The notes below the pieces were generated by a model. It made no database searches. It worked only from the letters and a program-made list of their open reading frames with translations, and was not told where the DNA came from. The position numbers and the translations under genes were made by a program. A DNA stretch of 64,000 nucleotides from Cladochytrium replicatum. Lineage: Eukaryota > Chytridiomycota > Chytridiomycetes > Cladochytriales > Cladochytriaceae. The DNA lies in NCBI GenBank assembly GCA_025526935.1, contig JAHLKD010000075.1:236413-300412 (forward strand). The letters run 5' to 3'. The first letter of the stretch is position 1; the number at the start of each line of letters is the position of its first letter. This document shows positions 1 to 64,000 of the stretch, piece after piece.

Positions 1-1718
1 GAACAAAGAAATCCGCGACCATTTTCTGTCGTTTCGAAAGAACCAAATCATCGTGCCGATCCATTGAATAAGTGGAAAGTTGATCTTCAATTTTGGGGTC
101 GACTTCGGTTTGGGCCGGAACAAGAAAAATTGTGACTCCATATCCTGCTAAGAATAAGGAATTTAGTGGACAGAATATTGATCCTTTCGCTCTTTGACTC
201 ACAATCGCATGCGTGCGAACATTTGGAAATCCCACAAATGCCGCGCCAACAAGCGTATATGTACCGTACCAAAATTATATGGAACAGCCCATATGCGTAC
301 AAGACAATCGTGTTGAAGAATGCGATCGCACTGAAAGCTGTGAACAGGCCATGGGGCTCGCGGGGACCCGAGCCCATTGCTGCCCGACGATTAGGACGCT
401 GTGCGCCGCCATTGAAACGGCAATGAAGTGCAAATAAACCGTCACCACAAGAGGGTCACATCGATTGAGGCTGGACTCCGATCATCGTCCAGAAGGTCGT
501 CATAATGCCAAGACTTGCATCAGAGTATCTGTAACGATATTCGAGTTTTATCGCTAAACGCTCATGAGCGATTTATGCAACATGCTTCGCAATGGCGCAG
601 ACGTAGCATAACAATAGATAGAAGGTTTGCTACATAATACCATATCTGGATAATATCGATACATACATGTTAGCCACAGCTGCCGGACATCAACCATGCG
701 GAGTGGCAGTGACACTGAAACACGGTTATCACGCAGATAAGCAGCGGCGGTTGGACGACTGTTTAAATAACACTGCCCTCTGTGGGCATCTGTTCGTACT
801 CTGGGGTACGTAAATGTCTCACCAAATTACAATCAGATGTGGGGGCGCACTGCGAAATCCACCGCAGGATGTTTTATGCACCGGCAAATAGTTTAAACTC
901 TATAAATTTGCGCTGCGGCAACCTCGGAGTTCGGCTGTCCCGATGATGCATCAACGTCACAAGACAAATCAGGCCTGCGAGCTGAGCTCGGCCACCATAA
1001 AGCGTTACTGGCGGGATAGTTAGACAGCCTTTCCATGTGTTCCGGGGACGCAGCCCCAGAGCGCCTCGTTTCATACCATACCCGTTTGGGCGGTGATGGC
1101 TCCGTAACATCCCACGGCACAAAAAATTGACATATAATCCATGCGTGGGCAACTCCCGGATGTTTAAACAGAATATGGGGCTGATCATTAATTAAATCAA
1201 ATGTCGTTGGTGTAATTGTACCGCACGGCAGTTTGCTTTTCGCAACTGCCGATATCACCGTCGGCTCAACTGCTAGCGGCACGGTTGTTTCTTTTTTGCC
1301 AGCGGCGGTGGTGTTATTTAGCCATGTTTTGCGTGCGATCAGCAGTGCGTGTCCGAGTTGTTGCAACGGTCCCAAAATTTACCGCCGCTTATGAGAATCT
1401 ATCTAGATCCCATAAAACAAATATAACGAACTAATGGTGAGGCCCTTCTCTGATACTGCGCTTTAATTGCTCGTCCAATCCCCATGTCGACCTGCACGCT
1501 GCGTTTTTAAATTGAGCTGATAGGCTTACCATCCCTCTCGAACGGTCAACATCACCCCCGCTACCGCACTTTTCCCCCTTGTTCGGTTTGCTTTGGTAAG
1601 CTTAACCCCACTCGGCCTTCGTATTCGAAACACTCATCAATATTTGACTGGGCGGACCTATTTTCAAATGCTTAGTTAGGTGCTTTCTACCTTACCATCC
1701 AGCCTGCCCTCAAATGCA
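1..1718. other. Left-edge region without a confident gene
   Basis: I see only short open frames. On the plus strand, 213-437 ends in a Cys-rich stretch of 74 codons that could be the last exon of a small secreted protein. On the minus strand, 87-377 reads as a hydrophobic stretch that could be exons of a membrane protein entering from the left. Neither has a recognisable motif or a clear splice partner. From about 440 to 870 nothing stands out. The 350 bp before the homeobox gene are C/T-rich and may hold its promoter and 5' leader. Confidence 0.4.
893..1375 (-). CDS. Hypothetical protein, 160 codons, unrecognised
   Basis: An uninterrupted minus-strand frame of 160 codons in an otherwise gene-poor left edge. 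It has no signal peptide, no membrane segment and no motif I recognise. Composition is mixed (several Trp, Pro and His in the middle third) and not repetitive. It could be a single exon of a larger gene or a chance frame. The lack of a family match and of neighbouring exons keeps confidence low. Confidence 0.2.
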   Translation of the reverse strand: MGPLQQLGHALLIARKTWLNNTTAAGKKETTVPLAVEPTVISAVAKSKLPCGTITPTTFDLINDQPHILFKHPGVAHAWIICQFFVPWDVTEPSPPKRVWYETRRSGAASPEHMERLSNYPASNALWWPSSARRPDLSCDVDASSGQPNSEVAAAQIYRV

Positions 1719-3290
1719 ATGATCAGTCTGTCTTGCCCAACACCAGTTACTTCGATGAGACCGCCTCCCCGCGATTTGTCCCCAAAGGACTCGCATGCTC
1801 AGCAGCCTCAGCAGTACCGGGACAGTTCCCAACCGGCATCTACTTTGCGTCTTCCTTCAATCCGCGATTTGCTCGGCTCGGTCGCCTCAAATCACCAAAA
1901 CTTGACACAACCCCCACAAACCACCCAACCGAATCAGTGGTATAACACCAATGCTCAACATGGACCAGCTATCAGAGGGCATCCTTTAAATGCTGGTGCG
2001 CCATTATTGGGTTCTGCGGAGCAATTCTCCACTTCTTCGCAGCATTCAACGAATCCTCACGGTGTTAAGCGAAAATTCGACTGGGACGCCTCCAAAGATG
2101 CAAGGTACAACGAATTCCGGCGAGTCGCCCCTGGCAATCAAGCGCCTCCAATGCAGCATACATCTGCCCATCGGAACGTCGAACAACAGATCCGACCGGG
2201 CCAAGTTCCTCCCAGCATGCAACAAAGCAAGTTCCCAACCCAGCAATATCGGGGTGACTGGTTCCCTCCTCCGCAGAACCGCACTATGTCAGATCCCCGA
2301 CCCTCGGCCTACAACCCTCACTGGAATCAAGTCGCACCAGTTTCGAACCACCCACTCTCCGTCTCATCCTCAACCCAGCAGCATCCTTACCTCCAGCCGC
2401 ACCGGCAGCCGCAATCCCATTCCCCGATATCCCGCTCACCCTCCCCGCGTCGGCCCCAACCCTACGAACAAGGCCGGATGCCCCCACGCGGCCGTCCCTC
2501 AACCACAACAGCAACCCCACCCGCCGCCCTCCCGTCCCCACAATCCTCGTCCACCTCCTCTTCCACCACGCGCGCAACAACAACGACTACAACAGCAGCA
2601 GCAGCTTCCCAACCGCCCTCGTTCGCCGAAGTCGCCCCTCAGATCTCCTCCCTCTACTCCACCCGCCGCAAACGCGCCACCGCCGAACAACTCCGCGTCC
2701 TCAACGCCGTGTTCGAGGTCACCTTCTTCCCGTCGACGGACCTCCGCAACCAGCTCGCGAGGGAGCTCGGCATGTCCGCGCGGACCGTGCAGGTGTGGTT
2801 CCAAAACAAACGCTCGGCGCATCGCTCGTCGATACTCAGGTCCGGCGGGGTCCCGGTCGCGACAGCAACGCCGCAGCAGCAGGGGCAGCAGCAGCCGAGG
2901 AACGAGAATGATCCTGTGCAGAGGTACAGAGAGATTGCCCAGCGGGACGCGATGCTTTCTGGCGCAAGGGGCCCCGCGCAGCCGCAAGGTGCGGCGGGAC
3001 CGGTGGTGACCCAACAGGGGTTTGCGAGGGGCAGTGATAAGGATAGGATGTATGGGCGGTTGTTGAGGATGCCGGAAGCCGCGCTGGCGCATGCGAGGGG
3101 TGAGAAGGAGGTTGGAGAGGTTGGAGAGGGGAGGGGGAGAGGCGGGAGCAGTTCGAGTATCAGTAGCGGTGGGAGCAGTAGGAGGGATGCGAGGGGGAAG
3201 AAGGTAATGGGAGATGAGACGCAGATTTATTATGACGATGGCGAGTTGGACGATGATGACGACGACGCCGACGAGGAGTATGTGGAGTAA
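1719..3290 (+). CDS. Homeodomain transcription factor, 523 aa
   Basis: The protein is a nuclear DNA-binding regulator by family. The homeodomain lies at about residues 315-372 (DNA about 2661-2835): a basic RRKR start, a first helix, and the recognition helix with the hallmark WFQNKR. The N-terminal half is Pro/Gln/Ser-rich and low complexity, with a second low-complexity Thr/Ala block just before the domain, typical of fungal homeobox activators. The C terminus has a Gly/Ser/Arg-rich stretch, then a run of Asp/Glu at the very end. The frame is open upstream to 1680 but that codon is GTG, so I start at the first ATG, 1719. A second in-frame ATG follows shortly. No intron is needed. Binding sites and targets cannot be inferred. 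The gene is convergent with the RAD4-like gene, whose stop is at 3863. Confidence 0.85.
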   Translation: MISLSCPTPVTSMRPPPRDLSPKDSHAQQPQQYRDSSQPASTLRLPSIRDLLGSVASNHQNLTQPPQTTQPNQWYNTNAQHGPAIRGHPLNAGAPLLGSAEQFSTSSQHSTNPHGVKRKFDWDASKDARYNEFRRVAPGNQAPPMQHTSAHRNVEQQIRPGQVPPSMQQSKFPTQQYRGDWFPPPQNRTMSDPRPSAYNPHWNQVAPVSNHPLSVSSSTQQHPYLQPHRQPQSHSPISRSPSPRRPQPYEQGRMPPRGRPSTTTATPPAALPSPQSSSTSSSTTRATTTTTTAAAASQPPSFAEVAPQISSLYSTRRKRATAEQLRVLNAVFEVTFFPSTDLRNQLARELGMSARTVQVWFQNKRSAHRSSILRSGGVPVATATPQQQGQQQPRNENDPVQRYREIAQRDAMLSGARGPAQPQGAAGPVVTQQGFARGSDKDRMYGRLLRMPEAALAHARGEKEVGEVGEGRGRGGSSSSISSGGSSRRDARGKKVMGDETQIYYDDGELDDDDDDADEEYVE

Positions 3291-3862
3291 GAGTGCACAT
3301 GTTTTATTGATTTGTTGCGACCGAATGCCCCAAACCTATTACTTTGAGCTGGTTTCATTCCTATTTTCTCCCTTTTTGTTAGTCCACATACCTATTATAT
3401 TGATGTTTGGTTTACTATCAGGCTATTGCAGTTCTCACGTTACACTTGACTTTCTTGTTACAGTTTTGTTGTTTCTTACGAACGTTGTGGATGTGCGGAG
3501 GATTTCTTGATCTTTTTAAAGACTCGATTTGGCCCTTAACTAGTTCGATCTTGCGTTGACGCCGGTGGGTTTCCAAGATTGGCCCGGACCTTCCGGCTGA
3601 TAAAAACTTGCACAATGGACCATCCGGAACTATCTCCCTCTTATTGAGGACATCTCTTTTTGGGCACAGGTTGCAATTCATGATTGCTTTTTGAAATAAA
3701 GTCAATATTTGAGAAACGTCAAACAGGTTTGCGACCCATAATGTAATCACTTTGAAGACCCATACTCGGCGTGTATGCGCTTCACTACCACAAGCTTATG
3801 CATAAACCGCACCCTAAAGTGATATCGTTGGCGAGTCGGCAATCAAACCCAACGGCGTAGAC
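3291..3862. other. Intergenic region between convergent genes
   Basis: This is the shared 3' space of the homeobox gene (+) and the RAD4-like gene (-). It is T-rich on the plus strand just after 3300. A 110-codon minus frame at 3418-3750 has no motif, and the RAD4-like gene can end before it. I see no RNA gene or repeat here. Confidence 0.5.
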
Positions 3863-6657
3863 TTACCATCGTGCCCGAGAGAGCTCTCTGCGTTTCTTTT
3901 CGCGTGTTGCTCGTTGTCTCTCCGACATCTCATCGACGGCCTTTGTATCAAAATAATAGGTTAAACTGAGATCACCACTGAGATAATGTTGTATGAACAT
4001 ACCAACATAATGAGTTCAGCTGACTCTTCGGGAACGACGATCCCTTCGATGACAGGATAGGTCATGCGTCTTTTGAACTCAAAGCCCACCTTGAGCAACG
4101 GTGAGCAGCTTTCCCTCGATTGAAGCGTTTGAAAGACTTACGACTGCCGGGGCATAGTCTATACCCAACGTCTTGGCAATCTTCCCAAGTCCGGATGCTT
4201 TGCGATTTGGGAGTAAGCTTTCACACGATTTGCTTTCAAACTGGGCACACCAACCTCTCAGATGTACCGCTCCCTTTGGAAGCATCGACTTGTGAAGTAC
4301 TTCGACGTTGCCAAATTCATTCTTTGGTATGACTCCCTGATGAATAGCAGTAAGCGGACATATAAAACCTCAATTGTGGAACCAACAGATTTCACACGTA
4401 CATCAATTACTTCACCGGCCTTGTACTCGCAAGTCTGCCATTCGCCGAAAAGGCCCACTCCTCCACGCATCTCGTCATCGGGTTCTGGCCCTTCCTCGCC
4501 CTCACTGTCGTTTCCGCCAGCGCCAATGCCATCATCGTCATTCTCTCGAGCACGTTTCCGAGCGCTCGCGGGACTGCTCTTGGAGAACGCAGTGTAGCGC
4601 ACAGGCACCTCATCATCAATGATCGAACGTCCGCGTACCTTCCAAGCTCGTTCGGAGAGGACCTTGATTAACGAAAGGAAGTAAGGGATGCGATTTCGTT
4701 ATGTTGTAGGACGGAATTGCTCACCTCTTTGACATTCTTTCTGGGATACACCCAGTCACCTTTGTACTTTCCGATAGCATGTTCAGGACCACGGGGATAG
4801 ATCACCTCGTTCTTCTTGCACTGCTTTTCCAGGGCGAAACTGGTTTTTCGTGAGTTAAAAAGAGCTCCCACACCTTTTCAGAAAATTCAAGATTCTCACA
4901 GCGGATGATTCTTGAACCCATTGAGATTCGTCGGCATCGATTCGTCAGCCATCTTTTTGTTCAGATCTGATTCTTCGACTGCAACGATTTCCTCCTCTTC
5001 TCTCCACGGCTTGAGAATCTCGAGCACACGCTCCCACCATGCCTCCCCTTTATCCGACATGCGATTTCGAGCCGTGCGAGCACCCCATTGAGATGCATAC
5101 CGCTGAGTGACGTCCTTCGCTCCGGTTTCTTTAAAAATATGTGGATATCAGTCTAAGTACTTATTATTATTGAAGTGACAGCTGCAACATCGAACCTGGA
5201 TCAAAAGCTACGACATACGACAGCTGGCTCTGAAGCGGCGCGTTCGAGGCCGGCTCGAACTTGTCCGACTTGCCGACTGCTCCGGATACTGGGTCCAGGC
5301 ATATCCATTCCTTCGTCGTCTTTTGCGCAAGCACTTCGCACCACATCCGTATCGGATACGGCGCTCCAACGGCTGACTCCGGATTGCTGCTGATTTGCGA
5401 CAGGTCCACTGCACTCTTCGACTTTTGCTTCTTACTCGGAGACGCTTGGGAGCTACTATCGAGTTCGGCCGCCTTTCGTTTCTTCTCGTTCGGAGATCCG
5501 CTTGGTGAGTGCGAGGCGTTCGCGGCAGCGGGAAACGACGCTGCTTTCTTTGCAAATGAGAGCGGGATAGGGTGCATCGAAACCACCAGACGGGTGGGGA
5601 CACCCGCGCACGCACGAATCGCAGCGACGAGCCACATCGAGCTGACATTCGGATCCATCCCGCCCACATCCGTTTCGTCCTCATCGAGCCTCATCGGCTC
5701 GGATTTTGATTTCTTCACAGCTCCCTTTCCTTTTGTCCCAGAAGCCTTTTTCACCTCACGCGATGGCAACAAAGCTGGAGTTCGCTCGAGCTCATCCGAA
5801 AACATCGTGCGCAGTTCGTCAGCGCAGTTGAAGGAAGCAGAGCCCACACGGGTCCATGAACAGGGGAATCGAGACCTCCAAAAACGCATGAGATCGACGA
5901 GACTATTAAGGAATGTGTTGTGGACAAGTTGGTTGTCGAGCACGGGTTTGGATCTTTTGCGTGTTGGAGGGGTGTGCGATGAGCTAGAAGCCCGAGTCAA
6001 TGTTGGCGCGTCTGAAACCGGGAGGATAGCGTTCGGATCTCGAGTGATCGAAGTCACTATTCTCGGTGGCACGAAGGAGAGCAAAAGCGCCTGTGGGTTG
6101 GGGAGAAAGGGACGATCACACCATACGAAGAGAGGGCATTAGCAAAAGAACACTAAAATTAAAGCGATTCTAAACCCAAGCGCTCTTCAAATCACAAGAT
6201 CCTACAGGTCGACAGTACTTTCAGTTCATTGTCTTCGCACCATTGATTCCGAAGAATCCCGCACGCGAGCAGCGAAACGAGATGAGCTTTGTGGAGCTGT
6301 AGTCGCCAATAACGTGCTTCTTTTAGCAGACCCTTTGGGTTTTGCTTTGATTCCGTCCTGGAACTCATTGGTCAATTCGCTGGGATTAAAGCACACGTTC
6401 AGGCCAACTTTTCTGTCAATTCTTTCTGATTCCCTAGTGTGATGTCGAAGGAGCCTTGCGAGTCGATTGCATTGCGCAGGTCATCTGGAATGGCATCGGG
6501 GAAGGTTTCGTCTACAGGGTCTAAATCGCAGTCGGAACTAGCATGTTAAGCACGTCTCCATAGATTAGAAACCTTCAGTGTTGCGTTGCACTGCTTGAAT
6601 TTGCACGTCCTCCCAGATTTCTTCGTCGCTGTCGCTACCATCCGCAAAATCAAACAT
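3863..6657 (-). CDS. RAD4: Rad4/XPC-type DNA damage recognition protein, 11 exons, 712 aa
   Basis: Rad4/XPC recognises helix-distorting DNA damage for nucleotide excision repair, with Rad23 as partner, in the nucleus. Exons (minus strand): 6657-6573, 6520-6409, 6357-6219, 6090-5196, 5128-4900, 4839-4725, 4662-4402, 4336-4255, 4197-4142, 4089-4003, 3940-3863. All introns are GT-AG, 51-128 bp, and phases join exactly (2139 nt). Family landmarks run in order. An acidic N terminus carries EEIWEDV. The HKAHL helix is near residue 90, and the transglutaminase-like fold has RMWCEVL and YVVAFDP (about 365-410). BHD1 has NEVIYP and [13 protein letters not shown]2 has [11 protein letters not shown]3 has [27 protein letters not shown] and PVIEGIVVP. 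The C terminus is basic and ends in W. The start is the ATG at 6657 before the acidic motif; an upstream exon is possible. The last exon contains GTAAGT overlapping its TAA stop, so an extra 3' exon cannot be fully excluded. Confidence 0.93.
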
Positions 6658-6814
6658 TGAATGATTATTGTGGCTTAGTGATGGAGGTATTTGAATTCCA
6701 GTTTCCATCTCCAGAACACAGGAGAGGAATTCCTTGGTCAAACCAATCTGACCCAAAATCATTTCAAGCACATCGGACCAACATCGCCAAACCACGCTCT
6801 CGGTTCTATCAATA

Positions 6815-8527
6815 TTATATCGGGATCACCTCGACGTCGTCCACGAATACCCAGGCCGGTGCCTTCCCCCCAACAAACCCCAAAACGTCTTGCCCGTTCG
6901 CCGACACAACAACACTCCGCATCACCCACGGCTGAAAATCCATCACGATCGGCCGTTCAACCAGATCCCCATTCCAAACAACTTGGATCCAGGCCCCGAT
7001 CTCGTCCACAGCTCCAGAAAACGTGCTATCCGTCCAAAATCGAACAACGTACTGCTTTCCGGGTTGCGTGCCCGTGATGGTTCGGGTGCTCAGTGTGCCC
7101 GGAAGCGAGTCGTTGTAAGTTGCCGAGCCTAAGATCCCAAGACCGAACCCTGAGCGTGCAAAAGGTTTGTAGGAGAACACGCTTGCACCATTTATGCCTT
7201 GTCCAGAACCTTGCCATGCGGTTGATTCGATGGAGAAGCAGAAGAATGTGGTGCATGAAAGGGATTCAAAGCCACCGTCGGTGAGCAGGGATGATGCAGA
7301 GGGGAGGAGATGGTATCCGCGTGAGTATGTTACGGCGATGGCATCCTTCCCCGTGAATGTGGCTGTCGTCGAGTTGGTCATGTAGTAATACTGTGATTTT
7401 GAGGTTGGAGACTGGTGTGGGAGGCAAGTGTAGTTGTGACTTACAAGAGAGCATGTATATGATTTTGGAACTCCGTTTTCGATTGCGCGCCAGATGTTGA
7501 AGTAGACACAACTTCGACCTTTGCTGTCAGCTGTTGAGCTGCAAAGATCTGCACATGCTTGAATATCGTATTGAGAGAGGAGGATCGTGTTTATGATCTA
7601 AGCGAAAACTAGTTAGTTACTGAGTTCATACACTGCCTGTAGAAGTTACCCCTGGAGCAATATTGGCTGCAGTTAGTGGTCCAAACGTGAGTGCATACCC
7701 CCATGGTGTGGCTGGATTTTTGAATGTGCGAAGGTCTTTCCGCTGCCACCCGGTGCTGTGGGTGATACAGGTCTTGTCGTGAGGCTCTGGGTAAGACTGC
7801 TGTCCACCAAAGTTTGTCTTCTCGACAGCGGTGTGGACGTCGCCGTATATAGCGCACTTAAGGTTTGACTTTTCAGAGTTGAGAACGTCTAGACCGTAGT
7901 TGTTGAACTCGTAGAAGATATTTGCAAACACTGCAAAACAACGATGAGTGAAGGAGTGTTAAATAACGGGTCCATCTGGCCCCAACCGCATTTAGGTTCA
8001 CTGTCGCAGAATTGAAGGCAGGCTTCTACGTTGTACGTGTTGTTCGGAATTACACGGTATGTGAGATATGCGATTCCGTTGATTGAAGCGTCCTTGCATC
8101 CAGCGAGCGGATCGACAAGAAATACAGGCTCAAATCCTTCAACCGATCTCCGCTCAGCGCGCTGGTGTGTGGGTTCCATCGAAGGAGCAAGGGCCGTATC
8201 AAGATCGACAGTAGACGCAATAACAGAAGTTTTTGGGACGGGTTGTGAGGGAGGTCCAACATCCCCAGCGGCACTTTCAGAATGGTTGCTTTCCGCCACC
8301 ATGCTGAGGATTGACTCGATATTGGTGGTTACGTCCGGGTTGACAGGTTGGGTCGGATCACGACGGTCAATCAAATGAGCTGCTGAGAGTCAATTGTTTC
8401 CCGAGGTTATATGCAATGCTGTTAACAACTCACAGCGTGGTGCCATTCTTGCGTGGGCCATTGCGAACAGCAAAACCTGTATGAGCAACAGAAGATAGCC
8501 AAACCGATTCAACATCATTGTTGCCAT
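6815..8527 (-). CDS. Secreted Cys-rich (apple/PAN-like) plus lectin-like protein, 5 exons, 498 aa
   Basis: Predicted secreted, probably wall-associated. Exons: 8527-8434, 8379-7987, 7930-7650, 7597-7445, 7390-6815 (1497 nt, phases consistent, introns 52-56 bp). Residues 1-24 are a signal peptide with a Leu-rich core. After a Ser/Thr/Pro linker comes a Cys module (about 128-230) with AGCKD, ACLQFCDSEPKC, then FYEFNNYG, SNLKCAIYGDV and EKTNFGGQ. This pattern is widespread in secreted fungal proteins and resembles apple/PAN-type domains. A second short Cys motif, ACADLCSST with SCVYFN, follows. The last exon (about 308-498) reads like a carbohydrate-binding beta-sandwich: GGFES near the start, conserved Trp/Phe, and a VFVDDVEV ending typical of CBM4/9-like folds. 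The family assignment of both modules is inferred. The ATG at 8527 gives the best signal peptide; an in-frame ATG lies nine bases downstream. Confidence 0.8.
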
Positions 8528-9702
8528 TATTGCCCGCTCTATGTTTATGTGTACGATGAACGGCGCTCCGGATTCCCTCCGCCGTCGTATTTAAAGATTG
8601 GGTTGTTTTTGTTTTGTCTTGGCTGGCAAGCACGCCACGGTGGGGCATCTCTGATGGCGGGCGTGCAGCGAATGATGAGCGAATGGGATGGACTCCGGAT
8701 CTGATGGTGAGCGAGACATTTCATTGCTTTGATCGAGGTGAAGTGAAGTGATGTGATTCATGTTTAGATTAACGTGTCCGGTTTAACAGTTTAACGTAGC
8801 CCAAACTTGGCACTTGGTGTTGAATACTACTGCTATGCTACAAGTAGTACGTGAGATGAATCAATCGAATCTCTCGGTTCTCACTTAACTTCAGCTTTCG
8901 ATTCAATTCCATCAATGATGCAATGTGCAATGGTGCGCACCACACTCGACAAATGTGTGTGGACAATAGCACCTCATACATCTCATTCGAGGCCTTGTTA
9001 ATCCGTGGAGGCAACTCTTTCCATGTCACCAACGTCAGTTGGGCGGTAGTGCACTATCTCGGCTCAACACTCGCCCCCTCGATGAGATAAGCGGGACACT
9101 CTACCTAACCTTCTCGCTCCTCCCCTATCTCTCCTCAGTGCAAACAGCCACAATATGATCTTCCATTTCATTCACAAACTCTTTGTGTTTCTCCACCTGA
9201 TCCGCTCAAGAACATGCTCTGCCCCAGATGGGCAAGCGACCTAAATTTTGAGAATGCGTAAGATGGTGATAGTACAATCGAAACTCACGTTGAACGCTCG
9301 TCCTCCCAACTCAATGCTGTTCATCGGCAGTCTATCGGATATGTGCAGCAGTCATCCCTCGAGTCTTTTCGGGTTTGATATCAAAACTTCTGCGTGACAT
9401 TCTCGACGTAATCCCAGTAAAGTATGTTGTTGAGATAGAAACCAATTCGGTTCAAGAAGAATGCAACGTTTGATACATCGCCGTAGCTGTACATACCACT
9501 ACACAACTGGGAGCCCTGAGTGCAATCAGGAAAGAAAGCGAAAAGAGGGACAAGAGACGGTTGAACACTGACCGATGTCTAAACTACATGTATTCGATTT
9601 ATACTCTTAACTGCGTCGATTTGGGAAAACAAAAAGGGATCAAAAAGAAGTATCAAGAGGCACCATTGGGTATATGAGTAATTTGCTTTATCCGCGTAAC
9701 GA
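8528..9702. other. Intergenic region, no complete gene
   Basis: The first about 170 bp are the promoter side of the secreted protein gene on the minus strand. I see no complete gene further on. The only recognisable element is the short fragment at 9381-9494, listed separately. Confidence 0.5.
9381..9494 (-). pseudogene. Fragment related to the secreted protein at 58707-59581
   Basis: A 37-codon minus-strand frame opens with MYSYGDVSNVAFF. The third exon of the small secreted protein near 59 kb opens with LYSYGDVNNFATV. The shared YSYGDV-N-A core points to a related exon, but the remainder diverges and no matching upstream exons or signal peptide are visible nearby. It may be a decayed paralogue or one exon of an unresolved gene. 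Confidence 0.35.
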
Positions 9703-11010
9703 TCAGAAACGCAGCCTTTGAACGCCATTGACTTTCTTCGATATTCGATGTGATAACCAGTTGACAATTTCAGTGTGGCCACGAGCTTTCGCCTTCACTA
9801 CCGCTGATTCGCTCCACGTAACTTCCAATCCGCTCTGATCCCACCATTCTAGAATGTCCAGTCTCCCGTTTGCGCTCGCCGCTTCGATCCCCAGTTTACT
9901 CCACATGAGCTCAAGACCACTCTGCTTCCACCACTCCAGCACATCGGGTCCGGAAGCCCGGTCCATTGCAAGTGTACTCCACTGCAGCTCGAGCCCGCTT
10001 CGAACCCACCAATCGAGAACGTCAACATGTCCATTTTTGCTTGCACCGTCCATCGCCCACTCACTCCACTCAGGATCCTCGACTCCGCTCTCTTTAGTCC
10101 ACCACTCTAGCACATCGACATGTCCGTTTTCGCTCGCAATGTCAATTGCGACGTTGCTCCAGCGCAGAGGCTTAAGCCCACACGTTCTCCACCACTCGAG
10201 CACGCCGACGTGGCCATTCTCGCTCGCGCCGTCCATGGCACCATCGCTCCACCTTAGCTCTCCGACAAGCCCGCTTCGTTTCCACCATTCGAGCACATGC
10301 ACGTGTCCGCGTTCGCTGGCGAGGTCCATGGCGCGATGTGTCCATTTCAGCTCCGCGCCGCTCTTCGATCGCCACCATTCCAAAACGTCCAGACGGCCCT
10401 CGCGACTTGCATTGTCGAGCGTCTCGTCTCCGCACATCATGATTCCTGCATCATCGTTAAACTTTCGCCACCACTCGAGCACGTCGACGTGCCCGTTCTC
10501 GCTCGCGCGCTCGATTGCGTTCAGAGTCCACTGCAACTCGAGCCCGCTGGATCGCCACCATTCAAGCACGCGCGTGTGGCCGTTTGCGCTCGCAAGGTCT
10601 ATTGCGGTGTCGCTCCAGAGCAATGCATGCGCGTCGAAATTGGATGTCCACCATTCGAGGACTGTGACGTGGCCTTTGGCACTGGCGAGGTCCATGGCTG
10701 CGGGGGTGTAGATGAGCCTTGGGCGACCGGATCTTCTTCGGCCCGTGAAGATGTGGAAGGTGAGGAGGTCGACGAGGCCACGGCTACTTGCGCAATCCAT
10801 CGAGAGGGAGGGGATGAGTGAGAGGAGCTCGAATTGGACATGGCGGCGACGTAGGTGCGTTGCGATCTGGAACGCTTGGATGGGGCTGTTGCAGTCGAGG
10901 CCGAGGGAGAGTAGGATCTGGTCGACGGTTTCGATGGGGAGCATCTGACGGTCGTCGACGTCGTCGTCGTCGTCGTTCGGAAATTCGTTTCCCCTGCAAA
11001 ACATTTGCAT
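9703..11010 (-). CDS. Ankyrin-type repeat protein with VLEWW signature, 435 aa
   Basis: Residues 1-60 include an Asp-rich stretch and LPIETVDQILLSL, which resembles the start of an F-box-like helix. From about residue 100 there are ten to eleven repeats of roughly 33-35 residues. Each contains A-ENGHVDVLEWW followed by a short loop with a conserved W. This is a divergent ankyrin repeat in which the usual outer-helix end is replaced by EWW. Such repeats mediate protein binding; no catalytic domain is present. The ATG at 11010 is the longest in-frame start. TTTTGCAG just inside it resembles a splice acceptor, so the true first exon may lie upstream (11020-11140 is open in other frames). A decayed relative lies at 34.9-36.3 kb. 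Confidence 0.8.
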   Translation of the reverse strand: MQMFCRGNEFPNDDDDDVDDRQMLPIETVDQILLSLGLDCNSPIQAFQIATHLRRRHVQFELLSLIPSLSMDCASSRGLVDLLTFHIFTGRRRSGRPRLIYTPAAMDLASAKGHVTVLEWWTSNFDAHALLWSDTAIDLASANGHTRVLEWWRSSGLELQWTLNAIERASENGHVDVLEWWRKFNDDAGIMMCGDETLDNASREGRLDVLEWWRSKSGAELKWTHRAMDLASERGHVHVLEWWKRSGLVGELRWSDGAMDGASENGHVGVLEWWRTCGLKPLRWSNVAIDIASENGHVDVLEWWTKESGVEDPEWSEWAMDGASKNGHVDVLDWWVRSGLELQWSTLAMDRASGPDVLEWWKQSGLELMWSKLGIEAASANGRLDILEWWDQSGLEVTWSESAVVKAKARGHTEIVNWLSHRISKKVNGVQRLRF

Positions 11011-11454
11011 TCACATGATCTCGGGTGCTTGTGGTGGTGCACCGCGTGTGATCTGTGATCCGAACGGGGGTGGTGGTGCGGGAGTTTGTTGTGCCGGAAA
11101 GAAAGAAAACACACTCATGCACAAAGGATGTATTTCGGAACATGTAGCATAGAAGAAGGTACAGAACAAGAATCGGAATCGTGATTAGAAAAATGAGGAA
11201 GGAAAAATCGCCGACTGTCTTCAGAGGGGATCAAGTCGGTCACCACTCCACTTCGACCATTGAAAATAAATAATTGCGTTGGATGAGGCAATGAGTCAGA
11301 CAAGGGCCGGCCAAATAGGGAACATAAAGTCTAAGTGCACCTAAACCACTATCGCACATGCCAATGAGTAAGATTCAGAATTCATTTCCCTTCAGAAGGC
11401 GAAAAAATAACGGAGTTCAGCATTTCCATCGGCGACAAATGGAAAGACAAATAC

Positions 11455-11527
11455 ACCCGAGGGGGGTCTCGAACCCCCAGCCTTGAGATTAAGAGTCTCA
11501 CGCTCTAACCAATTGAGCTACCCAGGT
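11455..11527 (-). tRNA. tRNA-Lys (anticodon CTT)
   Basis: Read on the minus strand, all four arms fold. The acceptor stem is ACCTGGG with CTCGGGT (two G-U pairs). The D stem is GCTC/GAGC and the anticodon stem TGAGA/TCTCA encloses CTCTTAA, giving CTT. The T stem is GGGGG/CCCCC with loop TTCGAGA. Length is 73 nt and there is no intron. A SINE starts nine bases beyond its 5' end. Confidence 0.93.
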
Positions 11528-11535
11528 TCCCTCCA

Positions 11536-11848
11536 GACCTCATAGTGGCTCAGTCCCTACGAATGCGACTTTTCGAAGCTAAACTTCGCGGTTCGAATCC
11601 TATAGGGGACTGGATTCGAATTTCCTACGAAATATATCTCTCGCAATATCGTGTCACGTGCAAGTACCGCGCCACACCTCCTTCGATTCGCCATTGCCTT
11701 CGCTCCTCTTTCCTACGGCTCGCACGGCTCCCCAAGTACTGAAGATTCCAAATCTTGGTTGAAGTACACGTGGGTGACATGTACTGATTAAGCATTGTCA
11801 ATACATGTTATAACATTCAAAAAAGAAAAAAAAAAAAAAAAAAAAAAA
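11536..11848 (+). mobile_element. tRNA-derived SINE, copy 1, with poly(A) tail
   Basis: The head resembles a tRNA: a pol III A box (TAGTGGCTCAG) and a perfect B box (GGTTCGAATCC) about 45 bp apart. The arms do not fold as a functional tRNA. The body runs to a CGGCTCGCACGGCTCCCC segment, a 3' end ...ATAACATTC, then an interrupted A run (11818-11848). A second copy, about 95% identical by eye, lies inverted at 48403-48706. The final about 110 bp resemble the LINE-I 3' end, suggesting LINE-I mobilises it. Confidence 0.8.
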
Positions 11849-12015
11849 CTACCTTACATTCTCTGTTGTCGTCTGTTGCTTTTCCTTATGCTGCGCGCGC
11901 TTCCCTATGTGCTGGTCCATGACCATCTTGTAAGGCACTTTGGGTGTTGTTTTTTGTTATGCATTGTATGTGCAAAATAAATAATAATATTGTTAAAAAA
12001 AAAAAAAAAAAAAAA
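11849..12015 (+). mobile_element. LINE-II 3' end (5'-truncated), poly(A) tail
   Basis: Only 3' untranslated sequence. It contains CTTATGCTGCGCGCGCTTCC, the GGTCCATGACCATCTTG segment and AAATAATAATATTGTT, then 20 or so A. The same tail recurs at 12016-12477, 12478-12593, 48707-48830 (inverted) and 63753-63832, which defines the LINE-II family. Confidence 0.75.
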
Positions 12016-12477
12016 CCTATTGTTGCCTCCTGTTCCTGTTCCTGTTTTACAACTTCCGCTTGACGTTGCAATTGATAGCCTTCGTCCACTTCGCATTGTC
12101 AACCCAGCGAATCTTGCACCGTGGTATCTAGTTTTTCGTTGTCTCCATAAGATTTGGCTTCACTGTATGGGTCTGCCATTAGAAGTTTCTCCTCCAGACT
12201 CCCTCTTTGGCCCTGCATTTGTGGATCTTTAACATTTTCTTTTCTCATTATTTATTACTCACCTGTTTTTTTGGCACCTTAGCAGTATCTGACGGGTAGC
12301 CACAGGTTTGAGTTTACATTCTCTGTTTTGCTTTGTTGCTTTTCCTTATGCTGCGCGCGCTTCCCTATGTGCTGGTCCATGACCATCTTGTAAGGCACTT
12401 TGGGTGTTGTTTTTTGTTATGCACTGTATGTGCAAAATAAATAATAATATTGTTAAAAAAATAAAAAAATAAATAAA
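12016..12477 (+). mobile_element. LINE-II fragment: end of ORF2 plus 3' UTR
   Basis: The frame ending at 12232 encodes the ORF2 C terminus (LPLDVAIDSLRPLRIVNP ... FVDL stop). It aligns with the LINE-I end at 37147 (LPLDIAIDML ... SAFVDLDMP). About 220 bp of 3' UTR and an A-rich tail (12454-12477) follow. It is 5'-truncated. Confidence 0.75.
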
Positions 12478-12593
12478 TTTCCTTATGCTGCATGGCCTTC
12501 CCTATGTGCTGGTCCATGACCATCTTGTAAGGCACTTTGGGTGTTGTTTATTGTATGTGCAAAATAAGTAATAATATTGTTCAAAAAAAAAAA
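12478..12593 (+). mobile_element. LINE-II 3' end fragment, poly(A) tail
   Basis: The shortest of the stacked tails. It starts at CCTTATGCTGCATGG and ends AATAATATTGTTC plus 11 A. It directly abuts the previous A-rich tail and the next LINE-I tail. Confidence 0.7.
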
Positions 12594-12720
12594 TCGCACG
12601 GCTCCCCATCTGGTGCCAATTTACGTGTATTTTTACACTTGTATTTGGATTTTGCACCAGCGGGTGATATGTATTGGTTGGACAATAAATACATATTATG
12701 AAGTTCAAAAAAAAAAAAAA
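12594..12720 (+). mobile_element. LINE-I 3' end fragment, poly(A) tail
   Basis: It starts CGCACGGCTCCCC and ends ACATATTATGAAGTTC plus 14 A. It matches the 3' terminus of the large LINE-I at 36937-37135 (minus strand). It is severely 5'-truncated. Confidence 0.75.
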
Positions 12721-12727
12721 CTGGCTC

Positions 12728-12806
12728 CTCTGTCTCTCTCTGTCTCTGTCTCTATGTCTCTCTGTCTCTCCGTCTCTCTGTCTCTCTCTGTCTCTCTGTC
12801 TCTCTC

Positions 12807-12850
<44 letters not shown>
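12728..12850 (+). repeat. CT-rich microsatellite at LINE 5' end
   Basis: Irregular (CT)n with interspersed TCTG, about 120 bp, ending 9 bases before the LINE ORF1 start codon. The other intact LINE 5' end (48355-48399) has a pure (CT)n on its sense strand in the same position. Confidence 0.85.
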
Positions 12851-12853
<3 letters not shown>

Positions 12854-14420
12854 AAATCAATGCTGCCTCCCAGCGCTCCGCCTGCGCAGCCGCCTGATGC
12901 ACCGCCCGCCGAACCCCCCACAATTTTCATTGTTTCTGGCCGTGCTCGCTCCCGTGCCCCCCTCTGCATCCCGCCCTCGCACCCCTCAGGAAAATATTCC
13001 TGACTCACAACCCAACAACTTTGCCGGAGAGAATTTTCTGTGGGCCGATGAAGTGCCTCGTGAATCACGTGACCGCCGATCACGCGATCAATTATCATCC
13101 ACCTCAGATCCTCCTCAACTTCGTGGAAGATCCCCTGCAAGTGCTGTTGATGTTCAGATGGAAGAACTGTCGAAATGTCAATTACTGTTGCTGATGCTGA
13201 CCCAAAAGGGAAACGTTGAGCGTCAAAATCACCTCCAACTTGCCGACCTGCCTCTCGTGCCAGGGTTGAGATGTATGCCTCTGCAGCTGATCATGCTACC
13301 TCTCCCTCGCCCACTCCTCGTGACCGATTCTTGGATGCTCTGCATGTGCTGGCCCCTGCTCAAACTTCTGGATCTCATCCATTAGTGATGTCTGCTTTCA
13401 CTCTCATGCAATGCAATTTCTCCCAGTGTTGGAACCAGAAACCGAGGCTGCCTTCTTTGCTGCACTGACTATTGCTGTTGTTGCTGTTGTTCTATTGGTT
13501 GAAACTATCAGCAGCCCTCCTGCTGCTGTCTCTGCAAAATTTGCCTCTCGTGCATCAAATGCTATTGTTCGTATTGAAGCTGCCGATGCTGATGCTCAAC
13601 CCGCCCTTTATCGCTCAGTGGTTGCTGGAGTGGACCCCCTATCTCGCAGATCACTACGGCCGCCCAGATTGGTGATTGATTACCCAGCTGAGTCACCAAT
13701 TTTGATCAATCCTCCTCAGCCTGTTCGTGATTGTGCTGCTGGTTTTGCTACTGTGAGGTTTAAGGAAATTAGTCATCCGCCACTTTATTAGCTCCGCACT
13801 CTGATTAATCGAATTCTGGAAACCCTCAAATTTGCGTGACATTTGCCGTATTAGTTTTCTTGGGCGTAACACTGCTGAGTTTATTTGTACTTCTGACTGT
13901 GCTGACAAGCTCCGCAAGGACATTTTTCCAGGTGATGAGGTGCCCGTTGATAGCGCCACTGATGTTGGAGGAAGCAGAATCTTAGCAGTTTCTCTGTGCG
14001 ACTTACGAATAACTTCATCCTTCAACAATCAGAGATTCCAAGAAGGTAGAGGAGGAGGCACAGTGGCCTGCGGAGATGGGCCAGCTAAAGAAAATGAACA
14101 GGTCACTGCAAAATGGTCTGAAGGATGGGGAGCCATAGACTGGGGTTGATCATGCACTAAATAAGAGGGAGCTGTCACATAAGTAGAAGCAAAAACAAAT
14201 CAATAATTGAACTCCCTAAGTGGGAACGAAAAGTTGGGCGACGAGCTGAAGAAGAAGCTGGGACAACCAATGAAAGTGAGTGGGCTGTAAAAAAGGAAGA
14301 AGTGCTCTGGCACTGGCATTAGTTACATGATCACTGGTGCTCTGAGTTCTAAAATTGAAGTCACCCATCAAACTACTGGTGTATCCGAATTCGAAACAAA
14401 TTGAGGGAACTCAGATAATG

Positions 14421-14774
14421 TTATAAAACAGTCTTCTGCAGTCCAACGTGGGTGAAAATAAAATCCATAATCACGACCTGACGAAACCTAAACCCAAAAC
14501 CAAACCCAGAAGGAACTGATGCAATCAACCTAAATTGATAAGTACTGCAACGATGCGGGTTAATAAGAAGAGCAACACCAGATGCCAAAGGAGCATCTGG
14601 TGGAGGACGAGAATCAAACAACAAATACTCTGAAGAAACACTGTCTAAGGTTAACTGATGAGTTTCTGTTAAAACTAAAAAATCAAGCTGATGAGTAACA
14701 AGCCAAGCAAGTAAATCTGAAAAATCCAGAGGCAAACCTCTACAGTTGAAGGTTCTAGAACAAAAAGTCCACAT
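14421..14774 (-). pseudogene. LINE-II endonuclease N-terminal fragment
   Basis: The frame encodes FNCRGLPLDFSDLL, FLVLTETHQL and GVALLINPH. This corresponds to the first third of the apurinic-like endonuclease (EEP fold) of the LINE-I ORF2, including the Glu of the TETH metal-binding motif. The catalytic GDFNAR and SDH blocks are absent. It sits in reverse orientation inside the LINE-II copy. Confidence 0.7.
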
Positions 14775-16060
14775 TAATTGCGAGATGTAGTTTCAGAACG
14801 CGAAGAACAGGCTAAAGTAACAGTAGCTTCAAAGTCTGCAGCAGGAAGATTAGAACGAAGATAATGAAAAACTGCAGGATCATGAGTAATTCGCAAGAGG
14901 TGAGCAAATCTTTTGTGAGCAGCTTTTGCTACAGCAACTTGACGTTGCTCAAGTGATTGAACAGACCCAGAACGAAGCTGCCCAGGATCAAAACGAACAG
15001 CAGCATTGGAACCACTTCAGGTCCCTGTGGGGACTTCTATTTCTCGTCCAGTGGCCCATGGAGCAATTGATTCCGCATTTCAAATTATAGTTGATTTTGT
15101 TGAGGCAGCAGCGGTTCTGACATTGGGACCACCAACACCTCGTCGTAGAGCACCAGTGACCACCCTGAGATTGCTTTGTTGCGTAGTAAGGCTCGTTCAG
15201 CATTCCTTGACTATTATTCCCTCTTGCACCACAATTCTTCTGACCCTCCTCTTCCTTTTCTAAGAAGTCTTGGCGGCCAACGTGATAGTCACAAAGCATT
15301 CAAGTCAGCCTCATCTGCCTATGGTTCTATAGCTGCTAGCTTTGCTCCCCTTGCATCTCCCCACCCTCATGCACTAGCAATTGCTCCTCCATGCTTCCCT
15401 ATTTTGTCAATCTTGAGGCTTCTGCAGTATCGTGTTGGACGTTTGTTTTATCACCCCCGCAAGCAGTGTTGTAGCTGCCGCACTGCAACTCTATCTAGAT
15501 CTCTTGTTTCAGAATGTTTGCGTCTTGACCTATTGTTGCCTCCTGTTCCTGTTCCTGTTTTACAACTTCTGCTTGATGTTGCAATTGATAGCCTTCGTCC
15601 ACTTCGCATTGTCAACCCAGCATTTGTGGATCTTTAACGTTTTCTTTTTTCATTATGTACTACTCACCTGTTTTTTTGGCACCTTAGCAGTATCTGACGG
15701 GTAGCAACAGGTTTGAGTTTACATTCTCTGTTTTGCTTTGTTGCTTTTCCTTATGCTGCGTGCGCTTCCCTTATCTCTACCCAATACAACTAACCTCTCT
15801 ATCAATGTTACTAGCAATAGGATTCTGTCCACCCGGACACTTTCTCAACTCATTGACGTACTTCAGTTATCTCTACCCAGTACAACTAACCTCTATCAAT
15901 GTTACTAGCAATACGATTCTGTCCACCCGGACACTTTCCAAGAAGTCACAACGGAAGTTCTGTAACAAACAATTTCTACCACGACAGACCTCGAGAGCTG
16001 TGCTTTCTGTGCACCTGGACACTTAGAGTCGGTAAACGTTCCAGCCACACCACAGCAAAA

Positions 16061-18483
16061 ATGGACGCCGCCTTTGTTAAACCAAAGCGTAAGGCAGCGT
16101 CCGACGCAAGCCAAAGACTGGTAGACAGTCATCCGCTTGACACACGGAAGCGAAGTCTGCCAGCCCCCCAAATTTCAGAGGCGTCCAGCGAGGGGAACAG
16201 CATGCAGGACAAACGCAGACGTGTATCAGGACACGGTGGCAACAACAGCGCTCGAGAGCCGAGCTCCACATCTTCTTCCAATGACTCCAGCGAGTTGGGC
16301 CTGGCTTCTCAGCATGCACCAGAGCTTCCTGCCGACGTTAGTTTTGCTGACTCTTCAGTGCGACAGGAGCCTGCAGCTGGATCAGTTCAACCATCAATGC
16401 TTTCATCAGACGCAGATGTTGATATCATGTCGGACTGTAGAGGTAGTCGGGGCGGCATAGTGAAGGATTACTATAAGGTTGATAATGGTCTGAGAACATG
16501 TTTGGTTGCGAAATGCAAGTGGAGCCAGAAGGTCGATAAGACGGGATCAACAAAAAACTTCCTCCGGCATCTGAAAAACCACCATGGAAGTATTGCCAGG
16601 TTGCTTGGACTGTTGGACATCGTCCCCAAGGGACAACAGACACTGAATTTCGGCTTGCAGGAGAAGGAGCAAAACTTTGTGTTCAATCCAGACGTAGCGT
16701 GGCGGTCGATTTTGGACTGGATTGCTGCAGACAATCAGGCTTTTACTGTTGTGGAGAACGAGTTCTTTGTCAGCATGCTGAAGACTTTTCAGCCAAACTA
16801 TACACCAAAGACGGCAAAAGCAGTGAAGCAAAAGGAGATGGATCTTTACGATAGGCAGAAGGAGCTTGTTAAAGGTCTGATTGTTGGTGCGCCTTCAAAA
16901 ATATCAATAACAGCTGACTGTTGGACATCGAAGAACCAGATTTCTTTTCTTGGAATTACTGCCCACTTCATCACTAAAGAATGGGAGCCGCAGGACTTGC
17001 TGCTGCAGATGATTCCGATGGTTGGAAAGCATGAAGGCGTCGCCATGGCTAGTCAGCTTGTCAAGTGTCTGGATGAATTTGGCATGCTTTCGGGTGAACG
17101 CTTATTGTGCATTACAACCGACAACGGTTCAAACAACTTTACCATGAGTGCTAAGCTGGAGACGCTCTTGGAAGATAGGGATATTGCGTGGTCTGCAGAA
17201 ACTCAACACATGCGGTGTATGGCACACATTATCAATCTTGCAGCAAAGGATTTTATCGATACATTCGCACCCGCGGGGGACACAGTCGCAAATGACGATA
17301 ACTCCGGCGTTAATGTCATAAACCTTCTTCGACGGCTAGTCAGAGGAATCCGGTCTTCCCCAAAACGACGAAGCTCATTTATTGATTCGTGCCGATTTGT
17401 GAAACTGGTTCCTCTATTACCAATTATCGATGTGACAACTCGCTGGAATAGCTCGTTCTATATGGTCAAACGAGCCTTACAGCTACGAGAGGCAATGGAC
17501 AAAATATGCTGGATTGAAGATTCTTTGAAAGATTGGTCAATAAATCCAAAGCAATGGGAGGTCCTACAGAAGATCCGGGATGGTTTGAGTGTTTTCGAGG
17601 TTTTATCAAAGGCAATCGAGGGGTCTAGATATCCAACACTTCCGCTTGTTATTCCATTTTACAACGATCTTATCGATCAACTGGAGGACCTAGAGGAGGC
17701 AGAATTGGATGAAACTTTCACCAAAGCATTTCGAAATGCACTAGATAAGCTGAGAATATAAACCGCTAAGAGCCCGTGTTTAGCAGTTGCTACGGTACTC
17801 GATCCTCGTTTTAAGGATCAATATTATCGATTTTCAAAGCCTTGGGAGAAAGATGTAGGAAGGGATCAGGTCACCCTAGTGCGGAAAGTCTGGGAGGAAT
17901 CGTATAAGTCACGGAAAATCAAGAACAGTGGTGCCGATGTTTTTGGAAACACGCCAGAGCGTCGACACGATTCGAGCGGAGCTTCCGGTGATAGACAGAA
18001 AAAAACGGACGCTGAACGCTTGAGAGCCATTAGATCCGTTTTCATCTGGCAAGAAGAGATTCCTGAGGAAAAAGATGAGCTGGATCGCTATCTTGGCGAT
18101 CAGGTACTCCGCGGTATTTATTCTGATGGGAAGCCAATCAATATTATGGACTGGTGGAAGACCGTTGGAAGTGTGAACTTTCCAGCCCTAAGCCAGATGG
18201 CAATGGACTATTTAGGAATACCAGCAACAAGCGCTCCAGTCGAACGAAAGTTTTCAGCCGGGGTTGATTTGGTACTCGCAACCGCCTTGCTCCAAGAACA
18301 ATAAATGCGTTGATGTGCCGTCATGACTGGTTGCATCAATTGAGTGCTGAAGAACCATTCAAAAATGATTCCCTAGATTCAAAAAGTGATGTTAGTGAGG
18401 ATTTTGTAAAGGTGCATAATTTTGGCGAGGATTTTGATGTGGTATTAGAGTTGGAAGCAACTGATGATAACCCACTCTTTTAA
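16061..18483 (+). pseudogene. hAT transposase, copy 1, disrupted
   Basis: The frame opens at ATG 16061 (MDAAFVKPKRKAAS) after a leader shared with copy 2. It contains a BED-type zinc finger (CLVAKC ... HLKNHH), the first catalytic Asp region (ITADCWTSKNQ) and the second (CITTDNGSNN). Relative to copy 2 a few bases are missing at about 17758, creating a stop (17759-17761). The remainder, including the hAT dimerisation region SAPVERKFSAG, continues in another frame from about 17767. A second frameshift just after that motif is shared with copy 2. Copy 1 cannot make a complete transposase. Confidence 0.88.
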
Positions 18484-18504
18484 ATATAAATTGTTGTTTA
18501 GACT

Positions 18505-19250
18505 GTTCATCTGTTGAAGTACCGTCCAGGAGTTGAGAAAGCGACCGCCTGGACAGAATCCTATTGCGAGTAGTATTTGTAGAGAGGTTGGTTGTACTTG
18601 ATCGAGATCAGTGAAGTATCAGTGAAGTACCGTCAATGAGTTGAGAAAGTGTCCGGGTGGACAGAATCTTATTGCTAGTAACATTATTAGAGAGGTTAGC
18701 TGTACTTGATAGAGATCACTTAAGTACCGTCAATGAGTTGAGAAAGTGTCCGGGTGGACAGAATCGTATTGCCAGTAACATTGATAGAGAGGTTAGCTGT
18801 ACTTGATAGAGATCACTGCAGTACCGTCAATGAGTTGAGAAAGTGTCCGGGTGGACAGAATCCTATTGCTAGTAACATTGATAGAGAGGTTAGTTGTATT
18901 GGGTAGAGATCACTGAAGTACCGCCGTCAATGAGTTGAGAAAGTGTCTGGGGGGACAGAATCCTATTCTACCCAGACAGACACAGTGACACTCTGTCTCC
19001 CAGATTTCTGTCCACCCAGACACTTTCTCAACTCATTGACGGTACTTCAGTAATTTCTATCAAGTACAGCTAACCTCTCTACAAATACTACTAGCAATAA
19101 GATTCTGTCCACCCGGACACTTTCTCAACTCATTGACGGTACTTCAGTGATCTCTATCAAGTACAGCTAACCTCTCTATCAATGTTACTGGCAATAAGAT
19201 TCTGTCCACCCGGACAGAATCCTCTCTATCAATGTTACTAGCCAGTTTCT
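18505..19250. repeat. Opposed 97-bp tandem arrays of hAT copy 1
   Basis: Five units in one orientation (starts near 18524, 18627, 18724, 18821, 18918) contain GTACCGTCAATGAGTTGAG and GTCCGGGTGGACAG. After about 18975 the same unit appears inverted two to three times up to 19250. The regular spacing is 97 bp. Each unit contains the short inverted repeat GTCC-GGGT-GGAC. Likely transposase or accessory-protein binding sites (inference). Confidence 0.85.
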
Positions 19251-19383
19251 TCCCTAGCTTATTATTATTTTCAGATTGGGTAGGAAACTATAGTGTCAGG
19301 GAAGTATTATAGCATACATTCCTGTAACATTCCGGCTAAGAACACCAGGCCAGTATCTTCCCACGACAAACAGTACAAACACC

Positions 19384-20262
19384 ATGCCTCGAACTACAAA
19401 GAAGCGAGCGTTAAAACAATCCAGACCATCATCTGAAAGAGAATCAAGTGCAGAACCTGTGACTGCACCTGAAACATCTCTGGGATCGGGTTCTGAAGTG
19501 GAAGAAGCAGAAGTTGGCCTTGATGTCAAATCGACAGATGTCAAATCGACAGATGTCAAATCGACAGCTCCTTCAAAGAAACCGGCGCGACGTGGTACTA
19601 AAGGGGATGCTGAATATTTGCTCATCGACGGACTCTGTCCTGCTTCAGACATACGACTTTGGTATCGAAAATTCAAAGCAAGCGGCCACAGCTACGACTC
19701 GGAGGACTTCATCAGCAACTGTCAAACAAATCGTGATGAATGCGGCCCAAGATTTGTTCTTCAAGGGTTGATCGACCGACTTAACTCTGGCAGCAAGCTA
19801 GTTCGTCAAGCCCTGAACGAAATTCACGATGAATGCAGTGGACGAACGGAGTTCATAACAGCAGCAAACGCCTATCGTATCGAGTGCTTGAAAAGCTCTT
19901 CCTTTCAGAAGGAAACAACATTTCTGGACTTTTACAGGCGGCAGGGACACAAGTACGGCATTTACAGAGGAATGCCTGTCACTGCAAAGGTTGACGAGTT
20001 CCAAGCGACCATCAAACGAGCAGATGAGGACCGTGAAAGGACAAAACAGGTCCTCAAACAGTTAGAACGACTGTTGAACGTGACAAAAGATCTTGAAGAG
20101 ACTGCAATGAACGAGAGAAGGACCCGCATCGCAGCAGAAGTGCGAGAGAAGTCTCTCATTGATGAATTGGGCAGGGCCGGGTACGGGTTTCAACCACTTC
20201 GGGTGGGTATTCCCTTTGTACCCGTCAGTGACCCGGCGGGTCCCCAGACAAACACGACCTGA
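19384..20262 (+). pseudogene. Accessory gene of hAT element, copy 1, 3'-truncated
   Basis: Starts at ATG 19384 (MPRTTKKRALKQ). A Ser/Glu-rich basic N terminus has three DVKST pentapeptide repeats, followed by a conserved domain (LLIDGLCPASDIRLWYRKF) and a long charged coiled-coil region up to about residue 262. The frame then runs into the GGGTC-rich terminal sequence, so the 3' half present in copy 2 is deleted. Unlike copy 2, it has no frameshift in the N-terminal half. The family is unrecognised; an accessory DNA-binding or transposition protein is an inference. Confidence 0.75.
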
Positions 20263-20414
20263 CCCAAAGGGTTTGGTGCGGGTCACCACTGAAACCCGGA
20301 CCCGACCCGGACCCGCCGAACCTTACGCCCACTTGATGCTGCCCAAGCTGGATTTCAGTCACACCGCTCAGGAGAATGTGTTTTTGGTCTTCAGGCATGT
20401 ATCTCCAGTGCAGA

Positions 20415-21530
20415 AGCCTCAAGATTGACGAAATAGGGAAGCATGGAGGAGCAATTGCTAGCACATGAGGGTGGGCAGATGCAAGAGGAGCAAAGCTAGC
20501 AGCTATAGCACCATAGGCAGATGAGGCTAATTGGTGAAAGTAATTTGCAATAACATCAGAAGATTTGGGAACTACAACATTTGCAGCCGGGAAGTGGAAG
20601 GGATTGTTGAAAGGAACAGGAACAACGAAAATGCTTTCCCTGGTGAAGAAAGAATGACAACATAGAGTGAACCATATCAGGGGCATCATCATCCAACCAA
20701 CGCTGAAACATCTGAAACTGCAGATATTGAAGCCGAAACTGAAGGTCAGGAAACTTAAAAAACAGCAAAATCCCAGCAATTGAAGTGGAAAATGAAAGGC
20801 GAAGAAATCTACACATACTTTGGTGAATAAAAGTCTGAACTGGTTTGCAAACAGCAACAGAGGGAAGAATAGCATTTAAACCAAATTCAAGCGTAGGTCG
20901 AATAAAAGACAGAAACAAATAACGAATCACAACCAGAGAATGAGAACCAAATATCCTTGAAAAAGAATGCAAAGCAAAAGAAGCTGCACGCGCTTTAGCA
21001 AGTTAATGGGAAACAGTCAGTGAGACATCAAGTCCAGTATCTCCGAAAAAGTGACCCAAATAACAAAATGAAGGCTTGACAGGCAGGGTTTGACCATGAA
21101 GAAGCAAAGGCAAATTAGCAGGAATGTGAATTCTTGTGAGGATTACAAACTTCAAAGGAGCAAAAGAAAAACCACGAGCTTGGGGAAACTGTTCACAAAC
21201 AGAGAGAAGAACCTGCATAGCATCTAAAGTAAGTGGAAACAAAGCCAAATTATCTGCAAATACAAAAGAATTGTATCGTGGTTTGGCAGGATGAAAGAGT
21301 GTTATAGGAAGGGCAAACGGTCGGAGATGCCCAGGCATGGATCAAGAAAAGTGATATAGAGAAGTGGACTGAGAACAGAACCTTGAAACAAACCTCTAAA
21401 CAACTCAAAAGCATCTGAAAAACAATTTGCAACAACCACTCTGGAAGAACAACAATCAAACAGAGACTTCAAAACAAAAATAAATGGCAACGGTACTCCT
21501 TAGAAAGAAGCTCAGCGTAAAGAATTGCAC
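20415..21530 (-). mobile_element. LINE-II reverse-transcriptase segment, inverted
   Basis: Minus-strand frames encode FRGLFQGSVLSPLLY-like RT motif B (about 21380), the FADNLALFP variant of the catalytic box (about 21255), and the region after it (FLSFIRPTLEFGLN, ASSAYGAIAASFAPL). The fragment ends at RLLHW on its 3' side. There are many frameshifts. The FADN variant replaces the usual FADD, so the enzyme would be inactive even if in frame. Confidence 0.65.
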
Positions 21531-22230
21531 AATTTGTGGTATTGTCTTGGACGTTTGCTTTATCACCCCCGAAAGCAGTGTTGTCACTGCCGCACAGTTG
21601 CTCCAGTTCTTGTTCCTGAGCACATCTGCCTGGTGACCGGGTTCTGCTGCTGTTGCTGCTCCCTCGCGTGTTGCATCTCTGGCTGATCTCCGCGTCGTTC
21701 TCACTCAGATGCGATCTGTTTGTGCAACCTTTGATCCATTGGTGCTATACTTGCACACTTGCCAAGGGACACTCCTGCTGAATTCTTTAGTGTTCGTCGT
21801 GATGTAGTCGCTTTGCGAGGCCGCTGCCTTCGCCTTCACCTCCGGTTGCCCCTGTCTCCTGCCTGATGATGTGGCTGCGCATGTGTGCCTTCCCCCTAGC
21901 CAACTGCATGGTACTCCTAAATGGGGACGCTCTTGGGAATTCTGGTCCCCCTAGCCCTCGCCCCCCTTCTAGTCGACCTGCCCTACTGGACCTCGTGGTC
22001 CACACACTTATGCTGCTGCTGCTGCCAGTACAGGTGGCCCTGTGCTTGAGAGTCTCTCCACACTTAGTGCGGAATGTCGCACAGAAGCTGTCAGGACTGC
22101 CCTTGCTGGCCGTGACCCCACTAGGCATGTCAGCCTTCGTGGTCCTCAACCATGATGTTCAACCACGCCCTCTCACAACTCTCTTTCCCGTGCGAAAACA
22201 TTATTTCACCCCCTACTTTGCCTGACTGAC
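21531..22230 (+). mobile_element. LINE fragments in sense orientation
   Basis: 21531-21620 encodes the Cys motif following the inverted block (GRLLYHPRKQCCHCRT). From about 21640 to 22230 the sequence corresponds to a part of LINE ORF1 (SLADLRVVLTQMRSVCATFDP in separate frames, then the GPRPPSSRPA region). It is frameshifted and non-coding. 22231-22547 shows nothing recognisable. Confidence 0.6.
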
Positions 22231-22547
22231 CGGTAGTGTGCTCATTTCTGAATTTTCTTATGCGTCTTAGTCACCCACCACTTTTTAGGCTGGATATAGC
22301 CTACATCGCCTTGGTGAAGAAAAATTTGGTGTTTTCTCGGATGGAATGAACATCATCCCGTCGGTTTGATGTAGTAGTGTTTGCAAACAACTATTCGGAG
22401 TGTAATAGAAAATGCTATTGCATAGCAAATCTGGAAATCCAAGGAATGCGAACTGTGAAAAGCATGAACACAAAAATACTACAGATCCAGAAAGAAGATG
22501 AACAAATGGCATAGTTTCTCAAAAACCAACCCAAAAACCGCAAACTA

Positions 22548-25500
22548 TCAACATTCCTTAGTATTTCTTTGTCTCTGCCCAGCATCCGGCGTCCCACTGC
22601 TCCCATACATCATCGACAGCGACGCATAGGACTGCGAAACAGGTGTCATCGGCGATGCCCCCGCCCCCGATCCAACCACCGGCGTCGTAGTCCCAGACCC
22701 CCCAGTGGTCCCACCCTCCCCTCTCGAACTCCCAAATGCGAAGCCCAACGTCTCCGAAATCGCCCTCCCGAGACTCGACCGTCTCCGTCTCGGCGCAGGG
22801 TTCCCAAACGCTGGAGGTGTCTTCGCGCCACTATTGCTGCCGTTACTCTCGCCCTTTGAGTCCTGCCTGTTCTTCTTGTGCATCACGGCTTCATGCGAAA
22901 CCTCCCTTATCATATCCAGACTTCTTCTCGTCGCGGGCGTTGTGCTCTGCACGGGTGACTCGACCATACTCCTCCCATCGTCTCCGCTCTCGTGCACCTG
23001 CAGCGTTGGGAGCGAGAGTGAAATCGCGGGGCTGCGAAGTCCCATCGGCGACAACGGTGCGTCAGAACCAGACTCGTGTCCTACCGACCCACCACCACCG
23101 CTGGCAAGCGACTGTTCCAGACACTGCACGTAAATGCTATACTTCTGGTGTTCGTGCATGAGAAACTTGTTCTTTCGGATCCAGTTGCCAAGTGCTTTGC
23201 TCCTTAACGATGGCCGGCTCGAATACTAGCACAGAAGCAAATGTGGTTACACAGAGTGTCGTTTTGCATGTGCACTCACACATCGACTTACCATTCGCTC
23301 CATGGGATCCCGATACGTCGAGTGCTCGTTAAGATCCTCGAGCACCCCCGCAGTCGCCCTCCTCATCGACGCTAATTGTTCCACCTGCGAAACTCAAAAT
23401 CAGCACCAATCCCAAAACAATCTCTCCGAATCCTACCTCAGTGTAATGGCTCACAATCATCCCATAACCTCCCGGGGGTGTCCACTCCGCAACCTTCATC
23501 TTCTTTAGCTCCGCCGGTGATAACCCTCCAGCGGGCGGCGACGACGAAGCCGTTGTCGAAACACTCGATCCGAACCCGCCAACTCCAAACCCCTTCCGAT
23601 CCAAAGTCACCGCCGGACTCGTGTTCTTCCCGCCACCCTTGACTCCAACACCAACTGCAACCCCCAAACTCGACGTCGTGCTGTCCACAGACAACCGGCT
23701 CTCAGACGTAGTGCTCACCGTATGCACACTGACAACCTCGCTCCGCATCGAATCCCGGCTCGTCTGCTGGTGCAGCCGCCTCTCAATCTTCAACCCTCCA
23801 CCCCCGCTCCCACCAGGACTATCCGAAGCCTGGTACAACAATCCTCCTCCGTCAATATATGAACCCCCCGACATCGACGAGCTCCCAAACACCTCATCTG
23901 CAACCACAACAGAGCTCCCATAAATGGACACTTCCCCAGGGGACGTTGTTGCATTTGATGCGCGTCCACTCCCGCCTCCCCCATCCCCCTCACTCTTCCT
24001 CTCACGCTCTTTTCTCCCTTTCTCCTCGTTCTCCCGCCTCCGCTTCTCAGCTATGATATAGTTCCACCCGTAATCGTAACTCGACATCGCTCCACGTATC
24101 GGCTCTTTGCTTTTCCGCGCCGCCCAGGTATTGATCGCCTGGTGCCAAGCGCGGAGCGTTGTTGTTGATGGTGCATGAAATAGATCCGTCGAGCCGTTGC
24201 ATAGATGCAGCGACAAGACGTTTGTCCGAGTCTGTGAGTAACCCGTCGGCAACACGTTGCAAAACGAGTGAAGGAGATTATACACCTCTGGCGGCTGGTT
24301 CGTCAATCTAAGCATCCTCTTTGCATTCTGCACATTCGCCAACGTGCCGTACTCCTTAACCTCAACCGCATCAAACGTATCCGTCGAGCCGTTCCCCAAC
24401 GGCAACTGCTCCCCGCCGCCCGCACTACCGTTACCAATCGCACTCGAATCGACAGTCTGGTCCACTCTAAACAAATTCAACTCCACCCCGCGCTCCGAGT
24501 CCACAGTTAGCGCACACCATAGCTTCACCCACTTTCGGTTCCGTGCTTTCTGATCATCCTTCTCCATCAGATGCTTTCGGACCAACAGCCCTTCAAGCGC
24601 AACGACCGCCCCCGACGACGCACCAATATTCCAGAACGACGCGCTCACGCTCATGCTGATCCCACTACCGCCACCACCGTGTTGCGGAGGCGAAAACGCC
24701 CCGCCGCGTGGTGGTAGTCCGGACCCTTGTGGACCCAGCGGGCTCCACGATCCCTGCACTCCAGTTACAGCCGGTCCGCTCGAACTGCCAGAGGAACTCG
24801 AATGCCGTCTTTGGATCGCTACCGATCCAGTATGCCCTGCGAGCACGCTGCTCGCAGAAGACACCATTGACGTCGGCGACGAGTTGTACTCCTGACAACA
24901 AAAAAATATTTATGGCAATATCAAAATTACTGTTCCATGCATCCAATTGCGGAAAAATCATGACACTCACCGAGGCATCGACGAGATTCACACTCGAAAC
25001 CGACTTTCCGAGAATCATGCTACTCCCTGACCCCATAACTTTCCCTCCATTGCTCCCGCTCTTCCGTCCAAACGACAAGCCCGCAAAAGGGCTCTTCCGT
25101 CCCGTGATCGACGGCGCTTTGCTGCCAGCGTATCCAGGACTCTCCCCGCCTGCAACAGAATATACCGACCCGATCGAGTCCTCCCTTCGTAGCGTGCTGC
25201 CCAAACTACTCCCCGTGTTGCTTCCAAACGTGAAGACGGACTTGATCCCGTTGGAGTGGGGGCTCCCACCGCCGGGAACACGCACGGTCGAGTACGCGTC
25301 GCTGGATACACCCGCCCTGTACTCTTCTCCGTCCACGGTCGCGGAACGCTGCTGGATGGGGTTGTCTTTTATGGACTGGTACAGCTCCTGCGAGAATGCA
25401 TAAAGTCAACAAAAATTGGCCTCCAAAAATCCCCATTCTTTTTTCGAAACCCCACCTTAAGCATCAGCTCGGCATCCGTTCTCCATCTCCTCATCTCCCA

Positions 25501-26820
25501 ATCGTTCATCGGTCCAAGACTCGTTTCGCTATCTGCACCGCTCCCCGCGCTCCCCGCATTCGCCGCAGCGTTCCGAGCTTCCTCTGCCAGCATCTTTTTG
25601 ATCAACTCCATCGTATTCCGCACAAATACTTTTTGCTGCATTCTTCGTGATGGCGTGGCGACGTTTGCGATGTGGAGGTCGGTGTTGAGGAGCATGATGG
25701 AAAAAAGGATGCCATATACAGTGTCTTTTCAAGTGAGAGGGATAAGAATTTGAGTTTCAGCTGAGACAACCAACGGTATAAGCGACTGAAAGTTATATTC
25801 TTACCTATGCTGCGAAAAATGGGTTGGGAGTGGGGATTGCACTCCCAGTAACGTCGCGAGAATTGGTATAGAATGCGGTCGATTGCTTGTGTTTCACCAG
25901 TGAGGTATAGATGTGCGCACATTCGTCTGCAAAATGAACATGTTTTGTACTTGTAAGATTCGTTTAGAGGAATGCATCGACAAGAGAGTACCTGAACCCA
26001 GTGTCTAGCGTATCGCCGGCAAAGTCCATGAGATCCATGTAATGTGCAAGTATCGTTGCATGGTAGTCGTCACTGATGGAAATCAGAAATAATAAGTAAC
26101 AATTCTCGTCCCATTCCCTGCGTAAGACAAGGCGGAAATTCTTCTTCCTGATCAAACACCCCCACACTCGCAAGTCAGTGTTGGAACACCTTGTTGTGAT
26201 TTTAGCAATAATCCATCCCCAGGCCATACTTCGTCTTCTGTCCACTCACGCCATCTCTTTTCTCTCTCCATTTTTCGTTCTCCCTACTTTTTGGCGATTA
26301 AGACAGCGACATCCTTCCTATTCACGCCCTGGAGTTCACCACGGTAGAGCAAAGAAGCGACGGTTTCCGGGTCAAACATTTTGTAGTTCTTTGAGTCTGG
26401 GAGCATTTCCGGAGCGAGTGGAGGGAGATCCTCCGATTTTTTCTCCTCTGGTGGCGGTTGTGGTTCGGGCATGACCAGAACCACCTCTTCGTCTGCAGGT
26501 GGATGCTCTGTGATCACATTCTGAGTATGCACAATGACCGAAGCGGGTCTCGATGTTTCTATTGGCGGGGGTTTCGAGGCACGATGAGCATTGAAAGAAT
26601 TTCGTATCGAATCGTCTACGGTGACAACGACGGTCTCAGTTTCTTCGACGTAGGCATGAGCGAGACCGACAGAAGGGTCTTCAGGGATGTCGTCCGTGTG
26701 AGCACGCACAAGTTGAGCGAGACGTTCTACGTGGGCAGTTTCGAGCAGGGCCGAGATTCGATGAGAGCGCTTCGATTCGTCGTATCTGGAAGAGCGGCGA
26801 GAGTCTTCATTGAGCGACAT
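22548..26820 (-). CDS. Sec7/PH-domain Arf guanine nucleotide exchange factor, 8 exons, 1215 aa
   Basis: Catalyses GDP/GTP exchange on Arf-type GTPases in vesicle traffic (family knowledge, Syt1-like). Exons: 26820-26288, 26072-25992, 25926-25805, 25724-25456, 25387-24971, 24891-23437, 23384-23292, 23225-22548 (3648 nt, phases consistent). Residues 1-150 are low complexity. The Sec7 domain (about 155-335) shows DPETVASLLYRGE, YMDLMDFAGDTLDT, LTGETQAIDRIL with the glutamate finger at about E216, and MLLNTDLH. A Ser/Gly-rich linker follows. The PH domain (about 570-755) starts LEGLLVRKHL and includes WVKLWCALTV and AINTWAARKS. The coiled C-terminal part contains EQLASMRRAT and WIRKNKFLMHEHQ; the tail is Ser/Gly-rich. 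The intron at 26073-26287 is the longest and lies inside the Sec7 domain. Confidence 0.92.
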
Positions 26821-27382
26821 TCTCGACTATTGAGAAATTCACTGCGAATCAGCAAATTCGAAGTCAAAAATAATATAATAATAAACAAGAATATTCCCAA
26901 CCCGATGATGATCATCATCAGCATCATCGTCATCATAATCATCGTTGCCTTAACGACAACATAATGAGCATGCCGTTCCTTTATTTTCGGTACTAATATC
27001 CGTCCAACATTGAAGACAAACAGCAAAGATGTTGTTGTCCTGTTTGGGGCTATCGGTTTTTCAATAAGACGCTCTCGATTGATTGCTTGTTTGCTTTTTT
27101 GTTTCTTGTAGCTTGGCTTGTTTTGTGTTGGGCATATGGGAGGTTTTGGACTGTTGTACCAGCGAAGTTGATATCCTTCAATATAAACTGTCTGCAGCAT
27201 CTGTGGTGCAAGAGCCACCTGCGACACTTACATGGATAGTAGTGGCGAGCCTGGCACAATATTTGCCTCCAGGGTCCAGTCACCCCAATCCCAAAGGCTC
27301 TCCTTCGTATGTCTCTCCTTCAAAACATCTTTTTAAACCCCTGCGAATTTATTTTCACTAAACGTTCAAAAAATATACCGTC
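26821..27382. other. Intergenic region between divergent genes
   Basis: Shared upstream region of the Arf-GEF (-) and the WSC protein (+). It contains an ATC/ATG-rich stretch (about 26905-26945), a short trinucleotide-like microsatellite. I see no gene. Confidence 0.5.
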
Positions 27383-29047
27383 ATGTTTGCCATCCTCATC
27401 GCTACCCTCGCCATTGCGGGAGCTCCCGTATGTATGCATTTGACTCAATTTATTCGGTCTGATCCGCTTTGATCAAGGCTTTCGCGGTTCCCCTGGTTCC
27501 TCGCACCGACGCTGTCCAGTTCATTGCCTATGGCTGCTACTCCGAAGGCGAAATCCCCTTCCACCGTGCTCTCAGTAAAGCCGGGTACTCCGACCCTGCC
27601 AACATGACCGTCGAGGTGTGCCATGCTTACTGCAGTGACAAGGGTTACACACTTGCCGGCCTGGAGTTTGGCCAGGAATGCTGGTGCGGAAACAAGATCG
27701 AATTTAGAAACGGCCCCATCCCAGCGGAAAAGTGCGACATGCCTTGCGTAGGAAAGAAAGATGAGATCTGCGGTGGACGGGATGCCATTTCCGTTTGGAG
27801 CTCCAATGGTACGTTTCCTGTGTTGATCGCAATGGAAAATACGTAGCGCGGTGGTCTATAGAAACGATGTTCCATGTGATCATGATGAGACATGTGGAAG
27901 TAGGATCGCCCCTTGGAATGCTCCCGATCACTTGCCCAATCACAAACATTTCTTTATTGTTCTTATTTTAACATTTATGATCGTTGCAGGTACGCCCATC
28001 CTTGCCAATCCTCAGCCCCAGACCTTAGGTCTCCCAGCCGGATGCAGCTACGTCGAATGCCACGAGGACAACCAGGACGTTCGCGCACTCGCCACTCGCG
28101 TTCAGTACCAGGGCAAGCTGACTCCTGCCGTCTGTATAGAAGCGTGTCTTGACGCCGGATTCCAGCTCGCCGGTGTCGAGTACAGTTTCGAGTGCTATGT
28201 GCGAAAACATCGTAAATTGGCTCTGATCTCTGATCACTTTCATTTCACAGTGTGCGAACAGCGTGTCATACGGCAAAGTGGATGAATCTAAATGCTACAT
28301 GCCATGCGAGGGCAACGACGAATTGGTTTGTCAAATGATTACCCCGCATGGTGTATCTGATCTCGATTCGAATAGCTCTGTGGTGGTCAGCTCAACCTGA
28401 ACCTCTACTCGTGTGCTACCACCACCACGACTACCAAAACTACAACTACCACGCCTACCACAACTACTACTACTACATCCTCACCTACTACCACGACCGC
28501 GACCGCAACTACTACCACCACTACCACGTCCCCCATTACGTCCGCAACAATTCTTTCAAAGACAACCACCTCTCCCCCGTGCACCACTACAACCACCACA
28601 ACAAAGACGACAACAAAGCCCACATCTCCCCCGTGCTACACTACAGCCACTACAAAGAAGACCACCACTACCACCACAACCACTCCACGCAAAACAACCA
28701 CCACCACCAAAACCACCACGACAACTAAAATTCCCTCGCCTACTCCGACTCCGTCAAACTGCTCCAAGCTCTTCCACCAGGTGCGTTCTTCAAATTCCAA
28801 AAGTGTTAGATCACATTTTTTATTGCGTTTTTCGCACAGTGTGCTGGAATTGGATGGACTGGCCCGAAGTGCTGTGTTGCCGGAACATACTGGTAAGCCT
28901 CCAAAACAATCGAATGAAAGTATCAACTGATCTGATGACGGGTAAAATCAGCATTGGGACGGGACTTTACGCAGTCTGGTAAGTTAACGGCATGCAATTT
29001 GTTGCAGCAAACTATTTATCTGATCATGTTTTTCCCCAGCCTGTGAA
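27383..29047 (+). CDS. Secreted protein with two WSC domains, Thr-rich linker and CBM1, 8 exons, 383 aa
   Basis: Exons: 27383-27427, 27478-27808, 27990-28198, 28251-28325, 28376-28780, 28840-28892, 28952-28978, 29041-29047 (1152 nt). Residues 1-19 form a signal peptide. WSC 1 (about 30-123) has GCYSEGEIPFHRAL, AGLEFGQECWCGN, CDMPCVGKKDEICGG and a hydrophobic end. WSC 2 (about 143-232) has AGCSYVECHEDN, AGVEYSFECYC and CYMPCEGNDELLCGG. WSC domains bind glycans. A Thr/Lys-rich linker of about 120 residues, probably O-glycosylated, follows. The C terminus is a fungal cellulose-binding module: CAGIGWTGPKCC, GTYC, and a final Cys-Leu stop supplied by a seven-base last exon. Without that last splice the CBM would lose its final Cys, which supports the model. 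Probably a wall or plant-polysaccharide binding protein; no enzyme domain is visible. A decayed copy follows. Confidence 0.88.
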
Positions 29048-29760
29048 TCAATTAATACTTGTTCTCTTTAAAGTTTCTCCAGATTTACTCCAAAAGCAGA
29101 TAAAAGATTCTTCGCTGTCTTTCAATATCTGCGGGTATGCTTTTTTTTGGGCTGTTTCCGGTACTTTGCCGGTTGTTTTGCGACGTTGATTTTTTCCGGA
29201 TTCAAAAATTCTTCGGCAACTGGTTCAAATTTAGAAAGACTGCTGTCAATGACTTTTTTTCGTTAAGTGCCCCTCATTTTGCGTGACATGTTTGTGCATG
29301 AGCTCTATAAATTCAAGAAATTGTTCAGTTTGCGATATTGCCAACTTAAGCGAGAGCACTCGTGACCGAATGTTTCTGCTGGTGCGGGCTTGGCATTTCC
29401 AAACTGCCTTCCGTGCTTCCCTTCGTCTTCCCAAGCAAACCTGACGTTAAATCAATGCTGGGCGACTCATAGTTAGGATGTACTTTCCAGGTGGTTCTGA
29501 ATTCAAAGAATGGTTATCAGTGACCAAATCACTTCACTTAATTCGATATCTACATTGGAAGTGATGCACGGCTAAAAGGGTTATCTGAGTGATCAAAAAA
29601 TAACAAAATGTCTGTGTCTTTTTATCTATGTTTCGTTTGCGTCAGTTGATAGCCAAAGCAAAGAACGCCTTGTTTTTTCCCACCCCCAAATCTACGAATC
29701 CATATATACCACATCCATGCTCCCGTTTACATTCCATTCCGCATTCTTCAATTTCCAGAA
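29048..29760. other. Intergenic region between WSC gene and its decayed copy
   Basis: No confident coding sequence. A 62-codon minus frame at 29246-29434 has no motif. The last about 60 bp include TATATATACC, a plausible core promoter for the decayed copy. Confidence 0.4.
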
Positions 29761-30640
29761 ATGCGTAGCCTGATATCCCTATCTCTCGCCCTCACCGCCT
29801 TAAACGCAGTAACTCGTACCAATCTCTAAAAACTCCCGATCTCACCTTTTACAAAGGTTCAAGCCAGTCCCTTGTTCCCCCGCACCGGGATCAATGGCTA
29901 CGAGCCCTACGGATGTAATTCCAAAGGCAAGATAACGTACCACCGTGCTCTGACAAAGGGAGGCTTCAACGACCCCTCTTCCATGACAGTCGAAGCGTGC
30001 ACTTCGTTCCGGATGGAAAAAGGCTACACCATCGCGGGCCTGGGTTTCAGGAGTGCTGGTGCTGGAGCAAGATCGAGTTCGGAAACGGCCCGATCGATAT
30101 CTCAAAGTGCAACTTGCAGTGCAAAGGGAACAAATCAGCAGATTTGCGGTGATCTCAGTGTATGGTTCAAACGGTAATATTTCCTAAAAAAAGGTTACCT
30201 ACTCCGAGGAAGGTTCTTAAAACCGAGATCGCGATTTCGTTTTGTAACCCGGTCATTCTACGGGCTACCGTAGGCTGCTCGCCTGCGTCGGATGCCACAC
30301 GGATAACCTTGACATCCGTGCACTCGAAACGCGAATCCAGTACGAAGGTCAACCACAAGCCCTCCCCGACGACCACCGTTCCTCTTAAAACCACAAAGAC
30401 AACCACCACCACTACAACGACCAAGAAGACGACGGCCACCACAACATCGCCTTCGTGCACCGCCAAAACTACCACTTCGAAGAGGAACAGGACAGCTACA
30501 ACCACCAAAGCTCCGTCGCCCACCCCGTCTCCGTGCTCTCCGCTCTACAACCAGGTACATTGGAACGCCGCATAGACGCTGCTGATCATTTCTATTTCTA
30601 CTGCAGTGGAACCGGTTGGACTGGTCCGACTTGCTGCTAG
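29761..30640 (+). pseudogene. Decayed tandem copy of the WSC-CBM1 gene
   Basis: Same layout as the gene at 27383. It has a signal peptide exon (29761-29808), a GT-AG intron, and WSC 1 starting at 29857 (GYEPYGCNSKGKITYHRAL). A frameshift falls at the point where AGLGF should lead into QECWC (about 30050); the motif continues in the next frame. A second frameshift falls near QQICGDLSV (about 30140). WSC 2 is reduced to scraps, the Thr-rich linker remains (30360-30520), and half of the CBM1 (GTGWTGPTCC) ends at a TAG. Not functional as read. Confidence 0.8.
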
Positions 30641-31235
30641 AAAGGGTCAACCTGGTGAGTTTTTGATGTAGTTATCGGTTTACTATGAGGACTTTGTTGT
30701 TGAAATGCCTTTCCCTTTTCAGTGAATACAGCAACCCGTCGTACTCCCAATGGTGCGTTTTTTCTGAACCCCCAAAAAGATGCTTTGAAACTGAAACTTT
30801 CTCTTTCCTTCAGCTTGTGAACGTCACTCGACAGAAGCCAAAGCCGGTGAACGATCGGGAAGCTTTCTGAGGTTCATTTTCTATCGATCGTGTTGCCACA
30901 CCTGGCACACTTTTTATAATTTGGGTCCCGTTATTGCGTGTTTTCGCGGTTTCCGCCTATTGTTTTGCTCACACAGGCACACCTAAATGTGCTTTATACT
31001 AACTTTTTGCTATCCTCATTTGCGGAGTACGAGGTTTTGCGCGAGTCTCATTGTTAAATCAGGAACTCGTATTACTTTTCGTAGGCATCCTCTACAATTC
31101 AGTTTTTACATGGTAATGTTTTCTAGCGATTCTAAAAATAAATTTTTAACTGTCTGCATTTCACTGCACGCGTCTCTCTGCCTGATCAAGATCCGTTGGG
31201 CACTTCGGGGTGTCAAGTCGCATTGCACACTGAGC
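30641..31235. other. Intergenic region
   Basis: AT-richer sequence after the decayed WSC copy. Open frames are short and without motifs. Nothing I can name. Confidence 0.4.
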
Positions 31236-31418
31236 ATGTCGCATTGGGATCTGGTGCACACTCACGCCCGTATCGTCGCTCCCGTCGCCGCGGTAGTAGC
31301 TACCTCTGTCACCATCGCAACTCTTCCCATCATCGTTGATTTTGCAAAAGCCATCCTCATAATCTCCGCGATCGCGTACATCGGTTACATATTCGGCTGG
31401 CAGATCCGTTCCTTCTAA
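31236..31418 (+). CDS. Possible small membrane protein, 60 aa
   Basis: The ATG at 31236 opens MSHWDLVHTHARIV and continues with one or two hydrophobic segments (about residues 16-33 and 37-55), ending GWQIRSF. The frame is open further upstream to 30987, but that part is not protein-like. The stop is five bases before the start of the phospholipase gene. Such short hydrophobic proteins are common, and I cannot assign a family. Confidence 0.35.
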   Translation: MSHWDLVHTHARIVAPVAAVVATSVTIATLPIIVDFAKAILIISAIAYIGYIFGWQIRSF

Positions 31419-31423
31419 TCACA

Positions 31424-34400
31424 ATGCACTCCCTTTTCGCGCATTGGTTAGTTGTGTTGAGTTCGCTGGTGTCGTTGGCCAATGCGTGCGGAATGTCGAC
31501 ACATATCGAAGTTACTCACCGAGCGCAGTACTTATTCCGTCCGAGAGCGAGAGGCGACTATTATCCACAATTACTCTCAGAAAATCCCGAGTATCTCCAA
31601 GCCGGGGCGTTTTTTCCGGATTGGTAAACGAATTCTGTCGAGGTGATGCTGATCAAAGATAACTTGTGTCTCTTACGTGCAGGGGATTTTCGTGCGCAAA
31701 TCAGCCGGATGCGGCTGAAGATGCGCACTGGCCACCATTTTTTCGTGCTGCTGTTCTGCACTTTCGTGATCGATACGGGGGTGAGCCGCCATGGGACAAA
31801 AAGGCCCGCGGTTTCATCGCGTTTCTATTCGGCCTTGTATCACACGGTATTGCGGATATTCCATGGCACTCTCTCGATCTTGAGGAAGGTTTCGTCCATG
31901 CCCTCATGTGGAGCAATCTACGAGGTCAATATGGGGACGCCCATTCTGCTGCGGACACGGGTGGCGAGTTTGTGCTAAGTTTCACTCAGAATCTTGATTA
32001 CTTTACGGTATGATTCCACTATAGCTCCAGAGGTGTACTAAAACCGTTTTCATGTATTTGATAGACTCAGTGGAAGGTTCCAACGAATGACTTGGTGTCG
32101 ATTTATCAAAGACTGAACTACACCAGTAAGTCTGGTCATGATCGGGCACTCTCCATCGGAAATCACATCTGACTGAACACAGTTGCCGCTGCAGACATCA
32201 ACAATTGCATGAAACTCGGTTATATTGGCGCTCATGCAAATCGCCTCGCCGGTCGGCACGCTTACCTTCCGATAATTGCTGAGGTATTCCGAAATATATT
32301 CGATATCTCATGGTCTAAGCAAGTAACAACAGGCACCTTTCCTGGCTGAAGAGTATTATCGATACTTTCGTGGCGGTGTAGACGACATGGCGAGCTGGGT
32401 GCATGTATGTTGGCATCAGCTGGTCAATTGGCTCGAAGTGGGACCGACACCAAAATTTTGCCTGAACATTGATCTTCACGATGATCCGTTGCCGAAAGTG
32501 AACACTTCTGATGTGCCGGTACCTCGACGAAAGTGCCGTCGTCGGATGGACTCAATCCCATTGCCTGATGCGGACACTGGCAAAGTTGATTCTATCTTTG
32601 AAGATGGACATCTCACACTTAGGATTGGGAAAGCCTCATATTTCCACTCAAAACCAGGATCAGCTAGATTGACCAATCCAGTAGAATGGCGACGGTCAGA
32701 GGAGATTTTCACGCAAACGAATCCCAACCCGGCAAGTAATTTGAAATACGTATCCGATTTATGGAACTCTTTTACGGAGTTTGTTTTTCAACTCAGTCTC
32801 ATACTTTTCCATACTTTCATCGGATCATGGCTCCCTTCCTGTACAAAAGTTGATTCATCTTCAGCCACTACATCTATCCTCTTTACAAATGTGAGCTACA
32901 GTGGGCTTGGAGCGAGTCTTGCGTCGGGAGACTTTGATGGCGACGGTTTATTGGACTACGGTGAGGGCATCAGGCTGGATAATTGGGGCCATTAATTGAC
33001 TTTCCGTACTTATAACGCAAAAGCTATCGGTGCGCCAACGTATACCGTTCCTGATTGCGATATACCTCATACGGGAGCAGTTTTCATCATCAATTCATCT
33101 TCAGTTCATAACATTCAATTCACCTCACTCCCAATCGAAAGCGTCGCAGCTTTTACACTTTCACCTCATTCTTTGAACCATCAAAGATCACGTTTAGGGA
33201 AGGGCTCATACATACCAAACGTGAAGCAGGGTGGCCGCTTTGGGACGTCTGTAGCCGCTGTTGACCTGAACTGCGACGGGATTGATGATCTCGTGGTCAG
33301 CGCACCACTACACAATGCGACGGCGATGTCGTACGATGGGCGTGTTTTTGTGTACTTTGGGCGGAGAGCCGGACCATTAAATGCAATACCGGACTTAACC
33401 ATTGTGCCAACGCCTAGAAACCGGAATGGTCGGCGAAAACAATACTCAATGCTTGGGGAGGTAAAAGAAGGCTGCCCATTTCACCAATGAACCCTTTCAA
33501 CATGAACAACAGGTGCTGTTTTCGAGCGATCTTGATGGAGATGGATGTGCAGATTTATTGGTAGGTTCACCATCAGGATGGTCACAACGGAACGTCTCTC
33601 AGGTACTTTTCATTTATTACCTATGCTTTATGCGATCTGACTACTAGTGCGCGATAGGGTGGTAGAGTGGACGCATTCCTGTCGAGCAGAAGACACTCTG
33701 GGCAGGTCTCCCGTGAAAGTGCGGACTTCACGTTGTCTCCTCTGGGAAACCTTACCTATGAGCATTTCGGTGCATCGATGGCATTAATTCACCCTGCAGA
33801 TAATACAGACGCACTTTTAGCAGTCGGTGCTCCTGGGTATCGACCAAGCTTGAAACACGCCTCTGTTGGCCGGATGTATCTTTTCAGAATAGGGCGTCAT
33901 ACTTCAGTTCCGGGACATGTCCAACCGAAACTCATCCGCACCATCGTTGGGAATTCCGAATTTCAACAGTTTGGCAGGTATGCATCGGTGGGATTCAAAG
34001 TTTGGTTTTTAAGATTAACAATAATTTGAGGAACATATTTGTGGATCAACTCTCGTTGGCAAAGCCTCGAATTATTGTCACTGCACATACAGAGAACAAT
34101 CCTAAATCACCACCAACCTACATGGATCTAGTGCGATGGCTTGTTCCGTCTTTCTCCAGTGGCCATAATGCGGGCGCCGTATATTCTCTTGATCTAACGA
34201 GAACCAATACCTCGGAAAAATTCACCAATCTATCGTTGGAAGATTTGAGAGCAAATTTGTTTAAAATCAAAGGGAGAACTTCCGACGGGCGTTTCGGAGC
34301 AACGCTGACAGTGCCAAATGTTGGTGGAAAGTTGTGGATCAGCGAACCAGGGTGGAAACAGGGATCGGGGAGAATACACCAAATTGGTGAAGCATTTGGG

Positions 34401-34556
34401 AAAGTTGAGCGTTGCTTTCAATCAAGCAACGAACGAGCGCAGATTGGCTCCAGCTTGCTCGGTGGGGACTCAGACTTTTTGATTGCTGGCGGACGGGACT
34501 GTGGGATTGGAGGTAGAGATTCTGGATGTGTGTTCATTATACGTCATGGAATGTAG
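31424..34556 (+). CDS. GPI-specific phospholipase D-like protein, 9 exons, 895 aa
   Basis: Family members hydrolyse the glycosylphosphatidylinositol anchor of surface proteins and are secreted. Exons: 31424-31623, 31683-32007, 32065-32125, 32183-32283, 32333-32960, 33024-33460, 33513-33602, 33658-33977, 34031-34556 (2688 nt). Residues 1-22 are a signal peptide; mature start CGMSTHIEVTHRA is the family hallmark. The zinc-dependent phospholipase part includes AGAFFPDW-GF, AHWPPFF, LVSHGIADIPWHS and AADTGGEF. The His/Asp/Trp residues expected to bind zinc are present: H in THIEVTHR, D in FPDW, H in AHWP, H and D in SHGIAD, H in PWHS. From about residue 425 there are FG-GAP beta-propeller blades: SGDFDGDGLLDYAIGAPTY, DLNCDGIDDLVVSAP, DLDGDGCADLLVGSP. 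Later blades are less regular. No membrane anchor at the C terminus. The start at 31424 gives the signal peptide directly before the conserved CGMSTH. Confidence 0.9.
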
Positions 34557-34886
34557 TAGCATTGTTGGTTTTGCACTTTCAGCAATGATTATAGCAGCGA
34601 TTCGGGATTCCTTGTTTAGGGGCACCTCCCATCACTAAGTGAACAAAAGACATATCACGATGAGCTATAAACCATCGATCTATGCCTACATATTGTCCGA
34701 TTCTGCACTGTACCAAACAACTGCTCTTCGCTATTTCCATATCGGGACATTTTTGGACGTTTGTTCGCATCCCAATCAGAATAAACGAGCTCAGAGGGTC
34801 ACGAAGCACTTGTCCAATCATCATTTAAGCAAAGTTGGGCCAATCTGAGTAAGATCTCAGTGGACTCGCGTATGAATATTGTTGTA
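34557..34886. other. Intergenic region
   Basis: No gene or repeat recognised between the phospholipase-like gene and the decayed ankyrin gene. Confidence 0.4.
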
Positions 34887-36334
34887 TTAAAAATATGGTT
34901 CGGAAGAAGCAAAGCTCTGGCCATCAATTGCCTCTTCTATGTGTGGCAAATCAAGCCCAGATTCTCTCGGCCAGTTCAAAACTTGCACGTGTCCTTCTCT
35001 ATTCGCGGTGTTGATAGCGTCCGAAGGCCACTCGACGACTTTCCCGCTCTTTCTCCACCACTCGAGCACATCGACGTGTCCTTTCGCAATAGCCCTCGAG
35101 ATCCCGCTGCTGTAAAGAAACGGGGTCAGATCATTTTGATCCAACACTCCAACATATCCAGCCGACCGTTTTCTCTCGCGGCGTCGACCGCGTCGACAGA
35201 CCACTGTATTCCCAGTCCCGATTACTCCCACCAATTCAGTACGACAATCAAGCCGCGCGCAATCGCAAGTTCGATCCCAACGGCCGTCCATTTCATTTCT
35301 AGTTCACCTTGCACCCACCGTTCGAGGATGTCAACTCTCCCCGCTCCGCTCACAAATCCATCGCTGTGGCGTCCCACTTAAGCTCACGCGAACTGCGAAT
35401 CCACCACTCTCGCACATCCCGGTATAGACTCCGCATTGCCCGACTTGTCCATTTAAGTAAGCTCCGATCCGCTCTCAGCCCACTCAAGAACCAAATCACC
35501 TTTCACAACGTCCAGGGGTGCATAGTTCACCTCCAGTCCGCTCTCCAACCACCACTGATTCACTTCGATCCTTCCCGTATCTGTCCTTGAACTCCACCGG
35601 AGATCAACAAGCCTCCCCCTTTCCGTTCTTCGCCATTCCAAAATCTCCGCATATTTCGCCGCACTCGCTGCATCCATTACGACGTTTCCGGCGTTTCACA
35701 CACTCAGTCCAATCCTCTTCCACCACTCTAGCACATCCTATCTTCCTTTAGCAATTGCGTCGACTAAGGCAGAACTGTCCCATTTGTCCTTGACCTCGGC
35801 GTTCCCGACGCACAACTCCAGAGCTCTGATGTCTGTCGCACATCGCATCGCCTGGAACGTAAAATTCATCTCCTTTCAGCTGTCTTTCCACCAATGTAGA
35901 GTCTCGAATTGCCACACTTAACAATCGCGCCATCCATAGCACTCGAGCGCCAAAGCATCTTTATTCCACTCGCCTTCCAAAATTCGCGTACGTTCCTGTA
36001 TCCATTCTCGCTCAAGAGGTCCATCACAAGATAGGTGTACCTTAGCGAGGCGGTGGTGAATGAGGATTTTCACCATTGAAGCAGCGAGAGGAGTCCATGA
36101 GCACGGGCGTTGTCGATGGACGCTTCGGGGATCCAGAGGAAATAACTTCCGATGACGAGAGCGACGACGGAGGTGTTGAAAGGGATACTTTTCAAGTTCG
36201 GAGATGCGTTTTTCGAGTGAGAGAATGTACGCTTCCATAGTTGGCTGAGGTTCTTGGGTAGCATCCGTGACGATTTGTTGCTGAGCGTCCAACGGTGCTC
36301 TGGAAGTGTTGCCCATGTCCATCGGGGTTGCCAT
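34887..36334 (-). pseudogene. Decayed VLEWW ankyrin-repeat gene
   Basis: Minus-strand frames contain isolated repeat units: AIAKGHVDVLEWWRKSG, AINTANREGHVQVLNW, and frameshifted variants (AKYAEILEWRR, HHSRT-type remnants) spread over 1.4 kb. A plausible original start lies at 36334: MATPMDMGNTSRAP, followed by a short coiled helix (AYILSLEKRISELEK). At least four frame changes and several stops separate the pieces. Same family as the intact gene at 9703-11010, but not a simple recent copy. Confidence 0.7.
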
Positions 36335-36936
36335 GGCAAATCAGGTAAGTTCAGAAGAGTTCGAGAGATTCAAGAGTAACAAGAGTTCACAGAGGGTCAC
36401 AAAACCAAACGTTTCGCGGAGGAGTGCAGAGATCAGGAGTTTCTGTTATGCTGAAAGGGATACTTCGCCACGTGGACAGATCGGTGCACTCGCGTTTGGG
36501 TCGAGATTGTTCAAGGTAAGTTGTGAAGAAATATCACATAAATTATTGAGATAACAGAAACTAAACAGAATAAGAGGAAACATTCAAACTTATAAAGAAC
36601 AAGTGGAAAAATTCGGAAGAAAAGAAGCGGTAAGTAATCAAGTAAAACATTCTTAAAACGTTTCTCAAAGAAGTAAAACAAGATGTTTCGAATGCTGAAA
36701 CATTATCCAAAAAAGGTAATAATCAATTTTGTCAGGTGACACGTGTTGACCAAACTCTTACAGGTGTACTGCGAGTCTGAAGGCTTGACGTGGAGGCGAA
36801 GCCTGGGAGTGTAAAGATAAGGATGATCTCATCAATCAGCACTGACAAAATGTTCAGCTGAAGCAACAAGGGCAGAGCCATGAACCTTCAGGTGGGTAGC
36901 CGCTCAGAAAGTAAAACAGTACACCATGAAGAACAC
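36335..36936. other. Intergenic region
   Basis: Low-complexity A-rich plus strand, no confident gene. It ends at the poly(T) that marks the LINE-I 3' end. Confidence 0.4.
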
Positions 36937-37146
36937 TTTTTTTTGAACTTCATAATATATATCTATTGTCCAACCAATACATATCACCCGCTGGTGCAAA
37001 ATCCAAATACAAGTGTAAAAATACACCTAACGTGCATGTTAGACAGGGTTAGCGTGTTTACTAGAGGGGGGGTCTAACGTGTTTGTTAGACAGGGTTAGC
37101 GTAGATTGGCAGCACATGGGGAGCCGTGCGAGCCGTAGCAAAAACA

Positions 37147-37790
37147 CTACGGCATATCCAAATCAACAAAAGCAGACAATATAGAATCAGGAGCTGGGGA
37201 CAAAACTAGGTCATAACCAAGACAGTTTGACCAAATGCGGTTAAGTGCACGAAGAACAAGAACCCACTGGGAAAAAGCAGGGGAAGGATAATAAGGCCGC
37301 GGTGAAAGCATATCAATTGCAATGTCAAGAGGTAGGCGGGGATCGTCAGGCTGGCCCAAATCAAAACTAGCAGACGACAAACTAGCAGGCAAATGTAGAC
37401 ACACAGAGACATGGGCACGCGGCACTTCAGGGGCATCATGACAGTTCCTACAATAAGGTCGGGGGTTTGGAAACAGGCGGCCAAGCTGATATAGCAGGAA
37501 CAAACGAAGACATACTGTTGGGAGATGTTGGTGTGGGGGTAGCAACAAAGGGTGGCGAAGTTTCAAATTGCGGACAGGGGCAAACGAAACTGCAATTGGT
37601 CCATTATGCGCAACAGCTAAAGACTGAAAATGCAACATCAACGGATGAAGTGGCAGCACAACAGACATAGGAACAATGAGATCATTGTGACAAGCGGAAA
37701 AATAAGGAGATGAACCATAACCAACTGGATATGACCGATAGAATTGCAACACAGCAGCTGGTAACAGAGGGCTGGAATCACTAGACCAGC
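37147..37790 (-). pseudogene. LINE-I ORF2, C-terminal part
   Basis: From the insertion site the frame continues to a stop at 37147. It includes YRSYPVGYGSSPYF, PIAVSFAPV and a Cys-rich motif, CRNCHDAPE with HVSVC, a CCHC-like knuckle typical for the C terminus of fungal LINEs. It ends SAFVDLDMP. This segment is open by itself, but it is cut off from the rest of ORF2 by the transposon. Confidence 0.8.
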
Positions 37791-37798
37791 GAGCAAAC
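37791..37798. repeat. Target-site duplication, left (GAGCAAAC)
   Basis: GAGCAAAC directly precedes the left terminus of hAT copy 2. The identical octamer follows the right terminus at 44212-44219. Eight bases is the characteristic hAT duplication length. Confidence 0.9.
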
Positions 37799-37813
37799 TA
37801 AGGATCGGCGGGT
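37799..37813 (+). repeat. Left terminal inverted repeat of hAT copy 2
   Basis: TAAGGATCGGCGGGT; pairs with 44197-44211 with one mismatch (A versus T at the sixth base). Confidence 0.9.
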
Positions 37814-38419
37814 TTTAGGGTCTTTCGGGTCGGGTCCGGGTCCATTGACTAAATGTACCTGACCCGAGTGCCGGGTTTTCATGGAAAATTTTCGGGTCGG
37901 ATCCGGGTCGGGTATCGGGTCCAGTAGGAAAACCCTTCTCGGGTCAAAAGTCCCCGAGTAAAACCCGATGTGATAGAGAATCTAAAACGAAGCTATTGTT
38001 CTTTCTGTCCACGCGGACACTTTCCAAGAAGACGCAATATAAGTTTTGTATGTATCAAACAATTTTGCATCACAACGGACATCAAGGCATGTATTTTCTG
38101 TCCACCCGGACACTTTCTCAACTCATTGACGTACTTCAGTTATCTCTAACTAACCTCTCTATCAATGTTACTAGCAATAAGATTCTGTCCACCCGGACAC
38201 TTTCTTAACTCATTGACGGTACTTGAGTGATCTCTATCAAGTACAACTAACCTCTATCAATGTTACTAGCAATACGATTCTGTCCACCCGGACACTTTCC
38301 AAGAAGTCACAACGGAAGTTCTGTAACAAACAATTTCTACCACGACAGACCTCGAGAGCTGTGCTTTCTGTGCACCTGGACATTAGAGTCGGTAACGTTC
38401 CAGCCACACCACAGCAAAA

Positions 38420-40669
38420 ATGGACGCCGCCTTTGTTAAACCAAAGCGTAAGGCAGCGTCCGACGCAAGCCAAAGACTGGTGGACAGTCATCCGCTTGAC
38501 ACACAGAAGCGAAGTCTGCCAGCCCCCCAAATTTCAGAGGCGTCCAGCGAGGGGAACATCATGCAGGACAAACGCAGACGTGTATCAGGACACGGTGGCA
38601 ACAACAGCGCTCGAGAGCCGAGCTCCACATCTTCTTCCAATGACTCCAGCGAGTTTGGCCCGTCTTCTCAGCATGCACCACAGCTTCCTGCCGACGTTAG
38701 TTTTGCTGACTCTTCAGTGCGACAGGAGCCTGCAGCTGGATCAGTTCAACCATCAATGCTTTCATCAGACGCAGATGTTGATAGCATGTCGGACTGTAGA
38801 GGTAGTCGAGGCGGCATAGCGAAGGATTACTATAAGGTTGATAATGGTCTGAGAACATGTTTGGTTGCGAAATGCAAGTGGAGCCAGAAGGTCGATAAGA
38901 CGGGATCAACAAAAAACTTCCTCCGGCATCTGAAAAACCACCATGGAAGTATTGCCAGGTCGCTTGGACTGTTGGACATCGTCCCCAAGGGACAACAGAC
39001 ATTGAATTTCGGCTCGCAGGAGAAGGAGCAAAACTTTGTGTTCAATCCAGACGTAGCGTGGCGGTCGATTTTGGACTGGATTGCTGCAGACAATCAGGCT
39101 TTTACTGTTGTGGAGAACGAGTTCTTTGTCAGCATGCTGAAGACTTTTCAGCCAAACTATACACCAAAGACGGCAAAAGCAGTGAAGCAAAAGGAGATGG
39201 ATCTTTACGATAGGCAGAAGGAGCTCATTAAAGGTCTGATTGTTGGTTCGCCTTCAAAAGTATCAATAACAGCTGACTGTTGGACATCGAAGAACCAGAT
39301 TTCTTTTCTTGGAATTACTGCCCACTTCATCACGAAAGAATGGGAGCCGCAGGACTTGCTGCTGCAGATGATTCTGATGGTTGGAAAGCATGAAGGCGTC
39401 GCCATGGCTAGTCAGCTTGTCAAGTGTCTGGATGAATTTGGCATGCTATCGGGTGAACGCTTATTGTGCATTACAACCGACAATGGTTCAAACAACTTTA
39501 CCATGAGTGCTAAGCTGGAGACGCTCTTGGAAGATAGGGATATTGCGTGGTCTGCAGAAACTCAACACATGCGGTGTATGGCACACATTATCAATCTTGC
39601 AGCAAAGGATTTTATCGATACATTCGCGCCCGCAGGGGACACAGTCGCAAATGACGATAACTCCGGCGTTAATGTCATAAACCTTCTTCGACGGCTAGTC
39701 AGAGGAATCCGGTCTTCCCCAAAACGACGAAGCTCATTTATTGATTCGTGCCGATTTGTGAAACTGGTTCCTCTATTACCAATTATCGATGTGACAACTC
39801 GCTGGAATAGCACGTTCTATATGGTCAAACGAGCCTTACAGCTACGAGAGGCAATGGACAAAATATGCTGGATTGAAGATTCTTTGAAAGATTGGTCAAT
39901 AAATCCAAAGCAATGGGAGGTCCTACAGAAGATCCGGGATGGTTTGAGTGTTTTTGAGGTTATATCAAAGGCAATCGAGGGGTCTAGATATCCAACACTT
40001 CCGCTTGTTATTCCATTTTACAACGATCTTATCGATCAACTGGAGGACCTAGAGGATGCAGAATTAGATGAAACTTTCACCAAAGCATTTCGAAATGCAC
40101 TAGATAAGCTGAGAATATATTACTCAATCGCTAAGAGCCCGTGTTTAGCAGTTGCTACGGTACTCGATCCTCGTTTTAAGGATCAATATTATCAATTTTC
40201 AAAGGCTTGGGAGAAAGATGTAGGAAGGGATCAGGTCACCCTAGTGCGGAAAGTCTGGGAGGAATCGTATAAGTCACGGAAAATCAAGAACAGTGGTGCC
40301 GATGTTTTTGGAAACACGCCAGAACGTCGACACGATTCGAGCGGAGCTTCCGGTGATAGACAGAAAAAAACGGACGCTGAACGCTTGAGAGCCATTAGAT
40401 CCGTTTTCATCTGGCAAGAAGAGATTCCTGAGGAAAAAGATGAGCTGGATCGCTATCTTGGCGATCAGGTACTCCGCGGTATTGATTCTGATGGGAAGCC
40501 AATCAATATTATGGACTGGTGGAAGACCGTTGGAAGTGTGAACTTTCCAGCCCTAAGCCAGATGGCAATGGACTATTTAGGAATACCAGCAACAAGCGCT
40601 CCAGTCGAACGAAAGTTTTCAGCCGGGGTTGATTTGGTACTCGCAACCGCCTTGCTCCAAGAACAATAA
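38420..40669 (+). CDS. hAT transposase, copy 2 (open to a 3' frameshift), 749 aa
   Basis: Cut-and-paste transposase. A basic, Ser-rich N terminus with a nuclear-localisation-like KPKRK is followed by a BED zinc finger at about residues 140-190 (CLVAKC ... HLKNHH). The RNase-H-like core has Asp in ITADCWTSKN (about residue 290), Asp in CITTDNGSNN (about 355), and the third acidic residue, Glu, in SAPVERKFSAG (about 730). Trp motifs typical of hAT (MRCMAHIINLAAKDF, TRWNSTFYM) are present. The stop at 40667 follows soon after SAGVDLV. Continuing in another frame to 40848 gives RNRLAPRTINALMC and HDWLHQL, the usual hAT C terminus. One base therefore seems to be missing near 40638, and copy 1 has the same defect. 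Confidence 0.88.
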   Translation: MDAAFVKPKRKAASDASQRLVDSHPLDTQKRSLPAPQISEASSEGNIMQDKRRRVSGHGGNNSAREPSSTSSSNDSSEFGPSSQHAPQLPADVSFADSSVRQEPAAGSVQPSMLSSDADVDSMSDCRGSRGGIAKDYYKVDNGLRTCLVAKCKWSQKVDKTGSTKNFLRHLKNHHGSIARSLGLLDIVPKGQQTLNFGSQEKEQNFVFNPDVAWRSILDWIAADNQAFTVVENEFFVSMLKTFQPNYTPKTAKAVKQKEMDLYDRQKELIKGLIVGSPSKVSITADCWTSKNQISFLGITAHFITKEWEPQDLLLQMILMVGKHEGVAMASQLVKCLDEFGMLSGERLLCITTDNGSNNFTMSAKLETLLEDRDIAWSAETQHMRCMAHIINLAAKDFIDTFAPAGDTVANDDNSGVNVINLLRRLVRGIRSSPKRRSSFIDSCRFVKLVPLLPIIDVTTRWNSTFYMVKRALQLREAMDKICWIEDSLKDWSINPKQWEVLQKIRDGLSVFEVISKAIEGSRYPTLPLVIPFYNDLIDQLEDLEDAELDETFTKAFRNALDKLRIYYSIAKSPCLAVATVLDPRFKDQYYQFSKAWEKDVGRDQVTLVRKVWEESYKSRKIKNSGADVFGNTPERRHDSSGASGDRQKKTDAERLRAIRSVFIWQEEIPEEKDELDRYLGDQVLRGIDSDGKPINIMDWWKTVGSVNFPALSQMAMDYLGIPATSAPVERKFSAGVDLVLATALLQEQ

Positions 40670-40882
40670 ATGCGTTGATGTGCCGTCATGACTGGTTGCA
40701 TCAATTGAGTGCTGAAGAACCGTTCAAAAATGATTCCCTAGATTCAAAAAGTGATGTTAGTGAGGATTTTGTAAAGGTGCATAATTTTGGCGAGGATTTT
40801 GATGTGGTATTAGAGTTGGAAGCAACTGATGATAACCCACTCTTTTAAATATAAATTGTTGTTTAGACTGTTCATCTGTTGA

Positions 40883-42090
40883 AGTACCGTCCAGGAGTTG
40901 AGAAAGCGACCGCCTGGACAGAATCCTATTACAAGTAGTATTTGTAGAGAGGTTGGTTGTACTTGATCGAGATCAGTGAAGTATCAGTGAAGTACCGTCA
41001 ATGAGTTGAGAAAGTGTCCGGGTGGACAGAATCTTATTGCTAGTAACATTATTAGAGAGGTTAGCTGTACTTGATAGAGATCACTTAAGTACCGTCAATG
41101 AGTTGAGAAAGTGTCCGGGTGGACAGAATCGTATTGCCAGTAACATTGATAGAGAGGTTAGCTGTACTTGATAGAGATCACTGCAGTACCGTCAATGAGT
41201 TGAGAAAGTGTCCGGGTGGACAGAATCCTATTGCTAGTAACATTGATAGAGAGGTTAGTTGTATTGGGTAGAGATCACTGAAGTACCGTCAATGAGTTGA
41301 GAAAGTGTCCGGGTGGACAGAATCCTATTGCTAGTAGTATTTGTAGAGAGGTTAGCTGTACCTGATAGAGATTACTGAAGTACCGTCAATGAGTTGAGAA
41401 AGTGTCCGGTTGGACAGAATCGTATTGCTAGTAACATTGATAGAGAGGTTAGTTGTATTGGATAGAGATCACTGAAGTACCGTCAATGAGTTGAGAAAGT
41501 GTCCGGGTGGACAGAATCGTATTGCTAGTAACATTTATAGAGAGGTTAGTTGTATTGGATAGAGATCACTGAACTACCGTCAATGAGTTGAGAAAGTGTC
41601 CGGGTGGACAGAATCGTATTGCTAGTAACATTGATAGAGAGGTTAGTTGTATTGGGTAGAGATCACTGAAGTACCGTCAATGAGTTGAGAAAGTGTCCGG
41701 TGGACAGAATCCTATTGCTAGTAGTATTTGTAGAGAGGTTAGCTGTACCTGATAGAGATTACTGAAGTACCGTCAATGAGTTGAGAAAGTGTCCGGGTGG
41801 ACAGAAATCTGGGAGACTGAGTGTCACTGTGTCTGTCTGGGTAGAATTTGATTCTGTCCCCCCGGACACTTTCTCAACTCATTGACGGTACTTCAGTAAT
41901 TTCTATCAGGTACAGCTAACCTCTCTATTAATGTTACTAGCAATAAGATTCTGTCCACCCAGACACTTTCTCAACTCATTGACGGTACTTCAGTGATCTC
42001 TATCAAGTACAGCTAACCTCTCTATCAATTTTACTAGCAATAAGATTCTGTCCACCCGGACAGAATCCTCTCTATCAATGTTACTAGCCA
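40883..42090. repeat. Opposed 97-bp tandem arrays of hAT copy 2
   Basis: About ten units in one orientation at a 96-97-bp spacing (for example 40992, 41089, 41186, 41283, 41380, 41477, 41574, 41671, 41768). A spacer containing GTGTCACTGTGTCTGTCTGG follows, then two to three units in the opposite orientation to 42090. Each unit carries GTACCGTCAATGAGTTGAG and GTCCGGGTGGAC. Copy 1 has only about five forward units, so the array has expanded or contracted. Related single units lie left of the transposase (38090-38300). Confidence 0.9.
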
Positions 42091-42229
42091 GTTTCTTCCC
42101 TAGCTTATTATTATTTTCAGATCGGGTAGAAAACTATAGTGTCAGGGAAGTATTATAGCATACATTCCTGTAACATTCCGGCTAAGAACACCGGGCCAGT
42201 ATCTTCCCACGACAAACAGTACAAACACC

Positions 42230-43911
42230 ATGCCTCGAACTACAAAGAAGCGAGCGTTAAAACAATCCAGACCATCATCTGAAAGAGAATCAAGTGCAGA
42301 ACCTGTGACTGCACCTGAAACATCTCTGGCATCGGGTTCTGAAGTGGAAGAAGCAGAAGTTGGCCTTGATGTCAAATCGACAGATGTCAAATCGACAGCT
42401 CCTTCAAAGAAACCGGCGCGACGTGGTACTAAAGGGGATGCTGACTATTTGCTCATCGACGGACTCTGTCCTGCTTCAGACATACGACTTTGGTATCGAA
42501 AATTCAAAGCGAGCGGCCACAGCTACGACTCGGAGGACTTCATCAGCAACTGTCAAACAAATCGTGATGAATGCGGCCCAAGATTTGTTCTTCAAGGTTG
42601 ATCGACCGACTTAACTCTGACAGCAAGCTAGTTCGTCAAGCCCTGAACGAAATTCACGATGAATGCAGTGGACGAACGGAGTTCATAACAGCAGCAAACG
42701 CCTATCGTATGGAGTGCTTGAAAAGCTCTTCCTTTCAGAAGGAAACAACATTTCTGGACTTTTACAGGCGGCAGGGACACAAGTACGGCATTTACAGAGG
42801 AATGCCCGTCACTGCAAAGGTTGACGAGTTCCAAGCGACCATCAAACGAGCAGATGAGGACCGTGAAAGGACAAAACAGGTCCTCAAACAGTCAGAACGA
42901 CTGTTGAACATGACAAAAGATCTTGAAGAGACTGCAATGAACGAGAGAAGGACCCGCATCGCAGCAGAAGTGCGAGAGAAGGCTCTCATTGATGAATTGG
43001 GCAGGGCGGGTGCATTGATTCAGCACGGCGAGCACGAAGAGCTAGCAAGATTCAGGGAGATCACCGCTGCAATGGAAAGGGAGAAGCAGGCAACTTCCCA
43101 GGAGATTTCACAATGGAAATCACGTGTGACCGCCCTGGAGGGAGAGCTTGCTGCTCTGAAACGACAGGCTGGTCATTCAGAAGCTGCAGCACCTGCGGCG
43201 CCAACATCAACAGGCGGCCTAATAAGCATATCGTCGGCTATCAAGGGGATTGGTAGAATTCCGAAGGTACATCGAACCAGTTCTCCAACGAGTTCCCTTG
43301 CATTGCTTAGCCTGCAGCAGCATCGTCGTACGGCTATCCTTTTGGTGAAAGAGGTGATCCAGGGTATCTGCTTCCAGATGCATAAGATCAATGAGGTTAT
43401 TTATGACCTTAAATTGCCGTCTCTTCCACCATCAATCAAGTACGTCAATGTAAACTACGAAGTCCTCTCCCGAAATGAGTTTTTACGGCCCATATTTGTT
43501 GAATCAGACGACCGCTCAAGCCGAATATCAACTTCAAGTAGCAGTTCTCGGAGCAGCCTTACTCTTCTTAGGGTGCACATTTTGCTCGGAAACTGGATAC
43601 GGCACAATAATTCGCTAAGTACGTCTGCCACTATCTATCGCATGTTCAGGGCATTAGTGGATGCATATCCTTCTGAGTGGCTAAGGTTCTGGACGGCATA
43701 CATCGGGCATCTTTCGTCCATAACGCTCCCTGAGGTGGATTGGAAACCTTGGAAGACAGGTTTAGCCAAGGATTTCATGCTTTCAAATGACGACATTGAT
43801 CGGTTCATCAGGACTGGGTTGGCGAAGGACGTAACCAGTGGTGGATGGGACTCTGACGATATGAACCAGATACAGAAGCTGATTTGGGCTGTTCCACCTA
43901 TCAACTTGTGA
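42230..43911 (+). pseudogene. Accessory gene of hAT element, copy 2, one-base frameshift
   Basis: ATG at 42230 (MPRTTKKRALKQ). Copy 1 reads CAAGGGTTG where this copy reads CAAGGTTG (about 42596). This one-base loss ends the frame at 42601, and the true frame resumes (LIDRLNSDSKLVRQ) and runs to 43911. The full-length product would be about 560 aa: a Ser/Glu-rich basic start with two DVKST repeats, a conserved central region, and a coiled coil (about 215-330). A C-terminal domain has LLVKEVIQGICFQMHKINE and WLRFWTAYIGHL. No family recognised. Its fixed place in the element suggests a role in transposition. Confidence 0.75.
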
Positions 43912-44196
43912 TTGCTCAGTGGAGTTTTGTTTCTTTTAACGATAGTGTTTCTAAAATACACACTGTCCACACAGACACAAAGTGTTCATGTAAATATCCG
44001 TGGTCTAACTCAAAATTCAATCAATCCTCTCCTGGGCAGCAAAAACCCGGCGGGTCAGGGTCGGGTACGGGTTTCAACCACTTCGGGTCCGGGTATTCCC
44101 TTTGTACCCGTCAGTGACCCTGCGGGTCCCCAGACAAACACGACCCGACCCAAAGGGTTTGGTGCAGGTCGCCACTGAAACCCGGACCCGACCCGG

Positions 44197-44211
44197 ACCC
44201 GCCGAACCTTA
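44197..44211 (+). repeat. Right terminal inverted repeat of hAT copy 2
   Basis: ACCCGCCGAACCTTA, the complement of the left terminus at 14 of 15 positions, preceded by GACCC-rich sequence. Confidence 0.9.
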
Positions 44212-44219
44212 GAGCAAAC
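44212..44219. repeat. Target-site duplication, right (GAGCAAAC)
   Basis: Exact copy of 37791-37798. Confidence 0.9.
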
Positions 44220-46950
44220 ATACGTGCCTGAAGGTACTTCAGCCTGAACTCAAAGTAGGAATTTGCGCTAACAGCAACAAACCAACACGCGAAGTGGTAT
44301 GGGCTAGCGAAAACAGACGTCTCAGTGCATGATAACAAAAACGCTCGAGTACCTGAAGCTGAGCAGTGGAAGGCCGAGTAAGTGCTAGACCAAACTCAAG
44401 TGAAGGTCTAATAAAAGACAAAAACAACAACCTGGCAACACGAGGAGCAGACCCACCAAAGTACGAGACATAAGGTGCAAAAAGATGCAATGAGGCACGA
44501 GCTTTCTCTAAGCAATGATCAATAGTTGCAGCAAGATCAAACCCTGCAATAGTAAAATAGTGACCAAGGTATCTAAATGAAACCTCGACAGGGAGGGCAG
44601 AGCCATGAAGCTTCAAGGGGGTGGGTAACCGTTGAGAAGATAACACAGCACACTTTGAAGGTGAAAACACAAAATGAGAAGCTACAAGCAAAATCTTCAC
44701 AAATTTTCAATGCACGTTGGGCTTGCTCAGGGGTGGCAGAAAACAAAGCTATGTCATCAGCAAAAAACAACGAATTGAAAACAGGAGTGTTATAAGAAAA
44801 CCTAGCAAGATGAGAGGATTCACGACGAAGGAGCTGTGCTAAAGGATTGATGAAAACTGAGTACAAGAACGGAGACAAAACAGAACCTTGAAAAAGACCT
44901 CGTGGAAGCGAAAACAAATCAGAAGAACGATTCTCTATAACAACCTGAGAAGAACAACGATCAAACATACTCATCAAAACAGAGATCAAACGGTTTGGAA
45001 TTCTGGGAAATTGACGAAGACGTTCCCACAAAAGAGGCCTATGCACAGTATCATACGCTGCTTTAATATCTAAGAAAGTAACACAATAAGGCAGAGCAGT
45101 GCGGGAAGCCTGTCGAAGGGTAGCATCTAATGCAAAAACACACTCAACACCTGAACGATTGGCCTGGAAACCAGCTTGGGCGGGATCAAGTTTACCAACA
45201 TGAGCTGCAAGCATAGGAAGAAGGGTACGCTCAAAGATTTTTCTATCAACATTGGTTAAAGTAATGGGGCGGTACTGACTAATATCACCAATGGAGCCCT
45301 TATTCTTCCAAACAGGTAACAACAAGCCAGCATTCCAGGCAGAGGGCGACAAACCTGAACGGAAAATAGCGTTTGAAAGTTGAACAAAAAGGATAGCAAC
45401 ATCAGAAGCTAACGGCTTAAATAACTCAGCTGGAATATGGTTTGGGCCAGGAGCAGAGTTGTTTGGGGAAGAACGAATAGCACAAACAAAGTCACTAACA
45501 CTAACTGACACAGAATCATTCAGCGCATGTAGACGAACGTGTTCTGCACTGGCAGAGGATTGTGCAAACTGAGTCTGATAAACGGAGGCAAAGTGATTGC
45601 GATAATGAGATAAAGAGGCAGGATCAGACAATAAACCACTTGCAGCTGAGCACCGTTGATGACACCTACGCGCGGTGGAAAGAACTTTGCTAACCTCAGT
45701 TAAAGAACTAGGAGAAGAACTAAACATATTGTCGCCAGAAGCCTCTCGAGCTCGCTGAGAAAGAGACCAAGTACGAAAAGCTTTGACACGCTCACGCGAT
45801 AGCCAGTCACGCTCCAAGCGGCAATACTCAACTAAACCAGGATCAGGATCATCACAGGAAGAAACAGCTAAATAGTGCTTATGAGCAAGTAAGTAGCTCC
45901 GTCGCAAGGCCACTAAATGCGGTGGCAACAATGGCAGGGCAGGGCGACGGCGAACTAAACTGGGGGGTCCAATGACACAAGCAGCACACGAAGTAACAAA
46001 GGACAAAATAATATCCAATGCAGAGTCAATAAATCCCTGTGCAACATCCACAGACATTTGGGCAAAGGCGGGAGCTTCTAAATTGGACTGAGCGCAGCAT
46101 TGACATCAGCAAGGGTGGGATCAAAAAACAAATGTCCCACATCCTCCATTGCTTGAAAGACAGCAGGTTCACGCAACAGATGAGCAGCCCAGCGCTTGTG
46201 GGGGGGTGCAGCAGAGGGAGCGCTGGCATTGGGAGGAGCAAAAGAAAAAACAGCTGTAACCGGAAAATGGTCAGAAGCCCAAGGCATAAACTCGCCTGTC
46301 GGCTAGACGACTATGAACTATGTAAGAAATAGGATCACATTGAAGCAGAGGATTGACAAACAACAAATCGATAATGGAGTCACCATTGCGAGAAGAAAAT
46401 GTGGGGTTATGACAGGAAGGGTGCTTAACTAGAGAGAAACTAGCGGCAGAAATAATTGCTCAAACAACCTACCCCTATGATTTGAAGAATGATCACCAGT
46501 AGCTAAAAAACGGGCATTGAAATCGCCCAACAAAAGAACAGGGCACGGAGACGACGGGACATGTTGAGGAAGTGAAGCAATAAACTCTTCAAGGAAGGGG
46601 TCCTGAGCAATACCACACGGAGGCAAATAATACCCTCCAACCAAAAGCCCACGAAATGTAAACCATAGAGAGGTGCCACCATAACTAGAAACGAGACGGA
46701 AATCAGAAGCTCTACAAAGACTGCGATTGATCAAGACTCCCACACCAGCCCGTCGTGTACCCGATGACCCAGGAGAAAAACGAGTGTCAAAAATCAAATC
46801 TGGAGAAGGCAGCGGGTCTAAAGGAAAAAGGTGTGTTTCAGTCAGGAGCAGAAAAACAATGTGATTTGCGCGCATAAAACGAAACAGTGAATCAAGAACT
46901 CCAAAGCTCAAATTGCGACAATTGAAGGTACCAACTCGAACACTAATCAT
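44220..46950 (-). pseudogene. LINE-I ORF2: endonuclease and reverse transcriptase, frameshifted
   Basis: ORF2 begins at ATG 46950 (MISVRVGTFNCRN), overlapping the end of ORF1. The endonuclease shows LLTETHLF, GVGVLINRSL, YYLPPCG and LLLGDFNAR. The frame breaks at about 46430 and resumes in others, with the SDH block (WASDHFPVTAVF, about 46280). From 46057 to about 44690 there is a long frame with RT motifs: SQYRPITLTN, VTFLDIKAAYDTVHRPLLW (first Asp), LPRGLFQGSVLSPFLYS, and SLFFADDIALF (catalytic FADD). A further shift at about 44690 leads to RYLGHYF and FIRPSLEFGL. At least three frameshifts prevent translation. The RT class is that of EEP-endonuclease LINEs; no RNase H is seen. Confidence 0.88.
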
Positions 46951-48346
46951 TGACGAAGATGGGTTGAGCGAGGCTGACGCGCAATCCCGCGGGCACTGTC
47001 CAGCACAGTTCCTGAGCATCCATGGGGAGCTGACCACGGACATACAGGAAAATAGCAGGATCAGTAACTGAACTGAGGATATGTGCATATCTCTTGTGGA
47101 CAACTTCCCTGACCGCAGCCTCCCGCTGCTCCAAAGGCAGAGTAGAGGCTCGGCGAAGAAAGTCAGGGTTTGATTCGTCAGTGGAAGCTTCCTGGGTGGA
47201 GAAGTGCGCACGGAGAGCAATTGCGGTTGAGCGAATACAGATAAAGGAAGCAATGTTGCGACCAACGAAACTGATGTGGCGGATACCACGCACCACCTCA
47301 TCGCCCAAGAGGGCCCTCAGCATGGTCCGCACAAAGCCGAGCCGCTGTCTCATGATGTCCTTGATGTACACAGTGGTCAGATCATCCACACGGGCCTGAA
47401 GATCAGCAGGTGGGGAGACCAGTAGCGGAGAGGTCGGAGGATAGAATACGACAGGCCGAGGGCCATGAAGGCTGACATTCGAAGTGGGGTCACGACCAGC
47501 AAGGGCAGTCCTGACAGCTTCTGTACGAGATTCAGCACTCAGTGTGGGGAGACTCTCAAGCACACGGGCACAGGCATTGGCAGCAGCAGCGGCATAAGTG
47601 CGTGGACCACCACGATGTCCACGTGGGGCAGGTCGACTAGACGGGGGGCGAGGGCCAGGAGCACCAGAGTTCCCAAGATCGTCCTGAATTGAAGGATTAC
47701 CATGCAGTTGTCTAGGGGGAAGGCACACAGGCGCAGCCACATCATCATGGCGGGAGACAGGGGCACCCCGAGGTGAAGGCGAAGGCAGCGGCCTCCCAAA
47801 GCGACCCACCAGATCCTCGGCCATATCACGACAAACACTAAAAAATTCAGCAGGAGTGTCCCTCGGCAAGTGTGCAAGCATAGGATCCAGCATCGCCAAC
47901 GGATCAAAGGTTGCACAAACAGATCGCATCTGAGTGAGAACGACACGGAGATCGGCCAGAGATGCAACACTCGAGGGAGCAGCCACAGCAGCAAGAACCC
48001 GGACACCCGGCAGATGTGATCGGGAACGAGAACGGGAGCGACCACGGGGCAATTCATGTTCAGCAGGTCTTTTGGCCTGTCGGTCACGTGATCGGAAGTC
48101 ACGTGATTCGGCATTTTCATCCTCCCCCATATTCACATCATCGGCCCAGTGAATTGGAGAGGCAGGAGCGGAGAATGGAAGCTGTGGAGCGGAATTTTCA
48201 ACAGAGGAGGCACGGGGGTGCGAACGGGCCTCAAAAATCACGGTGCCACCAGAAAGTCCATCAGGGGGCACAGCGGGGGGTGCGGCGGGCGGCGCGGCAT
48301 GCGGCGCATCAGGCGGCTGCGCATGCGGAGCGCTGGGAGGCGGCAT
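46943..48346 (-). CDS. LINE-I ORF1 protein, 467 aa, intact
   Basis: ORF1 proteins bind the element RNA and form the retrotransposition particle (family knowledge). The ATG at 48346 lies just 8 bases inside the (CT)n leader. Residues 1-40 are Pro/Ala-rich. Next come an acidic-basic stretch (ENAESRDFRSRDRQAKRP) and an Arg/Ser-rich stretch. A helical segment follows (LADLRVVLTQMRSVCATFD), then a second Pro/Arg-rich linker. The folded C-terminal domain contains VRGIRHISFVGRNIASFI and HKRYAHILSSVTDPAIF and may be RRM-like. The stop codon overlaps the ORF2 start. The only undamaged gene of the element. Confidence 0.8.
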   Translation of the reverse strand: MPPPSAPHAQPPDAPHAAPPAAPPAVPPDGLSGGTVIFEARSHPRASSVENSAPQLPFSAPASPIHWADDVNMGEDENAESRDFRSRDRQAKRPAEHELPRGRSRSRSRSHLPGVRVLAAVAAPSSVASLADLRVVLTQMRSVCATFDPLAMLDPMLAHLPRDTPAEFFSVCRDMAEDLVGRFGRPLPSPSPRGAPVSRHDDVAAPVCLPPRQLHGNPSIQDDLGNSGAPGPRPPSSRPAPRGHRGGPRTYAAAAANACARVLESLPTLSAESRTEAVRTALAGRDPTSNVSLHGPRPVVFYPPTSPLLVSPPADLQARVDDLTTVYIKDIMRQRLGFVRTMLRALLGDEVVRGIRHISFVGRNIASFICIRSTAIALRAHFSTQEASTDESNPDFLRRASTLPLEQREAAVREVVHKRYAHILSSVTDPAIFLYVRGQLPMDAQELCWTVPAGLRVSLAQPIFVND

Positions 48347-48351
48347 TGATT

Positions 48352-48354
<3 letters not shown>

Positions 48355-48399
<45 letters not shown>
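48355..48399. repeat. (GA/CT)n microsatellite at LINE-I 5' end
   Basis: About 22 uninterrupted GA dinucleotides on the plus strand, (CT)n on the LINE sense strand, immediately before ORF1. Confidence 0.9.
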
Positions 48400-48402
<3 letters not shown>

Positions 48403-48706
48403 TTTTTTTTTTTTTTTTTTTTGAATGTTATAACATGTATTGACAATGCTTAATCAGTACATGTCACCCACGTGTACTTCAACCAAGATTTGGAATCTTC
48501 AGTACTTGGGGAGCCGTGCGAGCCGTAGGAAAGAGGAGCGAAGGCAATGGCGAATCGAAGGAGGTGTGGCGCGGTACTTGCATGTGACACGATATTGCGA
48601 GAGATATATTTCGTAGGAAATTCGAATCCAGTCCCCTATAGGATTCGAACCGCGGAGTTTAGCTTCGAAAAGTCGCATTCGTACCGACTGAGCCACTATG
48701 AGGTCC
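48403..48706 (-). mobile_element. tRNA-derived SINE, copy 2
   Basis: Minus-strand copy of the SINE at 11536. It has a better preserved tRNA-like head (TGGCTCAGTCGGTACGAATG, B box GGTTCGAATCC), the same body, and a 3' end ATAACATTC followed by 20 A. It lies exactly between the poly(A) of a LINE-II tail and the (CT)n of LINE-I. Confidence 0.82.
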
Positions 48707-48840
48707 TTTTTTTTTTTTTTTTTTTTTTTTTTGAACAATATTATTTATTTATTTGCACATACAATGCATAACAATAAACAACACCCAAAGTGCCTTACAA
48801 GATGGTCGTGGACCAGCACATAGGGAAGCGCGCAAGTCGG
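48707..48840 (-). mobile_element. LINE-II 3' end, poly(A) tail
   Basis: In the minus orientation it contains GCGCGCTTCCCTATGTGCTG, GGTCCACGACCATCTTG and AAATAATATTGTTC, then 26 A ending at 48707. The body upstream (about 48840-49270) may be more LINE sequence (a 74-codon minus frame at 48980-49204), but I cannot align it. Confidence 0.7.
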
Positions 48841-49278
48841 AGGGCAAAGCGAAATAGAAATCAGAGATCTTAAAAACTCATTCCTGTGACTACCCGTCAG
48901 GCTCTGCTCAGGTGTCAAATACAGGTGAGGGATAAAGAAAAGAAAGAACACTCAACATTGTGAAGAATATAACAGCAAATCACTGGGTCAAACGAAGGTC
49001 AGAAGCTGAGGTCATCGAAGGGGCATATAATCGAGCGAGATGCAACAGCGTAGAAAGATGAGACGGATCAACAAGATTGCGGTAGAACAATGCAACAGCT
49101 GGCTCAGACGTAGTAGCAATCGCCTTGGCACTTCGATGGAGCAGAGAGTCATAGCGTTGCAGAGAGTCGGAACTGTCAGAATACGAAGGAGGGGACACAT
49201 CCAAATCAGTGATTTCTCGACCAGGTATGTGTTTGCGGATCAGATCAGCAGCATAAGAACGACAAAGAAATTTAGTGT

Positions 49279-49360
49279 GTCACTTTGGCCGAGTGGTTAA
49301 GGCGGCGCCCTGCTAAGGCGTTGGGTTCTGCCCGCGCAGGTTCGAATCCTGCAGGTGACG
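49279..49360 (+). tRNA. tRNA-Ser (anticodon GCT)
   Basis: Type II tRNA: acceptor GTCACTT with AGGTGAC, D arm GGCCGAGTGGTTAAGGC, anticodon loop CTGCTAA giving GCT, a long variable arm (TTGGGTTCTGCCCG) and T loop TTCGAAT. 82 nt with the discriminator, no intron. Its last nine bases are also the start of the duplication that follows. Confidence 0.93.
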
Positions 49361-49671
49361 AGTTGATTAAGTATTCGTCTTAATCTGAACTTCGAAATTG
49401 TAGACTATTTTAGTTACTACATCTTCAAGCGTGACTTTAAACATTGTACACTATTTCAGTTAGCTTATCTTCAAGGATGAGCTTTTGCCGAGGTTAGCAA
49501 AGTTCTTTCCACAGGTGACGAGTTGATTAAGCATTCGGCTTAATCTGAACTTCGAAATTGTAGACTATTTTAGTTACTACATCTTCAAGCGTGACTTTAA
49601 ACATCGTACACTATTTCAGTTAGCTTATCTTCAAGGATGAGCTTTTGCCGAGGTTAGCAAAGTTCTTTCCA
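49352..49671 (+). repeat. 160-bp tandem duplication including the tRNA-Ser 3' end
   Basis: Units 49352-49511 and 49512-49671 both begin CAGGTGACGAGTTGATTAAG and end GGTTAGCAAAGTTCTTTCCAC, with only a few differences. The first nine bases are the tRNA 3' end. The last about 20 bases are LINE ORF2 sequence, continuing uninterrupted to the right only after unit 2. Confidence 0.85.
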
Positions 49672-50140
49672 CCGCGCGTGGGTGTCGTCAACGGTGTTCA
49701 GCTGCAAGTGGTTTATTGTCTGATCCTGCCTCTTTATCTCATTATCGCAATCACTTTGCTTCCGTTTACCAGACTCAGTTTGCACAATCCTCCGCCACTG
49801 CAGAACACGTTCGTCTACATGCGCTGAATGATTCTGTGTCAGTTAGTGTTAGTGACTTTGTTTGTGCTATTCGTTCTTCCCCAAACAACTCTGCTCCTGG
49901 CCCAAACCATATTCCAGCTGAGTTGTTTAAGCTGTTAGCTTCTGATGTTGCTGTTCTTTTGTTCAACTTTCAAATGCTATTTTCCGTTCAGGTTTGTCGC
50001 CCTATGTCTGGAATGTTGGCTTGTTGTTAGAAGTTTCTCCTCCAGACTCCCTCTTTAGCCCTGCACTTGTGGATCTTTAACGTTTTATTTTTGGTACCTT
50101 TGCTTTTGGACTATTTTTTAGAATTTGTCTAAGTTTTTTA
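49672..50140 (+). mobile_element. Chimeric LINE fragment
   Basis: 49660-50030 is nearly identical to the LINE-I ORF2 region between endonuclease and RT (SDPASLSHYRNHFASVYQTQ, FVCAIRSSPNNSAPGPNHIP), in plus orientation. After GMLACC the sequence switches to the last codons and 3' UTR of LINE-II (AGAAGTTTCTCCTCCAGACT). The RT core is missing. Confidence 0.75.
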
Positions 50141-50221
50141 GTGTCTCCACTGCTGCGCACATGGTTTCCACAATTCCACAATTTCACCCTTGAATTCGAA
50201 ATTGGGGTGTCTGTGAATCTG

Positions 50222-53200
50222 ATGGACCACTTTCTGCGAATGTTCCAACCTCCCGCACCGACGTCAAATGCTGACCATCCCGCCAGAACTTCGTCTATTC
50301 ATCAGCCCAGCCCAAACGTCTCGTTCTCGGCGTCTGGACCCGGCATTCCTCGTCGAAGCGAACAACTGTCCTATTCAATCTGCCATTGTCATGAATGTAC
50401 TGCAGCAAACCGCGAAAGGGAGTCTCGCTGGCTCGAGCTGGAATCACGACGCCTGGAGATCGAGTCTCGCCGATTGGACCTTGAACATGAGATCGCGCTC
50501 AAGCGACTGGAGTTGGACAGGGAAGCTGCGATGGCCAAGATCACGACAGACGCGCAGATTTCCGCTGCCTTGACGACTTATGCGGACGCGATGTCGAGGA
50601 TTGCAAACTCCAATGATCGCCAGATCGAGATTGGCACGAAGTTTGTCACGTTGCCGGTTGCTGCACCTGTAACGGTCTCGGCTCCAGCTTCTCGTGCTCC
50701 CCAGTTGCTTGGCGGAGATGCAAAATCTTCTTTGCCTCATTCAGAGTCGAAGAATACTGCCGCGCCCGTTGTAAATAATGTAAATTCATCAGTTTCTTTC
50801 CCAGTCACTTTCTATTCTTACTGCTGGTTGAACAGCAGGTTGGCTTGCTGATTAACTGATCACCACTTTCTCTAATATCTCAAACTATGTTGTTTATACA
50901 GGGATCAAATGTTGAAAGAATATTCCGCAGGAAAGCGTGACGAAAAGGATCTTGATCGTGCCGGAGCGTAAGTGCGATGTTAATGAAGGCTGAAGGCTCG
51001 CTGATCACGAAACTACTAGGCTGGATCCACGAGCTGCGTACCGGTGGCTGAGAGATGCAGGGTTTCCTGCCTGGCTCGACGTTGCTGAGCTAGGTGACGG
51101 TGAGCCCCTATTTGGACAGCTCGTCGAAGCTCTCAAACAAGGTAGCAGGGATTAAAAAAAGTTCTAAATGTATGAACAAGGGCTCACATCCCATCAGCTG
51201 CGGTGGTCGTCGCTTTTGTTAGCGACGAGTACTCACGGAGCGCAAACTGTAGGAAGGAGTGGTACTTTGCCAAAACCGAACTTGGGCTCCCTGTGATACC
51301 CGTCATTGGTACATATATCAAAAAGTCATGAGGGGGATAGAAGGCTGACCAGTGCGGTTAAAGTTGGTTCCCACCCAACTCCGGGAAAGAAGCCGGAATG
51401 GCGATTATCTGAAATCGGGTTTGATATGGGTAACCTTCTGTAAGTGAAAGGAGCTTTTCAAAATTCGGAGTTTTCGTTATCTATTTATTTTCATCGTTCA
51501 GATACATCGACGCACGTAACGCCAATGACGTGGAAACGATCAAGGGCCAAATCCTCCGTGCGGTGTCGAAATACACGAGCCAGATAACCGATGCTTTGAC
51601 CATTGAAAGCAAGTCAGAGTCGAGTACACTCTTAGATGCCATCCGGAAAAACACCCCGGATGACTGTAAAAAATGGCTTGAGAAACTTTCCACTGGTGCA
51701 GCCCAGATAGCTGCTCTCACCGAAAAGGATCCTTACGATCATAGCACACCAATTCACGTAGCTGCCGCTTTGGGCTACAACCTGGTCATTTCCGCCATCC
51801 TCTCTGTACTCAACAATGGAAACCAATCCTTGAGTTATCTTCTCGAAACGAAGGATGCTTCTGGTGCCACGCCGGTGTTTCTCGCTGCCTCTAACGGCCA
51901 TACCGGTGCTGTTAAAACGCTGCTCAAATTTGGCGCGAACGCTTCGGCTGAAAACCGTGACCTCCGAACCCCCCTTCATGCCGCCTCAGGGTACGGACAC
52001 ACCGATATTGTCCGCGAACTACTCCTTTCTGGTGCAGTTGTTGATGCAAAGGATGAAGACGGTGTGAGTCCAGTGTTTTTCTGTGCGCGGACTCCGCCGT
52101 CTTGCTTGGACTGTGCGCATTTGCTGGTTGGACCAGTCGGGAAGGCGAACCCTGATCTTCGCGACTGGTGGGGCCGTACGCCTGTCGCTGCAGCTGTTCG
52201 CACTCGTCGTAATGACGTGTTGCTGGTGTTGCTAGAGGCAAATGCGAATCCTTCGATACTGGACGTGAAAGGGTACTCACCTCTTGCTGTTGCAGCAGAA
52301 GTTGGAAATGCTGACGCGATACGATTGCTGATCAAATACGGTGCGAGGCCTGATGAAGGTGGAAAGGGGGCAAACGCGCCGGTCCATGTTGCGGTGCGGT
52401 CGGAACAACTTGAGGCTCTCCAGGCCTTGCTGGACGGCGGTGCGGGAACTGAAGTCGAGGATAGCGGCTACTGCACGCCCATCATTGTGGCTGCGAGAGA
52501 GGGATTCACTAAAGTGGTCCAGCTGTTGATCAACAAGGGAGCTAACGTCAATCACTATCCCAACGGCGATGGGTTTAATGGAACCGCGATCTATTATGCT
52601 GCGTATCACAACCACATTGAAGTAGCAAGGCTGATTTTGAGCCAGTCTGGAGTTGATCTGGAGCTTGCTTACTCCGATGGACAAACGCCTTTGATTGTCG
52701 CTGCTGAGCGGGGTCATGCGGGGATGGTGGAACTATTGCTGGCTGCTGGTGCAAATCCAAATGCTACAACGAAAGACGGCGAGGATTTCCTGTATTTTGC
52801 AGCGTTCGGTGGACTTAATCAAGTCGTGTTGCGCGCAATAGAACAGGAGCCCCAGCTTCTGAATCGCAAAGATACTGGCAATACCCTTCTTCATTCGGCA
52901 GTGTCAGGTTATCATTTGGGGCTTGTTCAAGCCCTCGTCGCAAAAGGGGCGGACGTCAATGCTCGGAACAACGAAGCAAAAACATCACTACATTTGATTG
53001 CTGACGTTTGGAGAGGCAGCCGAATGGACAAGACCGACGGGATTAAGGAAGATGGAATTGAGATCTGCAAAGCTCTGCTTTATGCTGGAGCGGAAGTTGA
53101 TGTAGCTAGTGAAAGCGGTTTCAGAGCTATACAATACGCTGCGCTGATGGGAAAACAGGACATAGTGGGGGTACTTCTTGATGCCGGAGCTGATCCACGA

Positions 53201-55972
53201 GTTGTTGACGGTGAGGGTCGTTCACTTTTCGACTTATGCATCGTAGGCTCCTGTTATACGATCCTTGATCGTTTGTTGCTGAGCGGTGTAGCGCAGTGCG
53301 ATATAGTGAATGAGAGAGGGTACAGACCGCTATTCACTGCAACGTCGATGACAACAGATGTCTCTGTTTTCCGAGTGCTACTCAAGCACGGGGCAGATGT
53401 CAATGCGAAAAACGGACCTGGTGCGCAGGGAGGCGATGACCGATTCGAGACTGCGTTGCATAATGCTGCGAGGTTGGGCAAGGTGGAGATAGTCAAAGCG
53501 TTGCTTGAGGCCGGTGCTGATCCAAATGCGATCGATAACAATGGACGTACACCACTTTTTACTCTTGGGGAGAGTTCATGGAATAGAGTCGCGGACGGAG
53601 TTAAGCCCTTGATAGTCGATGCATTGGTGAGAGCAGGTGGGAAAGTTGATGTCGAGGATAAGGAAGGAGTTCAGGCAATGGACTTGCTGATGGAAATTCG
53701 GCCTTATGATCCTCAGTCGTCGCCCGCGGACAGGCTCGCTATGGTGCGAATTTTCCTTTCACACGGTGCTAGTGTTGGTCGAGCGAACAAGCAAGGACAA
53801 ACTTTGGTGATTTCAGGATCCGCAGCAGGATTGAAAGACATCGTGGAGCTGGCGATTGAAGGCGGCGCAGAGATCAGCGCGGTTGACTTTGATGGTGCGA
53901 CTGCGCTGCACCACGCAACAAAAGCATGTGCGATCGATGTTATGCAGCTTTTGCTCAGCAAGGGGGCGAATGTCGAAGCGAGGGAATGGAAAGCCGGTGA
54001 AACTCCGCTGCATCGTGTTCCTGTCAGTGCAAGTAGATCATGGGGTGGTAAGACTCCCGAGGAATGCGTTGCAGCAACAAAGTTGCTGTTGGAAGCCGGT
54101 GCTGACGCGAGTGCGGCGGTTATTTCTCATGGTTGGACATTGCTTCATGACGCGGTATCTGCGGGAAGCTCGGGAGGAGGTGTTGTTGAGTTGTTGTTAC
54201 GAGCGGGTGCTGATGTGAATGCTGTGAATACACTTGGATGGACACCCTTACTCCTGGCGGCCAAGAGTGAGGTACCTTCGTACGTTAAACGGTTGCTGGA
54301 CTTGGGTGCGCGAATGGATGCGGTGGAGAATAGTGATGGGCACACGGCTGCCCATTGCGCGATCAGCTACAGGCGAATTGAAAATCTGAGCCTGTTGTTG
54401 GATAACGGCCACCCATTGGAAATCAAAGATAAGCTAGGTCGAACACCGCTTTGCCTTGCCGCGGAGTATGGTTGGGCAGTTGGTTGTCGAGTTTTGATTG
54501 CAGCAGGGGCAAGCTGTCAGGCGAGCACTGACGTGGGGCTGACCCCGTTGCTTCTTGCTGCAAAACGAGGGTCGAAGGAATGTGTCGAAGTACTTTTGGA
54601 AAGGGGATCAAGTCGAACGGAGCGTGGAAAGAAAGGAGAAACTTTTGCCAATTCCTGTGCAGAGGGTGGTTTGGTGGATTATGTGAAAGGAATGCCGACC
54701 TCCGACCTAAATGCGAAGACGGAGGATGGAAAATCACTTGCAATGTTTGCATCAATGTCGGATAAACTGGCTACAAGAGGAGGCAGACTCGAGATTATTA
54801 GTTGGATTGGTGATTTGAATCCACAGGCACTACGTGAACGAGATAATTGCGGACGATCGGCAATACATCATGCAGCAGGATCAAATGAATTGGATATCGT
54901 AAAGAAGCTGGTAGAGCTGAGTGCTGATGTGAATGAACCGGATATAGAAGGATGCACTCCCCTGATTCTCGCAGCAGGACATAGCGAGCCAGAACTTGCA
55001 CTGGCACTTCTGGAACTCGGGGCAGATGCAAGCGTAGTCACAAGCGATGGTACATCGGCTCTTCTGCGACTTTGCAGCGATGGATGCCAGGGCGATGAGT
55101 GTATTGATCTTGCACAGCGGTTGCTGGAAGGCAACTGTGACCCCAACATTTCTTCGAACTCAACTGGATCCACATCGCTGATTGCGGTTGCAAAAGATAG
55201 CAAACAGCGAGAGAATCTTTTATCAGTTATTTTGGCAGCAACGGGTGACGAAGCTCTGAATGCCACGGACAAAGACGGTCGTTCTGCACTTTGGTATGCA
55301 ACCAGCTGGGGTCAAGGAAGCTCGCTTATTGCACGCGGTGCGAATCCAACTCAAAGCGACCATCGTAAGATCGCACCAGTTCATATGACTTCCGAACACC
55401 GAGTTTTAGTCGAAGCTGGGGCGGATTTGGACATTACTACAGAAGATGGATGGTGTGTGCTGCATCTCTCAAGGTCCGCTCAAACTGTTCAATTAGTGCT
55501 TGACTCAAAGCATGGTGGGAGTGTGGACGCCCGTGACGCTCGAGGACGTACACCCCTCCATACCTTATGTGGAGGGGAGGACGTTGACTTCGTGGGACTC
55601 CGGTTTGATCTGGAAAAGTCGGCGAGGATTATGCTTGGAGCTGGAGCAGATGTCCATGCAACAGACATTTCTGGGAGAACACCTTTGTTCTATGCGGTTG
55701 GTAACAAGCAGGTGGTAGAGATTTTGATCAAGTCTGGTGCAGACATCAATGCAACGGATCTGAATGGAGACACAGTGTTGCATTTTCTTGCGAAGCTCAA
55801 GAAATACAACGAGCGCTTTATGTGCGAGATCGCTGCACACCTGTATCGAATTGGAGTGGATTTCCATGTGAAGAACAAGATGGGAGAGAGTGCAGCTGAG
55901 CATGCTCGTAAGGAGGGAAGAAAGGGATTGGCAGCGTTGCTTGAGTTCATGGTTCAGAATTCGGCGGTCTAG
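50222..55972 (+). CDS. TIR domain-ankyrin repeat fusion protein, 6 exons, about 1820 aa
   Basis: Exons: 50222-50838, 50902-50967, 51020-51141, 51198-51308, 51364-51439, 51502-55972 (5463 nt, all GT-AG, phases exact). Residues 1-100 are low complexity; about 85-150 is a charged coiled coil (ERESRWLELESRRLEIES). The TIR-like domain spans about 192-352, split over five small exons: strand A FPVTFYSYCWLNSR, AAYRWLRDAGFPAWLDVAEL, GEPLFGQLVEALKQA, VVVAFVSDEYSRSANCRKEW, LPVIPVIVG, and a terminal IDARNANDVETIKG helix. E289 (51257-51259) in NCRKEW occupies the place of the catalytic Glu of NAD-cleaving TIR domains. From about 385 to the end there are 35 or more ankyrin repeats (GATPVFLAASNGHTGAVKTL type). 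No NB-ARC or NACHT domain. Such proteins resemble sensors with a signalling TIR, but that role is inferred. The first ATG of the open frame is 50222; an earlier exon is possible. Confidence 0.86.
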
Positions 55973-56215
55973 TTGTTTATTCAATTGTTTTTCGGCTATT
56001 TTTCTATGCTATGATCCAAGTCGAATACATTTCCGAAATATTTTTCACTTTCTGATTCTTTGCTTACCCGAAGCGACTGGACACTTCGAGTGGCCTCGGC
56101 GACGGCGGGCAGCCAAGGAAACTGCAGGGCACCAAATCTGGATCCGGGAGGTCTGCGCTTAATGCATTTTCTCCTTTTGCAAACCTGCAGAGGCTTCGCA
56201 ACTCGTCATCATAGC
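55973..56215. other. Intergenic region
   Basis: Short space between the TIR-ankyrin gene and the coiled-coil gene. Nothing specific seen; upstream exons of the next gene could lie here. Confidence 0.4.
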
Positions 56216-57072
56216 ATGCCACAAAATGCAACGAAGCTTTCAACTGAGCACTCATCAAGAATTGGCCAAGACGCTCGAATCTCTTTAGCGAAAAGTCGCA
56301 GAAGAGACAGATCGCATTTTCAGCTCAGGATCACTTTTCGCTCGGTTTCCAAAACGATTGATGGTTATCAGGCAGATGAATCCGTGAACCGAATCCAGAA
56401 TCGCAAGATGCAGAAGAAGTTAGTGGCATTGACGAGAGAGCTTGCTGATTTGATGTACTCTCATGAGAAAAAGACTATCGAGCTGGTGAAGAGAAATGCA
56501 CAGTTGAACATCGAGCTCCAGGTGGGGTCAAATCACAGCTTTTGGACGAGTCGATTGATTAAGATCTCAACCATTTTCTGGAATTAGGTGGCGGACTCTG
56601 CTCGACGACTGTTGTATGAGAGGAATAAAACTCTTGGCGAGCAACTATTGGCAGGACAGAAGGCAAAGGTATTATCTGGCAAGTATGGGTACCTATAACG
56701 AACTCTCACCACCTTTAAAGCTCAGCAAGTTGCGGTACTATCTGCTACAAAAATCGAGAGGGAGAAAGCGGCGCTCGAGGAAAAGGACAGGCGACGAGAC
56801 CGAGCGGAGAACGACAGAGCTACAGAATCTCAAAAGTTCAAGCAAAGTATTGCGCAGCTTGAAAGGTAACTGCTGACCACTCAAAAAGGATGTAAGGACT
56901 GACAAACGGTTGCAATAGAGTAAGCCTAATCGAGAGTTGGCAACATTTACTATCGGAAACGAATGGAGCCTTGACGGCAGAACTCGATGAAGCTTCACGG
57001 AAGCTTCAGCTATCGGAGCGATCACAATCGCAACGCGCAACTTCAGCTGAAAGTCTCCGACATTGCAGTTGA
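56216..57072 (+). CDS. Coiled-coil protein, 4 exons, 226 aa (model provisional)
   Basis: Exons: 56216-56521, 56588-56668, 56726-56865, 56919-57072 (681 nt). The product is almost entirely helical and charged: KMQKKLVALTRELADLMY, EKKTIELVKRNAQLNIELQ, SATKIEREKAALEEKDRRR, and a last exon SLIESWQHLLSE with LTAELDEASRKLQLSE. Heptad-like spacing of Leu/Ile suggests a continuous coiled coil. The third exon starts after CTCAG rather than after the nearer AAAG, because only this keeps the heptad frame. The stop at 57070 may be bypassed by splicing at GTTGATC; further coiled-coil-coding stretches follow downstream. No motor or other domain seen. Confidence 0.5.
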
Positions 57073-58706
57073 TCAATCAACACTTTGAAGGTTGGTAAAT
57101 TCTCTCTTTCGAGGCAATTCATAAATTTTTGTATGAAGAAACCTGGGAAACTCCTTAAGTACAAGCAAGCAAATGGATCCCTCCAGTGATATCGTGGCTG
57201 CTAAACAAATCTATATTAGAGTAATGAAAAGAACAAGGAAGAGAACCGCGCACTTACTCTTAAAGTCGCGAAACTGAACCAGTTGCTTGATCGGATTGGC
57301 GAGGTGGAGGTCGTGAACGCTCGGATGAGCGCTGGGCGAGCGGCGTGGACGACGTGTTCGTTGGTGAAGAAGGGGATGCTATTGGAGTCGAGTCGCCACA
57401 TTAACTGTTTCGGCTTGTAGCGAGGCAGAGGTTGGAGATTGCGGGGTGGAAAGAAAAGATAGGAGCGGAGGCGGCGGGCAAGGCTGTAGCGAGCTCGCGG
57501 ATTGCATTTCTGGAAGATATGGTTAGGAACATTCTGCCAAAACAACATGTCGAGGAATTAACATTGCAAGCATATGTAGTTAAAAGCTCCATACCACCAG
57601 CTGCCCGTGGAGTATGTCGATTTGGTGTTGCAGCAAACGGCCGTCCCATTCTTTGCACTTCAGCAGCCGTGATGCACTCAGCGCCTCTGCCTGATGCATG
57701 CTAGCTTTCGCCTCGCTCTTCTGAACCTGTAAAAACAACCCAAGCAACCAATGAATTCTTATCGGCCTTTTCCAGAGTGCGAATGACGCGGAGATGGTGT
57801 TGAGCAAGGATCAGAAGAGCACCCAACTGATGGTACTGCCATTGAACTGGAAAGTCTGGTGGCGGGCTATCTTTCCGAAATTGTAGCTTTGCAATTGGAA
57901 ATCAAGTAGATGACGTTGAAGTCGCGAGAAAAGAAATTCAGGTTCTAAGCAGCCCAGGGCTTTGGAGGTTGAGCGTGATCGGCTAGCGAAAGTCTTTGCA
58001 AGCAATTTCTTGATACTCTTGACTTGCTGGTTAGGGATTCAATAAATATGCTCGAGGAGTGAGATGTCATCCAAAGCTTTCTTGGTGCGTACAGACAGAT
58101 GACACAGATGATTTGCGATTTACACAGTCTGACGTTTACATCTTCAGGGTGCAGTCTTCGTTACGAACCGGGAAGTCCGGCGTTGATCCTTCCGAAGTTT
58201 GGCAGAAGTTTGGGAGACCACCAACCTCCCTTCTTCTTGACCCCATCGCCCCTCCCCTTTCCCTGCTTTTCCCTGCTGATGACTGCATTCGTAGCGAGGT
58301 CGAGCTTATCGACCACACGCCAATGCAGGACCAGGATGTGAGACAGGGGAGGTCGATGAGGAGTGTGGTAGAGTAGATTGGGGTTCCGATCTGTGAGCCG
58401 TTTGTCCTGGATTGGATATCTGCTCTCGCTGTCTAGAGAACGCTGGTGATCGTTGAGAACCGGATCGGAGCAAGCAATAGCACCGAACATAAGTGTGGTG
58501 CGAGCGTTATTGCCTATCGGCAAAAAAAAAGAAACACGGTTAACCGGCAATTCGATCAAGTCAAGGTAGGTCTATAAAATAAAGCAATCCAACAAATAGA
58601 ACGCCGGTACATGACTACAGCACATGTTCACTGCAAAAACGCACAACGACTAATTCCGCAAAACGAGACTCAGACTGACAGTCCACACCTGCCAACGACC
58701 ACTTGT
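57073..58706. other. Coiled-coil remnants and unassigned sequence
   Basis: Plus-strand frames at about 57225-57330 (ENRALTLKVAKLNQLLDRIG), 57432-57600 (IAFLEDMVRNILPKQHVEEL) and 57835-57910 (LESLVAGYLSEIVALQLEIK) again look like coiled coil. Stops separate them, and no consistent splicing joins them. They may be decayed or wrongly resolved exons of the preceding gene. 58050-58706 shows no gene, but a plausible 3' region of the next minus-strand gene. Confidence 0.4.
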
Positions 58707-59581
58707 TCAGAGGGCACCGGCGAGGGCAACTAACACTGCACCGACACCAGCTAGGAACGACCCAGCTTTGAAAGATGCAGAAGCGGCACCTGTCTTGGCA
58801 GGAGAGGGTGTGGATGAGCCAGTGGTCGTGGGAGTACCAGTACCGGTTCCACCGCCACCAGTGCTGACACCACCCTGAGGAGATGAGGGAACGTTTGTTG
58901 CGTTGCAGACAGCGCCACAGAGAGGAGCGAACGAGGGATTGGCAGGGAGCGCAGGGGCGGCAGCGATAATTGGGTCACCAATGCCGGGTTGGGTGTAGTT
59001 ACCGGTGGGGAGTGTAACGGTAGCGAAGTTGTTCACATCGCCGTAGGAGTAAAGGGTCATGCTGGAGATGTGTCAGGTGTGATAGGTGAAAAAGGAACTT
59101 AAAACTTACTACTTCAAGTCGTACCACGCGACCTCACGTCCGGCAACTGTGGTAAGGTTGAAAATCGGACCCTCGGCAACGATAGCAGAGTTGTTCCCGA
59201 AGGCACCAGGTATCCAGAAGCTCTGATCCGAAACGGTTGCCGGGACAGGTTCGGTCGAAGTGAGAGCGCCAAGCCAAATCCTTGAAGAACAGTTCAGCTA
59301 ACACGTGTATATCTTCGAGAGAGTTCTTACAATCCTGCCTCTTTGTATGCGTTCTCTATGCGGAGGTTGATCATTTGGAAGAAGCAACCGTTGAGAATCT
59401 TAATGTCACCGGAGAGCAGTAGCTGGCCCGAGAAAGTCCTGTATCGCTGGCCATTCGTGGTGATGGTAGCGGTGGGCTGCTGGCCGGGCCAGGGGTAGCG
59501 GGCCAAGTCGCAGAGCTTTCCGATGGCAGCGACATTTGCCACGGAGGCGAGAAGGAAGAGGGCGAGGGCAGCGAGCTTCAT
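58707..59581 (-). CDS. Small secreted protein, probably GPI-anchored, 3 exons, 258 aa
   Basis: Exons: 59581-59331, 59280-59110, 59061-58707 (777 nt; introns 50 and 48 bp). Residues 1-19 are a signal peptide (KLAALALFLLASVANVAA). The body has few Cys: KLCDLARYPWPG, then FSGQLLLSGDIKILNGCFFQ, YKEAGLIWLGALTS, and the YSYGDVNNFATV motif. A Gly/Thr/Ser-rich linker (GGGGTGTGTPTTTGSS) leads to a short Ala/Val/Leu-rich hydrophobic C terminus, the pattern of a GPI-anchor signal. I do not recognise the central domain. A related fragment lies at 9381-9494. Confidence 0.85.
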
Positions 59582-60550
59582 GTAGAGTGGGCGGGGAGTG
59601 GGAGAGAGCTGGGTGGGGATTTAATCAGACAGGCTGGCTTGTCGGGATGCGGAATTTTAAGGGGGCGGAGGATGGCTTTGAGGCCAAGGATGAGTCACGT
59701 GTACCATGTGAATGTGATGGAAGAGTGGCTGTGTGCAAGGGGTGAGAGGAAGGAGAGATCGAGTGTGGGGAGGTTCGAGGGGCAACGAAAGTGAGGTTAG
59801 GGTTGGCAGAGGAGTGAGGAGCTGTCAATAGCCGAATTATCACTTTTGTTTGCAGACTTTTAGTGCAAATTTAAAGTGCATGAAGAATGCATATCATGAA
59901 TTTAGTAATGGGAATTATTAGCATTTTGGGCCAAACTAGTTGAGCTTTTGCTCAAATTGGTTCAAAGTTAAACGTATTCTTACCAGAAACCTTATCGAGC
60001 ACAACTATCACCAGTGCCCCTAGTGAGAACATGCCAAAGAGGCTGGCCCAAACAACATCACTGACTTGCTCCTTTGGAAAACACAAGCAACCTCTTTTCT
60101 TGTTCCCTTCTTAGCACCTCACTTTTTATCACCAGCCCAGTTAAATTATCTATTCAATATGAGGGTTATAAAGCACATATTTTAATTATCTCAATATTTA
60201 GGGGTGATAAAACGTATATATTAATAATTTATTTAAAAACTATTACGATCAAATAGTCAGGGATAAACTATTATTTACAGCAGAAAGATAGTTGGGGGAT
60301 ACAGATTAATCAGTTACCAAAATAATGCTATAATAAACCAATCCACTTGGACATTGTAACCTCTGTTCCTGTACAAGACAGGTTTGAGATCCAGATTGAT
60401 GCACTCTAGACTATGAACGTTCCAGGACTCTATTACTACTATCACTTTAACAACCATACTCAAAACTCAAAAGTGACTGTAGTAATGAAGTCCTGTAAAA
60501 CTCATAATCCAACACACCGTCCAGTCCTTTAACAGCGTAAATGTTGCCCT
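59582..60550. other. Intergenic, AT-rich region
   Basis: Upstream region of the secreted protein gene (to about 59850), then AT-rich sequence (about 60080-60350) without a supported gene. Marks the boundary towards the subtelomere. Confidence 0.5.
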
Positions 60551-62423
60551 GTGCTGGTTTGTATCAGCTGTGGCATTCTTGTAGACGCGTCTTTGTGCGG
60601 GGCCCCTGTCCAAAAGTACCACAGTCAGGTCGACAGGAGCACCCGCCTGATTGCTTCAAGAGCACTTTTGAATCTAAACGTGGTTAACCAGCTTACACCG
60701 CTGTGGAACAACAAGGTCATTCTGGAGCGTATAGACAGAGAGAACAACAAGCTTGCCTCATGTACCGCAATCCCAGGAGTCTGTGTACAGGATGGTTTTC
60801 AGTGCCGAGGCTGCGGCTATGTATGTTGCACCTTATCTACCTTTCAAAAGCATTGTTGCAAGTCCAATCTGGCAGCAAGAAGTACCTCTCCAAAGCAGGT
60901 CAAAGTCCAGAGTATTGTCATGCCGTACTATGGACTTCACGGTTACTGGATCGTGCAAATGGCTCCGCTGGCACCCTATTCCCCTCATCCATCCTTGAAG
61001 CTCACTGAAATGCAGAAGGCAAGCCTGCAGATGCTGCTTGCTGACACATTCACCTCTGTCCCTGCCTTGAACCTATCTGAAGAGCTTCCTCCCTGGATTC
61101 TTGGTTGCGACTTTCACCATGTGGATCCTAGGCACAGGAGCGGCCAAAAGATCAATGAGCGCATCACGTGGAAAGATGTTGTCGGGGAACAAAACCAGGA
61201 CATTGGCCTTGGGTTCAACCGCAAGGAGCTGGGGAAGACTATGGTTGCCTACCACAAGGCACTGCAATCACGGATCATGGGAATGCCCTTCATGGTCAGG
61301 CAGGAAATCATGAAGCCCAGGTTTGATCAGGAGCACCAAGTCAACGAGAAGCAGAAATTCCGACAGCTTCAGGACGCAACACTGTCACGCTATGCACAGA
61401 CATGGACCTGTGTTCTGTGGCTGACGATCTTGGTGTGGAAGCGCATTATAGAGACACCCTTTGTGCAGATCAGCAGCTCATTGGGAGCATCTTTGGAGCA
61501 GTTTGCGAGAATGTTGAAGCAGAAGGTTGGAAACTCTGGACCTGAAGAACCAACAGGAATACCACTGTTTGATCCAGTGGGGGATCAGGGGCTAGATGTG
61601 GCACAGCTGCTGTCTGGCGACACCAATCATGAGGACGACGTGGGCTCTGAAGACAGCCCCAGTGAGTCAGGCAACCGATCAGGAAAGTCCGGTTGGGCCT
61701 ACACATCTTTTCCCTGTTGGATCTGCGGCAGAGACAGAAGAAGAACTTTTTGCAGCTCTGCTTGCTGTTACAGAGTCTCTCTTCCAAGCAGAAACTGTCA
61801 TATCAACCATCCCCGAAAAGGTGTTCAACAATCCCCTTTTCACCTGGTGTGTGATTGATTCGAGAGATGTGCTGGGGGCCAGGAGACCTGCCAACAGCGT
61901 GTCCAGAACCGGAGCTGCATTACTCAGATGGGCGTATGTCACAGGTCTGAACCGGTTTTGGCAGGATTGCAAAGTAACTGGAAGTGTGGAGCCAGAACGT
62001 TTAATGCAGATTGGACACTTTACCTCTCGCTTCAATAAGCACACAATGTCAGGGAGGATTGGGGTAACGTTAGCTTGGACCAAAAAGGTTGCCAGCCAGA
62101 CAATTGCCACCAATCGCATGCAGTTTGACTCCCAGGCATGTGCGTACCTGCTGGCGAAGGATACATACTTCAATATGACCACCATAGGGCATGCTTACAG
62201 TACCTTAATCAGGGACCTCAATCTACTCATGAAGAAGATTGCTTATCCTCTCCAGCCAGATCAAGAGACATGGTTAACTCTATCGTGGCTCATAGAAAAT
62301 GCTCCCGATGTTACATCTGAGACAGCGTCAGACTATGAGTGGGCGCAACACACAACTCTAACAGTTATTCCAAGCCGGAATGTTAATAACATTCGGACGG
62401 ACCGTCCGACGGGAATTTATTAA
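60551..62423 (+). pseudogene. OrsD-like (DUF3505-type) protein, frameshifted, possible telomere-linked family
   Basis: The first frame (60551-about 61690) opens with a Cys motif, LVCISCGILVD, followed by CRGCGYVC with a downstream H-CC, the C2H2-like N-terminal domain of OrsD-like proteins. Next comes LPPWILGCDFHHVDP and a helical region (LQDATLSRYAQTWTCVLWL). It continues in another frame from about 61690 (FPVGSAAETEEELFAALLAV, FNNPLFTWCVIDS) to 62423. A frameshift therefore splits the gene near 61690. The region often precedes a RecQ-type helicase in subtelomeric fungal genes; no helicase motifs are present here. No ATG is in frame near the start, so the 5' end is undefined. Family assignment is by motif memory, not by search. 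Confidence 0.55.
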
Positions 62424-62540
62424 ATGCGGACGGACCGTCCACCTCGAATTTATTAGCCACGGACGGACCGTCCAACCCGTTTTTATTAGGCGCGGACGGA
62501 CCGTCCAACCCATTTTTATTAACCATGGACGGACCTTCCA
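62395..62540. repeat. 33-bp minisatellite with a palindromic core
   Basis: Five units, starting 62395, 62428, 62461, 62494, 62527, exactly 33 bp apart. Each has GGACGGACCGTCC (a 6-bp inverted repeat around one A; the last copy has one change) and a TTTATTA segment. Read in one frame they give an 11-residue repeat GRTVxxxFIxx. Confidence 0.9.
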
Positions 62541-62784
62541 GATGCAATTTATTCGGCTTCAACTGTAATTCATGCTACCTCAATCTCTCTTGTAGCTGGT
62601 TTTTTCACTAAGTCTTTTCATTTCATGGGCCCAGCGATGCTGTAGGGGCGAGACTCCTCTGATTTCGTGGGCTGGAGCATGCTGCTGGAGTAGAGAACTG
62701 ATTCTTTGTATTTGATTGTCCAAAATCTCCACCAACCTTTCACCGCGATAACAAGCTTCTCAGCCACAACGGGAGATATCCTTG

Positions 62785-63108
62785 TCAGGAAACCAGAGGC
62801 AAGGCCAGACCACAGGGTCTTCCTGCTATAGATAGGGGATCCCACCTCCCGCTCCCTGTCCATACCACAGCTTCTCGAGGGTATTTCCAAACAGCGAAGT
62901 CCAGAAAGTGGCATCCATGATCTGAGAAAGTTTCGGACAGCAGAGTAACATCTTCTTGAAGCTGAAAAAGACCACGGCAAATTCGAGCAAGCTCTGTAAA
63001 CTTTTCCGTATTTTGTAGATATAGGAAGAGAAGGGACTTCATCGCGTATGCTGCATGACAATGGGTGGATGTGGCACGAAGTAGGCAATCTTTTTCAAGT
63101 AAAGGCAC
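62785..63108 (-). CDS. Possible gene fragment, 107 codons
   Basis: A minus-strand frame with a protein-like composition: LLEKDCLLRATSTHCHAAYA, LYLQNTEKFTELARICRGLF, SDHGCHFLDFAVW. It may be one exon of a larger gene or a degraded subtelomeric family member. No start context, no recognised family. Confidence 0.25.
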   Translation of the reverse strand: MPLLEKDCLLRATSTHCHAAYAMKSLLFLYLQNTEKFTELARICRGLFQLQEDVTLLSETFSDHGCHFLDFAVWKYPREAVVWTGSGRWDPLSIAGRPCGLALPLVS

Positions 63109-63392
63109 GGAAGTTCCCTCCTGTACGTTAAAAGACGGACCAATTTAGCCTGAACCGCGAACCAATTCAGACTCAGTCAACTCAGACGGCGCAATGTCCG
63201 AGGAAGATGGATAGGGTCTGACATGGATTGCATCTGCACAGTGTAGAAGTTGATTTGGGTTCGGGTGAATGTAGAGGAAACACGGCAGTTTCAATGTGGA
63301 GTAGCTGTTCTTCTGTCCTTGCTCTTGCACCCGTATGTGTCTTGCACGTATGTGTTCCAACCCGTCACTGAGCCATGTGGCTTGGCTTTTTT

Positions 63393-63408
63393 CGAGGTCC
63401 GTACCTCG
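63393..63408. repeat. Hairpin repeat CGAGGTCCGTACCTCG, copy 1
   Basis: CGAGGT and ACCTCG are inverted around CCGT. The identical 16-mer recurs at 63563-63578, 170 bp further. Confidence 0.8.
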
Positions 63409-63562
63409 CAAACTTTGGAGTTGGTTTCCGGCTCAACCGTACCCGTCCGCCTCTGGCTCTCCTTACAACGCTAATAGAGGATGTGCACCGCTATTGGTGT
63501 GCCAAGTTTGGCAAGCTGAAACAGATGCACAAAGATTCCACTTTGAGGGTCACGTGCATTTG

Positions 63563-63578
63563 CGAGGTCCGTACCTCG
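63563..63578. repeat. Hairpin repeat CGAGGTCCGTACCTCG, copy 2
   Basis: Identical to 63393-63408, same orientation, also preceded by TT-G. Confidence 0.8.
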
Positions 63579-63626
63579 ACAACCGCCACACGACTGATCG
63601 CAATCAATTACTAATCGCACTTAATC

Positions 63627-63698
63627 GCTCTATTAGGGGTTCGAACCTGCGTCCTTTTGCTTACAGCGCTGCGCCATAACCAATTGAGCTAATAGAGC
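63627..63698 (-). pseudogene. Degenerate tRNA-like sequence
   Basis: On the minus strand: GCTCTATTAGCTCAATTGG (A-box-like) and GGTTCGAACCC (B-box-like). The ends GCTCTATTAG and CTAATAGAGC are a perfect 10-bp inverted repeat, like an extended acceptor stem. The D, anticodon and T stems do not pair properly, so it is a tRNA pseudogene or a SINE head rather than a working tRNA. Confidence 0.55.
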
Positions 63699-63752
63699 TG
63701 ATAAAAACTTTCAGGTTTCTTGCTTCTATTTCGGCATATAAGTCGCACACTC

Positions 63753-63832
63753 CATCACCATCTTGTGAGGCCATTTGGTTTTGTGTTTTGTTATGCATTG
63801 TATGTTCAAAATAAATATTGTTAACAAAAAAA
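63753..63832 (+). mobile_element. LINE-II 3' end next to the terminal repeat
   Basis: CATCACCATCTTGTGAGG, TTGTTATGCATTGTATG and AAATAAATATTGTTAAC, then a short A run. This is a diverged LINE-II tail pointing towards the telomere-like repeat, which begins 18 bp later. Confidence 0.7.
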
Positions 63833-63850
63833 TTGGCCCTAATTGCCTAG

Positions 63851-64000
63851 GGTTAGTTAGGGTTAGTTAGGGTTAGTTAGGGTTAGTTAGGGTTAGTTAG
63901 GGTTAGTTAGGGTTAGTTAGGGTTAGTTAGGGTTAGTTAGGGTTAGTTAGGGTTAGTTAGGGTTAGTTAGGGTTAGTTAGGGTTAGTTAGGGGTTAGTTA
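63851..64000 (+). repeat. Telomere-like terminal repeat (TTAGTTAGGG)n
   Basis: Fourteen perfect 10-bp units (GGTTAGTTAG) from 63851 to 63990, and a last unit with an extra G, reaching the right edge. The G-rich strand runs 5' to 3' towards the edge, as at a chromosome end. The unit equals the common fungal TTAGGG with an extra TTAG. Confidence 0.85.

Follow-up and report, generated by a model that had tools for sequence, protein, structure and literature searches.

Results

Gene structure and ankyrin repeats

Sequence analysis of the window (the whole 64,000-nucleotide stretch of DNA under study) indicated a single intact gene at positions 50222-55972 of the forward strand, in which six exons join in frame across five introns to encode a predicted protein of 1820 aa (Table 1). 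All five introns are of the GT-AG type and measure 52-63 nt. The exons join in frame and both TIR_2 and Ank profiles match the product, which confirms the gene with a TIR domain and ankyrin repeats that was proposed in a preliminary description of this DNA. The TIR-like domain was likewise recovered as a TIR_2 match, but it stretches from the last part of exon 1 through four short exons into the beginning of exon 6, rather than being confined to five short exons as originally described.

Table 1. Predicted exons and TIR landmarks of the TIR-ankyrin gene (window coordinates).
Feature	Position	Strand	Description
Exon 1	50222..50838	+	Charged stretch with 7-residue periodicity (about residues 62-110); first TIR strand FYSYCWLNSR (residues 197-206)
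Exon 2	50902..50967	+	66 nt; insert separating TIR strand A from helix A
Exon 3	51020..51141	+	122 nt; TIR helix A, strand B and BB-loop region
Pfam TIR_2 match span	51039..51529	+	Residues 235-340, exons 3-6
Exon 4	51198..51308	+	111 nt; helix C region of TIR, with E289
E289 codon (GAG)	51257..51259	+	Catalytic-type glutamate column
Exon 5	51364..51439	+	76 nt; C-terminal part of TIR, PTPGKKPEWRLSEIGFDMGNLL
Exon 6	51502..55972	+	End of TIR, then ankyrin-repeat solenoid up to the stop codon

A Pfam scan of the protein identified the ankyrin repeats with Ank_2 (9.1e-153), with Ank in 19 separate stretches and with Ank_4 in 25. The array is long, and the previously suggested figure of 35 or more repeats is plausible from its length, although a home-made HMM trained on the window protein itself placed 22 of 31 ankyrin hits above 5 bits. 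Repeated helix pairs were seen in a single-sequence structure model of the first 700 residues of exon 6 (mean pLDDT 66.3). The N-terminal stretch is charged and has a 7-residue periodicity, but its crude a/d heptad score was equalled or exceeded in 899 of 1000 shuffles, and the coiled coil proposed for this region is not supported by this test.

A profile scan in three pieces covering the protein detected no NB-ARC or NACHT NTPase, in agreement with the NTPase-free architecture first suggested, so the protein lacks the central domain that defines NLR (STAND) proteins. Neither the ARM and SAM domains of SARM1 nor the HET domain matched the window protein at E<=1. None of the 14 NB-ARC or 30 NACHT matches of the genome (E<=0.01) lies on contig C75.

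The TIR domain and its conserved glutamate

A profile search, which had been put forward as a check on the TIR assignment, gave a split result: the spliced protein matched Pfam TIR_2 at E 1.8e-14 and 54.7 bits (cut-off 28), which places it in the TIR superfamily, but PF01582 reached 18.4 bits, under its cut-off of 21.3. When the unspliced genome was searched with TIR_2, the best exon of the window, and its only one among the matches listed, scored 22.9 bits; the higher score after splicing indicates that the proposed exon joining assembles the TIR domain. With the window TIR by itself as query, the PDB yielded just Cat1 (E 0.11) and an unrelated acetyltransferase (0.44); like the PF01582 shortfall, this counts against the enzymatic reading given below. 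A similar SYCW-NS / DPR / W-SE pattern is presumably found in animal and protist TIRs.

Residue 289 of the conceptual translation is Glu, and this column is invariant in all 19 TIRs of an alignment comprising the window protein and 18 sequences chosen from 30 loci (L023-L052), where 12 were left out, several because their match ends before the column. A profile built from this alignment matches solved structures of Cat1, the plant TIR proteins RPP1, Roq1 and RPS4, SARM1, tir-1 and AbTIR. In each of the five PDB alignments printed, those with Cat1, RPP1, a TIR domain protein and two nearly identical chains from a single entry, Glu also occupies the E289 column. This Glu is the catalytic residue in RPP1 and SARM1. 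Both the invariance and the alignment with solved TIRs uphold the earlier placement of E289 at the NADase-type position, and by sequence alignment the protein has, in helix C, the catalytic-position Glu that is expected of a TIR NADase.

Among bacterial defence families, the NCBIfam models FxsC (8.5e-5), ThcB4 (0.0016), retron TIR (0.036) and IF-6 (0.16) all scored far under cut-off; weak PADLOC matches were obtained for SAVED_TIR (1.5e-6) and two Aga TIR models (0.0014 and 0.0028), and the window protein was assigned to none of these families. Scans of prokaryote genomes and viral contigs were seeded by exact matches of short peptides, which limits them to close relatives and puts a distant bacterial source beyond their range. 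Within that range, one of 86 candidate stretches (L066) had a prokaryotic match, on inspection a chance match on a Chloroflexi contig overlapping other genes, and none of five candidate stretches matched viral contigs; a prokaryotic or viral origin was rejected to this extent. Phages yielded three records only (E 0.6).

TIR repertoire of the genome

TIR domains had been called uncommon in fungi, but this does not hold for this genome at least, where TIR_2 has 97 matches at E<=1, 56 of which reach at least 28 bits alone. On the same strand, a TIR_2 match lies upstream of 8/14 NB-ARC and 20/30 NACHT matches at a distance of no more than 2 kb, and 28 of the 97 TIR_2 matches are so placed. The architectures encountered include TIR-NB-ARC, TIR-NACHT, TIR-Sel1 and the NTPase-free TIR-ankyrin protein. 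The sole TIR-NB-ARC locus scanned (L062, on C103) has TPRs in place of ankyrins, and the score of its TIR piece, 24.9 bits, is under the cut-off. TIR-NLRs are mentioned for Chytridiomycota in the available part of Wojciechowski et al. 2022 (PMC9815663); the part available of an earlier survey reports no NLRs in chytrids (PMC4986451).

As for the host, Chitin_synth_2 has 73 exon matches in the genome, the best covering positions 4-525 of 527, though this family also matches in 4 of 14 bacterial and archaeal controls. Radial-spoke protein has seven matches in the genome and none in 14 controls, and an RPC2 fragment scores 196 and 183 bits with two solved RPC2 structures, presumably those of yeast and human. 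Collectively, these features fit a flagellated (zoosporic) fungus, though they fall short of proof.

Some TIR domains serve as scaffolds, and a possible, though less likely, alternative is that the window protein is a non-enzymatic adaptor whose TIR binds those of the many TIR-NLR or TIR-only proteins encoded in the genome, with the ankyrins as scaffold or decoy. The genome offers dozens of potential TIR partners, and an insert of ~22 residues after strand A is absent from every aligned genomic TIR that extends this far (12 of 18; the remaining six begin beyond it), both of which would suit an adaptor. An adaptor would have no need of the Glu column, however, and its invariance favours an enzymatic TIR.

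Related decayed copies

Stops or frameshifts interrupt all three related copies, on contigs C1, C17 and C49, and those on C1 and C17 lack the TIR core, which indicates that loss accompanies retention in this family. The C1 relative shares 65-67% aa identity with the main stretch of exon 1. The C17 copy retains the intron-1 donor (GTAAGC, in the same place), the exon 5 start and both ends of intron 5, and the C49 copy reads contiguously across the exon 3/4 junction (intron 3) without interruption; these landmarks support the splicing model, so the predicted exon structure is backed by the decayed copies as well as by the sequence itself.

The state of these copies could mean that the window gene is itself on the way out, as a still unbroken member of a disappearing TIR-ankyrin family with little present function. 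We consider this improbable, as exon 6 of the window copy remains open over 1489 codons and all five GT-AG introns are in place. In addition, a comparison of 519 codons with the C1 copy, which is itself broken by now, gave a dN/dS of 0.37, suggestive of long constraint. It is most improbable that mis-splicing in the model has fused a TIR gene to an adjoining, separate ankyrin gene, given that the TIR_2 match extends into the ankyrin-bearing exon and that in the C17 copy exon 5, the intron and exon 6 follow one another in the same order and continue into ankyrins.

Discussion

On the best reading, the window protein belongs to an intracellular defence repertoire built on TIRs and works without an NTPase, its ankyrins acting in sensing or as a scaffold. 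We assign a probability of roughly 0.55 to a cytosolic, receptor-like protein whose ankyrins sense a ligand or hold the TIR inactive and whose clustered TIR cleaves NAD+ with no STAND switch; both the enzyme activity and the trigger are inferred. Judged by its sequence, a plausible NAD-cleaving sensor would work as follows. The ankyrin solenoid would bind a non-self or damage-associated protein, or keep the TIR inactive, and TIRs would meet upon release or clustering. Once assembled, the TIR could cleave NAD+, leading to growth arrest, cell death or a nucleotide signal. Such a protein would dispense with the STAND ATPase switch carried by the related NLRs of this genome, and its sensor role is likewise presumed.

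TIR immunity has been studied in plants, animals and bacteria, and an apparently zoosporic fungus with dozens of TIR_2 matches would provide a setting for finding out if the TIRs of fungi act as NADases and against what they protect. Tentatively, zoosporic fungi may possess an enzymatic layer of TIR immunity, one branch of which works independently of an ATPase. In this branch the TIR NADase would be under the direct control of a giant ankyrin solenoid, as a fungal counterpart of SARM1-type control with an evolutionary origin separate from that of NLRs. The fungal TIR literature, in the parts available, centres on remote relatives, the HET-domain proteins, whose TIR-like effector is a proposed one (PMC4986451). 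These likewise place a TIR-like effector in fungi, but the window protein matches TIR_2, not HET.

In the literature searched, which covers few subscription journals and was in part available as partial text (PMC4986451, PMC9815663, PMC9153377, PMC6040629, PMC7075850, PMC12881547, PMC5094078 and PMC8778642 among it), no fungal TIR-ankyrin fusion was found. The suggestion of an undescribed type of protein is nevertheless unsupported, because TIR-ankyrin proteins are already on record elsewhere. The available text of Lapin et al. 2022 (PMC9153377) mentions uncharacterised ankyrin repeat-TIR proteins in oomycetes, grouped apart from NBD-bearing TIR proteins, and that of Richter et al. 2018 (PMC6040629) associates TIR with ankyrin repeats in choanoflagellate proteins without a transmembrane domain. 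Both have TIR and ankyrins in common with the window protein, a likeness by described architecture, but the oomycetes are another organism group and the window host, unlike the choanoflagellates, is apparently a fungus.

Within this genome itself, the TIR-NB-ARC and TIR-NACHT genes share a TIR_2-type domain and a C-terminal repeat domain with the window protein, which differs in having no NTPase. SARM1 combines an NTPase-free sensor-effector design with a catalytic Glu, and both SARM1 and tir-1 are matched by the TIR profile of this genome; the window protein, however, has no SAM or ARM domains, and its TIR precedes the repeats.

Gene structure and domains of the TIR-ankyrin protein

The TIR-ankyrin gene is intact, with an exon structure predicted from the sequence in which six exons are spliced in frame to encode 1820 residues; each of the five introns has GT-AG ends and a length of 52-63 nt. 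Exon 5 follows an acceptor AG at 51362-51363; a nearer AG at 51351-51352 would put the remainder of that exon out of frame by 11 nt. Among the surrounding features, the two very similar transposase-like frames presumably resemble hAT elements.

Exons of the TIR-ankyrin gene and other features of the window
Feature	Position	Strand	Remarks
Exon 1	50222-50838	+	in-frame joining
Exon 2	50902-50967	+	in-frame joining
Exon 3	51020-51141	+	in-frame joining
Exon 4	51198-51308	+	in-frame joining; holds E289
Exon 5	51364-51439	+	in-frame joining
Exon 6	51502-55972	+	in-frame joining
Neighbouring gene	56101-57500		co-duplicated with the TIR-ankyrin gene on contig C1; 73.6% DNA identity, 1.4 kb
Ankyrin-like protein	9703-11010	-	many LEWW...ASENGHV repeats (by eye)
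Transposase-like open frame	15899-17761	+	by eye
Transposase-like open frame	38420-40669	+	by eye
LINE-like reverse-transcriptase element	44239-48346	-	upstream of gene; label from reading frames
tRNA-Ser (GCT), then tandem 160-nt duplication	49278-49671		98% identical, from tRNA 3' end
LINE-like element pieces	49642-50036		directly 5' of gene; 319 nt (96%) and 80 nt (91%), opposite orientation

The entire protein was scanned for domains as three pieces. The TIR piece of the spliced protein matched the Pfam profile TIR_2 at 54.7 bits (E = 1.8e-14, cut-off 28), which bears out the TIR domain of the preliminary description; a second Pfam TIR profile, PF01582, gave 18.4 bits, under its cut-off of 21.3, and in the unspliced genome the sole window exon listed for TIR_2 scored 22.9 bits. 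The last exon matched Ank_2 (9.1e-153), with 19 stretches recognised by Ank and 25 by Ank_4, and a home-made ankyrin HMM, seeded with a general consensus and grown on the window protein itself, gave 31 hits (22 above 5 bits). When the first 700 residues of this exon were modelled from the single sequence (mean pLDDT 66.3, pTM 0.55, residues 1-78 below 50), helix pairs repeated from residue 81 onward. No match to NTPase, SAM, ARM or HET domains was found in the three-piece scan, in line with the earlier reading that an NTPase is absent. The N-terminal region has a charged seven-residue pattern, and the coiled coil previously assigned there is unsupported, because 899 of 1000 shuffles reached its crude a/d heptad score and, judged by eye, the hydrophobic residues of the region are spaced two apart.

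The conserved glutamate

The window TIR was aligned with those of 18 of the 30 loci L023-L052 (n = 19), the other 12 being near-duplicates, containing stops, or having matches that stop short of the E289 column or diverge near it. Only a Tyr column and the E289 column are the same in all 19. A profile of this alignment matched 33 PDB sequences (E<=0.001), among them Cat1, RPP1, Roq1, RPS4, SARM1, tir-1 and AbTIR, and Glu occupies the E289 column in all five alignments examined (two are near-identical chains of one entry; SARM1 is not among them). The window TIR alone retrieved Cat1 (E 0.11) and, with E 0.44, an unrelated acetyltransferase. The placement of E289 at the NAD-hydrolysing position held as a positional match to a Glu of solved TIRs; this Glu is catalytic in TIR relatives, and catalysis by the window protein is predicted.

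Related copies in the genome

Three loci are related to the window gene. In the C17 copy (L054), SYCWLNSR is preserved and leads into a GTAAGC donor placed like that of intron 1; the sequence then reaches the exon 5 start within ~20 nt and has lost the exon 5 acceptor AG; a donor and acceptor then flank LL/YIDAR as in intron 5, followed by ankyrins. Its frame is broken and exons 2-4, the TIR core, are absent, seemingly deleted en bloc at ~2170-2200 of the locus with the flanking exons remaining. The C49 copy (L053) is a TIR fragment with stops, contiguous over the intron-3 junction, in which no ankyrins were found. These two copies independently support the predicted splicing.

The C1 copy (L059) shares an N-terminus of 73% DNA identity and has neither the TIR core nor a large part of the ankyrins; it is a block duplication, because the downstream neighbour is also conserved. 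Over 519 codons aligned between this copy and the window gene, simple counting gave dS 0.77, which is high, dN 0.29 and a ratio of 0.37, dN being lowered by leaving out stop codons and aligned pieces below 44% identity. This ratio suggests past constraint, and the frame of the window copy is still open.

TIR repertoire of the genome

The whole-genome TIR repertoire is more interesting than the window protein. TIR_2 gave 97 matches at E<=1 across the assembly (50.5 Mb, 198 contigs), 56 reaching at least 28 bits singly; as matches are exons, the gene number is below 97. A TIR_2 match lies upstream (same strand, <=2 kb) of 8/14 NB-ARC and 20/30 NACHT matches. TIR-NACHT and TIR-NB-ARC genes lie clustered on contigs C61, C63, C80, C71, C103, C21 and C45, and several of them have open frames longer than 1000 codons. 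Nine reading frames from TIR, NB-ARC and NACHT loci were scanned for domains: L015 encodes TIR-Sel1 in one frame; L060 and L061 NB-ARC-TPR; L062, source of two of the frames, NB-ARC-TPR with a weak TIR piece upstream (24.9 bits, under cut-off); and L046, which adjoins a TIR match, and L063 a nephrocystin-3 N-terminal type with NACHT. The scanned frames of L013 and L036 had no domain match.

With the ankyrin HMM, ankyrins near a TIR were found among L001-L053 only at the window's own locus and on C17 (L017). Further TIR-ankyrin genes may lie elsewhere, because these loci are short (~1.5 kb per side; L053, 9 kb) and cover 30/97 TIR_2 matches. Profile matches to chitin synthases and a radial-spoke protein suggest a zoosporic fungus, and its NLR-like repertoire is large.

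Proposed function and comparison with known proteins

The domains of the window protein, the position of its Glu and its intact gene are established. The protein is most likely a cytosolic sensor with an NAD+-cleaving TIR. The ankyrin arm would recognise a partner or restrain the TIR, and TIRs would cluster and then cleave NAD+. The chief alternative reading makes it a TIR adaptor serving the TIR-NLRs of the genome.

No fungal TIR-ankyrin fusion was found in the available text of the literature searched. The same text mentions TIR-NLRs for Chytridiomycota (PMC9815663) and ankyrin-TIR proteins for oomycetes (PMC9153377) and choanoflagellates (PMC6040629), so the window protein is a further case of a known kind of fusion.
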